Below are positions 1 to 64,000 of a stretch of 64,000 nucleotides of DNA, in pieces. Every line of letters begins with the position of its first letter. Position 1 is the stretch's first letter. Under the pieces are notes generated by a model. The model worked only from the letters and a program-made list of their open reading frames with translations, had not been told where the DNA came from and made no database searches. The DNA comes from Amphiura filiformis (Eukaryota; Echinodermata; Ophiuroidea; Amphilepidida; Amphiuridae): positions 31,874,204-31,938,203 of the forward strand of contig NC_092640.1 in assembly GCF_039555335.1 (NCBI RefSeq). The letters are read 5' to 3'. The position numbers were made by a program, and so were the translations under genes.

Positions 1-600
1 TGTGCGTTTGTAAGACGTAGGCATTTCAAAAGAACCAATGAAAATATAGATGGAGAAAATTATTTTTATGTATCCTTTAGAGGTCAATGACTGCGCATCA
101 GGTGTTTTGAAGGTATTGTGAATAATCTAAACATCTTGCTTTGGAACCGAGGACCAAGGTCCAAGCAAAATGTATTTCTTTCACGATACCCGAAAAATAA
201 CTGATGCAAAGTCATTAACCTCATTCATAACCGTCACCTTTAACTTTTCAAATTCCACTTGCGCCACAGTTTATTCTTTTCAATTTGAAAACAAAATACA
301 ATTTTAACGTTATCTTTCATTTTCGCTGGAAAAAATCGCATAAGCGGTCGAGTAAATACCGCTAGCACCAATCACACCAGTGCGCAATCATGCGATGTAC
401 AAATACGGCGGCCAGCACCTGCGTACTAATGTACTACGTCACGAGACGCGGTCATTATAATTTTCAATAACCTGCAATTGCGTCCGCGTATTTAATATTT
501 ATTGTCTGTGATTGGATTAAACACATCACGTCTATTCATAAGGTTATGAATATGTTTAATGTCATTAATGAATACTTGTGTATATAATCATAATAAAAAA
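1..600. other. Left-edge non-coding DNA
   Basis: AT-rich sequence with no recognisable gene, RNA or long repeat. A match to the later duplication units begins at about 600, so this part may be the end of an earlier unit that is cut off by the window edge. Confidence 0.4.
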
Positions 601-3182
601 ATTTTAATAACGCTGAAAACTACTGTTTTACCACTTCACTGTAGCTGTCTTGAGCCATGTGACTCTTTCGCTATCAAAAGACCAACAACAGGAACATTTT
701 GACTTACTGGCATTTTACGCTTTTTATCACCAGAATAAACTCATACTTATGCATCAGTAGCAAGCCCAAGATCTCTTTTAGCTTAGAAGCAATAGATGTA
801 GGCGAAGGAAAAACAAATTCACTCACATGACATCCAGTCTAGTCAGATGCTCATACGTTGTGGTATTATATTATACTCTCTTGAGTACCCCTTTTCATTG
901 AGTGAATAACTGCATAGGAATGTTGTGTCGCAAAGAATCAATATCACTAACGATATCATCCTTCGGGAAAATATAATTAAAATGATTATAATTATAATGA
1001 AGTTTAACATGCACCTGTAATGTAAACAAAGTAGATGTTACCGTATATTCGCGAGGTTTAACCATTCTAGAAATACGAATGGCACAACAGACGTACGCAC
1101 CTGGTGGTACTACTAACATTTTTACTATGAAGGGTCCCTAAACCTAAACATAGCCGGCACTGGTTTTTTTATAGGACGCTTTAAAAAGCGTCCATTAAAA
1201 ATGGACCTTATTTCAGGTATATTGAGCCCGTTTGCACGGCATTCCCGTCCAGTAGTAACCAGTATTGATTTAGGTTGCACCCATAATGCTATTTGAATTC
1301 AACAATTCAAGACTCTTGAAACTCTAAATCTTCCTAATAAAACTAACTAGTACCTGATCAGAGGGGTTTCTACTTATATTGCATGGAAGGTCGATATCGA
1401 GTTCCATACATAATTTTAAGGCGTTCTTCTAACAATAAATTTTCGTTATAACTTTTATCAATCTGTCCTTTTTCTCAATTTTGATTTTGACCTTTAAGCG
1501 GATTTATATTTTTGATGCCTTGTGAGCATTTATATATAATTATTTCTGATCAGAATGTTATTAGTGAACTGAAATTCATTTAGAGCAGCCATTGAAGTTA
1601 ACTTTCGGAACAGAGAAATTACTGAAGCGAATCTTACTTCCGATCATTGCATGAAAGCGGTACCATCCGATTCGTATGTAATACGCATTTTCATGATATC
1701 GGGTTTGCCTTTAACATGAATTTGTTTTGACTTCAAGTTTCAAGTACCAGCTCACCGGAGACAGAATTCAAGGAGTCAACCCTGATCAGAATTGTGAAAT
1801 TTAGTCAAGTTTACCCTTTTAAAATGACGGAAATGAAAAAATGCCTGCAACTGTCCGTTGCCAATTCAAGCTGTCTAGTTAATCTTGACAAACTGTAGAA
1901 TGATCCGAGGAATTTGTTTTAAAACATTCCTGCTGGTATAATCTTTAAATTCATACATTATGTCGTTCATTGGGCATGCAATAGGTATGCACTACTATAT
2001 GGGTACGAGTACAGATTTATTTTCTTAATAAAAGAGGATAAAGCATCTACAGGTCATACATTGTGATAATACCATTGCTAAGATCACTTGATAATTCCAA
2101 TTCTCATTAATTACTATGGACAAATATAATTTGAGTTTGTATGTACATGTAATGACATTTCTGGACGTCGGATGGTGTTGGTAAAACCAAAGCTTGAAGT
2201 TCTCCGTTGAGTAGAAGGTACTGTTGACGTTATGATATACTCTGTATAAATCATAGTCATATAATATAAACTCCATTTGATCACAATAAAAAATCACGTC
2301 AGATCTATTTATACATTGGGAAATTCCCATAACACAGCATTATCAGTGCATTACATAATACAAACAACCCTGTGGTTAGATAAGACGAATGCGAGAAAGA
2401 GCTAAACGTAAACGTGATTTCGGGGTAGATCTTTGATAATTCTGAAATAAGCTGTAATCTATGAATATAAAGTTGAACACTTGGAATAAGGCATTTCGAA
2501 GGTCCTATACATTCGGCTACTGAACGACGACGATATTGTGGAGTCATCCCGCAAAAATTGGATTGGGTACCTAATTCAATAAGCTTCTTTCAAGTGGAAC
2601 GGCATGGAGAGCTGTTCCTGAACAGCAACAAGTGAGCAGTGAAAGTAATGTCATTTTGAGTGTCGTCCTTGCCAAAGGATTTATATTGCCGAGAAATTAC
2701 ACATGTTGGAACTGATTATTTCAGAGAGTCGTCCGGAACATTGATTCCAACAGTACTATACCAAGAAGAAAATTGCTATATAGATAGGTTAACATAAAAA
2801 AATTGCTAGATAGGTTAACATAATAAATCAGTGTATTTTATTGATTGCAATCGATTGAATGCATTCATGTTTATAGGCAAGAATAATTGTCCAATCGTTA
2901 TACTTATACAAACACTATGTTGTTGTTGTGAAAACTGGGAAAAGTTGTTTTGACCTTGAGTTTTTGTTTCCACTACATGTATAGCTTCTGTCATTGAAGA
3001 AAAGATGAGGCCTCGCCATCAGCGAACTTAATACCAAATATAACAAGTGTCAACACGTGTATGTTTACTTTTTGTTCTTATAATTTTCATATTATTAACT
3101 AAATTATTTCCCTTTAGTAATTTTACAGAACTTTTAGGTAAATGTACCATCGAGATATCCGTACGAGTGCAATACTGCTAAA

Positions 3183-3204
3183 ACCAGAGAAGATCTTCTC
3201 TGGT
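3183..3204. repeat. Perfect 22-bp palindrome
   Basis: The sequence around the central AGATCT reads identically on both strands for 22 bases. The corresponding places in copies 2 and 3 lack it. It could be a foldback scar or a chance palindrome; no function can be assigned. Confidence 0.6.
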
Positions 3205-5537
3205 AACACCAAGCCTGATTTATGTCAATTTATATATGTAATCAGTGTCTCATGACAATGGTCTAGATGAAAATTCCCGGTAAAACTTGAAAGAAAATCA
3301 GTTTGGGAACGTGTTCCAGTTTTCTTTCACCTCCAAGCTCTGTGCTTAAAAGCTTTTATTCATCCAACTCAATTTTGCGTTTTCTAATATGTATAGAATG
3401 TGTGGGCATTTGTAGATTACCATTCTTATACTTCTAGTACACTTTTACTTTTTTAACATTTTGGTTAGGCAAATGGATTACCGGGAATTCAAGCCCTTTG
3501 TGATAAACACAGTATAGTAGCAAACATTATTGATACCATAACGTGATCACTTTACACCGAACAGTTGCATGAAATGACCATCCGGCTTTTAAGGCGACAA
3601 TTACATTATAATATGTAGTACGTTAACTCTCGAGAGGTATAAAAAGTCATTTTAGTGATTGCTTCTGCCATTTTTAGAAGCAAATTGAAAGTACTTAAAA
3701 CCAGAGGCAAAAAAAAAAATTGAGTATGCGGGAAGTGCAAAATGTTACACACGAAGCAAGGAAACAATACCCACGCATTGTTATGATTGTAGAAACAGCA
3801 GAGGTATCATTGCCTTTCTTTTTCCGTGAATCTACAAATCCATATAATTTTCTCTTCTGTCTCATATGTGAAACCTAGATTTCTGTTTGCTATGGGCAGA
3901 CCTATTTTTCCATAAAACCACAATCATACTAATGTTGTTCAAAATCTTGTTTATCTGTGGGTTTTTCACATAGAAACCCTGTTTGCCAATGTTGGAATTG
4001 TTACTACTCCTACCTTGTTTTCTGTGATGCGGGGTTTCCGTCAGGAGAGAGACAAAGCCTTAGCATCATTATTACAAAGCTCTCCATAATCATGATTTTC
4101 TTCTTTACAATATCAAAGTTGGCGCCAAACATTAACTAAGGTAATCTTGTTGTACACCTTAGGGCAGTCTGTCTGATACATGCTTAACGATGTGGGCAGA
4201 TTTAGTATTGGATCCTAAAAAAAGTGAATAATCTTAGAAACATTGTGTGTTTTCCTCCCATTTATTTCTTGAATTTTGTACGAATATAGCGAAGAAAAAT
4301 AGTATTAATACATGCTTAGACATGATAGCCCTAATAGTGAATTCGTAAACAAATATTGACTGCTCAGGGAAATGATATGCAGATAATTGCAGAAACAATA
4401 CTAAAATAACATTTCACATGGAAATTGGCACAAGTGTCGTGTAAATTTGTGTCGATGCCAGGCATTTGACCCATATCACTACGCAATGTACCAAAGTGAC
4501 ACCTGATCTTCATCACAGAAAAAAAAACGCTTTCACTACTTCCTACTAACGACCTTGCATCATTACATACCTTGAAGGTGTTTGATCCGAGCCGATCGGA
4601 TATTTTTTTCGAAATTGAACTCCATGTATGATTTAAACAATATAGCAAGCATGAATCTTTAATTACCCAATAGGTGCAGTAATATCACAAGAGGCAGAAG
4701 CCGCCCTCGACGACTCCCCCTTCACTCATCATTTTCATCACCAAAATAATATATAAAGAAATAAAGAAGAAGAGAGGGCGTCTGAATAGATCATTTTCGG
4801 GTTATGAAACAGGTTGTCACTTTTGAATTGTTGCTAAAGTCTAACATTTATCCCCAATAGCAATAAGATATCATGAGCGGTTCTCATTGAATCGCTTATA
4901 TTAGACTACTTTGATATGGTGCAAACACTCATACAACCAACAGTCAGCCCCAAACCAATCAATTTTATAAGACTCTTCCACGTGAGTTGTTCATTTTCCT
5001 TTCTTAACTTCAAAATACTTTTTTCACAAAAAAACACAAGAAAATTGATAACTTTGCACAAAAAAGTATGTCAGGGATCTTTATGGAAGTCAATCTTGCC
5101 TTTAACAAGTACAAGTTGTTTATGGTATTATCACAGCTCCCTTTATATGATATACGTTAATTAATTCAAATACTAAGACATGTGTGTACGTGAATACTGA
5201 CAAACTATGACTTTGACTTCGGGAGGATTTTTGTTAAGACGTTCACTAAGTCATTGTTGTACTGCTGAAAAAAGGTCTTCAAAAGTTTTCATAACATTTT
5301 CTTGGTTTGTGAGTTTCTCAGTTTTTAAAACAAATTTTTCCTTGTAGTTCAAGGTGAGGTAGAATAAGTATACCGATAAAACTATTGAGTTCAGCTACAT
5401 TTTTCACAGTTTTATGTACATTTATTGTGGTAATACATGGACGTAAGGCAGTATGATAAACCATGTTTCACTTTTCAAATGCATGGAATGAGATTGAGTG
5501 CTGCTGATAACAACGCAGAGGTCTTTCTAATTGGTTT

Positions 5538-5912
5538 CCCGGGGGGCCACTGGTCATTGACAAGGGGGTATCATGCGTGGCCACGAAGTTTCAAATAGCA
5601 CCCTAAACAACTATTTACGAGGTCTTATTTTTGCCCCCATTAGCAGCAAGTAAATCAGTCATATTTTGACTCTAAACCCTTCATGATAACTGGGAAAACA
5701 CAAATTCAAAAGTTTATAACTTTTAACCTTTATTACCTACTACATTTGTTTCAAAGGACCCTAAACACTACCCTTTTTCTCATACTTCCTTGTTTTAGAT
5801 ACTCTATTCAAGATACGTAAGTACAGTGCCTGATCATGAAAAAAGACCCTTTTTACTTGAATCTTTGGCCACGCATGATACCCCCTGGTCAATGACCAGT
5901 GGCCCCCCTGGG
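5538..5912. mobile_element. 375-bp MITE with 8-bp target duplication
   Basis: The ends are inverted repeats of about 45 bp (left CCCGGGGGGCCACTGG, right CCAGTGGCCCCCCTGGG) and are flanked by the direct repeat ATTGGTTT at 5530-5537 and 5913-5920. The paralogous place near 12.99 kb in copy 2 lacks the insert, which confirms the boundaries. It is non-coding. An 8-bp target duplication fits hAT- or P-type transposition; the family is inferred from that only. Confidence 0.85.
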
Positions 5913-6065
5913 ATTGGTTTACATTTTGAAAGCTGGAAAGTCACTGGAGCAGTACATCTATACCAATAACGAAAGTAAAGCTGGTGGAGACCATTTAATG
6001 GTGCTCTAATATGACTGTCAGTCATGGATCATGGACCTAACAGAATGATATAAGCAGCAAAACTA

Positions 6066-6205
6066 ATGATTTTGCAACGAAATTACATGCTACAGAATTA
6101 TGCTGAACATCAAATGAATGTACAGGATAACTTCACGGAGACTGTCCGAGTAAGGGCCCGTCAATTCAAATTTCTGGATCACGTACCTCGCCTTTCAGGC
6201 AACGG
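6066..6205 (+). pseudogene. Short coding-like remnant, possibly LINE RT C-terminus
   Basis: A frame containing MNVQDNFTETVRVRARQFKF then LDHVPRL is conserved at 13,121-13,230 in copy 2, where most of the few substitutions are synonymous or conservative. The pattern RARQFKFLDHV resembles the RxxRxxFxGH motif found after the reverse transcriptase domain in several LINEs; the broken LINE in this window carries a similar RRLKFAGHCAR stretch. It has no upstream RT domain here. It may instead be an exon of an unrecognised gene. Confidence 0.35.
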
Positions 6206-6364
6206 GCATAATGCAACGACCTGTACACCCAACCATAGAAAGCCTACAAAACACTGTTGTTATAGTTTATTCAGCTCTTATGCAGCCATAACAAATTGCA
6301 TAAACGGTCCAAGCTCATATTATTTGTTGGTAACTTGAAAGAGATGTTAAAAAGAAAAACATAC

Positions 6365-6720
6365 AAACAATATTAGTTTTACTGTTAACAATGGGCATTA
6401 TAGATGCTTATACCAGAAACAAAACAGGGATCAGTTGTGGGACATAAAGCAAAAGGGGAAACACTATTTAGAATCGTAATACAATGTGTGTGTACTTTAA
6501 GTTCCTGATTGGCCATAATGATATTTGCTTAATATCATTTAGCAGTTGATAAGCAAAGACAGGTTAGCTGCATATAGAATCCTTTGCAGTTTTACTGTAA
6601 ACAATGGGCATGGGTATTAGAAAAGCTTATACCAGAAACAAAACAGGAATCAGTTGTGACACATAAAATTAAAGTGGAAAACTACAGCGTAATACAGTTC
6701 TTCATTGGCCATAATGATAT
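6365..6720. repeat. Internal duplication within copy 1
   Basis: A block of about 100 bp beginning near TTTTACTGTTAACAATGGGC (about 6376) recurs near 6590 with GCTTATACCAGAAACAAAAC in both. Copy 2 has a single counterpart near 16,140. This is a small local tandem duplication in copy 1, non-coding. Confidence 0.6.
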
Positions 6721-7069
6721 TTGCTTAATGTTATGGAGCAGTACTTAATCAGAGAAAGGCAGCTGCAGAACCCATTGCAATGATTAAGAACATACCTGTA
6801 AAGACAATTAATTATGTAAGATTTATACAAGTATTAGGTACTTTTACACATTTATATGTCATTGCCCGAGCTATTAGACAAGATGGTTTTATTTTATATT
6901 CTAGAATGCAAAGAAAATGTAGGAAAATGGGAATATTTTTAAGTATTACATTAATTGATCTGACTAAATTGTACACTTGTTTGATATAAACTGACAAAAT
7001 CAGACAAAACGGTTGCCTATAGAAATGTCAAGGCTAGAATAATTGTCATGTGTGGTTTACAGTGTTTTA

Positions 7070-7103
7070 ACACGATCCAAAACTTAAAAGTTTTGGATCG
7101 TGT
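7070..7103. repeat. Perfect hairpin with 16-bp arms
   Basis: The arms ACACGATCCAAAACTT and its reverse complement are separated by two bases. Copy 2 (near 16,640) keeps only the right arm. The left arm was therefore gained in copy 1 or lost in copy 2, for example by a templated foldback event. Confidence 0.7.
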
Positions 7104-8112
7104 ATCCGCAAGTGTGTATCTGAAACCATATGAGTACGCTTTATGCCTAATAGCAAACTGTAATAGCATAAATATTTACCCACTTGATCGAGATGACATC
7201 AAAACCACTACGCGTGTAAAAGGTGTAGAGAGGAACGTCCTTGAGTATATCTTAATGTTGTTGATAACCTGTAAGCCAGGTGTATAATTTAAATAAACAA
7301 TCTTTTCAAAATATTTTTGTTTTGGATTTGATACATATATCATATGCGTCTTGCAAGAATATTGTCATTACACCAAAAGAGATGATATCTTTTCGCAAAA
7401 TACTTGAGTGTTTGCAAAATACTTGAGCGCCATGTCATTTCTGATCAAAGTACTTGATTTGAGTTAAAAAAACAAGCTTATCGTCACCGCTAGCGCTAAC
7501 CCTACTTTAGTAATACCCGGTACATAAAATGCAAATATGGAAAACAAAACATATATTTGCATCATGGGGTGAAATCGTATATACGAGCGGTGTAAGGGGA
7601 AAGAATTGATGTTTTGTCTTGTATTTTGTATTCAAGATATAGTTTTGAAAATAGAGAGTATGATCAACTAATATTGCATTTGGAAGATCCGGGGATTTCA
7701 TAAGCACCAAAATGGATGAAAAAAAAACATTTAAATGCATTCTTTATTCTTGTTTGATGTCAAATATGAATATTTGTGTACAAGATATACATCAAAGAAA
7801 AAAACACAAATGGCACATTTCAAAACATTTCAAATATCAAAGATATGAAAGTTCACAAATTTCATGTAAAAATCAATAGTGCTGAAAAACTACTTTTCTT
7901 CGGTTACTTCGTTGTAGCTATCTTAAGCCATGTGGCTTTGTCGCCCTCAAAAGGTCAAGAAACTGGTTCAAAATTGGAAGAAAGTTTTGAGTTACTAGCA
8001 TCACATATATTGGAAGCATTCACACTTTTTTACTTGTAATTCCCTGGTTTTCACAGAATATGACAGAATTGTTTGGGTTTTGTGAGTGAATGAAGCCTAC
8101 AAGTATGAAATA

Positions 8113-8561
8113 GTATACAAATATTAACTGTCTATGAGTGTGATGGTCGAAATATAATCACGAGGTGAAAGATGGATTGTTCCTTTCCACGAGCCGGAAC
8201 GGCGAGTGGAATGGAACAATACATCTTTCACCGAGTGATAATATTTCGACCATTACACGAATTCAAGACAGTTAATATTTGTTTTATATCACTCATGCAT
8301 AAATTCTATTACTAAAATACTATTTAAGGTAGGAAATACATTTTTTCATCAACATAACACCATGTTTTGCCGTGATATAGTCACATTTAGGGGTCCACCC
8401 CATTACTAATTTGGCGAGTCCAAGAGTCAGCGCACGGCTTTGCGCAGGCGCACTACTGCAGAGCACATGATGGTAAAGACTATCACACGGAGAGGGTGAT
8501 AGTAAACATGATAAACGGTAATCAACCAATGAACTGTCTAGAATGTATGCATGAGTGATAT
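8113..8561. mobile_element. Composite MITE-like insert with nested inverted repeats
   Basis: Absent from the paralogous place in copy 3 (near 18,750, where AATAGT runs directly into TGTTCTCTT). Two inverted-repeat pairs are seen: CAAATATTAACTGTC near 8118 against GACAGTTAATATTTG near 8267, and TATCACTCATGCAT near 8287 against ATGCATGAGTGATA near 8548. It is either two adjacent MITEs or one nested in another. Non-coding. Confidence 0.65.
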
Positions 8562-9342
8562 GTTCTCTTGTATATGGAGTGAGAGTGGATATCTGCATCA
8601 ATGTGAATATACAAGCGGTACGGTATTTTTTGAAGGCGTTCATCTAATAACTTCATCAATGTGTCCGATTTCTTAATTTGATAACATGATCTTGATTTTT
8701 TGACGGCTAGTGAGAATTTATATATATCCCCTTCCGATGAGTGTATATTATTTTTGATTAGAATGTTATTGTTGAGCTAAACTTCCTTAGAGCAGCCATT
8801 GAAGTCAACTGTAGGAACAGAGAATGATATTGAAGCGAATCGTAATTCCAACCATTCAATTAAAGCGGTACCATCCGATTCGTATTTAATACCCGTTTTC
8901 CCGATACCAGGATTGCCTTTAACAGTAATTTGTTTTGACTTCAAGTTTCAAGTAACAGCTCACCGGAGACAGAATTCAAGGAGTCAACCCTGATCAGAAT
9001 TGGAAACTAAGCGATTACTTGTGGATTTTAGTCAAGTTTTACCCTTTTAACATGAAGGAAGTGCAAAATGCCTGCAACTGTCCGTTCTCAATTCAAGCTG
9101 TCTAGTTAATCTTGACAATTTATAGAATGACCCGAGGAGTTTGTTAAATTTGTTTTATATGTACTAGTATTATAGTTACGGGTAGATAAGAGGATATAAC
9201 ATTCCAGGCATTATGAGAATACCTTCGCTAAGATCACTTGATAATTCCAGTTCCTATCAATTACTATGGACTAATGTAATTGGAGCTTGTGTGTAATGAC
9301 ATCTGTGCAAGTCGAGTGGTGTTGGTAAAGCCAAAGCTTTAA

Positions 9343-9707
9343 AGACCCATTCAGTGATCTGAGCGAAAGTGTGAAAAGATAAAATTTGTTTGTAAATTGC
9401 TTAAAAGTGAAGGATAAGTCATTCAAATTGACATTTGGTATTTTTGAAATGAAAACTGTGGCAGAAAACAGACGTATTCAAAAAGTTGAAGCCCCATTCA
9501 AATACATGTAGCTAATTTATATAATGTCAATGTAAGTTACATATTTATGTAAAATGCCTTATTTTGTCTTAAATGCACGGCTTTCGGCTAAACCACTAGC
9601 AGGCTATGTTATACATCTATAACAATGACAAAGGTAGCAAAATCTGAATTTTGATGATTTTTATGATCGTCTAGACATGCTAGATGAGCAAATCGCTGAA
9701 TGGGCTT
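9343..9707. mobile_element. 365-bp MITE with TTAA target site
   Basis: Flanked by TTAA at 9339-9342 and 9708-9711, with terminal inverted repeats AGACCCATTCAG and CTGAATGGGCTT. Copy 1 lacks it near 2190, giving the empty site. Copy 3 carries it from 19,551 with its right end truncated near 20,524. TTAA targeting suggests mobilisation by a piggyBac-type transposase; that is inference. Confidence 0.8.
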
Positions 9708-12700
9708 TTAAGTTCTTCTATAAGTTGAGCAGGTACTTTTTGGCATTATGTACTCTGTATGAATCAAAATCATGGAATAGCGGAAACTATCATTATAATC
9801 ATGCAAGAGTTATTTGTGTAATGACAGAGTGAAACCTCCTTTGACCACAATAACAAATCATGTCAGATCTATTTTTGCATTGGGAAATTCCCATATGACA
9901 CAGTATTATCATTACATGATACAAAAACAAACCCTGTTTGCATAAGGTAAATGCAAGAAGGAGCCATTAATAGAATGAGGATTTTTGTTACTATTTGAAT
10001 CAATTTTAAACGTGATTTCGGGGTACATCTTTGATAATTATGAAGTGAGCTGTGATCTATGAATTTGGTACCGGAACGTGTTCACAAAGTTGAGCACTTT
10101 GAGTTATTACTAAGGTCACTGAACGAAGGAGATATTGTGGAATCATCCCGAAAAGGGGGATTTATTTTGGTCTTCGTCGTCATGCTGATAACTGACTCAA
10201 TAAGCTTCTAAGGTCTGTCAAGTGGAACGGAATTGAGAGCTATTCCTGAACAGCAACAAGTGAATAGTGAAAGTAACGTATATTTGTGTGTCGTCATTGC
10301 CAAAGAATTTGTAATGCCGAAGAATTATAAAGTTGGAACTGATTATTTCAAAAGTCGTTCGGAACATTGAGTGTAACATAACCTTACTTACATGTTTACT
10401 ATAACTCCGTTTTGTTTGTTTTTCTTATATTTTCAAATTGTTAATATTTCCTTTAATAATTTGCCAGAGCTTTTTGGTAAAAGTGCCATCGACATATAAG
10501 TAAGATTGCTAATACTGCTAACACCAAGCCTGATTTATGTCAATTCATATATGTAATCAGTATCTCATGACAATAGTCTATATAAAATTTCCCGGTAAAA
10601 CTTGAAAGAAAATCAAAAACCAAATCTCGCACAGTTTGGGAACGTGTTCCAGTTTTCTTTCACCTCCAAGCTCTATGCTTAAAAGCTTTTATTCATCCAA
10701 CTCAATTTTGAGTTTTCTAATATGTATAGAATGTGTGGGCATTTGTAGATTACCATTCTTATATATACTTCTAGTATACTTTTACTTTTTTAACATTTTG
10801 GTTAGGCAAATGGATTACCGGGAATTCAAGCCCTTTATGTAAACACAGTAGCAAACATTATTGATGCCATAACGTGATCACTTTACACCGAACAGTTGCA
10901 TGAAATGGCCGTCCGGCTTTTAAGGCGACAATTACATTATAATATGTAGTACTTTAACTCTCGAGAGGTATAAAAAGTCATTTTAGTGATTGCTTCCTTC
11001 TGCCATTTTTAGAAGCAAATTGAAAGTACTTAAAACCAGAGGCAAAAAAAATTGAGTATGCGGGAAGTGCAAAATGTTACACACGAAGCAAGGAAACAAT
11101 ACCCACGCATTGTTTTGATTGTAGAAACAGCAGAGGTATCATTGCCTTTCTTTTTCCGTTAATCTACAAATCCATATAATTTTCTTCTGTCTCATATGTG
11201 AAACCTAGATTTCTGTTTGCTATGGGCAGACCTATTTTTCCATAAAACCATAATCATACTAATGTTGTTCAAATCTTGTTTATCTGTGGGTTTTTCAGAT
11301 AGAAACCCTGTTTGTCAGTGATGGAATTATTACTACTCCTACCTTGTTTTCTGTGATGCGGGGTTTCCGTCAAGAGAGAGACAAAGTCTTAGCATCATTA
11401 TTATAAAGCTCTCCATAATCATGATTTTCTTCTTTCCAATATCAAAGTTGGCGCCAAACATTAACTAAGGTAATCTTGTTGTACACCTTAGGGCAGTCTG
11501 TCTGATACATGCTTAACGATGTGGGCAGATTTAGTATGGGATCCTAAAAAAAGTGAATAATCTTAGAAACATTGCGTGATTTCCTCCCATTTATTTCTTG
11601 AATTTTGTACGAATATAGCGAAGAAAAATAGTATTAATACATATATAGACATCATAGCCCTAATAGTGAATTCGTAAACAAATATTGACTGCTCAGGGAA
11701 ATGATATGCAAATAATTGCAGAAACAATACTAAAATAAAATTTCACATGGTTCTTTGTCAAAATTGACACAAGTGTCTTGTAAAATGTTTGTCGATGCCA
11801 GGCATTTGACCCATATCACTACGCAATGTACCAACGTAACACCTGATCTTAATCACAAAAAACGCTTTCACTTCATTACATACCTTGAAGGTGTTTGATC
11901 CGAGCCGACAGCCGACAACATCAATAATAATCAAGGAGATTAAATTTTAATCGTTGGAAATGTCACAGCTATCTTTTTTTCGAAATTGAACTCCATGTAT
12001 GAATTAAGCAATATAGCAAGCACGAATCTTTAATTACCCAGTAGGTGCAGTAATATCACAAGAGGCAGAAGCCGCCCTCGACGACTCCTCCTTCACTCAT
12101 CATTTTCATCACCAAAATAATATATATATATAAATAAATAAAGAAGAATAGAGGGCGTCTGACTAGATTATTTTCGGGTTATGAAACAGGTTGTCACTTT
12201 TGAATTGTTGCTAAAGTCTAACATTTATCCCCAATAGCAATAAGATATCATGAGCGGTTCTCATTGAATCGCTTATAATTTATTAGACACCTTGATATGG
12301 GGCAATCACTCAGACAACCAACAGTCAGCCCTATAGCAATCAACTGCCTTTAATATTTGTTTTATAAGACTTTTCCTCATGAATTGTTCATTTTCCTTTC
12401 TTAATTTTACTTCACAGAAAATAGTAAAAAGTTTAAACATTAAAAGTTGCACCTAAGTACACAAAAAACAAGAAAATGATAGAAATATTTCATAAATTTG
12501 CAAAAAAAATATGCCAGGTATGTATCTTTATGGAAGTCAATCTTGCCTTTAACAAGTTGTTTACGGTATTTATAACAGCTGCCTGTATATGATAAACGTA
12601 CATTCAAATACCAAGACATAATGTGTACGTGAATACTGACAAACTGTGACTTTGACTTAAGGATTTTTGTCAAGACGTTCACCAAGTCATTGTTGTACCG

Positions 12701-13120
12701 CAGCAAAAAGGTCATCACGAAATTTTACAAGTCTTCACAAAACTTTCTTGGTTTGTGAGTTTCTCAGTTTTTGCAAAAAAAATTTCAATGTAGTTCAAAG
12801 TGAGTAAATACATACCGATAAAATTAATGAGTTCAGCCACATTTGTAACAGTTATATTCGTATGTACATCTCGTTTGGTAATATATCGACGTGAAGTTTA
12901 TGGCAGTGTGATAAACCATGTTTCACGTTTTAAATGCATGGGATTCATGGTGAGATTGAGTGCTGTTGATCTGTAACGACACAAAGGTCGTTCTAATGGG
13001 TATACATTTTGAAACCTGGAAAGTCACTGGAGAAGTACATCTATACCAATAATGAAAGTAAAGCTGTTTGAGACCATTTAATAGTACTCTTATATGACTG
13101 TCATGGATGAATGATATTAC

Positions 13121-13330
13121 ATGCTACAGAATTATCAAATGAATGTACAGGACAACTTTACGGATACTGTCCGAGTAAGGGCCCGTCAATTCAAATTTCT
13201 GGATCATGTACTTCGCCTTTTAGACAATGCAGTTAGCAACCTGGACAACCGATTCTTTTGTTCTGCAAGGCTATCTCAGTCATTTAATGAGGCAATACAA
13301 ACGATCGAATTTGGTGTTGAAATGAGCTAA
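13121..13330 (+). pseudogene. Copy-2 counterpart of LINE-like remnant, disrupted by insertion
   Basis: The frame with MNVQDNFTDTVRVRARQFKF matches the remnant at 6.1 kb in copy 1. After LDHVLRL it runs into the long-inverted-repeat transposon inserted at 13,230, so the last roughly 35 residues are transposon sequence. It is a relic, not a gene. Confidence 0.35.
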
Positions 13331-13844
13331 ATTTTGAGTTACACCTTTTCAATGTAAAATTAATTTTCTCGGCCAAATAAAAAGCAATCATTTTCATTTT
13401 TTCAGTAAATGTCAGGTCAAATTGTAGTGCTTGATACTGTATTTTTTTTTCAAATCCTAGTGTTAAACTTAGGCGTGAAATTCAGTCATTTCGTGTAAGA
13501 TTTTCGATTTTGATAGGCTTAAACTCTGCCCGCGAGCCTTTTTTTGGATCAACATTTTAGCTTTTCAAAGTAATATAGTTCGCTAATGAAGGATTTTTTC
13601 CAACTTTCTAACTCACATCACCGTGAGCGATATATCATAGTTTTGTTAGAATTTCCGTTTTGATTTCACCATTTTTTACTCCAACCTGAACAATTTTCAA
13701 AATCAACGCGTGAAATCTAAGGCTAATACTAGCATTGTGGATCGATATCCCTGGGTTTAATAGGAATACCTGCATGGGTACAGTGTTGCCAGAACTTCAA
13801 TATAGCAACGAAATTCCCAGGCCTAATAGCGCTCCAACTGATCA

Positions 13845-14174
13845 CAGCGGCGTAGCTGGGATTTTTTCCAAGTGAGCCTGTATGGGGCGGGGCCCAAACC
13901 ACCAAATATCCCTGCACTGGGGGGGGGGCCCAAATAGACAATTTTTGCCAGGCTTATTGAATATAATCGTATGGTATTGCATATCGTATGGATTCTCCAT
14001 CTCTCTACCCCTCTTCTCCCTCTCTTCCCCTCTCTCTCCTCTCTTTTTTCTTCTTTCTCCCTCCTTTTACCTCTTTTTTCCTTGCACTAGGGGGCGGGGG
14101 TCCAAATAGGCAAATTTTGCCAGAGGGCAATTGCCCCCCCCCCGGCCCCCCCCCCCCCCCGCAGCTACGCAAAT
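13845..14174. mobile_element. Nested small element with poly-G/poly-C tracts
   Basis: Imperfect inverted ends GCGTAGCTG and CAGCTACGC enclose long G runs (near 13,920) and C runs (14,127-14,160) and a CT-rich tract. The direct repeat AACTGATCA occurs at 13,836-13,844 and 14,175-14,183, consistent with a 9-bp target duplication. It sits inside the 2.7-kb element, so it inserted later. The C runs could form G-quadruplexes on the minus strand. Confidence 0.6.
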
Positions 14175-15590
14175 AACTGATCATGTTTATAGCACGATGA
14201 GGATCTTTCATCACGTGAGTGATTAATTATTTGATTTCATCATCACCGTGATCATCGGACCAATGTGTTGAAATTTGCTTCTCCTCAAAACAACTTTGCC
14301 CGACAATCTTACATGCAATTGGGCAATATTTTTAACAAAACTTAACAAAACAAAACATAATAGGCCTATTATGCTGTATGTTTTATGATCAAGCAAACTG
14401 TTTGGAACACACTTCCAAATAACCTTCGTAACGGCCCCAGACAATTCGTTATTTAAACGCCAGCTTAAAACCAATCTTTATAAATTGATTGTTTTTATGT
14501 TTGTTTGTAAATTTCGTGCTTTACGCGCTTTGAGTTCCTCATCAGAGATTTTGCCTTATAAGAACCATTCATTATCATTGTTAACTTAAACAGGTTTTTG
14601 TTTTTTAACAAAAACCTGTTCAAGCAATTATTTAAAATGGCTTGCCTAAAAACAGAATAACTTGGATGTTAATACTTGACGTAGTGTTTCAATTGTCACG
14701 AAGGTGACTGGGTATGGTGCCTTTTGTTTGTGTTTGTTTGAAACTGCTTTTGGAAACCCACCGAAAGCCATAGGCCCTAATGAAGCAGCCAAAACAATAC
14801 CAGGTTAAACATGGAAGTTTATAAAAACCTATTAAATAACCTTAAGGGAAAAACATTTGTGGCAACAATAAGCCTTGCATTGGAAGTCATGGTTAAAGTG
14901 TGTTGAGTACCACCCCAAAGTTTCCCTACATACACCCCCACTACCCACCTCGCACACCTCTGCACCCACCCCACCCCATAGACCTACATGTACATGATAT
15001 TAGATAATAATATATAGCATATACATTTAGGTATACGCCTACATGTCAAATTAAAAACAAACCCGAACACAAGTCTGAAGGGTGTAATGAAAATGGCAAC
15101 CCGCGATGGGGGCGGGGGGGGTAGGTCATACAAAATTCACCTGGAGATAGGAGGGACAGAAGATTAAAATCCCGTATAATAACACGCTAATTTTTCTAGG
15201 TTTGGACCGTGGATTTTCCCATGGACCTCAAGCGTGCGTCTCTTTTAAGAGAAAATATGGACTGACCTAGGTAAACAAACAAACAGACAGACAAAATGGT
15301 TTTCATAATCATGGAATCCATATGAATTGAAATTGCAGGCTATCACGGGAGCAAATTTTTAAAATTCACCTCATTTACCAGAAAACCCAATTGGGGATTT
15401 GGGCTACTAAATCGCTGGTCGGGCAATATTTGCTTTTCAATGGAAAATTACCCTGGATGACAACAATGAAAATATCGACTATTTCTGCTGGTTGCTCACG
15501 AGATAAAAGTACTGAGTTTGACATTTTCGGAGCATGAAGGGAAAAAGGGTAAAATAAAAACGGACATTCTGACAAAACTATAATATATAG
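14175..15590. other. Interior of the 2.7-kb element
   Basis: No coding sequence, transposase motif or RNA gene was recognised. It contains a foldback at about 14,595-14,621 (AGGTTTTTGTT facing AACAAAAACCT) and a C-rich pyrimidine stretch near 14,930-14,980. Confidence 0.4.
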
Positions 15591-17099
15591 ACCCACACGA
15601 TGTGCGTTACAGAGGTGGAAAATATCTTTCTTTAGCAAACTATATTAGTTTGAGACGCTAAAAAACCAATTCCGTAAAAAGCTCGCGGGCGAATTCAAGG
15701 CCTGTAAAAATCAAAAATATCACACTAAAAGACACAATTTGATGCTTAATTTTAAAACCAGGATTTAAAAAAAAATATATATCCAAGCACCAAGTTTTTA
15801 ACTGACATTACTGAAGAAAAAAAAAAATTGCTTTATATTTGACCGAGAAAATTAATTTCATAGCAAAAAGGTGTATCTCTGAATTGTGCTGAGTTTAACA
15901 TGTATCGATCGACTTTAGCGCGACTAAGCATTTCTAAAGAATCGGTTGTCCAGGTGGCTGACTGAATGGGCATAATGCGACGACCTGTACACCCAACCAC
16001 GGAAAGCCTACAGAAAATTGTTTTTACAGTATATTCAGCTCTTATGCAGCCACAACAAATTGCATAAACGGCCCAAGATCATATTAGTTGTTGGTAACTT
16101 GAAAGAGACGTTAAAAATAAAAACAAACAAACAATATTGGTTTACTGTAAACAATGGGCAGTATACATGCTTATGCCAAAAACAACGCAGGAATCAGTTG
16201 CGACACATAAAGTTAAAGTGAGAAAACTATTTAAAAGCGTAATACAATGTGTGTGTACTTTAAGTTCTTCATTGGCCGCAATGTTATGGAGCAGTACCTA
16301 AGCAAAGACAAGCAGCTGCATTAGAACCCACTTTAATTAAGAACGATATTGTAAAGACAATTAATTATTTAATACCATACGTGTATTTATTATTAGATAT
16401 TATTACACAGTTACCATTTATATGCCATTGTTCGAGCAAATGGACAAGATTATGGTTTCATTGTTATATTATTTTATAACGCAAAGCCAATGTAGCAAAA
16501 TGGAAATATGACTTTTAAATATAAAATTAACTGATCTGACTAAATTGCACACTTGTTTGATATAAACTGAAAAAAATTAGACAAAATAGTTACCGATAGA
16601 AATATCAAGGCTAGAATTGTCATGTCTAGTTTATAGTGTTAAGTTTTGGATCGTGTATCCGCAAGTGTATATCTGAAACCACATGAGTACGCTTTTTACT
16701 AGTAATAGCAAACTGTAATAGCATAAATATTTACCCACTTGATCGAGATGACATCAAAACCACTACGAGTGTAAAAGGTGTTGAGAGGAACGTCCTTGAG
16801 TATGTCTTGATGTATAATTTGAATAAACAATCTTTCAAAAATATTATTGTTTTGGATTTGATATACATATATCATATGCGTCTTGTAAAAATATTGTCAT
16901 TACACCAGAAGAGATGATATCATTTCACAAAGACTTGAGTGTTTGCAAAATACTTGAGCGCCATGTCATTATTATGTAATGTATTCCCCATATAGTATGC
17001 TTTATTTCTGATAGAAGTACTTGATTTGATTTCAAATAAAAGCTTATCGTCATCACCGTTAGCGCTAACCCTACTTTAGTAATACATAAAATGCAAATA

Positions 17100-17689
17100 T
17101 GTGACCCGGCAGCACAAATGAGCCGTAAATTTCCTAAATTGTATTCTGAGTTACGGTGTAAAATGTGTACGAAGGTAATATTCATAGGTAATTTAAGCTG
17201 GCCCGACATCCGTCTCATTTTGATAGTCAAAAACTAATCAATAATCCTATTGTTGAAGTGGATAATAAGCTTCTACCTTAGATGGCTATAGAACTTTTAA
17301 AGCTCTGGTCTTTGTTTGCTTATATTGCTAAATCCTGTTCAAGTGGTGGGTTACCAGGCATTGTATTTTGTACAGGTATGCATAACCAACAATTAACAAT
17401 GAGAGAACTTTCTTAAACCTCGTTGACTTGGGGATGATTTGAAATGACCGCCAATTATAACTGTTTGATATTTATTGCCAACAATGTGGAAAAAGAGACA
17501 CATGTAAAAACGTAAAAAGCTATAGTTTTGTTGAAGGAGCAAAGTTTAACAAACCATAACCCCGCTTCTGGATATCGTTTGAAGTCAAATGATATACCAT
17601 TTTAAGTGTATGATGTTTATTTTTAAACACGAAATAAAACAAAATTGACTGGGGAGGAATTTACGGCTCATTCGCCGTGGACGGTCACA
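17100..17689. mobile_element. 590-bp MITE with TA target site
   Basis: Ends TGTGACC and GGTCACA, followed inward by GAGCCGTAAATTTCC facing GGAATTTACGGCTC, and flanked by TA duplications (17,098-17,099 and 17,690-17,691). Copy 1 near 7530 reads straight across the site. TA duplication fits a Tc1/mariner-type MITE. Non-coding. Confidence 0.8.
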
Positions 17690-17876
17690 TATGGAAAACA
17701 AAACATATATTTGCATCATGGAGGTGAAATCTTATATACGAGAGGTGTAAGGGGAAAGAATTAATGTTTTGTCTTGTATTTTGTATTCAAGATATAGTTT
17801 TAAAAGTAGACAGTATCATCAACCAATGGTGCGTTTGGAAGAGGCAGGGTTTTTATAAGCACCAAAATGGATGAAG

Positions 17877-18225
17877 CACCTAGGTTTCATTATCATTGAG
17901 GTATAGGACTTTTTATTTTTTCGGAGAAGAGCAGGTAGGGCAACTACTTGATTATATTTCTACATGTTCATACTACATACTCTGAAAATTTTAGAAAATT
18001 CGCACGAGTCCGTTTTTTTAATCACATTTTTTTTCCTTATAAGGAGGTGATAGCGCCCTCAACGGGCACTCTTCCCATAGGGCTACATGTAAAGACCAGT
18101 TATAGGCAAATGACCCTAAAATAAAATGGACTCGTGCGAATTTCCTCAAATTTTGCATATGATGTAGATTTAACATCTGGAATGTAATGCAAGTGATGTC
18201 GTTGCTGCCCCAGACCAAGGTGGAA
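17877..18225. mobile_element. Inverted-repeat insert of about 350 bp
   Basis: Present in copy 2 only; copy 1 near 7712 runs uninterrupted from ATGGATGAA into the A-rich stretch. Inverted pairs include AAATTCGCACGAGTCC near 17,996 against GGACTCGTGCGAATTT near 18,128. The ends CACCTAGGT and ACCAAGGTG are imperfectly complementary. The exact boundary is uncertain by a few bases. Confidence 0.65.
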
Positions 18226-19612
18226 GAAAAAACATTTAAATACTTTCTTTATCCTTGTTTAATGTCAAAAATGTGTACAAGATTTCAAAGAAAAAACGAC
18301 AAAATGGTACATTTCAAAGATCAAAGATATAAAAGTTCACAAATTGCATGAAAATGCCACTTCGTTATAGCTTTCTTGAGCCATGTGGCATTTTCACCCT
18401 CAAAAGGCCAAGAAACTGGTCCAAAACTGGAAGAAAGTTTGAGTTAGTAACATTCACACTTTTTCAGCTGAATAAACCTATACTTATGTATTAATTAGTC
18501 TACGTATTTTCAAATATAAAAATGTCCTGGGTTCACACCCTTTAACATGATAAGGATTAAACATACAGTACTCGTACAAGTACAAGTTTTAATCACCGGG
18601 GGAATCCCCTGCTTTTCAAAGGATATGATAGGATTAAGGTTAATATACCGTAGTTCATGAGATTAAAAAATTGTAATAAAGTTGAATTCGTTACTTTAAA
18701 AAGAATTATATAAAATGATGAGGGTTCTGTGAGTGAAACCTACAGGTATGTAATAGTCTGTTCTCTTGTGTATAGAGCGGGAGTGGATATCTACATCAAT
18801 GTGAATATACAAGCTCTACGGTATTTTTAGTAGGTGTTCATCTAATATTAATACGTTATAAGTTTTCTTAATTTGATAAGATGATCTTGATTTCTTTACA
18901 GCTAGTGAACAGTTGTATATATTCCTGTGAGTGTATATTTTTGATTATAATCTAGTCAGCCATTGAAGTTAACATTCGTAACAGAGAATGATATTGAAGC
19001 GAATCGTAATTCCAACCATTCTATGAAAGCGGTACCATACGCGTTTTTCCTGATACCAGGTTTGCCTTTAACAGTAATTTGTTTTGACTTCAAGTAACAG
19101 CTCACCGGAGACAGAATTCAAGGAGTCAACCCTGATCAGAATTGGAAACTAAGCGATTACTTGTGGATTTTAGTCAAGTTTTACCGTTTTAACATGAAGG
19201 AAGTGAAAAATGCCTGCAACTGTCCGTTGCCAATTCAAGCTGTCTAGTTAATCTTGACAATTTATAGAATGACCCGAGGAGTTTGTTAAATTTGTTTTAA
19301 ATCATTCTAGCTTGTATAGTCTTTAAAGCATGCATGGTGTTCTTTGGGCATGCAGTAGGTATATATATATATTAGTATTATGGTTACGAGTAGATAAGAG
19401 GATATAACATTGCAGACATTGTGAGAATACCTTCGCTAAAATCACGTGATAATTCCAATTCTCATCAATTACTATGGACTAATGTAATTGGAGTTTGTGT
19501 GTAATGACATCTCTGGAAGTCGGGTGGTGTTGGTAAAGCCAAAGCTTTAAAGACCCATTCAGTGATCTCAGCGAAAGTGTGAAAAGATAAAAATTATTCG
19601 TAAATTGCTTAA

Positions 19613-20270
19613 GGGCTGGGGTATGAACGTTTGGACAGTATTTATTGTGGGACATTAGAGCACATCAGACATATCGAATTGCATTCTGAATACGAAGAAT
19701 GTCATTCTGATATCAAATAATTTTGATTTTTGAAATTCGCAATTTAATACACATTTTATGGCAAATCATTAAAATTGATATTTTTGATATTTAACAGTAC
19801 TTGAAGTAAACTTTATAAATCTGATGATATAATACTTAAAGTGTATGTAGATGGGATGAAAAGCCGACGATCAATTGAAAGTTTTGACCTTTCGTATTGA
19901 AGATATGGATTTTTTTTCCCAAAACACCAAAAAAAAATTAGGTCTTTTTGGGAAAAAATCCATATCTTCAATATGAAAGGTCAAAATTTTCAATTGACCG
20001 TCGGCTTTTCCTCCTGCTACATACACTTTAAGAATATGTCATAAGATTTATATAATTTACTTCGAGTACTGTTATATATCAAAATTTGAAAAATATCAAA
20101 TTTTTATAATTTGTCATAAAATTTGTATTATATTGTGATTTTCAAAAATGAAAATTATTTGATATCAGAAAGACATGCTTCGTATTCAGAATGCAATTGA
20201 TAGGTCTGAGGTGCTCTCATGTCCCACAAAAAATACTGTCGAAACGCAATAAACGCTCATTTTAGATCCC
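19613..20270. mobile_element. 658-bp palindromic MITE, TTAA target, piggyBac-like
   Basis: Flanked by TTAA at 19,609-19,612 and 20,271-20,274; copy 2 has the empty site near 9405. Almost the whole element is one inverted repeat centred near 19,935, where AAGATATGGATTTTTT faces AAAAATCCATATCTTC. The end sequence GGGCTGGGGTATGAACG recurs at 53,499 in a truncated copy. It is nested in the older TTAA MITE that starts at 19,551. Non-coding. Confidence 0.85.
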
Positions 20271-21167
20271 TTAAAGGTGAAGGATAAGTCATTCAAATTG
20301 ACATTTGGTATTTTTGAAATAAAAAATTTGGCAAAAAAAACCAAAAAGTTGAAGCCCAATTCAAATACAATGTAAATTACAGATTCATGTAAAATGCCTT
20401 ATTTTGTCTTAAATACACGGCTTTCGGCTAAACCACTAGCAGGCTATATTAGTACATCTATAACAATGACAAAGGTAACAAAATCTTAATTTTGATGATT
20501 TTTACGATCGTCTAGATGAGCAAATGAGTTGAGCAGGTACTTTTTGGCGTTATGATGTACTCTGTATGAATCATAATCATAATCATGCAAGAGTTTGTGT
20601 GTAATGACAGAGTGAAACCTCATTTGATCACAATAACAAATCATGTCAGATCTATTTTTGCATTGGGAAATTCCCATATGACACAGTATTATCATTATAT
20701 TACATGATACAAAAACAAACCCTGTTGTTGAATAAGGTAAATGCGAGAAGTAGCCATTAATAGAATGAGGATTTTGTAACTATTTGATTAAATTGTAAAC
20801 GTGATTTCGGGGTACATCTTTGCTAATTATGAAGTGAGCTGTGATCTATGAATTTGGTACCGGAACGTGTTCACAAAGTTGAGCACTTTGAGTTATTACT
20901 AAGGTCACTGAACGAAGGAGATATTGTGGAATCATCCCGAAAAGGGGGATTTATTTTGGTCTTCGTCGTCATGCTGATAACTGACTCAATAAGCTTCTAA
21001 GGTCTGTCAAGTGTAACGGAATTGAGAGCTGTTCCTGAACAGCAACAAGTGAATAGTGAAAGTAACGTATATTTGTGTGTCGTCATTGCCAAAGAATTTG
21101 TAATGCCGAAGAATTATAAAGTTGGAACTGATTATTAAAAAAGTTGTTCGGAACATTGAGTGTAATA

Positions 21168-21556
21168 CAGAGGATGATTTAAGCACTACCCAACACCCCA
21201 CTGGTTAACTGTGCAGTAGATCAGCAGTGTGAGTAACATGACACCACTGCTCTGCTATGCTACATAAAAGTGCATGGTTAAATTTGAATTTGTACAGTTA
21301 TATTTGCATTAAAAACGCTGTGAACATGCTGGTCGATTTCACATTTTATGTTATCTACAGAAGGTGTGAATTATCCTTTAAACACACATCACTTTAGTTC
21401 TGAAATCGACCAAGAAATAATGACACACGTACACACAATTCTAAAACAACATCTTTTGCACAGAATTCAATGGGATTTGAAAAGTAAAGTGGCAGTTGAA
21501 ACTCTAGTGATAACACTTTTGCAGTGCATGATGGGGCTTCCTTAAATCATCCTCTG
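21168..21556. mobile_element. 389-bp hAT-like MITE
   Basis: Terminal inverted repeats CAGAGGATGATTTAAG and CTTAAATCATCCTCTG are perfect over 16 bp. The flanks AGTGTAAT and AGTGTAAC are a near 8-bp duplication, and copy 2 has the empty site near 10,372. CAGAGG termini and an 8-bp duplication fit hAT. Short open frames inside are not recognisable proteins. Confidence 0.8.
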
Positions 21557-21905
21557 AGTGTAACATAACCTTACTTACATGTTTACTATAACTCCCTTTT
21601 TGTTCTTATATTTTTCATATTGTTAATTATTCCCTTTAATAATTTGCCAGAGCCTTTTGGTAAATGAGCCATCGAGATAAGAGTAAGAGTGCTGATACTG
21701 TTAACACCAAGCCTGTTTTATGTCAATTCAAATATATGTAATCAGTATCTCATGACGATGGTCTAGATGAAACTTCCCGGTAAAATCAAAAACAAATCTC
21801 GCTCAGTTTGGGAACGTGTTCCAGTTTTCTTTCACCTCCAAGCTCTGTGCTTAAAAGCTTTTATTCATGCAACTCAATTTTGAGTTTATCTAATATGAAT
21901 AGAAT

Positions 21906-22402
21906 GTAAAATAATTTTCTTTTGCACAAAACCAAAATATTTTACTCACTTGACGGTTTCGCCTATCATGGTCGATAGGCATCATCAGAATGATGTTGGA
22001 TGATCCTTACTTCCGGTAGGACGTATCCCGACTGTAGAGGGTGTATTTACAGCCAGGAGAGGATCATACACGTGACTGAGGTAGTGGGCCCCCTCGTCTC
22101 TATTCATGACATTGGGTCCTCGTCTCCTGATCCATATAGATTCTTTGACATATCTGGCATTTGCATCACACTCCTTGCTAAGAATTTTGGCATTGTCCCA
22201 ATTGATGATATGATTTTGTTGCACTGCGTGGTCTGTTATAGCTGACTTGGATTGTTCACTCGCTGATTGTTTTCGGGTTTGCCGGGTGTAATTTGATTTG
22301 GTTTTTGACACCCTGTCTGTCTCTTTCTGGTGTTCTTTTAGACGAGTCTCAAATTTTCTTCCCGTTTCACCAACATATGAGTGATTACAATTTGCGCATG
22401 GA
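21906..22402 (-). pseudogene. Inverted copy of the Penelope 3' tail (GIY-YIG fragment)
   Basis: On the minus strand this segment repeats the last roughly 137 codons and tail of the element downstream, with about one visible difference around AHYL. It is part of the element's architecture, arising during tandem or template-switched integration, not a separate gene. Confidence 0.9.
21944..21995 (-). ncRNA. Second hammerhead-like motif, in inverted tail
   Basis: Mirror copy of the motif at 25.0 kb on the minus strand: CTGATGA at 21,982-21,988, the same stem II, GAAA at 21,957-21,960 and GTC at 21,952-21,954. The core is intact. Confidence 0.7.
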
Positions 22403-22464
22403 GTGAGTAAAATATTTTGGTTTTGTGCAAAAGAAAATTATTTTACTGTATATCTACAAACCTG

Positions 22465-23508
22465 ATGAATCTATTTAGTGATTTGAGGAATAATTATGGA
22501 CAAGAATCTGTGAAACAACTACGTGATTTGGAAGGATTTGGCAAGAAAATCGCCCGACATAGAAATCATTTGGTATTCACACTCCGATGTAAAGAATTAC
22601 GCATCACACCTCGCAGTTTGCAACTAAAGTGCCCGATTAACACCTTGAACGCTAGGAACATCGTAGAAAAGGCAAAACAACAACTTGTTCGCGAACGCAT
22701 CCGTTTAATTAACAACAAATTAGAGTCACTAAAGGAAGGAAAATCGCGAGTTGAATCCGATTTGTTTTCGCGGTTGCCTGGAGATCTTGCGAATCAGGTG
22801 ACTGATCATGTGACCCGGAAGTCAGAAAGTGAACATGCCAAAACAAAATGTCGGCACATGAAAAAATTGGATCGCTTACAACAGCGAAACCAACCGAAGA
22901 AGAGGAGAAATACACCGGATAATGTGGAGTTGGGAGGCGAACAACTGAAGAAATGGGTGATCAACCTTTCTAAGAAAGAGCTCACCAAGCCACAAGAGAG
23001 TGTTTTGGCGAAAGGACTGAATTTTGCGCCGACTCCGGCTAAGCTTCCTTACGAAGATTACATCGTTGCTACAGAGCTAGCGTGCCGTAAGTTACCCAAA
23101 AATGAAGCTATTTTGCTTAGATCTGAAATGGCCGGGGCCATGCGTAGTTCGAAACCCCCTAAATCTAATATCACCAGGGAGGAAAGACGTGCTATCAATG
23201 AGCTCAAAAAAGATGAATCATTGCTTGTACTCCCTGCAGACAAAGGCAAAGCCACTGTTATTATGGAAGTGTCTGAATATGAGGACAAATTATCTGAGTT
23301 GTTGAATGATGAAAGAACCTATGAACAACTCCCTGCTGACCCTACTCAAAAGTACAAAAGAGAGCTAGTGGCTACTTTGAGTAAGCTTAAGAAAGAGGAA
23401 AAAATTACAAGATCTCAGTATGATCTCCTCTATCCTACGGCTGAAAATATACCCCGAATTTATGGTACCCCAAAATTCACAAGCCGGGTAACAAAGTTCG
23501 CCCGATAG
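22465..23508 (+). CDS. Penelope-like element polyprotein, N-terminal part (frameshifted)
   Basis: The first ATG of the frame is at 22,465, inside the 80-bp terminal repeat. The product is very basic and begins MNLFSDLRNNYGQESVKQL. It carries the N-terminal region typical of Penelope reverse transcriptases, including LPADKGKATVIM and YGTPKF before the RT core. The frame ends at 23,508 after FTSRVTKFAR, but the next frame over reads KIHKPGNKVRPIVDYTGS, the expected continuation. A single-base lesion near 23,464-23,475 therefore splits the polyprotein. As it stands the element cannot make a full-length protein without frameshifting. Confidence 0.9.
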   Translation: MNLFSDLRNNYGQESVKQLRDLEGFGKKIARHRNHLVFTLRCKELRITPRSLQLKCPINTLNARNIVEKAKQQLVRERIRLINNKLESLKEGKSRVESDLFSRLPGDLANQVTDHVTRKSESEHAKTKCRHMKKLDRLQQRNQPKKRRNTPDNVELGGEQLKKWVINLSKKELTKPQESVLAKGLNFAPTPAKLPYEDYIVATELACRKLPKNEAILLRSEMAGAMRSSKPPKSNITREERRAINELKKDESLLVLPADKGKATVIMEVSEYEDKLSELLNDERTYEQLPADPTQKYKRELVATLSKLKKEEKITRSQYDLLYPTAENIPRIYGTPKFTSRVTKFAR

Positions 23509-23561
23509 TCGATTACACCGGCTCAATCGGTTACCAGACATCGCGTGCTTTAGCTGATATT

Positions 23562-25013
23562 TTGGCTCCCTTAGTAGGTGGTACGGAGCACCATGTACGC
23601 AATTCAAAACATTTAGCTGAAGATATGGTAGAAGTAATGATCGAGGAAGGGGAGATTTTCAATTCACACGATGTTGTTTCGTTGTTCACGAACACTCCCA
23701 TAGACAAATCCCTTGAAGTCATTAAAACCCGACTAGAAAATGACACCACCTTGAAAGAAAGAACTCTACTCCCGGCTACAGATGTGATGACATTGCTTCG
23801 GTTTATCCTCACTACTACGTATTTTTTGTTCCGCGGGAAAATTTATAAACAGCGGTTCGGCGCTGCTATGGGCAGCCCGGTTTCCCCGGTGGTGGCTAAT
23901 TTATATTTAGAGTTCTTAGAACAGCATGCCTTAGCCACAGCTCCGCTAGATTGTAGACCTAGACTCTGGAAAAGATACGTCGACGACATATTGGAAATTG
24001 TTAAGGAAGACCAGGTCGATAACCTCACCAGTCATCTAAACCAGAGCGATCCAACAGGTAACATAAAATTCACGTATGAAAAAGAACATGAGGGCACTAT
24101 TCCATTTTTGGACACTCTAATAGTCAAAAAAGCAGATGGCTCGGTCAAGCTGTTAGTCTATAGAAAGGTCACTCACACTGACCAGTACCTAAATTTCGAC
24201 TCTCACCATCCCATACACCACAAACTAGGTGTAATTCGCACTCTGTTAGACAGAATGAACAGTGTGGTAACGGAAGACGAGGACAGAAAACAAGAAGAAG
24301 AGAAGATCAAGCAGGCGCTCGGGCGTTGTGGCTATCCTAATTGGTCCTTTAAGAAAGTGAAAGAAAAAATGCTTAACAAACAGAGCAAGCCCAACACCAA
24401 GAAAGATAGTAGCGATCGGACCAAGGGATTTGTCGTGATCCCGTACGTAGAGGGTCTCGCAGACAAAGCCAATAGGATCTTCCGGAAACACGGAATTGCC
24501 ACTGCTATGAAACCTAACACCACGCTCCGAAAAATACTGGTTCATCCCAAAGACAAAATAGACCCACTTAGCACAACTGACTGCGTTTATGAAATTCCAT
24601 GCGCAAATTGTAATCACTCATATGTTGGTGAAACGGGAAGAAAATTTGAGACTCGTCTAAAAGAACACCAGAAAGAGACAGACAGGGTGTCAAAAACCAA
24701 ATCAAATTACACCCGGCAAACCCGAAAACAATCAGCGAGTGAACAATCCAAGTCAGCTATAACAGACCACGCAGTGCAACAAAATCATATCATCAATTGG
24801 GACAATGCCAAAATTCTTAGCAAGGAGTGTGATGCAAATGCCAGATATGTCAAAGAATCTATATGGATCAGGAGACGAGGACCCAATGTCATGAATAGAG
24901 ACGAGGTAGCCCACTACCTCAGTCACGTGTATGATCCTCTCCTGGCTGTAAATACACCCTCTACAGTCGGGATACGTCCTACCGGAAGTAAGGATCATCC
25001 AACATCATTCTGA
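23562..25013 (+). CDS. Penelope-like element polyprotein, RT core plus GIY-YIG endonuclease
   Basis: This is the continuation of the upstream frame, with no ATG of its own at the listed start. Counting from 23,562, the RT motifs are DVVSLFTNTPI near residue 35, AAMGSPVSPVVANLYLE near 101, and the catalytic YVDD at 139-142. After a basic linker comes a GIY-YIG endonuclease with the cysteine pair in YEIPCANC, then SYVGETGRKFETRLKEHQ near residue 354. The C-terminus has the conserved DHAVQQNHIINWD and ESIWIRRRGPNVMNRD blocks. It stops at 25,013, just inside the hammerhead-like motif. No internal stop was seen. The enzyme is expected to copy its RNA by target-primed reverse transcription. Confidence 0.95.
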   Translation: MAPLVGGTEHHVRNSKHLAEDMVEVMIEEGEIFNSHDVVSLFTNTPIDKSLEVIKTRLENDTTLKERTLLPATDVMTLLRFILTTTYFLFRGKIYKQRFGAAMGSPVSPVVANLYLEFLEQHALATAPLDCRPRLWKRYVDDILEIVKEDQVDNLTSHLNQSDPTGNIKFTYEKEHEGTIPFLDTLIVKKADGSVKLLVYRKVTHTDQYLNFDSHHPIHHKLGVIRTLLDRMNSVVTEDEDRKQEEEKIKQALGRCGYPNWSFKKVKEKMLNKQSKPNTKKDSSDRTKGFVVIPYVEGLADKANRIFRKHGIATAMKPNTTLRKILVHPKDKIDPLSTTDCVYEIPCANCNHSYVGETGRKFETRLKEHQKETDRVSKTKSNYTRQTRKQSASEQSKSAITDHAVQQNHIINWDNAKILSKECDANARYVKESIWIRRRGPNVMNRDEVAHYLSHVYDPLLAVNTPSTVGIRPTGSKDHPTSF

Positions 25014-25052
25014 TGATGCCTATCGACCATGATAGGCGAAACCGTCAAGTGA
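25003..25052 (+). ncRNA. Hammerhead-ribozyme-like motif in Penelope 3' repeat
   Basis: Core elements are in order: CTGATGA (25,010-25,016), a stem II hairpin TGCCTATC/GATAGGC with loop GACCAT, GAAA (25,038-25,041), and GTC (25,044-25,046) as the cleavage triplet. Sequence before CTGATGA (TCATT) can pair with sequence after GTC (AAGTGA) with one bulged G, forming stem I. Stem III would be only about two base pairs, so activity may need a dimer. Hammerheads are known in the terminal repeats of Penelope-like elements; the identification here is by eye. Confidence 0.75.
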
Positions 25053-25422
25053 GTAAAATATTTTGGTTTTGTGCAAAAGAAAATTATTTTACTGTATATC
25101 TACAAACCTGATGAATCTATTTAGTGATGAATAGAATGTGTGGGCATTTGTAGATTGCTTACTTGCTTACTTGCTTGCTTATGTCGACTCTTGTAGTCGG
25201 ACTCCCATAATAGCTCTCCAAACTGTTCTGTCAAGCATACAATTCTTGATGTCTGGGCCTGTTAATCCTGTATCATCTGCCAGCATCTTGATATAATCCT
25301 TCTTGGGTGCACCTCTTGTTCGTTTTCCATGTTTGGGCTGCCACATAAGAACACTAGAAGCTGCTTCCTCTTCGCTTCTTGCACAGTGCCCTGCAAACTT
25401 TAACCTTCTAATCCTGAGCCTC

Positions 25423-26541
25423 TCAGAGATTGGTAACAGATTCCCATATAGTTCTTTGTTGGTGGTGTGAGTTTGCCATATCTAGTGCCTTCCGCAAGAG
25501 ACGGGTATAGCAGCCATCCATAGCTTTTCTCATTTTGGTTGTTATTGTCCATGTTTCAGCGCCATATGTTAGTACCGATTCTACAGTGGTGGTAAACAAC
25601 TTGATCTTTAGATCTCTTGGTAGATTACTTTTCCAGATCTTGTCCATGCTGTTGCATGCTTTCCAAGCAAGTGCCTTTCTGATGTTGAAGTCCTTCTCAC
25701 TACTGGCAGTCCATGCACCTAGATATTTGAAGTCTTGTACTATCTCCAATTCGCTTCCGTCCAGTGTTTTTATTGAAGACGGAGTTTCCTTGTACAGCAT
25801 TGCCTTGGTCTTCTTGGCATTCATTTCTAGTCCCACTTTCTGTGCAACAGCTTCAACAAGATGTAACAGTTCTTGCGCGTCTTTGAGGTTGTCAGCTAGA
25901 AGAGCAATATCGTCTGCAAAATCCAGGTCTATGATTGTGCGTGGGCCTATTCGCCTACTTTTCCTGGGCTCCAGAGTAAAGCCAAGTCGCTCTTCATTGC
26001 CTTCCATAGCCTTCCTTAAAACATAATCAAGGACTACGATAAAGAGGAATGGTGGCAGAGTGTCTCCCTGCAGAACTCCTGCTTGGATCTCAAAATCCTT
26101 AGTGACACCATCAGGTGATGTGACATGAGCTATAGTATGATGGTACATGCATCCTATGGCAGCCACTAGCCTCTCTGGGACTCCATATGCTCTCATTATG
26201 TCAAGCACTTTCCCACGGTGGATGGTATCAAATGCCTTCTTGAAATCGATGAATATTACTGCTGCATTGAGATTGTTGTTCTTGACTTCCTCAATTATCC
26301 TCCTTAGAGCAAGTATTTGTGACACCGTAGATCTCCCAGGTCGAAAACCATTTTGGTTGAATCTCAGGACCGGGTCAAGGTAAGTGCGAATCCTATTGAG
26401 TAGCAGCCTGTTGAATGTTTTTGCTACGATGGATGACAAACATATTCCCCTGTAGTTCTTCCCTTCTCTTAAATCTCCACTTTTGGGGATTGGTATGAGG
26501 TTGAGAATTGACCACTGGTCAGGTTTCTTTCCATTCATCAA
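25423..26541 (-). CDS. LINE reverse transcriptase (C-terminal half of ORF2)
   Basis: RT blocks are in order: LIPIPKSGDLREGKNYRGIC near residue 15, motif A AVIFIDFKKAFDTIHR at 94-109, motif B AGVLQGDTLPPFLF at 154-167, and catalytic FADD at 208-211 (FADD replaces the commoner YADD, as in many RTE/L2-like elements). The frame is open upstream of 26,541 through EYDTAKKDISEGKSTGEDG to about 26,665, where another shift occurs. Downstream, the expected C-terminal RRLKFAGHCAR region is present but in a different frame from about 25,435 to 25,179. It closely resembles proteins misannotated as craniofacial development protein 2-like in databases. Confidence 0.92.
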   Translation of the reverse strand: MMNGKKPDQWSILNLIPIPKSGDLREGKNYRGICLSSIVAKTFNRLLLNRIRTYLDPVLRFNQNGFRPGRSTVSQILALRRIIEEVKNNNLNAAVIFIDFKKAFDTIHRGKVLDIMRAYGVPERLVAAIGCMYHHTIAHVTSPDGVTKDFEIQAGVLQGDTLPPFLFIVVLDYVLRKAMEGNEERLGFTLEPRKSRRIGPRTIIDLDFADDIALLADNLKDAQELLHLVEAVAQKVGLEMNAKKTKAMLYKETPSSIKTLDGSELEIVQDFKYLGAWTASSEKDFNIRKALAWKACNSMDKIWKSNLPRDLKIKLFTTTVESVLTYGAETWTITTKMRKAMDGCYTRLLRKALDMANSHHQQRTIWESVTNL

Positions 26542-26812
26542 TGCCTCGTTGCAGAAGTTGAGGACTATGTCATCAAGGTTGCAGCGTTTTAGGACTTCAG
26601 GTGGAATCCCATCCTCACCGGTGCTTTTCCCTTCTGAAATGTCTTTTTTGGCTGTGTCATATTCAACCTGATAAAAGCATCAGTTCGCATATTGAACTCT
26701 TCGTATACTTGATCTTTGGCTTCATGCTCATCGGTTACATCTGGTGGGTCTCCAAGTAGTTGCTGGAAGTGTTGGAACCAAGCATTCAGTCTTTCGCCTT
26801 GCGTGTCCCCTT

Positions 26813-28255
26813 TTATTTGGCCTTTTTAAGCAGATTTACGCCCACTAACTTCATTGATGAGGTCCCAGGCTGCCTTATGCTGGCAGTTGATGTTACAATT
26901 CTCCACCTCCTTGATCTTATCTTTCTTTTAAGGATTTGCTCGTTTGCCTCTTCATAAACCTTTCTCAGATGATTCTTCTTAGACTGCAGTTCAGATCTTG
27001 ACATGTTTGAAACTTCTTGGCTGTCCACAAGTTGCGCTTGCTGTAGTTCTCTCCTCGCTTCTTCAATCCTGGGATCATGCCAGATTGCTTCCTTAGGGCG
27101 CTTCCTAGCTTTTGGAATTAGCTCCTCCGCGATATCTTTGTTGGCCTGGATAAAGCATTCATACACTGCTGTAACATTATCATCACAGTTCTTCCTTAGT
27201 GCACTGAATTGGTTCTGCACCTTAATAGTGTAGCGCTCCTGAAGCTCATCATCATGTACTAGTTGTCTCCAGTCATACTTAACTTTCCTTGGTGGAGTTT
27301 TACCACTAGCTCTTAGACTAAGGCGTATTTTGGCTGTCACTATGCGGTGGTCTGAACCTATGCTAGCAAAGGAGTTGTAGGCACAGGAGTTAGTAACACT
27401 ATTTCTCCACTTTCTGCGTACCAGGATGTAATCTATCTGTACCTTAAATCCAGATGGTAATCTACACGTCCAGAGTCGTGGTTCCTTCTTCCTAAAACAA
27501 ACATTTGTGATAACAAGATCATTTTCAAGGGCTAGGTTGTGTAGCATTTCACCATTTCTGTTGGTGGTTTCATGATATGGAAAGTTGTAGTATTCCATGC
27601 CAACACGACCATTGAAGTCACCCATAACGATCAGAAAGCTGTGGGCTGGAACTTGTCGTATCGTTCTGTCTAGTAGTTGGAAGTGTTGTTCTGCATCTCT
27701 TTCCTCAGACACGTTTGTAGGACAATAGGTGACAATAACTGTAGTCCTTGGATTGCCAGCAAGGGTCATGCACAATATTCTAGGTGACACAGAGTTACAA
27801 AATAGAAATGCTCTCTTAGCTTTTGGGCTTAACAGTAGTCCGACTCCCCCTCCAATGGATACTCCGCCAGTATTTCTCCAAGCAGAGGATGAGACGAGTT
27901 GATATCCATCATAAAGATCCTGATGCCTGATTTCCTCGTCTTGGTGCACAATTCGATGTTCCTGTATTCCAATAATGTCTTGGTTGTATAACTTGGCTAG
28001 ACCACATATTTCCTCTTGAAGATGCATACTACTCATTGTTCTTGTGTTGAGAGTAGAAATGTACAACGACTTCTTACATTTAAGGAGTTTTAACTTACTT
28101 ACTTTACTTAACTCACTTACTCCTCCTCTATCCGTGTTCACCCCTCCTTTCGGCTTTAAGGTGACCACTTCATGTATATCAGCAGGTGATACAGATTCGG
28201 AGCTAGGTGATGCTTTGGTAGGGGCTTTAACCCTAGTGCTTTTGGTTGTAGCCAT
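26813..28255 (-). CDS. LINE apurinic-like endonuclease (N-terminal half of ORF2)
   Basis: The first ATG is at 28,255 (MATTKSTRVKAPTKA). Positions below count from a frame opening 15 codons earlier. An exonuclease-endonuclease-phosphatase fold is recognisable: LNTRTM near residue 84, IQEHR with catalytic Glu at 114, MGDFNGRVG at 226-234, and the SDHRIVTAKI block at 316-325. A basic helical region follows. The end, after KRKIRSRRWRIV, is out of frame: another frame in the same DNA reads CQHKAAWDLINEVSG, so a one-base lesion near 26,910-26,918 truncates it, and the corrected frame then meets a TAA near 26,825. The family nicks target DNA to prime reverse transcription. Confidence 0.9.
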   Translation of the reverse strand: MATTKSTRVKAPTKASPSSESVSPADIHEVVTLKPKGGVNTDRGGVSELSKVSKLKLLKCKKSLYISTLNTRTMSSMHLQEEICGLAKLYNQDIIGIQEHRIVHQDEEIRHQDLYDGYQLVSSSAWRNTGGVSIGGGVGLLLSPKAKRAFLFCNSVSPRILCMTLAGNPRTTVIVTYCPTNVSEERDAEQHFQLLDRTIRQVPAHSFLIVMGDFNGRVGMEYYNFPYHETTNRNGEMLHNLALENDLVITNVCFRKKEPRLWTCRLPSGFKVQIDYILVRRKWRNSVTNSCAYNSFASIGSDHRIVTAKIRLSLRASGKTPPRKVKYDWRQLVHDDELQERYTIKVQNQFSALRKNCDDNVTAVYECFIQANKDIAEELIPKARKRPKEAIWHDPRIEEARRELQQAQLVDSQEVSNMSRSELQSKKNHLRKVYEEANEQILKRKIRSRRWRIVTSTASIRQPGTSSMKLVGVNLLKKAK

Positions 28256-28729
28256 TATTGTTAGTCTTTCAGTTGCTGTAGATACTGTTGATGGTCGCAA
28301 CTCCTATCAACAGGTGTCCTGTGGCCGTTGAGAATGAAAGTTGTGCTTCTTTCTTCATCCGCCCTCTGCACTTGTTACTTTTGTCTCCAACCAAAAGCGC
28401 CAAGTTGTTGCTCAGGTCTCAGGACTCCCTGATTTTGTTCACTGGCTGTACGATGAATTACCTTCAAAGCACCCTCTTGCCGTTGTTGAGATTAGATCCC
28501 ACATCCGCATACTGCACCTCTAGGGCCGCTTGTTGCTCCGAGATCCCCTACATATCTGCCTGGGGTCGCAAGATCCCAGTTACCGGTAGTGACCAACGTG
28601 GAGGTTATGTAGAAGTCTTGAGATAGGAGAGGCTATGTACTGGCAGGAGAAGACTTACTCAATCTGCTTCTCTTTTCACCTTTCGGCTAGCCAGCGGCAA
28701 GTTGGGTTCATCCGTAGTATAGGAGTGTT

Positions 28730-28860
28730 TCAAGTAAGCAAAGAAGCAAAGCAAACAAAGTGTAGCAAGGAGAAGGATAGGAAGGAAAGGAATGAAGGAA
28801 GGGAAGGAATGAAGGATAGGGAAACAGCAACTACAGCTACTTCTACAACTACAACTAGTA
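28730..28860. repeat. Purine-rich simple repeat in LINE 5' region
   Basis: Degenerate GGAAGGAAAG/AAGCAAAG repeats followed by CTACAACTA-type triplets on the plus strand. They lie in the 5' part of the LINE, outside its coding frames. Confidence 0.5.
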
Positions 28861-30001
28861 TGCACTAGGCGCATCACTATACTCCTGTGACAATTTGTCA
28901 CCCACCTCCTTGTAGATTACCATTTTATACTTCTAGTATACTTTCGCTTTTTTTAACATAACAAAAATTGAATACCATAACGTGATCACTTTGTACCGAA
29001 CAGTTGCATGAAATGACCGTCCGGCTTTTTAGGCGACAATTACATTATAATATGTAGTACTTTAACTCTCGAGAGGTATAAAAAGTCATTTTAGTGATTG
29101 CTTCTGCCATTTTTAGAAGCAAACTGAAAATACTCAAAACCAGAGGCAAAAATTTGAATATGCGGGAAGTGCCAAATGTGACACACGAAGCAAGGAAACA
29201 ATATCCATGCATTGTTATGATTGTAAAGACAGCAGACGTATCATTGCCTTTCTTTTTTCCATTAATCAATAAATCCATATAATTTTCTCTTCTGTTTCAT
29301 ATATGAAACCTAGATTTCTGTTTGCTATGGGCAGACCTATTTTTTCCATAAAGCCATAATCACACTAATGTTGTTCAAATCTTGTTTTTGAATTGTCACC
29401 AATCCTACCTTGTTTTCTATGATGCGGGGTTTCCGTCAAGAGAGAGACAAAGTCTTAGCATCATTATTATAAAGCTCTCCATAATCATGATTATCTTCTT
29501 TCCAATACCAAAGTTAATGCCAAATATTAACTAAGGTTATCTTCTTAAACACCTTTGGGCAGTTTGTCTGATGTATGCTTAACGATATTGGGCAGACTGG
29601 GCAGATTTAGTATTGGATTCTAAAAAGAAGTGAATATTACTTACGAATACTGTGTTTTACTCCCATTTATTTATTTCATTTTGTACGAGTATATTAGTGA
29701 AGCAAAACTCACTAACAAAATATTGACTGCTCATGATATGCAAAAAATACTGAAGGTTTACTCGAACATTGTATTAATTAAAAATAAGATTTCATATGGT
29801 TCTTTGTCGAAATTGGGACTCGTGTCGTGTAAATTAATCTCAGAACGGACCACTTTCTGCTTTAATTCCATTTCGATTAAACACACTCTGCATGGTTTCT
29901 TGTCGAAACTAGGACCCACGACATTTGAAATTAATCCCAGAACGGACTATTTCCTGTGGAAATCGTGTGAGATTCAATTCTACTAGAAAACTGGTGACAG
30001 C

Positions 30002-30241
30002 TTAAGTGTGCATCACAAAATGTTCTACCAATTTATCCCGCAACTGTAAAAAGGGTTCCATGGTCTCCTTAAAATATGGACGAGTGATGCATCGGTAAAC
30101 ATAACTTTCTCTGTATTCACCACATAGCTCCTTGTCACGAAGCTCCTTGTAATGTTGTTTGAAAAATACAAGGTTATCCGTCACTTTCAAATACCTATAT
30201 AAGTCTTTCATCTCCCTGACTTGATACAACAACACGTTCAA
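30002..30241 (-). CDS. Unrecognised 79-aa coding-like segment, possible terminal exon
   Basis: Unlike most short open frames here, this one has protein-like composition: evenly mixed charged and hydrophobic residues, with YKELRDKELCGEYRESYVYR and a C-terminal LRDKLVEHFVMHT before TAA. There is no ATG at its start. A possible splice acceptor, TATCAAGTCAG, precedes GGAGATGAAAGAC near 30,218, so it may be the last exon of a minus-strand gene or a retained pseudo-exon. An internal ATG lies at MKDLYRYLK. I do not recognise the family, and no upstream exon was found. Confidence 0.35.
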   Translation of the reverse strand: MNVLLYQVREMKDLYRYLKVTDNLVFFKQHYKELRDKELCGEYRESYVYRCITRPYFKETMEPFLQLRDKLVEHFVMHT

Positions 30242-30294
30242 TGTGATAAAACCTTTAAATGCAGTTGTCTTATCATATTTATTAAATAAAATTC

Positions 30295-30542
30295 TACCGT
30301 AAAACCTCGTCTAAAAGCATATAAGGTGTTTTTGATGAAAGCTTAACTGATATGAAACAGCCGTAAATATACAAATACAATAGATTGGTCTAACACTAGA
30401 TTATTTGTATATGCTTGTAGCGGTAATGTATTTGCCCAAACTCCACAATTTTAAAATTTTGCTGATCGATGGCACCTGGATTAATAATTATTTAGCTTTC
30501 ATCAAAAGCACACTACATGCTTGCAGACGAGGTTCTACGGTA
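30295..30542. mobile_element. TACCGTA-ended MITE, 248 bp
   Basis: Inverted ends TACCGTAAAACCTCGTCT and its near reverse complement AGACGAGGTTCTACGGTA, with a TA at each end. AGCATATAAGG and TTTTGATGAAAGCTTA also pair with the right side. The same family occurs at 38,860-39,117. Non-coding. Confidence 0.75.
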
Positions 30543-30639
30543 TGTAATTATGTTGGCCATTTGACCCACATCATTAAGTAATATTTCGAAAGCTAACGGA
30601 AGTGGTACCTGGTCTTTATCACAGAAACAACAAAAATGT

Positions 30640-32140
30640 TGAACCCAACCGTCTTATATTCCAAAATATTTCCATATTCCATAAATTTACCATATTTTGG
30701 CAGAGATACAGTGTATATAGAGCTCATTATTGCAGGCTACGGAGTCATTTCAACAGCACCCCTATTTGGTTTAGTGGGGAAAGATCATTGAACTTTCACA
30801 CAGTGATCAAGTTCAAAATTGCTCGGATTTGGTTATAAACAAGGCTAATGTGTTCCTCTATTATCTAGTCAAAAGGATTCAGAAAAAGTATAGCTTGGTA
30901 TATCTACAACATACAGTTACGGAGTTATATGCAAAGAGATAACATTGTGACGTCACTTGTCTAATTTTGGATCCATAGGGGGCAAAAATGAAAACTGCTC
31001 AGTGCTGCGATTTTGTTGAAAATGGTCTCGAATGGCCTTACCATCAGAAAAAGAATATTTTAAGATGTAAGATTTTTGTTATCTTAAAATATGAGTAATT
31101 TTAATTTTTTTACACTCGCGGAGCCACGCTAAAAACGTAAGTTGAACAATAATGTACAAACCGTGTTCCTCACTTTCGAATATCCTCCCATGTCTCGCAT
31201 CTAAATCTGAAATCCTCCAAAGTAGCACGTTTCATTCTTGGAATGTTCTTCTAAATATACCTTCACAGTACACTGATAAACATGCATACATAACACATAC
31301 TTTACCGGTTAATATCGTATTCTACAAATATCCAATCAAAAGTCCAATTTTAAACATTTTACGCGAGTCTTTGATTCGAGTAAACCGTTGCTGGAGAGTG
31401 GAGTCTATATCTAATTTGTTTGAAATGTTTACTGTTATAGCTACACAATTACTATTTCCGGTAACAAATATGGCAAAAAAATCATTAGAAATTGCATTTT
31501 ATCGTAAATAACTCATGTCACGATTGCCGGCTTCTATATTGAAAATACTTTTAACACAGTAAAATACTTGCCTGAAAGAAGTTGAACCCAACTCAGGCAC
31601 GTATACAGAACTCCGGGAACCGGGCGCGTATTGGCTGCTCCCGTGATAAGTTGGATAATTTAGGAAAATGAAGGCCCAATTGAATCCATTTGTTGCACCA
31701 TTTTTACACTATTTTGCTTCAAACAAAATGTGTACGGTAGCATGACCAAACGGAAGCCAGACCAGCAACTGTTTTTTGTAATCATATGCAGCGGTTAACT
31801 GAGAGAAGGAGATATGGCCCCAATTGAAGCCATTTGGTACACTTACACTCTCATAAATATTATTGTTCGAGAAAAAGTCTTATTATCTGATTTCTATTTT
31901 TTTTAATCTCATTGAAATTTTTGTCTTTTGTAAGGGGCGTATGCGGGTTTTTACACAGTGTTGAAATCCTCTAGCAGTGTTGAAATCCTCTAGACCTCAC
32001 CAGGGGACCTTATATGGCCCATGAACCCCGGCCGTCAATCGCTGCGCTCCGTTCGCTCCGCTCATTTGTCCATTTTGTAAATATTTTTCAGGCAGTTTTG
32101 ATTTTACCTATTCTCATGCCTGATATATAAGAGTTTAATT
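30640..32140. other. Non-coding spacer
   Basis: AT-rich single-copy sequence. A 119-codon open frame at 31,152-31,511 shows no recognisable domain and a low-complexity composition. No RNA gene or mobile element end was identified. Confidence 0.4.
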
Positions 32141-32141
32141 T

Positions 32142-32288
32142 TAGGTATTAGATAAAGGGTTTAAAGCAGACCCTTATAAGAAGTAATCGGTGTCTTGCCT
32201 TCCGCGCAACTAACATTCTTACTATACCTCAACAAGACACCGATTATTTCTGATAATGGTCTGTTTCTCACCCTTTATCTAATACTTA
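32142..32288. mobile_element. 147-bp hairpin MITE
   Basis: Ends TAGGTATTAGATAAAGGG and CCCTTTATCTAATACTTA are complementary. Inner arms AAGTAATCGGTGTCTTG and CAAGACACCGATTATTT continue the hairpin. It directly abuts the minisatellite. Non-coding. Confidence 0.7.
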
Positions 32289-32289
32289 G

Positions 32290-32985
32290 GGGGTTTGGCT
32301 AGTAAACCTACAGTACAAGACAAGACAAGGATACCTGGTAGTGATCTTGGTAGAGTCATCCACCACAGTGTCAACTACCAACCCTCTCAACTTTACCCCT
32401 CCTTACGGGTGTTGAACAGTAAACCTAAAAGACAATTGATGACAATAGTAAACAAACAAGACAACACAAGGATGCTTGGTAATGATCTTGTACAGAGATC
32501 CACCCAACTACAAAATACCAACCCTATCCACTTTACCCCCTCCTCAGGGGTAGTGGATAGCAAACCGACAGGACAAGACAAGGACGCTTGGTAGTGAACT
32601 TTGTATAGAGATCTACCGCAGTACGCACTACCAACTCCATCCACTTTACCCCTCTTTAGAGGTGTTGGATAGTAAACCTACAAGACAATTGATGACAATA
32701 GTAAACCTACAAGACAAAACAAAGATACTTGGTAGTGAACTTTGTACAGATATACACCACAGTATACATAACCAACTCTATCCGCTTTACCCCCTCCTTA
32801 GGGGTGTTGGATAGTGAACCCAAAAGACAATTGATAACAATTGATGCTTGGTAGGGAACTTTGTACAAAGATCTACAAGAGTACACCCTGCCAACGTTAT
32901 CCACTTTACCTCTCCTTTTGGGCGTTGGATAGTAAACCTTCAAGACAAAACAAAGATTTTTGTGACAATAAACCGCAGTAAACAA
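32290..32985. repeat. Minisatellite, about five copies of 110-140 bp
   Basis: Repeats share GTGTTGGATAGTAAACC, ACAAGACAAGACAAGGATGC, GGTAGTGAACTTTGTACAG and ATCCACTTTACCCCTCCTTA. The GGTAGTGA-type mark recurs near 32,336, 32,478, 32,590, 32,731 and 32,850. A single-copy fragment lies at 63,370-63,440. Open frames here are repeat artefacts. Confidence 0.85.
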
Positions 32986-32999
32986 ATGTTACCAAACAT

Positions 33000-33660
33000 G
33001 TAAAACTTTCTATTTCAGTTTTGTTTTATTCAAAATGACTTTCTATCTCAGTTTTGTTTAATTCATTCTTTTTTCAACACAACACTAAACAAGCACCATG
33101 TTTGCATCTTGATATTTACTTTTACTTCATTGAATTGTTTCATTTTTGTAAATCAATGGAGGAAAGTGGTGATTATCTGTGCAATAAAAGACGTGAAAGT
33201 GAATTGGCACATTATCTGCAACATTGTGTTTGAAGGGGACGTCTTGCATTTTCGTGTGGGTCCCATGTATGAATATAAAAATGCAGGAATCAAAGTAGGA
33301 CTATCGCACATGTGACCATTATTACTATTTTCCCACAAAAACTGTGGAAAGATCAAAATATTAGATCCTTTTTAACATCCTTAACATCCTCCGAAGATGT
33401 TAGGATCAATTTGCCCATTTTGATCCCATTTATGGTCAATTTCTGCACCATTTTATAAGCATGGGAACCCAACCTCAATAGTTATACTTATAGCATTGTA
33501 ATTCTTTTTACAATCTATGCATGGACCTACTGAAAACAACATAGATTGATACAATTGTAGGTTTAGATTTTTTAACCATAAGAAATATAAAGTATAAATA
33601 AAGTTCACAGCAATACCAAGTGACTCCCCAGGAATATTCTTAAACACGTTTGAAGGTCAT
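33000..33660. repeat. TLR upstream region, duplicated at the right edge
   Basis: This block, with GTTTTGTTTAATTCATTCTT, AACACTAAACAAGCACCATG and GGTCCCATGTATGAATATAA, recurs at about 63,460-63,930 in the same order and orientation. Its first 150 bp also match 61,380-61,540 and 61,550-61,690. It lies just upstream of the TLR and so probably duplicated with TLR genes. Confidence 0.8.
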
Positions 33661-33673
33661 GAACTTTCCCGCC

Positions 33674-33680
33674 TATATAA
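33674..33680 (+). promoter_or_regulatory. Possible TATA box for the TLR gene
   Basis: TATATAA lies about 250 bp before the TLR start codon, followed by a TTTCTA pyrimidine repeat. The position is plausible for a promoter with a short 5' UTR, but AT-rich DNA makes chance occurrence likely. Confidence 0.25.
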
Positions 33681-33926
33681 TTTCTATTTCTATTTCTACT
33701 TTCTATTTGTTGGGCCTTTTGTGTAGTTGGGTTTCATCTTCACTGATTTTTTGGTCATTTCATTTCATTTGAAAGAAGCTATGTAGAGGGACTAGTCATG
33801 ACTTGCTAGAGCAGCCAACCAAACGGAGTAGAAAGGTATGGAATCTTAAAACATTCAGTGTTCATGAAGGTGTGACATGTGGCATACTGTTTGACTTTAT
33901 ATTGACTAAGTTTAAAAACGTACATC

Positions 33927-36818
33927 ATGAAGTCCTCTCTGAAACTGATGCTTGTGGTTCTTGCTTTGTCTGTTGCATCAACATCCACTAACTTCATCTA
34001 CCCGAAGGGTTTACCATGTAAGGTATATAACAGCACTGAGTTAGACTGTAACAACAGGGACCTTACAGATATGCCACAACTTAAAGACCACAATGTCAAG
34101 AGACTAGATTTGAGTCATAATCAACTTGAAACTGTCAATGGGAAAAAGTTTATTCATCTCACATCACTCCAGAAATTAGATCTGAGCCACAACAAGATAC
34201 TTAATATCAGCAATGATACATTTGCAGGACTGAATAAGCTAGAAACTCTGGATCTAAGTTATCAAAACAATATGCATCTTGCATTGCTTGGTAATCCATT
34301 TTACTCTACTGCATCATTGAAAAGGTTATATATCACTGCTAGTAGTTTGTCCAGTCTACCACCATCAGCATTTAATGGATTACATGAGTTGAAAGAGCTT
34401 GATATATCACAGAATAAAATGGTATCATTGCCGGATTCTATTTTTCAAGGTTTGACAAATTTAACTCACTTGAATGCATCAGAGACTCTGGTTACATCAC
34501 TAACAGCTGTTCTGTTCAAAGACCTCACCAGTCTGGAACATTTAGATTTATCCGCAAATTCAATACTAAGCTTTTCAGAGATATTGTTTGCTAATCTCAT
34601 CAATCTGAAATATTTAAAATTGTTCACCTTCTTCTTATCAAGCTTACCAAATACATTGTTTGTGAATTTAACACATCTAACATATTTAGAAATTTCCAAT
34701 ACTTGGTTATCCTCTTCTCCGTGCAAAGCAATAGAAGACCTACAAATGTTATCAACACTAGATATGTCTGTTAATAATTTTGACTATGTGACTTGCTCTA
34801 TTGAGAATATGGCTAGCCTTAAAGAGTTGAGCATATCGTATAATTATAATCAAGATAATAATTATACTGAGATTTGGAATGTCACCAAATGGTTAGAACT
34901 AATCACAAGATTACCATCTTCAATATCTACTCTGAACATGGAAATAAGAAGTAGTAGTGTATTTCAATCTGTGAGTCCTGGTTCATTAAAAAATGCATCT
35001 CTGTCATCTTTGAAAATTTCATATTGTAATTCAATATCTCAGTTATCTATTTTAGATGATGCGTTTGGTATTTTTCCACACCTATATATTTTGAGTATAC
35101 GTAACCCTTGTTATAATAGTGATATAAAGAGAAAATCCATATCTGTAGCGAAATATGCTTTTAGAGGCTTATGGCACCTACACACGTTGGAACTCAGTGG
35201 TGTTGGTCTTACTCAATGTCCTTATAAAGCCCTGGAAGTTTTTGCACACTCGCTAGAACACTTGGATTTGAGCAATAATTACATACAGGAAATGGACTGG
35301 TATGGACAGTATATATTGAAATCACTGGATATCTCAAAGAATCCCATTACAGATATGTACCTTAGATTACTTAGCAATCTCACTAATGTGTATTTGAATA
35401 ATATTAAAAGAGATACCATTTGGATGTACATTAATGGCATCAATGTAGCCCTCAGATCTATTTACATTTCAGCTGAAAATGTTGCTGAAATTCATTATGT
35501 TTCCTTGCCATATTATAAATCCTTGCCATTGTGTAATACATGTATGTCCCTTCCACTTGAGACAGTTACCTTTAGTAGACTTAAATTCGGATTCAATTTT
35601 GCATGGACATGGGGTAATTGTTCACATCTCAAGTCACTTTCCATATCTGATTCAGAAGGAGTTAATTTTATTTTTAAAGAAACGGTTGACAGTTTTTCTC
35701 ATCTAGAAAAGCTAAAATTAACAAACTGCAAATTGTCATCAATTAGTCAAATTCTTCTTGACAGTCTTAGTCTACAGAATTTAAATCTCAGTGGCAATAA
35801 CATTGTCAGTATTTATGGATATGACTTTTCATCGCTGATAAGTCTTAAACAATTGGATCTCAGTCATAATAAAATAGAAAGTTTACCTGAAAATCAATTT
35901 CACTACATATCAAATCTCACCTACCTTAATTTGGCTGAAAACAAACTTGGCTATTTGAATTCTTTGAAAGGTCTCTATGGTCTACGAACACTCATTGTAT
36001 CTGGTAATGCATTGACTACACTGCCTCCCTTTCTGATGAAAATGCCACACAAACTGCAGCATGTTGAATTTGGAGACATCCCATTTTCTTGCACATGTGA
36101 TATTCAACCCCTACAACATTGGATACTGACAGATACAAAAACATACATAGACCCACAGCCTCCATACCTGTGCAAATCTCCTGCAATCAGAGAGAACCTT
36201 GGTATCACAGAATTTAGTTTAGATTGCAGACTGCATCTTGAAAACTACATTGCCCCAAGTGTGTCAGGTTTACTTCTTATATGTGTAATAGTTTCTCTAA
36301 TTTACAAATATCGATGGCGCCTACATTACAAATGCTGGATTTTGTGTTGTCAGAGAAGATATCAGCGATATATAGATAATGATGATGATGCTGATATCAA
36401 TAGTGATGATGAGGATGATGTTGATGCCCCATATGAAGCACCAATCATGAGGCGTCGATATCATGCTTATGTTGCCTACCACAGAGATAATGAAGCATGG
36501 ATAAATGATCAACTCATTCCAAATATTGAAGATGGACCAGAACAGTTTCGACTTTGTCTTAAAGAAAGAGGTGACATTCCAGCAGGTCATTATATTCTCA
36601 ATGCCATATGTCATGGAATTAAGCAAAGCCGCAAAACTATCGCAGTTTTATCTGAGAATTTCATGCATGACGGATGGTGTCATTATCAGCTACATTTTGC
36701 ACGAATGCGGACGGTAACAGATAACGTTGATGTACTCATTCTTGTACAGATTGGTGAAATTCCTATCGTAAAAAGACATTGTTGCTTCGCCAGTTATTAT
36801 GTTACAAGGAAGTGTTGA
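33927..36818 (+). CDS. Toll-like receptor, single exon, frameshifted near C-terminus
   Basis: A membrane pattern-recognition receptor. The ATG is followed by a signal peptide (KLMLVVLALSVAS, residues about 6-20). An N-terminal cysteine cap contains CKVYNSTELDCNNRDL. More than twenty leucine-rich repeats follow (for example LTSLQKLDLSHNKI), then a C-terminal cysteine cap starting CTCDIQ near 721. The transmembrane helix is about 776-797 (SGLLLICVIVSLIY), followed by a basic/cysteine stretch, an acidic DDD/DED-rich spacer, and a TIR domain from about 845. TIR box 1 is YHAYVAYHRDNEAW and box 2 is LCLKERGDIPAG. One C-terminal cysteine cap marks a vertebrate-type TLR, and a lack of introns is usual for sea-urchin-like TLRs. 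The frame ends early, after EIPIVKRH, because of a one-base lesion. Ligand and signalling partner cannot be deduced. Confidence 0.95.
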   Translation: MKSSLKLMLVVLALSVASTSTNFIYPKGLPCKVYNSTELDCNNRDLTDMPQLKDHNVKRLDLSHNQLETVNGKKFIHLTSLQKLDLSHNKILNISNDTFAGLNKLETLDLSYQNNMHLALLGNPFYSTASLKRLYITASSLSSLPPSAFNGLHELKELDISQNKMVSLPDSIFQGLTNLTHLNASETLVTSLTAVLFKDLTSLEHLDLSANSILSFSEILFANLINLKYLKLFTFFLSSLPNTLFVNLTHLTYLEISNTWLSSSPCKAIEDLQMLSTLDMSVNNFDYVTCSIENMASLKELSISYNYNQDNNYTEIWNVTKWLELITRLPSSISTLNMEIRSSSVFQSVSPGSLKNASLSSLKISYCNSISQLSILDDAFGIFPHLYILSIRNPCYNSDIKRKSISVAKYAFRGLWHLHTLELSGVGLTQCPYKALEVFAHSLEHLDLSNNYIQEMDWYGQYILKSLDISKNPITDMYLRLLSNLTNVYLNNIKRDTIWMYINGINVALRSIYISAENVAEIHYVSLPYYKSLPLCNTCMSLPLETVTFSRLKFGFNFAWTWGNCSHLKSLSISDSEGVNFIFKETVDSFSHLEKLKLTNCKLSSISQILLDSLSLQNLNLSGNNIVSIYGYDFSSLISLKQLDLSHNKIESLPENQFHYISNLTYLNLAENKLGYLNSLKGLYGLRTLIVSGNALTTLPPFLMKMPHKLQHVEFGDIPFSCTCDIQPLQHWILTDTKTYIDPQPPYLCKSPAIRENLGITEFSLDCRLHLENYIAPSVSGLLLICVIVSLIYKYRWRLHYKCWILCCQRRYQRYIDNDDDADINSDDEDDVDAPYEAPIMRRRYHAYVAYHRDNEAWINDQLIPNIEDGPEQFRLCLKERGDIPAGHYILNAICHGIKQSRKTIAVLSENFMHDGWCHYQLHFARMRTVTDNVDVLILVQIGEIPIVKRHCCFASYYVTRKC

Positions 36819-36919
36819 GGTGGCCTGAAGATCCCAATGGACAACAGTTATTCTGGAATCAGTTAAAAATGAAACTGCGTAAGCCAGCTAGAGTTGATCG
36901 TAGATTTCAAGAAATTTGA
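36777..36919 (+). pseudogene. Out-of-frame end of the TLR TIR domain
   Basis: Reading in another frame from about 36,777 gives LLLRQLLCYKEVLRWPED and then LFWNQLKMKLRKPA, ending at TGA 36,917-36,919. The FW pair is TIR box 3, and the length after it is normal. The whole TIR domain is therefore encoded but one base appears missing near AAAAGACATTG at 36,770-36,780. It is either a recent inactivating mutation, an allele, or a sequencing error. The in-frame product lacks box 3. Confidence 0.88.
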
Positions 36920-36972
36920 AACAAAGTTTTGTGAAATATTTCCTTACCATGCAAGTCTGATCAAATTGGTTG

Positions 36973-37565
36973 TACGGGGGGGCCTTCAGTATGTAATGAG
37001 AGTTGACTTATAACCCCATATATGGATTATTATCATGGCATTTCTCTATGATCACATAAACACTGTACCTTTGTCTTTCAAACAATACATGTTAAAATTA
37101 TATCACACACTTGATTACGTAACAATATTAGCATAAAATCAATGGTGTAGAGTCACGGGCTGAAAATGAGTCGTTTCTTTGAATGGAAATAAGAGGCTGA
37201 AATGAGGTATTGTTGTATATATTCTAGAATTTCTCGGGAATTAAAGTATGGAGGGTGCTGCCTTTTGGAATAGTAGTAGAACATAATCCTCCAGATTATA
37301 AAACCATCTTTGTCGGGCAGGAAATTTTTTTCTACCAGTTCTGTTGACTAATCTCCCAAGATTAAAACGGGAGTCTCACTAGAAAATATTTGAAACCGTG
37401 ATTAAAATATAACTGTTATTCCACTCTTGTTACATTTTTATACAAAAAGTTTTTTCTCATGTGGTTTGAAAGACAAAGGTACAGTGTGATCATAAAGAAA
37501 TTCCATCTAAATATTAAAAATATGGGTTCAAAGATTAACTCTCATTACATAATGACCGCCGTATT
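36973..37565. mobile_element. Long inverted-repeat MITE downstream of the TLR
   Basis: Arms include GTATGTAATGAGAGTT near 36,989 against AACTCTCATTACATAAT near 37,538, and GTACCTTTGTCTTTCAAAC near 37,068 against GTTTGAAAGACAAAGGTAC near 37,464. The element starts about 55 bp after the corrected TLR stop, so it may be part of the transcript's 3' end. Exact ends are uncertain. Confidence 0.75.
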
Positions 37566-38220
37566 AATGACCATCGTATTAACATTTTTTAGAATTTTTT
37601 TAAAATGGAGAATTTATCATTTATGATCCCATACATAAATATTGTTACAATAATTTTGAATGTAGTATATTTAGGTGTATTTTGTAATACGCTTAGGCAA
37701 TAGAAACAAACTACTTCGATCTTTCGATCGACCATCGATGCTTGGTCGATCCTTATTATTTATGAAATCAATCAACAGATACTATCCATCTGAAGATCAT
37801 GCTCCCAGGTGACAAGATAATGGGTATTTCAGAAGTAAACCGGTGTCACTGATTGCATCTACCTTATTAAAAAATAAAATTATAAACTGAACATTATTTA
37901 TCTTGTGTGTGTGTTTTTGTTTGTTTGTTTACTTGGGATTTTGTGTGTGTGTGTGTGTGTTTGTATGTTTCATTTCATACTACAGAATGATATGACAAAA
38001 GTATCATCTTCATACCTGATGTGACTGCAATGGTTTGTTGCAACACATTTGCTCACAATTTGATCAGCAATTAAACCACCAATATACTGGAATCCCATAT
38101 CTCATGTGTTTGTGTCCAACTTTGTGGGTTTGGGCTGGGATGGGGGTAATAAGCTGTATTCACAAGTGCTGTAATTTACATGTATCAGTACAGGTACAGT
38201 GAATCGTAAGTCTGGATCCT
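37566..38220. other. Non-coding spacer with GT microsatellite
   Basis: AT-rich DNA with a TGTTTGTTTGTT/GTGTGTGT simple repeat at about 37,900-37,965. No gene is recognised. Confidence 0.5.
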
Positions 38221-38226
38221 ATTGAT

Positions 38227-38614
38227 TGTTAGCCCTTGGAGGGTGTCTGCCGTACATATTGTGGCGGAAATGGATATCGACGAGAGAGGGCCTCCTTCAG
38301 TCACGTGGTTTCATTGGCTATATAAGCGGGGTGCAACAGCACCAGTCTGTCTGTAGCCGTGAGTGTGGTAGGTCGATGACTGGTCAATTAGCCTCTCCTC
38401 TCTTCTAAGCATAAAAACCGTCGCTCTCCGCTCCTGATTCCACTCCGATCTTGGATCAACCCGAAGCCCATGATAAAGGTGTTGAGCCTAATGTTCTCCA
38501 TATCTGTGTGATTCATTAGCCAGTGTCATTGTACGTTATGGTCCGTACACCCACCACATCCTAAGCTTTAACTTTACCAATCGCTACTATATACCGAAGG
38601 CCGGTTCCGCTACA
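38227..38614. mobile_element. Possible solo LTR
   Basis: A compositionally distinct 388-bp block beginning TGTTAGCCCTTGG and ending TTCCGCTACA. It has TG...CA ends and an internal TATATAAGC near 38,319, as in Ty3/gypsy-type LTRs. No matching target duplication is visible (TTGAT versus ATATT) and no second copy is in the window. It might instead be a promoter-containing fragment of a gene. Confidence 0.4.
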
Positions 38615-38859
38615 ATATTATATGAGCAAAAGTGCCGGATCAAGGTATGAAAGTTTTACCCTTACAAGCAAAACAAAGATTGATTTTGCTAATGTCTGGT
38701 CATCATGGGATCGGACATAATCAAATATATTAGTTAAGATATTGAACTAACACCTTAGTTGCTTGACAATATGACAACCCTTGAAAAATTTCTTTTTGCC
38801 ATTCTATATCAATCCACGATGTTATGAGTCCAACCTATTACGAGTTCAACCAATTATAA

Positions 38860-39117
38860 TACCGTAAAATTCCGTCTACAAGCATATATATGCCTCTAAA
38901 CGAGGTTTTTTTTGACACAAGAGGCAGACACTCTCAACAAAAACGTTATTTGGAGTTTGAACAACTATATTACTGATAAAGGCGGCTGTACAAACATGTA
39001 TATTTGTAAGACCAATCTATTGCAATGTTTTTGAGAAGGGTAATGGCCTTTCATATCTTTCGTTGAAAAAAACCGTCGTTTAGAGGCATATATGCTTCCA
39101 GACGGAATTCTACGGTA
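38860..39117. mobile_element. TACCGTA-ended MITE, second copy
   Basis: Ends TACCGTAAAATTCCGTCT and AGACGGAATTCTACGGTA, with inner arms GCATATATGCCTCTAAACGA facing TCGTTTAGAGGCATATATGC. TA at both ends. Same family as 30,295-30,542. Confidence 0.8.
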
Positions 39118-39590
39118 TGTGTTAAAATCACACAACATGGGTCAAAGGGCACTATAATTGATTTGAGATATTGGATTAAAGGTGCGCAAAATACTGTTAC
39201 ACTTGCCTAGACAACTGTGAGGTTCATGCTTTGTGATGAAACATTAGATCGTTTATTATTAGCCAATCACAGTAGATATCTTTTCAGTCCCTTATGCCTA
39301 CACCCATATACCAATAAAGTTTTCTCTCTCTTGTGACGTACCCAAAAATGCTTGCCGCTTCAAAAAAATGTAGCTTTCCAATGGTTTTGAGTGCCAAATA
39401 ACAAAATAAGCATGTTAGTGCCATTTGGAAATCAGTAGTTTAGTTTAATTATTTTCATCATGTTTGTCGGTGGTACATATTAACTAAGTGCATAACTGAA
39501 TCAATTATGCCTGCTTTGGTCTCTCTGTGCACACACACATACCGCGTAATGTGCTACGAGTTGCGTATGCTAACACAAAATGTGCACGTT
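39118..39590. other. Spacer before the giant element
   Basis: AT-rich DNA with no recognised gene. It ends with CACGTT (39,585-39,590), the left target duplication of the foldback element. Confidence 0.5.
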
Positions 39591-40262
39591 TGTAAGAGCC
39601 CAATACGTAACAAAATCCCAGTACGTATCAATTTGATACGTATTGGGCTCAACCTCTTCTACCTAGAACAAAAAGTGGCAAAAAATAAATCATCCCGCCC
39701 AATACGTAACAAAACTAAAATTTAATTAAAATTACTTGATTCATACTTCCTCCCTCTGTAGTGGTTTTTGTTACGTATTGGGCTCTATACATTTTTTTGT
39801 TACGTATTGGGCTCCGGTTGTTTTTCAAGCAAATTATGGATATTATGTGCATGTGTTTTTATAGAAGTACTTTATATTGACCCAGTAACTCATTTTGAGT
39901 CTTTCTAGAACAAAATATTTGACAGTGTTTTATCTTTAGACTTGGAATTTAATTGTTACGTATTGGCCTCTGGTTATTTTAAAAGGAAATTATCATGATT
40001 AGGTGCATGTTTTTGTTATAGAATTACTTTATATTGACTCAGTAACTCATTGTGAATAATTTTGAGTCTTTCTAGAAAACATTTTTTGACAGTGTTTTTT
40101 CTCTAGACATAGAATTTTTTGTTGCGTATTGGGCTCTAGTTATTTTTAAAGCAAATTATGGGTTTGGGTGGATGTTTTTGTCATAGAATTACTTTATATT
40201 GACCCAGTAAATCCTTTTTTCATTCTAGAAAAAAAATTCGAGTGGTTCTAATGTATTGGGCT
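39591..40262. repeat. Left terminal segment with repeated GTTACGTATTGGGCTC boxes
   Basis: The box TTACGTATTGGGCTC or its complement occurs at the very end and again near 39,640, 39,770, 39,803, 39,957 and 40,122, separated by diverged repeats carrying TACTTTATATTGACCCAGTA. A perfect 21-bp palindrome built on TACGTATCAA lies at 39,622-39,642. Regular iteration of one box up to the tip suggests transposase-binding sites; this is inference. Confidence 0.7.
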
Positions 40263-43200
40263 CTATACATTTTAATGCGTTTTAGAGGTTACACTGTCGG
40301 AAAAGTTCTTTCATCCGGATTTTTTCGCATATATGGACATGACTTGACCTCCGGTTAATATTTATCGAAGAAAGAAAAAAATTCAAGTGGGTCTAATTTT
40401 TTGTTACGTATTGGGCTCTGTATTGGGGTCTGTATATTGTAATGCGCTTTGGAGGTTACATTGTCGGAAAAGCTCTTATCCGGATTTTTTTCGCATATAT
40501 GGACATGACCTGACCACCAGTTATTATTTATCGAAGAAAGAAAAAAATTCGAGTGTGTCTAATTTTTTGTTACGTATTGGGCTCTGTATATTTTTTATGC
40601 GTTTTGGAGGTTACACTGTCGGAAAAGCTCTTTTATCCAGATTTTTTCGCATATATGGACATGACTTGACCTCCGGTTAATATTTATCGAAGAAAGAAAA
40701 AAATCGAGCGGGTCTAATTTTTGTTACGTTATGCGTTTTGGAGGTTACACTGTCGGAAAAGCTCTTTTATCCGGATTTTTTCGCATATATGGACATGACT
40801 TGACCTCCGGTTAATATTTATCGAAGAAAGAAACAAATTCGAGTGGGTCTAATTTTTTGTTACGTATTGGGCTCCATACATTTTTTTTATGCGTTTTGGA
40901 GGTTACACTGTCGGAAAAGCTCTTTTATCCGGATTTTTTCGCATATATAGACATGACTTGACCTCCGGTTAATATAAATCGAAGAAAGAAAAAAATTCGA
41001 GTGGGTCTAATTTTTTGTTACGTATTGGGCTCCATATATATTTTATGCGTTTTGGAGGTTACACTGTCGGAAAAGCTCTTTTATCCGGATTTTTTCGCAT
41101 ATATAGACATGACCTGACCTCCAGTCAATATTTATCGAAGAAAGAAAAAATTCGAGTGGGTCTAATTTTTTGTTACGTATTGGGCTCTATACACTTTTGT
41201 TTATGCGTTTTGGAGGTTACACTGTCGGAAAAGCTCTTTTATCCGGATTTTTTTCGCATATATGGACATGACCTGACCTCCAGTCAATATTTATCGCAGA
41301 AAGAAAAAAAATCGAGTGGGTCTAATTTTTTGTTACGTATTGGGCTCTGTATATTTTTTATGCGTTTTTGAGGTAACACTGTCGGAAAAACTCTTTAATC
41401 CGGATTTTTTCGCATATATGGACATGACCTGACCTCCAGTTAATATTTATCGAAGAAAGAAAAATAATCGAGCGGGCCAAATTTTTGTTACGTTATGCGT
41501 TTTGGAGGTTACACTGTCTGACAAGCTCTTTTATCCGGATTTTTTCGCATATATGGACATGACCTGACCTCCAGTTAATATTTATCGAAGAAAGAAAAAT
41601 AATCGAGCGGGTCTAATTTTTTTGTTACGTTATGCGTTTTGGAGGTTACACTGTCGGAAAAGCTCTTTTATCCGGATTTTTTCTCATATATGGACATGAC
41701 TTGACCTCCAGTTAATATTTATCGAAGAAAGAAAAAAATTCGAGTGGGTCTAATTTTTTGTTACGTATTGGGCTCTGTATATTTTTATGCGTTTTTGAGG
41801 TAACACTGTCGGAAAAACTGTTTTATCCGGATTTTTCGCATATATGGACATGACCTGACCTCCAGTTAATATTTATCGAAGAAAGAAAAAAATCGAGCGG
41901 GTCTAATTTTTTGTTACGTTATGCGTTTTGGAGGTTACACTGTCGGAAAAGCTCTTTTATCCGGATTTTTTCTCATATATGGACATGACTTGACCTCCAG
42001 TTAATATTTATCGAAGAAAGACAAAAATTCGAGTGGGTCTAATTTTTTGTTACGTATTGGGCTCTATACATTTTTTATGCGTTTTGGAGGTTACACTGTC
42101 GGAAAGCTCCTTTATCCGGATTTTTTTCGCATATATGGACATGAGCTGACCTCCAGTTAATATTTATCGAAGAAAGAAAAAAATCGAGTGGGTCTAATTT
42201 TTTGTTACGTATTGGGCTCTGTATATTTTTTATGCGTTTTTGAGGTAACACTGTCGGAAAAACTGTTTTATCCGGATTTTTTCGCATATATGGACATGAC
42301 CTGACCTCCAGTTAATATTTATCGAAGAAAGAAAAAAATCGAGTGGGTCTAATTTTTTGTTACGTGTTGGGCTCTGTATATTTTTTTATGCGTTTTTGAG
42401 GTAACACTGTCGGAAAAACTCTTTTATCCGGATTTTTCGCATATAAGGACATGACCTGACCTCAAGTTAATATTTATCGAAGAAAGAAAAAAAACCGAGC
42501 GGGTCTATTTTTTGTTACGTTATGCGTGTTGGAGGTTACACTGTCGGAAAAACTCTTTTATCCGGATTTTTTCGCATATATGGACATGACTTGACCTCCA
42601 GTTAATATTTATTGAAGAAAGAAAAAAATTCGAGTGGGTCTAATTTTTTGTTACGTATTGGGCTCTATACATTTTTTATGCGTTTTGGAGGTTACACTGT
42701 CGGAAAGCTCCTTTATCCGGATTTTTTTCGCATATATGGACCTGACCTGACCTCCAGTTAATATTTATCGAAGAAAGAAAAAAAATCGAGTGGGTCTAAT
42801 TTTTTGTTACGTATTGGGCTCTGTATATTTCTTATGCGTTTTTGAGGTAACACTGTCGGAAAAACTGTTTTATCCGGATTTTTTTTTTTTTATGGACATG
42901 ACCTGACCTCCAGTTAATATTTATCGAAGAAAGAAAAAAAATCGAGTGGGTCTAATTTTTTGTTACGTGTTGGGCTCTGTTTATTTTTTTATGCGTTTTT
43001 GAGGTAACACTGTCGGAAAAACTCTTTTATCCGGATTTTTCGCATATAAGGACATGACCTGACCTCAAGTTAATATTTATCGAAGAAAGAAAAAAATTCG
43101 AGCGGGTCTAATTTTTTGTTACGTTATGCGTGTTGGAGGTTACACTGTCGGAAAAACTCTTTTATCCGGATTTTTTCGCATATATGGACATGACTTGACC

Positions 43201-44798
43201 TCCAGTTAATATTTATTGAAGAAAAAAAAAATTCGAGTGGGTCTAATTTTTTGTTACGTATTGGGCTCTATACATTTTTTATGCGTTTTGGAGGTTACAC
43301 TGTCGGAAAAGCTCTTTTATACGTATTGGGCTCTTCACATTTTTTATGCGTTTTGGAGGTTACACTGTCGGAAAAGGTCTTTTATCCGGATTTTTTGCAT
43401 ATATGGACATGACTTGACCTTCGGTTAATATTTATCGAAGAAAGAAAAAAATTCGAGTGGGACTAATTTTTTTGTTACGTATTGGGCTCTATACATTTTT
43501 TATGCGTTTTGGAGGTTACACTGTCGGGAAAGCTCTTTTATCCGGATTTTTTCGCATATATGGACATAACTTGACCTTCGGTTAATATTTATCGAAGAAA
43601 GAAAACAATTCGAGTGGGTCTAATTTTTTGTTACGTATTGGGCTCTAACCATTACCTATGTGTTTTGGAGGCTACACTCTCGGTAAAGCTCTTTTATCCG
43701 GATTTTTTCGCATATATGGACATGACCTGACCTCCATTAATATTTATCGACGAAAGAAAAAAAAAATACGGGCGGGTTTAATTTTTTGTTACGTATTGGG
43801 CTCTATACATTTTTTATGTGTTGGAGGTTACACTCTCGGTAAAGCTCTTTTATCCGAATTTTTTCGCATATGGACATGACCTGACCTCCAGTTAATATTT
43901 ATCGAAGAAAGAAAAAAATTCGAGGGGGTCTAATTTTTTGTTACGTATTGGGCTCTATACAATTTTTATGCGTTTTGGAGGTTACACTGTCGTCGGTAAA
44001 GCTCTTTTATCCGCATTTTTTCGCATATATGGACATGAGCTGACCTCCAGTTAATATTTATCGAAAAAAGAAAAAAAATTCGAGTGGGTCTAATTTTTTG
44101 TTACGTATTGGGCTCTATACATTTTTTATGCGTTTTGGAGGTTACACTGTCGGAAAAGCTCTTTTATCCGGATTTGTTTGCATATATGGACATGACCTGA
44201 CCTCCAGTTAATATTTATCGAAGAAAGAAAAAAATTCGGGTGGGTCTAGTTTTTTGTTACGTATTGGGCTCTATACATTTTTATGCGTTTTGGAGGTTAC
44301 ACTGTCGGTAAAGCTCTTTTATCCGAATTTTTTTCGCATATATGGACATTACCTGACCTCCAGTTAATATTTATCGAAGAAAGAAAAACATTCAAGTGGG
44401 TTTATTTTTTTGTTACGTTTTGCGTTTTGGAGGTTACACTGTCGGAAAAGCTCTTTTATCCGGATTTTTTCGCATATATATATGGACATGACCTGACCTC
44501 CAGTTAATATTTATCGAAGAAAGAAAAAAATCAAGGGGGTGTAATTGTTTTGTTTCGTTATACGTTTTGACTCCGACACTCTCAGAAAAGTTCTTCAATC
44601 CGGATTTTTTTTCTTTTTTTGAGTTGACCTGACCTCCGATTAATACCTATCGAAGAACGAAAAAAGTGGAGAGGGTCTAATTGTTACGTTATGCGTTTGG
44701 CTCCGACACTGTCCGAAAAGTTCTTTTATCCGGATTTTTTCGCATTTTGTCTTGACCTCCAAATTTATCGAAGAAAGAACAAAAATCGAGTGGCGATT
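40263..44798. repeat. Left satellite array, about 28 monomers of 130-165 bp
   Basis: Monomers carry GGAGGTTACACTGTCGGAAA, TTTTATCCGGATTTTTTCGC, ATATATGGACATGACCTGAC, CTCCAGTTAATATTTATCGA and TTGTTACGTATTGGGCTC. A short variant lacks ATTGGGCTC and the following T-rich stretch (for example near 40,728 and 41,490). A higher-order period of about 600 bp is visible: GCGTGTTGGAGG and CTGACCTCAAGTT both recur near 42.5 and 43.1 kb. Open frames here are repeat artefacts. Confidence 0.9.
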
Positions 44799-45870
44799 TA
44801 AAAAAAAAATTTGTACAGATATAGAAACTAAATTTTTTTTTTAATTTAAATTTTTTTGAAAGACTAGTCTTAATTGATTATCTAACAAGTATCCAGTAGT
44901 AAAAATTGACAATATCCCTAAATGGATGAACCAGTATTTAATACTTGTTAGGATTTTTAAAAGCTGAAGGTTTAAAAAAAAATCGACTGGACCGACCGGC
45001 CCATTCTTCCCATTTTGAACATAGAATAGCTTGTTATTTAGAGGGCGAATGCGTACGGGATGAGAGTGTGCTGGGATGAAAGTGTGCGGGCTGCGTGGAA
45101 ATATACGTGGTGAAAGTGTGCAGGGTGAAGTGTCCAGTATTATCCCTTACTTGCAATTTATTATGAATCGGATATTACTGTGCCCCACACAGTGTCATCG
45201 CCCCGATATCTTCATGGCAGAAATCGCCATGGTAGGTTGAATCCACAGCCACGCATGGCCATTTTGTTCCGACCTTTGAGACGCATAATTAGTCGAGGGA
45301 CACGACTAAGGCTACTCACAATAGCCGGGTAATTGATCTTGATTGTGCGTGAGTACGCTTGTATACGCCATTGATGTCAATGGTCATCGACTTTTATACT
45401 GCCTCCACGGGAGTAGTGAGTGCAGCTGTACTACGCGCTGTAGTCCATGCAGGACCAACGCAATATAAAATTAGAATTTTGGTGAGTTTTTGAGTTCAAG
45501 ACGCAAGCTTCTTTCTCAAGACGCTAGCTAACGACTATCATATATGTTCAACACGTATATTCAAGTGCAAGGAACCACATCTGGATTCTTCAGACGAAAT
45601 CATTTACGGGAGATATTCATCATTTTCTACCCCGCTATCCAAAGATTTTCGGCTGAATATCAAAATCGTGCAAAGCACATTCACGTGTATCGATCCCGGG
45701 TATTTATTTTAGTATCTCTGCATGTACCAAGTAACTATTTGCCAGGCGATGTCGGTGTGCCCCATTTACTCCCATTTTTTTATTTGCTCTATTTTAGTGG
45801 CAGAATTTGCTTTAAAATGAGTATAATATTGCCTTCACTTTGAATGCTCCTAATAGCTTAAAATTAAAAC
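44799..45870. other. Foldback centre, left part
   Basis: AT-rich start, then a block with GATGAAAGTGTGC-type short repeats (45,055-45,130). A 99-codon frame at 45,544-45,843 has no recognisable domain. Confidence 0.4.
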
Positions 45871-45876
45871 TTGTAT

Positions 45877-46568
45877 CCCAGCAAACACAAAAACGTTTTT
45901 AAAACGTTTTAAATAAGTTATATATTGGGTTTTGGTTTAGGTAAAAACGTTTTAATAACATTAAAATGTCGGGTTATATAAAGGTCATGAAATCGTTTTA
46001 AAACATTTTGTATGAAAACACACTACAACAACATTTTTAAAATGTTTTCGAAATGTCATTGAAAACTATTTTTGCAAACATTTTTGGCCAAATATTTTGT
46101 CAACACTTAAATAACATTATGTTAAAATATTTCCACCCAGCAAACACAGAAATGTTCTTAAAATGTTTACAAAACGTTTTAATAACATTTAAATGTCGGG
46201 TTATATAAAGGTCATGAAAACATTTTAAAAACGTTATTGTAAATATTTTGGCCAAACATTTTTTGCAAAATATTTTTTCAACCCCAAAATAACATTCTGT
46301 TTTAAAATGATTTGTACCAAGTTTGCAAAATTATTTTTGGAATGTTATTAAAACGTTTTTATACCCTTTATATAACCCGACATTTAAATGTTTTCTGTAA
46401 AACATTTGTGTTTGTTGGGCAGTAAATTACCAACATAGTTATTTAATGTTATGAAAACGTTTTATACCATTAATGTACCCTTTATATAACCCGACATTTA
46501 AACGTTTTCTGACAACCTTTTATAACCTTTTGGGAATGATGTCGAAAACGTTTTTGTGTTTGCTGGGA
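45877..46568. mobile_element. MITE with CCCAGCAAACAC ends
   Basis: Ends CCCAGCAAACACAAAAACG and CGTTTTTGTGTTTGCTGGG, flanked by TA. The interior is rich in AAAACGTTTT and TGTCGGGTTATATAAAGG with the complementary TTTATATAACCCGACATT, forming nested foldbacks; an internal CCAGCAAACACAGAAATG near 46,137 suggests a composite of two copies. Non-coding. Confidence 0.8.
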
Positions 46569-46569
46569 T

Positions 46570-48075
46570 ATCAATAATATAAAGTGTAATGCAAACTTTT
46601 GTAATGCAAGAAACTGCTCAAGATTATAAAAGAGGCTCCATCACTGTAAACACGCATTAGTGCCTACTATTAATTTCAAGAGTTCATAGGTCAAAAACCA
46701 GAGGTCTCAGAAAAATGTTTGTATTGACTTTTGATCCAAATATCCATCGCAACTTGATATACTTTCCATGACGCATAAATCATTTTGCAAACATTTACCA
46801 TGTAAAAATTACATTTTTGGGACAAAGCTGCAAAAAAACACAAAAAGTTACTCCCCCCATGCATATCCGATGACCCCTTTTATTGCTTTAACCTAAAATT
46901 TTGGTGAAACCGACACCAAATGATAAACATTTTCACTCCCCACAAACACTTTTGTGAGTCAACCAGGAATCAAATTTAAAAGAAGAGAATCCATTTTTCT
47001 GGAATCCGTCACTCCCCCTCTATCCTCCTGTTATGCTCATGGTGCGCCTAACTTTATAGGCCATATGCCTTTAACCATTATTAGTTTTCTAAATCACACC
47101 AGAATGCAGCAAATTAGTCCAAAATAGTCGAATGTCAATTTTCCGGGGGGGGGGGCTTTCCCACTGAGGCTTTGGACCACGACAGAGGCCTAGCATTGAG
47201 CCCCCTGGACCCCCTGTCGATGTCTTTGGGCACGCCCATGATATTCTTGCAGCAATTTCATGTTCAAAGGGAAGCAAGAAACGTCATTCCCCTCCATAAT
47301 AATTTCCAACTTGTTTTTATACTTTTGTAGGCCTACATCGCGGCATCACATGAGTAAATCTATGATTTTAGTGCTGTAAAATTCTGACTGGATAATGTGA
47401 GAACCAGTACAAGTGTCAACCGAAAGCATTCGATAAAAACAAATCAAAAACAAAAAGGACCAAGGACTTGTTTTTAGTTAGGAGAGGGGAACATCAATTT
47501 TTTTACCTGATTGGTGGGGGGAACCTGAAAGGGGGAACGTAAAAATCGAGAAAAAATATGGAAATCCTCCATCCCCTCTTGTTGGCGTAAATAATGACCG
47601 CTCCCTAAATGACGTAGCTTTATGGGCTGCCGCTAGAAGGGGGTGGGGTGGTATGGGGTGAGACACCCCTCCTCTAATTCTTAATGTTGTCGGTAAAAGT
47701 GACGGTTGTCGGCAAAACATATAGGATTGTCGGCAGATTACAAAAGCCAATGTGCGGAAGTTGTTGTTATACAATATTCTTATTGTAAAAGTAGTTAATA
47801 ATGAAAAAAAATATTGAGGAAAATTTTTTGATAATCACCCCCTCCCCCCTCCCCACACACACACCCACATCCACTTTTTAGATTCTTGAGCGCCCTGGCG
47901 AAAAAATACAAAAAATGTATTAGACAGACCAACATATTTCCGTCGGCAAAATATGCCGTATACCCCCCAATCCGATTGGTCTAACGACGCCCCTGCTTAC
48001 TTTGGTTCAGGGTGCCTGGGGCCGAAAGTAGATCGGGTGCACTGACCAAGGGTGTACAGTGTTACTAAAGGTTCG
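46570..48075. other. Foldback centre, G/C-run region
   Basis: No coding sequence recognised. Contains a run of G at about 47,143-47,155, C-rich stretches near 47,840-47,880, and GGGGTGGGGTGG-type tracts near 47,640. Confidence 0.4.
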
Positions 48076-48300
48076 CTATTCCGAAAACACGGTTCTCTAT
48101 TCCGAAGATTATCTATTCCGAAAATTCTCAAAACACAAACAGGCTCTCTATTTCAAAACAAGTCACCGTGTTCTCTACTCCGAATATGAAAAAAGTTCTC
48201 TATTCGGAATATGAAAAAAATTCTTTATTCCGAAATGAGTCACCGTGATCTCTATTCCGAATTATAAAAAGGCTTCATTTTTCCGAATCTGTCGATGTTG
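48075..48300. repeat. Short tandem repeat based on TCTCTATTCCGAA
   Basis: About ten imperfect copies of CTCTATTCCGAA with variable AAACAC or TATGAAAAA spacers. The period varies (20-40 bp). Confidence 0.75.
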
Positions 48301-48599
48301 AATCATGTTTGAGCCCTCTAGCAAGGTCCTTCGAAGTTGACCAAAGCACCACTAAACCAATGTGTCATGTGTGGAAGAACCGTAACAAATGTCTGTTTTT
48401 TTTATTTAAAAAAATTCAATAGAGGTATCTGGAGTTCCTCTGATTACTTGTGATGGTAGAGAATAGTTTGAAGTTTGTAACTGTGGAGTCTGCAATGTTT
48501 TGCACGTGAAGAACAATTATAGAAAATTAGCTAATTTGCATACAATTTGCATGGTCACCTAACCGTCATCATGCATGGTCATCAAGTATATTGCTAATC

Positions 48600-49145
48600 A
48601 GACAATATGAAGATAGCTGATGACTATGTGAAGTCATTGCTATCTACTGATGTTAGCTGATGGCTCTCTGAAATCATTGTTATCTACTGAATATAGCTGA
48701 TGACTAAGTTAAGTCTTTGATATCTACTGATGTTAGCTGATGGCTCTGTGGAGTCATTGCTATCTACTGAAGATAGCTGGCTGCTCTGTGAAGTTATTGC
48801 TATCTACTTAGAAAAGGTGGCGGCTATGTAAACTCATTGATATCTACTTAAGACACTGGTGGCTATGGGAAGTCAGTGCTATTAAATGAAGATAGTTGAC
48901 TGGTCTGTGAAGTCATTACTATCTACCATGTCTACTGAAGATTACCGATGGCAATGTGAAGTCAGTGCTATCAAATAAATATCTGCGAAATCATTACTAT
49001 CTAACTAGTGAAGATAGCTGTTGGCTATATAAAGTCAGTGCTATCTGCTGAAGATAACCAGTGCTATCTACTTAAGATATAACTGATGGATAAGTTAATG
49101 CTATATAGCGGGGTTAGCTGATGGCTCTGTGAAGTTATTCTCACC
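48600..49145. repeat. Minisatellite GATAGCTGATGGCTCTGTGAAGTC
   Basis: About ten diverged copies of a roughly 50-bp unit with TAGCTGATGGCT, GTGAAGTCATTGCTATCTA and CTGA. A further cluster lies at 49,540-49,730 on the far side of the telomere-like block. Confidence 0.8.
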
Positions 49146-49315
49146 TACTAAAGGGAAACAGGACATTTCGCATCCCTACCATTTCACCCCCTACATGCTG
49201 AACTGCTGAATATAGTGCCCACACACCACGTATCTACTAAAGGGAAACAGGACACTTCGCCTACCTGACATTTCGCCCCCTACATGCTGAACTGCTAAAT
49301 ATAGTGCCAACCCAC
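49145..49315. repeat. Two tandem copies of a roughly 85-bp unit
   Basis: Both start CTACTAAAGGGAAACAGGAC and contain CCCCCTACATGCTGAACTGC and ATATAGTGCC. Non-coding. Confidence 0.75.
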
Positions 49316-49319
49316 CGAA

Positions 49320-49485
49320 TTGGTTATGGTTAGGGTTTAGGGTTTGGACTTTAGGATATTCGGGTTAAGGTTTTCAGAACGTAAGGGTAAGGGCGCTGCT
49401 TGTAGTCAGGGTTTTGGTTTGGGACTTGGGTTAAGATGTATAGTTATAGGGCTTAGGGTAAGGGTTAAAGGTTAGGGTGAGGGTT
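49320..49485. repeat. Degenerate TTAGGG-like tract
   Basis: Contains GGTTAGGGTTTAGGGTTTGG and GGGTAAGGGTTAAAGGTTAG among diverged variants. It resembles interstitial telomeric sequence but is irregular; it may be a simple G-rich repeat. Confidence 0.55.
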
Positions 49486-49739
49486 ACGGCCCTATATCAA
49501 TTGTCAACTTGATACAGTATTTGCCAATTTAGAAATGGTCATATAAAGTCATTGTTATCTATTGATATAAGCTGATGGCTATGTAAAGTCATATTTATTT
49601 ACTGAGGTTGCTGATGGCTATGTGAAGTAATTGCTATCTATAGCTGATGGTTATGTAAAGTCAGTGCTATCAAATGAAGATAGCAGATTGTTCTGTGAAG
49701 TCATTGCTATCTACTGAAGATTATATTTCATATTTTATT

Positions 49740-50470
49740 TCATTGTGGCATTTTTCCCAGGGGGCGTTGAACCTCCTTGATATACGAAGGTCATTCAAAA
49801 AACTCTACCTCCACTCTTATAACTTCTGTCCTGTATAAAATGATAGCTTCTTCAAGCTTAACATATTATACATTTAAATGTTACCTACAATGTATTTTGA
49901 TACATTTTCCATTTTTTTGTAGGTGAACTCATAACCAAAATAAGATTTTATATGCCAGAAACGTTAAAAAGTCGTAAACATTTAAATGAAAATATGTGTG
50001 TCTTCCTCTTACGAGATTAGCTCGATATACAAGTGTTATGATTAGGTATTAAAAAAAATTGTTGTGTTGCTCTCCGCGGCCGGGTCAAAATCGCGAAAAT
50101 AATTATGGGCCCGGTTTTTGGGGGTTTAAAAAAAATTTAATCAGTAAACTAAGAGTTAATTGTGAAGGGCCTTGATATTATTTACTTTAATAAAATATTC
50201 AACATCGGGTAGAAAATACAGCCGATATTATGCATTTGCCTCTCTTCACTCATGTTACTGTGAAATAGTAGGTATCAAATGATTGAGTTGGTAAAAAAAA
50301 ATCCGGCCGGCTGTACCACCAGATTTAGGCTTGGGAGGGCAAGACAACAATTTAGTTTTTTTGGCCTAATATGCTAGCATATTATAAATGAAACAACATC
50401 AAATGTGTAACCAAACATTAATAATACCAGTTATAAAATGAATTTTATGTTTAAAACATATCCCAGCATC
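49740..50470. other. Foldback centre, non-coding
   Basis: AT-rich, no recognisable gene or mobile element ends. Confidence 0.35.
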
Positions 50471-50664
50471 AATTCTTTTCGGTAAATCCCATAAGCCTTT
50501 GCGAGTACACATGAGATGTCGTTACTTGACGTCACGTCGACTTATATACAATGCGCAATAACGATGTAAAACGATGTTCGCATCGGCCTGACGCGTACTG
50601 AAGTCAAGTGACGACATCTCAGGTGTAATCGCAAAGGCTTATGGGTTCACCGAAAAGGTCAATT
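50471..50664. mobile_element. 194-bp MITE
   Basis: Ends AATTCTTTTCGGTAAATCCC and a near reverse complement GGGTTCACCGAAAAGGTCAATT. Inner arms CATAAGCCTTTGCGAGTACAC and GTAATCGCAAAGGCTTATG pair. Non-coding. Confidence 0.75.
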
Positions 50665-51384
50665 ACACGAAATAGACACTGAAGTAATAATTTAGCAAGA
50701 TTGAAAAAATATGTGCGTTTCCGATCACCCCTCCGGACCACACCCTAATCAGCACCAATGGAGTATCGCCCTGGGACAGAGTGGCAAGTTCTCCTTTCCT
50801 GCTCAGTCGACAGAAATGTGAAAAAAAATACAGTTTGCAATTTCCTTTTGGTTTATTTTAGACTTAAAATTAACCCCATTTTGGGCCATGTCAACGTCCT
50901 TTTTTTTCAAAAAGGACTGTACGCTAAACATTAAATTGGCCTCATGTGCTTTTCATATTTGTCAACAATGTAGACCTAAATAACTATACCCAAATTTTCA
51001 CAAAATACAGTCCGAAATTGAATCAAGCGCCGATAAAATTTCGAAAGCGGTGGTCTCACGGGGCTGTCTTAAAAGGGGGATGGGGTCATTATGTCCGACC
51101 AGAGTCCATTTTGTTTACGGTCGCCCTGTCTCTCTCCGTTTTCTCTTTTTCTCCTCCCACTCTTCTTTATACGTTGACCATCACGTTCTTTCTTTGCTTA
51201 GGCCTATATCTCTACGTTTTCTCTCCTTTTATTCGTTCTTCTATGCAATTTATTCCCGCGTTTCATCACAGTCCACCGGCTTTCTTTTAAACCCTCCTAC
51301 CCTCGGATCCGTGGATAATGACTGGTAATGAAGACTATGTAACAGTATATCTTGGTGTAGATTATTCATCCAGTAGTTGAAAAC
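50665..51384. other. Foldback centre, non-coding
   Basis: A 114-codon open frame at 50,946-51,290 is hydrophobic and Ser/Phe/Tyr-rich because of CT-rich DNA (TCTCTCCGTTTTCTC...). No domain is recognised, and it is probably not a gene. Confidence 0.35.
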
Positions 51385-51535
51385 ATTATTTGTAAATTAA
51401 ATCAAATACTGGAACTAAAATTTGCAACTCACTTTGCTACCTTGCGTCCGAAAGCATCGGACTTCGTCAGGCATCTGATTGAAGATGTTGTGATGACGTC
51501 AGATGTTCCAGTATTTGATTTAATTTACAAATAAT
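51385..51535 (-). mobile_element. 151-bp terminal-repeat element with degenerate hammerhead-like core
   Basis: Perfect 29-bp inverted ends: 51,385-51,413 (ATTATTTGTAAATTAAATCA...) and 51,507-51,535. On the minus strand the centre reads CTGACGA (51,464-51,470), a stable hairpin GTCCGATGC/GGAC, then GCAA in place of GAAA, and CAAAGTGAG, which parallels CAAGTGAG after the ribozyme of the Penelope element at 25.0 kb. It may be the terminal remnant of a different Penelope-like element or an independent small hammerhead-derived element. Confidence 0.5.
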
Positions 51536-53494
51536 ACTATGTAACATTATTAATCAGTTCAATGTTTGGTTACTGGTTACTGGATTTTCGATTACAATAT
51601 TTTTTCATTAAAAGAAATAATAGTGTATGTCAATCATTACACTACAATTTTTATTTCTAGGGCTCTTTGATTTCTTCAAATAAAGTAAATCCCCTGGCCC
51701 TCTATAATTACGCACAAAAGATCGCCGCATGATCCGACAGTGTGTGTAATCATTGACATTGATTTGTGGAGAAAGAAGAATGGATTTTTGGCACGGTAGG
51801 CCTATTTTAGAAGCGGAATTTCAAACTGGGGCGGGTTAATGGGGTTACAGAACTTTTTGTTCATAGGTCGTATGTAATTATGTATCATTCCATTATCCAA
51901 AGATGGAACCGAACCAAGATTGTGGGACAGTCCAGGACTGTCTGTGTGGGACTGCACACATCTCACACAACACTCATCTCAAAGTTTGTTCGGTGCATCA
52001 TGCACTTATTGTTGCCTACATGTATGCACACAACCAAGGGGGTGACACTAACTTCACGGTTGTTCTATTAGCATGCAAATGAAAAATTCCGCTGGTTTAC
52101 TAGCTAGAAAGTGAGGCCAGTTATCGATCCGTTGTGAATAATTCATGTTCGACCCCTTGGATCACTGTTAATTGATATTGGCAAATAACAACGTTGTTAG
52201 TTTTTTTCAAAGAAAGTCTACTAATTTGATATGAAATGACATTTTGCAATAGCAAAGTCAAAATTAGGACTTGAGGTCAATAATATGAAGGTAATACGTG
52301 ACAGAGGCAAGGTGTGAAACACAAGTAGTATTTGAAGTTAAAATAACCTTTGATACCCGACCTGACCTTCCATAGCTTTCCATCATGGCGCCTTATTCGT
52401 CTTTATGTATTTCTATTATGCTCTCAAGTAAAATAAAATACCAATCTGCACTAAGCAGACAGAATGTTACTTGGCTCCCAGCATGAATTATTGATTTTAT
52501 ACGGAGGTAAAGAAATGCACAGTTGCCTGCAAGCCGTGCACCATACTCCAAATATTTACGGTAAATCTGAATAATGGTCACATGTTGACATATCATGTGT
52601 TCGGGAAATCACGTGGCAACATTTTAAGATTTCAGACTTGTTTACTAGTTAAATTGTCATTTGTATTATTGATTATTTATCTTTGTTAATTAATATATCT
52701 TTTAAATGCTGATAAATCGTGGTTGGATGCCCATATTATATTTTAAATTCAATGTTTTATGAATATAATTCTACCACGCAGAGGGGGTCACACAGCATAA
52801 TTTCACACTACACGATTTAGCTAGATTTGGAGCTCTGCACTTCAAATTCACGTCAATTTCAAAGTTTATACACTTAATATATTTAATATAATACTTATTT
52901 TTTTGTTATAACTAACTGGAACACGAAATATACTAGCTTATTACCTATACAGAAAGGGGATTTATACACATTCACTCAGCAATTTGACATGCCTGGCGCA
53001 TCAAGACATTCTCTGTCTGGATAACATGACTGTCGCCCTCAATACGTCTGGGCACAAATTTAAATAACAATACGCTATTTACATATGAATGCGGCCTCAT
53101 GCTAATTTCTAATGACGCTTCCAGGTATTGTTCTATGACACAACACACGGGCACTCACAATAGGCAATTGACCCATACATGATGCAGTCATGTCTACAGT
53201 AGAATTCACCACGAACTTTGCAGGACTTAAACACCATTAAAAGCTATTAAACCAAGATAACACTCATTGAAAACAGCTCAACTGATTAAATCAGATCTTC
53301 TCTGGTTGTGCACATGTGTCTGTTTTATATGTGCGGTATCGCAATGAGCTGCTATTATAGGTTCAGTTGCGTAACCGATTATAAAGGAAACGCAAGGAAA
53401 CAATGGTATGTGGACCTTCGTTCACGAAATGAGACAATGGTCTGCTTTTTGTTAACCAGCATTCTTGAAAATGAGCAACATAATGATTGTTGAT
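51536..53494. other. Foldback centre, right part
   Basis: AT-rich DNA. Short frames at 51,880, 52,393, 52,972 and 53,308 have no recognisable domain. No RNA gene seen. Confidence 0.35.
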
Positions 53495-53498
53495 TTAA

Positions 53499-53628
53499 GG
53501 GCTGGGGTATGAACGTTTGGACAGTATTTATTTTGGGACATTAGAGAACATCAGACATATCGAATTGCATTCTGAATACGAAGAATGTCCTTCTGATATC
53601 AAATAATTTTGATTTTTTGAAATTCGCA
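53499..53628. mobile_element. Truncated copy of the TTAA palindromic MITE
   Basis: Begins at TTAA (53,495-53,498) with GGGCTGGGGTATGAACG and follows 19,613-19,745 closely through TTTTTTGAAATTCGCAAT, then stops. The right half and right TTAA are missing. Confidence 0.85.
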
Positions 53629-54253
53629 ATCGCTCATTGGATTAATATTATCACGTGGTAATAAATTTGCATTGGACAATCAATTACTATAATGGTTTAG
53701 TACTGCATATCTCGGTTTAATCTCCACTAAGCGGGTTTATGGTTGGAAAGGTCACGGTGAATTTGCCGTGGACAACATAACTGCACTATGATTTTAACAA
53801 GCGATTTGTTACGAACGAATGAACTAAATGACACGGGTATTGCTTCAGCTTACTTCGCCGCTAAAAATATCAGAATAAAACCAATTTTTTTGACATTAAC
53901 ACCTACAAATGGAATAACCTATCCAAAATAACACCTTTTTTTGTCTATGATTTATATTAATGGGATATCAAATGAAGTCGAAACCAAAAAAATCCTATAA
54001 ACCCCATTTTTTGACATGCAAACGCATAACATAACAAAATCTGTGAACTTGTAGTCCTACTGTATATGGCATACGGTATTGGATGGCCTAGGGGAAAGTT
54101 AGCCCATATTTGCAAGACTATCCTTGCCTTCAAGGTAAAACAAACATACTCATGTTACCCTCTGGCCATGGGCTGGCCCGGTGTCAGATCTTACCCAGGG
54201 AAGATGACATTCCAATATGCGCCTTTAAAAGAAATAGTCGGTACTTCCTTTTT

Positions 54254-57200
54254 CTTCAATAAATAAATATTAATTGGAGATCAAATCAAGTAAATCCTTG
54301 CGAAAAAATCCGGATAAAAGAACTTTTCCAGCAGTGTAACCTCCAAAACGCATAACGTAACAAAAAATTAGAACCACTCGAATTTGTTCTTTCTTCGATA
54401 AATATTAACCGGAGGTCAAGTCATAACAATATATGCGAAAAAATCCGGATAAAAGAGCTTTTCCAACAGTGTAACCTCCAAAACGCATAAAAAATGTAAA
54501 AAGCCCAATACGTTACAAAAATTAGACCCACTCGAATTTGTTTCTTTCGATAAATATTAACAGGAAGTCAAGTCATGTCCATATATGCGAAAAAATCCGG
54601 ATAAAAGAGCTTTTCCGACAGTGTAACCACCAATACGCATAAAAAAATTATAGAGCCCAATAAGTAACAACAAATTAGAACCACTCGATTTGTTTTTCTT
54701 TCTTCGATAAATATCAACCGGAGGTCAAGACATGTCCATATATGCAAAACACAATCCGGATAAAAGAGCTTTTCCGACAGTGTAACCTCCAAAACGCATA
54801 ACGTAACAAAAAATTAGACCCACCCGAATTTTTTTTTTCTTTTTCCGATAAATAGCAACCGTGGGTCGAGTCATGTCCATATATGCGAAAACAATCCGGA
54901 TAAAAGAGCTTTTCCGACAGTGTAACCTCCAAAACGCATAAAAAATGTATAGAGCCCAATACGTAACAAAAAATTAGACCCACTCGATTTTTTTTCTTTC
55001 TTCGATAAATATTAACTGGAGTTCAGGTCATGTCCATATATGAGAAAAAATCCCGATGAAAGAGCTTTTCCAACAGTGTAACATCTAAAACGCATAAAAA
55101 ATGTATTCAGCCCAATACGTAACAAACAATTAGAACCACTCGATTTTTTTTCTTTCTTCAATAAATATTAACCGAAGGTCAAGTCATGTCCATATATAAA
55201 AAAAAATCCGGATAAAAGAGCTTTTCCGACAGTGTAACCTCCAAAACATATAAAAATGTATAGAGCCCAATACGTAACAAAAAATTAGACCCACTCGAAT
55301 TTTTTTCTTTCTTCGATAAATATTAACTGGAGGTCAGCTCATGTCCATATATGCGAAAAAATCCGGATAAAAGAGCTTTTCCGACAGTGTAACCTCCAAA
55401 ACGCATAAAAAATGTAAAGAGCCCAATGCGTAACAAAAAATTAGACCCACTCGAATTTTTTTTCTTTCTTCGATAAATATTAACTGGAGGTCAGCTCATG
55501 TCCATATATGCGAAAAAATCCGGATAAAAGAGCTTTACCGACAGTGTAACCGCCAAAACACATAAAAAATGTATACAGCCCAATACGTAACAAAAAATTA
55601 GACCCACTCGAATTTTTTTTTTCTTTCTTCGATAAATATTAACTGGAGGTCAGCTCATGTCCATATATGCGAAAAAATCCGGATAAAAAGTTTTTCCGAC
55701 AGTGTAACCTCCAAAACGCATAAAAAATGTATAGAGCCCAATACGTAACAAAAAATTAGACCCACTCGAATTTTTTTCTTTTTTCGATAAATATTAACCG
55801 AAGGTCAAGTCATGTCCATATATGCGAAAAAATCCGGATAAAAAGCTTTTCCGACAGTGTAACCTCCAAAACGCATAAAAACTGTAAAGAGCCCAATGCG
55901 TAACAAAAAATTAGACCCACTCGAATTTTTTTCTTTCGTCGATAAATATTAACTGGAGGTCAGCTCATGTCCATATATGCGAACAAATCCGGATAAAAGA
56001 GCTTTACCGACAGTGTAACCTCCAAAACACATAAAAATGTATACAGCCCAATACGTAACAAAAAATTAGACCCACTCGAATTGTTTTCTTTCTTCGATAA
56101 ATATTAACTGGAGGTCAAGTCATGTCCATATATGCGAAAAAATCCGGATAAAAGAGCTTTTCCGACAGTGTAACCTCCAGAACGCATAAAAATTGTAAAG
56201 AGCCCAATACGTAACAAAAAATTAGACCCACTCGAATTGTTTTCTTTCTTCGATAAATATTAACCGGAGGTCAAGTCATGTCCATATATGCGAAAAAATC
56301 CGGATAAAAGAGCTTTTCCGACAGTGTAACCTCCAAAACGCATAAAAAATGTAAAAAGCCCAATACGTAACAAAAAATTAGACCCACTCGATTTTTTTTC
56401 TTTCTTCGATAAATATTAACTGGAGGTCAGGTCATGTCCATATATGCGAAAAAATCCCGATAAAAGAGCTTTTCAAACAGTGTAACCTCTAAAACGCATA
56501 AAAAATATATACAGCCCAATACGTAACAAAAAATTAGAACCACTCGATTTTTTTTCTTTCTTCAATAAATATTAACCGGAGGTCAAGTCATGTCCATATA
56601 TGCGAAAAAATTCGGATAAAAGAGCTTTACCGACAGTGTAACCTTCAAAACGCATAAAAAATGTATAGAGCCCAATACGTAACAAAAAATTAGACCCACT
56701 CGAATTTTTTTCTTTCTTCAATAAATGTTAACTGGATGTCAGCTCATGTCCATATATGCGAAAAAATCCGGATAAAAGAGCTTTACCGACAGTGTAACCT
56801 CCAAAACGCATAAAAATTGTGTAGAGCCCCATACGTAACAAAAAATTAGACCCACTCGAATTTTTTTCTTTCTTCGATAAATATTAACCGAAGGTCAAGT
56901 TATGTCCATATATGCGAAAAAATCCGGATAAAAGAGTTTTTCCGACAGTGTAACCTCCAAAACGCAAAACGTAACCAAAAAATTAGACCCACTCGATTTT
57001 TTTCTTTCTTCGATAAATATTAACCGAAGGTCAAGTCATGTCCATATATGCGAAAAAATCCGGATAAAAGAGCTTTTCCGACAGTGTAACCTCCAAAACG
57101 CATAAAAAATGTAAAGAGCCCAATACGTAACAAAAAATTAGACCCACTCGAATTTTTTTTCTTTCTTCGATAAATATTAACTGGAGGTCAGCTCATGTCC

Positions 57201-60200
57201 ATATATGCGAAAAAATCCGGATAAAAGAGCTTTACCGACAGTGTAACCTCCGAAACACATAAAAAATGTATACAGCCCAATACGTAACAAAAAATTAGAC
57301 CCACTCGAATTGTTTTCTTTCTTCGATAAATATTAACTGGAGGTCAAGTCATGTCCATATATGCGAAAAATCCGGATAAAAGAGCTTTTCCGACAGTGTA
57401 ACCTCCAGAACGCATAAAAATTGTAAAGAGCCCAATACGTAACAAAAAATTAGACCCACTCGAATTGTTTTCTTTCTTCGATAAATATTAACCGGAGGTC
57501 AAGTCATGTCCATATATGCGAAAAAATCCGGATAAAAGAGCTTTTCCGACAGTGTAACCTCCAAAACGCATAAAAAATGTAAAGAGCCCAATACGTAACA
57601 AAAAATTAGACCCACTCGATTTTTTTTTTCTTTCTTCGATAAATATTAACTGGAGGTCAGGTCATGTCCATATATGCGAAAAATCCCGATAAAAGAGCTT
57701 TTCCAACAGTGTAACCTCTAAAACGCATAAAAATATATACAGCCCAATACGTAACAAAAAATTAGAACCACTCGATTTTTTTCTTTCTTCAATAAATATT
57801 AACCGGAGGTCAAGTCATGTCTATATATGCGAAAAATTCGGATAAAAGAGCTTTACCGACAGTGTAACCTTCAAAACGCATAAAAATGTATAGAGCCCAA
57901 TACGTAACAAAAAATTAGACCCACTCGAATTTTTTCTTTCTTCAATAAATGTTAACTGGATGTCAGCTCATGTCCATATATGCGAAAAAATCCGGATAAA
58001 AGAGCTTTACCGACAGTGTAACCTCCAAAACGCATAAAAATTGTGTAGAGCCCCATACGTAACAAAAAATTAGACCCACTCGAATTTTTTTCTTTCTTCG
58101 ATAAATATTAACCGAAGGTCAAGTTATGTCCATATATGCAAAAAAATCCGGATAAAAGAGTTTTTCCGACAGTGTAACCTCCAAAACGTATAAAAAAATG
58201 TATAGAGCCCAATACGTAATAAAAAATTAGACCCACTCGATTTTTTTTCTTTCTTCGATAAATATTAAGCGAAGGTCAAGTCATGTCCATATATGCGAAA
58301 AAAATCCGGATAAAAGAGCTTTTCCGACAGTGTAACCTCCAAAACGCATAAAAAATGTAAAGAGCCCAATACGTAACAAAAAATTAGACCCACTCGAATT
58401 TTTTTTCTTTCTTCGATAAATATTAACTGGAGGTCAGCTCATGTCCATATATGCGAAAAAATCCGGATAAAAGAGCTTTACCGACAGTGTAACCTCCGAA
58501 ACACATAAAAAATGTATACAGCCCAATACGTAACAAAAAATTAGACCCACTCGAATTGTTTTCTTTCTTCGATAAATATTAACCGGAGGTCAAGTCATGT
58601 CCATATATGCGAAAAATCCGGATAAAAGAGCTTTTCCGACAGTGTAACCTCCAAAACGCATAAAAAATGTAAAGAGCCCAATACGTAACAAAAAATTAGA
58701 CCCACTCGATTTTTTTCTTTCTTCGATAAATATTAACTGGAGGTCAGGTCATGTCCATATATGCGAAAAAATCCCGATAAAAGAGCTTTTCCAACAGTGT
58801 AACCTCTAAAACGCATAAAAAATATATACAGCCCAATACGTAACAAAAAATTAGAACCACTCGATTTTTTTTCTTTCTTCAATAAATATTAACCGGAGGT
58901 CAAGTCATGTCCATATATGCGAAAAAATTCGGATAAAAGAGCTTTACCGACAGTGTAACCTTCAAAACGCATAAAAAATGTATAGAGCCCAATACGTAAC
59001 AAAAAATTAGACCCACTCGAATTTTTTTTTTTCTTTCTTCAATAAATGTTAACTGGATGTCAGCTCATGTCCATATATGCGAAAAAATCCGGATAAAAGA
59101 GCTTTACCGACAGTGTAACCTCCAAAACGCATAAAAATTGTGTAGAGCCCTATACGTAACAAAAAATTAGACCCACTCGAATTTTTTTCTTTCTTCGATA
59201 AATATTAACCGAAGGTCAAATTATGTCCATATATGCAAAAAAATCCGGATAAAAGAGTTTTTCCGACAGTGTAACCTCCAAAACGTATAAAAAATGTATA
59301 GAGCCCAATACGAAACAAAAAATTAGACCCACTCGATTTTTTGTCTTTCTTCGATAAATATTAACCGAAGGTCAAGTCATGTCCATATATGCGAATAAAA
59401 TCCGGATAAAAGAGCTTTTCCGACAGTGTAACCTCCAAAACGCATAAAAAATGTAAAGAGCCCAATACGTAACAAAAAATTAGACCCACTCGAATTTTTT
59501 CTTTTTTCTTCGATAAATATTAACTGGAGGTCAGCTCATGTCCATATATGCGAAAAAATCCGGATAAAAGAGCTTTACCGACAGTGTAACCTCCGAAACA
59601 CATAAAAATGTATACAGCCCAATACGTAACAAAAAATTAGACCCACTCGAATTGTTTTCTTTCTTCGATAAATATTAACCGGAGGTCAAGTCATGTCCAT
59701 ATATGCGAAAAAATCCGGATAAAAGAGCTTTTCCGACAGTGTAACCTCCAAAACGCATAAAAATTGTAAAGAGCCCAATACGTAACAAAAAATTAGACCC
59801 ACTCGAATTTTTTTCTTTCTTCGATAAATATTAACCGGAGGTCAAGTCATGTCCATATATGTGACAAAATCCGGACAAAAGAGCTTTTCCGACAGTGTAA
59901 CCTCCAAAACGCATAAAAAATGTAAAGAGCCCAATACGTAACAAAAAATTAGACCCACTCGAATTTGTTTCTTTCTTCGATAAATATTAACTGGAGGTCA
60001 GGTCATGTCCATATATGCGAAAAATCCCGATGAAAGAGCTCTCCAACAGTGTAACCTCTAAAACGCATAACAAATGTATACAGCTTTAATACGTAACAAA
60101 AAATTTGAACCAATCGATTTTTTTTTTTTTTTCTTCGATAAATTTGCAGGTCAAGTCATGTCCATATATGCGAAAAAATTAGGATAGAAGAGCTTTTCCG

Positions 60201-60260
60201 ACAGTGTAACCTCCAAAACGCATAAAAAATGTATAGAGCCCAATACGTAACAAAAAAATC
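54254..60260. repeat. Right satellite array, inverted, about 37 monomers
   Basis: Same satellite as the left array but reverse-complemented (GCGAAAAAATCCGGATAAAA, GACAGTGTAACCTCCAAAAC, GAGCCCAATACGTAACAAAA). The variant CCCGATAAAAGAGCTTTTCC with AACCTCTAAAACG recurs near 55,052, 56,455, 57,685, 58,771 and 60,025, giving higher-order units of 1.1-1.4 kb. Spurious frames arise from the repeats. Confidence 0.9.
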
Positions 60261-61165
60261 CAGAGGAAAAACACTGACAAATATTTTGTTCTAAAAATAC
60301 TCAAAATGACTCTAGAAAGAGTCACAAATGACTCAAAATGAGTTACTGGGTCAATATAAAGTAATTCTATAACAAAAACACGCACTAATAACCATAATTT
60401 GCTTTAAAAATAACCAGAGCCCAATACGTAAAAAGAAAAATTCTATGTCTAAAGAAAAAACACTGTCAAAATGTTTCTAGAAAGACTCAAAATGACTCAC
60501 AATGAGTTACTGAGTCAATATAAAGTAATTATATAACAAAAACATGCACCTAAAACCCATAATTTGCTTTAAAAATAACCAGAGCCCAATACGTAACAAA
60601 ACATTCTAAGTCTAGAGAAAAAACACTGTCAAAAAATTTTTCTAGAAAGCCTCAAAATGACTCAAAAGGATTTACTGAGTCAATATAAAGTAATTCTATA
60701 ACAAAAACATGCACCTAAAACCCATAATTTGCATTAAAAATAACCAGAGCCCAATACCAAATGACTCAAAAGGATGTACTAAGTCAACATGATAATTTCC
60801 TTTTAAAATAACCAGAGGCCAATACGTAACAAATAAATTCCAAGTCTAGAGATAAAACACTGTCAAATATTTTGTTCTAGAAAGACTCAAAATGAGTTAC
60901 TGGCTCAATATAAAGTACTTCTATAAAAACGCATGCACATAATATCCATAATTTGCTTGAAAAACAACCGGAGCCCAATACGTAACAAAAACCACTACAG
61001 AGGGAGGGAGTATGAATAAAGTAATTTTAGTTAAATTTTAGTGTTGTTACGTATTGGGCGGGATGATTTATTTTTTGCCACTTTTTGTTCTAGGTAGAAG
61101 AGGTTGAGCCCAATACGTATCAAATTGATACGTACTGGGATTTTGTTACGTATTGGGCTCTTACA
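60260..61165. repeat. Right terminal segment of the foldback element
   Basis: Inverted counterpart of 39,591-40,262, with GAGCCCAATACGTAAC boxes near 60,237, 60,417, 60,582, 60,746 (partial), 60,967 and the tip, and diverged TACTGGGTCAATATAAAGTA spacers. It is about 230 bp longer than the left because of one more spacer unit. The 21-bp palindrome recurs at 61,114-61,134. Confidence 0.8.
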
Positions 61166-61690
61166 CACGTTTAGTATCAGAATACTTACTAAACGGTATT
61201 ACTGTGCAGTGTTAAAAACTTGTGGTATAGCTAAAAACTTCATATTATATAATATAGAATTATTGTAAACCTTTGACCCATGCAATTAAATAAGTTTATA
61301 TCATAGGCATAAGCAGGATGCGTGATCAATTGTAAACTGTGTTCAGAGAATAATACAAACTCTGCATAAGTTTTATTTCATTCAAAATTACTTTTTATTA
61401 TAGTTTTGTTTTTATTCATTCTTTTATCAGATTAGCACAAACAAACATTATGTTTGCATCTTAAATACAGTATACTGTTACATTATTGAGTTTCATTTTC
61501 TTTTAATCAATTTAGGAAAGCTAGCAAGCCAGAAAAGAAATAAAAGTCATCCATATTACTTTCTATGAACATTCACTCAAATATATCAGTTTTGTTTAAT
61601 TCAATCTTTTAGCACTAAACAAGCATTGTGTTTGCACTCTAATATTTGCTTTTACGTCGTTGAGTTTCATTTTCTTTTAACAGCTACCTT
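61166..61690. repeat. Right flank with two partial copies of the TLR upstream motif
   Basis: Starts with the target duplication CACGTT. From about 61,380 and again from 61,550, GTTTTGTTT...TTCATTCTTTT, CAAACATTATGTTTGCATCT or AAACAAGCATTGTGTTTGCA and TTGAGTTTCATTTTCTTTTA match 33,010-33,150. Confidence 0.65.
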
Positions 61691-62022
61691 CGACTATATT
61701 TATAAATACGTATTTATAAATATGCACCTGACCCATGGACACGGCATGCCAAGACCATCAAGCGGGACCAAATCCTCATGTCATTGGAAAGGATAGGAAC
61801 TTATAATATGTTATCAAAAACAACATTTTAAAATTATTTATCGACGGAAACGTTACAATATAATCACAAAGTTCAACAAAATAGACACTTTTGCTGCATT
61901 GCATAGTCTGCCGCATTGTTTACCGCATTTGCATTCAAATAAAAAGGAAGACCACCTGCTGTGTAGATGGTCACTTCAGTTGTTATGGCAGCGCGGAGGT
62001 GGTACGTAAATATAGTCGAAGC
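61688..62022. mobile_element. MITE with CTTCGACTATATTTA ends
   Basis: Perfect 15-bp inverted ends (CTTCGACTATATTTA and TAAATATAGTCGAAG) enclose about 300 bp without coding content. Confidence 0.6.
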
Positions 62023-62141
62023 ATACTGTTTAAACTGGCCACGGTATGCCCGTGTGTCTTCTAATGTTTCTGCACTGTTGTTGTTTTACTTGAGAGAAGG
62101 GGCTTAGATGCTTATACATGTATATGAAACTCAAGAAATAT

Positions 62142-62310
62142 AATATCGTCACCCTTATAACAAAACTGCCTAAGTCGTTATTAGTAATAAACCCATAATT
62201 AATCAAATTTCCAGCCGCATTCTTCATTAACTTGTGGAATACATGTAAAATTACAAATGAGAAACATGTAATAATTACTTAGGCAGTTTTGTTATGAGGG
62301 TGACGATATT
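62142..62310. mobile_element. 169-bp MITE with 34-bp inverted ends
   Basis: Ends AATATCGTCACCCTTATAAC and GTTATGAGGGTGACGATATT, extending inward through AAAACTGCCTAAGT and ACTTAGGCAGTTTT; a single mismatch was seen. Confidence 0.85.
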
Positions 62311-62404
62311 TAAAGAGGGGTTTCATTCAAGGCTTAGAGATTTGGATAGAATCCATCCTTGCCTAGATTCTCCGATATAGCATGCATCAAAGAGATTCCT
62401 GTAG

Positions 62405-62580
62405 ATTAACAAAGACACATTTGCTTTGGGTAGTCACAAAGATACATTTGCTTTGGATTGTCCCAAAGACCAATTTGCCTTGAATTATTCCAAAGACACA
62501 TTTGCTTTGGATTGTCCCAAAGACACATTTGCTTTGGATTGTCCCAAAGACACATTTGCTTTGGATTGTCCCAAAGACTT
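62405..62580. repeat. Minisatellite, 26-bp unit, about six copies
   Basis: Unit ACATTTGCTTTGGATTGTCC plus CAAAGAC. The first copies are diverged and the last four nearly identical. A resulting open frame (LLWIVPKTH repeats) is an artefact. Confidence 0.9.
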
Positions 62581-62740
62581 GTTGTCCATTTCAGTTTGAA
62601 TCACAGGTGACAAATTATTCCAAATTATGTTTCCTCAACGTCCAGTTGACGGTATCAAATTTTCTGTCAAGGAGAAGTCTTGAAGAAAGTCATATGTAAA
62701 TCATATATAAGCTGGGTACCAAAACTTTAAAGGTGTTGTT

Positions 62741-62842
62741 GGGTTACATGAGTTGCACAAGCTTGATATATATCAGCAACTTAAATTGCATTATTACCTA
62801 ATTATGTTATCAGAGGTTTGACTGATTTGACTCACTTAAAGC
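62741..62842 (+). pseudogene. Degraded TLR leucine-rich-repeat fragment
   Basis: GGTTACATGAGTTGCACAAG followed by CTTGATATAT and later GGTTTGACTGATTTGACTCA aligns with 34,377-34,472 of the TLR coding region (TTACATGAGTTGAAAGAGCT, CTTGATATATC, GGTTTGACAAATTTAACTCA). Indels break the frame. It covers about one and a third leucine-rich repeats and is the relic of a second TLR. Confidence 0.8.
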
Positions 62843-63460
62843 CTTAATGTACGATCTTATAATGAAATTGGTCAAGCGGCCAAAATTTGTTGTCTTTGTA
62901 GGTCAACAGAGCAAAGTTCGACATATTATCATAATTTAAAAACTTATAATAATATGTCCTCCCATAGAACTGCATGTTAAATGGCCAAAATAACTAGTGG
63001 GGTTTCTTTCACTTTACCTTGTTATTTCAACTTAAAATGGGCAGGAACCCTTCCCGGCAGTTATTACTAATATTATTTCAACATTTTGAATAAAGAATAA
63101 CAAAATTAAAAATTGACGGAAAATTATCGTACATTAAAGCTTTAAATGCAAGCAGTGGTATAAAAAGACAATAATTATTGAAATGATAAGATTCAAGCTG
63201 TAAAATCAGATGAAAAAACAGCTCAAAACGGCAACATACAGGTAATGCTACGGCATGTTTTTATTTTGGATCCATAAAAGGAGAATCACCAGTATTGATG
63301 GCAATAAGCAGTAACTACATACTACATGCAAGAAGTTCTTTATCTTAGTGTTCGCTGCTATCCCTAGCCACTTTACCCCTCCCAAACCTACAAGACAAGA
63401 CAAGGATGCTTGACTGTGAACTTTGTACAGAGATTGACTTTCCTGCAAAATGTTAGCAAA
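62843..63460. other. Non-coding spacer with a minisatellite fragment
   Basis: AT-rich DNA. At 63,370-63,440 it has ACTTTACCCCTCCCAAACC and ACAAGACAAGACAAGGATGC, a single unit of the minisatellite at 32.3 kb, in the same order relative to the TLR upstream block. Confidence 0.6.
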
Positions 63461-64000
63461 CAAAGAACTTTCTACTATAGTTTTGTTTCATTCAAAATGA
63501 CTTTTTATATAAGTTTTGTTTAATTCATTATTTTACAGAGCAGCACTAAACAAGCATCATGTTTGCATCGCAGTATTGACTTTCACATCATAGAGATGTT
63601 TCATTTGTGTAAGTCAATGGAGGAAAGTTGCGATTTTCTATGCATGAAAAGAAGTGAAAATAAGAGTGATAGTGACATTACATTATTTCGTAATATTGTG
63701 GTGGGAGGGGTGATCTTGCATTTTGCTCAGGGTCCCATGTATGAATATAAAAATGCAGGACTTAAATTACATTAGGACTACCGCATTTAAAATTACTATT
63801 ACTGAAAAAAAAGTGGAAATATTGAGAAATTGGACATCATTGGATTCTATGTTGGATTATTTTGCTCATTTTTGACCCCCATTCATGGTCAATTTCACCA
63901 CCCTTTTATAAGCATGGAAACCCAACTTCAATAATCATAATAACTGATAATATTCTGATAAGATGGTTTATTCTTTTTAATTAATGTTTGTTCCGCATCG
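63460..64000. repeat. Second copy of the TLR upstream region
   Basis: Colinear with 33,010-33,490: GTTTTGTTTAATTCATTATT, AAATGCAGGA, GTCAATGGAGGAAAG, GGTCCCATGTATGAATATAA and AGCATGGAAACCCAACTTCA. The window ends before the position where the TLR start codon would fall (about 64.4 kb by analogy). Confidence 0.8.

Follow-up and report, generated by a model that had tools for sequence, protein, structure and literature searches.

The window (the whole stretch of DNA that was analysed, 64,000 nucleotides of Amphiura filiformis) contains several coding regions to the left of the structure that is our main subject. At 21899-25099, two open reading frames (ORFs; 22417-23508 and 23562-25013) are enclosed by inverted arms of 504 nt with 99% complementarity, and a second inverted repeat lies further in; the second of these ORFs gives a GIY-YIG match just under the cut-off, and the whole looks like a Penelope-like retroelement. 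The minus strand of 25423-28300 carries an endonuclease ORF and a reverse transcriptase ORF of the non-LTR retrotransposon type, in separate reading stretches. A single 963-aa ORF occupies 33927-36818 and shows seven LRR_8 stretches and a match to the TIR domain, as in proteins of the Toll-like receptor type; the end of this ORF may be cut short, because the TIR match stops at profile position 100 of 179. Together these coding regions suggest animal DNA. Beyond these features lies a 21.6-kb element made up of the following parts, where 'box' denotes a 17-bp motif of the tips, TGTTACGTATTGGGCTC.

39585-39590: left target-site duplication (TSD), CACGTT
39591-39610 (+): left tip, the outer 20 bp of the inverted repeat, 0 mismatches
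39591-39768 (+): left terminal segment, in which the box occurs in either orientation
39769-39797 (+): 29-bp insert without a counterpart on the right, made of a box followed by the start of the 156-bp satellite
39798-40228 (+): left array of a ~165-bp repeat (A), with box
40229-44794 (+): left 156-bp satellite (B), 30 monomers counted
44795-54248: centre, with palindromic repeats and a 40-bp minisatellite; none of its 13 ORFs of at least 70 aa above a Pfam cut-off
54249-60252 (-): right 156-bp satellite (B), 39 monomers counted, with a higher-order repeat of 7-8 monomers
60253-60987 (-): right array of the ~165-bp repeat (A)
60988-61165 (-): right terminal segment
61146-61165 (-): right tip, 0 mismatches
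61166-61171: right target-site duplication, CACGTT

The boundaries of the element are sharply defined. Its inverted tips are perfect copies of the 20-bp sequence TGTAAGAGCCCAATACGTAA, on the plus strand at 39591-39610 and on the minus strand at 61146-61165; the chance expectation for such tips is a mean of 0.00 (100 shuffles), and the termini read TGTAA..TTACA. Just past the tips the inverted homology is lost: when the adjoining 60 bp of the two sides are compared in inverted orientation, 18 of 60 positions are identical. The flanking CACGTT copies match exactly, which happens with a frequency of 0.00044 among random pairs of 6-mers drawn from the flanks; taking the left T as part of the target gives a 7-bp duplication, but asymmetric tips. 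Both the termini and the exact 6-bp duplication claimed in the preliminary description of this DNA are therefore upheld. Within the element, the outer 410 bp on the left align with the outer 375 bp on the right with 367 of 375 aligned positions identical, leaving 8 substitutions (2.1%) and 35 gap columns, 29 of which are a single insert; the termini differ at 4 of their first 160 aligned positions. The right flank also contains repeats: at 61368-61765 there are copies, with about 75-77% similarity, of a repeat of ~100-150 bp that is found at 33017-33166 and 63479-63627 as well, and a tandem repeat with a 27-bp unit in 6.3 copies occupies 62410-62578.

The arms measure about 5.2 kb (left) and 6.9 kb (right) and consist mostly of the 156-bp satellite, outside which each carries the second, unrelated repeat of ~165 bp. 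These values refine an earlier estimate of arms of 5-7 kb made of a 150-bp satellite, whose monomer length has to be revised to ~156 bp. The colinear order proposed at the same time is present, with the ~165-bp array as an addition: each arm leads from the tip through the terminal segment, the ~165-bp array and the 156-bp satellite to the centre, the right arm mirroring the left. HMM-based cutting of the satellite produced 73 rows and, once the short rows at 39765, 40229, 43281 and 60259 had been dropped, 69 B monomers (30 left and 39 right, degenerate edge copies included), 12 of which are shorter, at 131-140 bp, with most of the box missing. The left arm has a higher-order repeat of ~600 bp (4 monomers) at 41630-43309 with 97.2% identity (1014/1043), whereas in the right arm, from monomer R04 to R27, it is monomers 7 or 8 places apart that are nearly identical. 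The arms thus differ in higher-order period, as they do in length, copy number and variants. Mean monomer identity is 0.894 within the left arm, 0.912 within the right and 0.898 between them and, since the between-arm value is close to the within-arm values, both arms probably held satellite before they diverged.

The box has 75 matches in the window (with up to 4 mismatches), and 75 of 75 lie inside the element. Their orientation follows that of the arms: 28 of 31 are on the plus strand in the left arm and 41 of 44 on the minus strand in the right, and the three reversed boxes of each arm are all found in its outermost ~120 bp, interspersed with a single forward copy. Folded as single-stranded DNA, the outer 210 bp (39591-39800) reach -40.6 kcal/mol (z -9.27, with 0 of 200 shuffles as good), a result to be expected because inverted boxes would fold in this way. 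The box is also the only sequence that we detected as common to the A and B monomers; when it is removed, hand-made consensus sequences of the two align with a score of 2.0, against a shuffle mean of -0.04 (sd 4.0), and 170 of 500 shuffles score at least as high. What is new at this locus is a 17-bp tip motif that recurs 75 times within an element and is the sole sequence common to two unrelated monomers. Some of the junctions between repeats fit an exchange at the box. The right A/B junction falls within a box at 60236-60252, and the 29-bp insert that is missing from the right arm, where the satellite HMM matches 39765-39795 (E 4.3e-4), sits between two boxes; the left A-to-B switch, at ~40225, lies upstream of a box and does not fit. 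That A and B share only the box, and that some junctions fall at it, therefore suggests how the monomers arose: the box may have seeded both arrays, and the satellites seem to have grown from a short motif at the element's own tips. Selection to keep the box within the satellites is a different matter and is unsupported. Major-base frequency is 0.945 in the box and 0.943 in the rest of the monomer, 85 of 140 windows of 17 columns within B score above the box, and we see no sign of such selection because conservation is not higher there and the 12 shortened monomers (of 69) do without most of it.

The centre, of ~9.45 kb, has a GC content of 0.371, compared with 0.366 in the left flank, and contains nested repeats, both palindromic repeats and a minisatellite. 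One palindromic element, at 45877-46567, has CCCAGCAAACAC ends, AT on both sides and internal repeats. In a comparison of the centre with the rest of the window, 2 of 47 similarity matches (E up to 1e-5) lie outside it. The 136-bp piece at 53495-53630, a dispersed repeat with copies both within the element and beyond it, is 97% identical to 19609-19743, which overlaps a larger inverted repeat (19628-20246); a portion of these 136 bp also matches 20132-20246 (117 bp) at 88% identity. Pfam was searched (E up to 1) with the 13 ORFs of at least 70 aa among the 26 stop-to-stop ORFs listed for the region; shorter coding ORFs or intron-bearing genes may still be present in the centre. None of the 13 reaches a family cut-off; four give weak matches (E 0.039-0.22), all below the cut-offs of the families concerned. 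For ORFs of this length, the earlier statement that the element holds no recognisable enzyme is confirmed. We also considered an inner-domain inverted repeat and rejected it, as only one 25-bp match (84%, E 0.026) is present just inside the satellites. The inner ends of the arms carry no tip, and both satellites end after a box-deleted monomer, within 11 of 156 positions of phase (chance about 0.15).

A middle part between long, inverted, tandemly repeated arms, together with a TSD, marks the structural class of foldback elements. All of these features are present at this one locus, which is probably occupied by a non-autonomous foldback DNA transposon. The strongest competing explanation is that a small foldback element or MITE was inserted and that most of the satellite, perhaps together with much of the centre, grew or arrived later, in which case only a small part of the 21.6 kb would have been mobile. 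It draws on the age of the right array, where R04-R10 and R11-R17 differ at 9 of 1085 positions (0.83%), R11-R19 and R19-R27 at 11 of 1375 (0.80%) and R04-R11 and R19-R26 at 17 of 1224 (1.39%; in each case all monomers, gaps set aside), compared with 8 of 375 (2.1%) at the tips, and also on the nested repeats of the centre, the unequal length of the arms and the difference between their higher-order periods. The contrast with the tips is, however, borderline: Fisher's p is 0.052, 0.043 and 0.34 for the three comparisons and ranges from 0.038 to 0.508 across seven block choices, and all of these tests have to be read in the light of the fact that block ends were picked after the offset table had been seen. 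One block choice, without monomers R06, R11 and R13, gives a right-array divergence of ~0.5%; with all monomers the values are 0.8-1.4%, and we do not regard them as clear proof of post-insertion growth. Since the difference between the right-arm units and the tips is borderline, growth of the right array after insertion is possible, and the data are suggestive of part of it postdating insertion if the tips were identical at that time and rates have been equal. Against a late origin of most of the satellite stand the two repeat types and their order, which are common to both arms, and a monomer identity that is as high between the arms (0.898) as within the left arm (0.894). We consider this explanation unlikely. 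The same evidence, a borderline difference between right-arm units at 0.8-1.4% and tips at 2.1% and a centre with nested repeats, qualifies the preliminary description, according to which about one third of the window moved as a unit; this is shown for the two ends only, and the size of the element on insertion may have differed from the present 21.6 kb.

A poorer case can be made for an inverted satellite block formed by rearrangement, or for two independent insertions around host DNA, which were never mobile as a whole. The centre, in which none of the ORFs tested passes a Pfam cut-off and whose GC content resembles that of the left flank, could be host sequence, and besides the single 25-bp match there is no inverted repeat just inside the satellites. 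The 6-bp duplication placed exactly at the tips, the lack of a tip at the inner ends of the arms and, with the modest chance value given above, the shared phase at which both satellites end after a box-deleted monomer speak against these origins, which strike us as quite improbable. A composite moving between two foldbacks, as in the Ising TE mentioned in PMC6431247, would be a variant of our main reading. That the structure is an assembly artefact, a collapsed or mirrored repeat, is very improbable: satellite arrays are prone to assembly error, but the two arms do not agree in length, in copy number, in their variants or in higher-order period, the flanks do not mirror each other (18/60 identical), and only the 136- and 117-bp pieces of the centre recur elsewhere in the window.

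Taken as a foldback transposon, the element can be compared with known systems. FB/TU foldback elements have repeat units of tens of bp and an 8-9-bp TSD. Membership of this group, with its short units, is rejected for an element with a 156-bp unit, because the 6-bp TSD does not fit 8-9 bp. The likeness in design that had been pointed out before does stand, as FB (Drosophila) and TU (sea urchin), both of which are named in PMC4079207, likewise have a variable middle set between tandem-repeat arms in inverted orientation. This design has already been described, in Tetris and Galileo, and the present element stands apart by the length of its arms, by its TSD and by having two monomers that share the box. 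Tetris of Drosophila virilis is, in the excerpted description, a non-autonomous foldback element with TIRs of up to 1,735 bp, ~220-bp tandem repeats and a TSD of 8-10 bp, and satellite arrays derive from its repeats (PMC4079207). In both elements a TIR consists of an outer domain and then tandem repeats, followed by a variable non-coding middle, and the outer domain and the repeat have a short stretch in common (37 bp, ~80%, in Tetris; PMC4079207). Unlike Tetris, the element described here has arms (~5.2 and 6.9 kb) that are 3-4 times the longest Tetris TIR, and two repeat types (156 and ~165 bp) sharing only the box in place of one 220-bp repeat (PMC4079207). Its TSD of 6 bp (7 at most, with asymmetric tips), against 8-10 bp, leads us to reject a Tetris or Mutator-type foldback. 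Galileo, of the P superfamily, has a TIR of about 1.26 kb, three ~210-bp repeats and a 7-bp TSD, and shares with our element long TIRs whose internal tandem repeats differ in number between the two TIRs (PMC3573991, as excerpted); it too is rejected, on the 6-bp TSD with symmetric tips, which becomes 7 bp only if one tip loses a base. Transposase sites in TIR repeats have been proposed or reported for both Tetris (PMC4079207) and Galileo (PMC3573991), the Galileo excerpt stating secondary sites for one subfamily. The preliminary description knew of no named family. This is correct for the sequence, seven fragments of the element finding no match in the open-access literature (Repbase and subscription papers lie outside that scope), but not for the design, to which Tetris is very similar (PMC4079207, in part). 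Searches of viral_contigs returned 0 stretches with the box and 0 with a satellite 21-mer, and genome_contigs gave one box match of 18 bp, in Methylovorus sp., which we read as chance.

The ends and the TSD can also be set against families defined by their enzymes. Polinton/Maverick elements are self-synthesising, with many genes and AG..CT-type ends. Their TSD is of 6 bp, as here, according to the excerpts of PMC10045372, which give IS3EU a 6-bp TSD and TA..TA ends, unlike the TG..CA of our element, and GingerRoot a 6-bp TSD with ends that are mostly TA..TA and occasionally TG..CA. TGTAA..TTACA with CACGTT agrees with the latter, weakly and for one insertion (PMC10045372). No integrase-like transposase gene of the GingerRoot kind is present among the 13 centre ORFs of at least 70 aa, and a non-autonomous copy would lack one. 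Ginger elements have similar TGTNR ends and a 4-5-bp TSD (PMC2836005), so that Ginger1 and Ginger2 differ from our element with its 6 bp (PMC10045372, PMC2836005). The descriptions of GingerRoot, IS3EU and Ginger2, so far as excerpted, are without satellite arms, unlike this element (PMC10045372, PMC2836005). Dada has a 6-bp TSD in U6 genes (PMC3706591, in part) and is rejected, no Rfam family having reached its gathering score in the window. As the families compared are set apart in these partial descriptions, the ends and TSD fit an integrase-like enzyme best, which we offer as a lead only.

These observations can be combined into a mechanism. A transposase made elsewhere would bind the 17-bp box, cut at TGTAA..TTACA and paste the element with a 6-bp stagger. 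Because the box is repeated in the arms, it is plausible that unequal exchange between boxes amplified the intervening sequence and so gave rise to the tandem repeats A (~165 bp) and B (156 bp), the second of which may then have expanded further, perhaps partly after insertion. As a lead only, resting on two short features of one insertion, the TG..CA ends and 6-bp stagger would point away from Mutator and P and towards an enzyme of integrase-like (GingerRoot/Polinton) type. The fullest version of this account, a foldback of more than 20 kb moved by an integrase-like enzyme, whose transposase-binding tip box seeded two unrelated satellites by exchange between boxes and which built a higher-order-repeat satellite within itself and carried it along, is possible and we put it forward tentatively.

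The locus offers a readable example of a transposon end turning into satellite DNA. It also yields a testable claim, that such satellites start from transposase sites repeated within the arms of an element. The transposase of this element, if found, would tell us whether foldbacks as large as this one can be mobilised by an enzyme of the integrase type.
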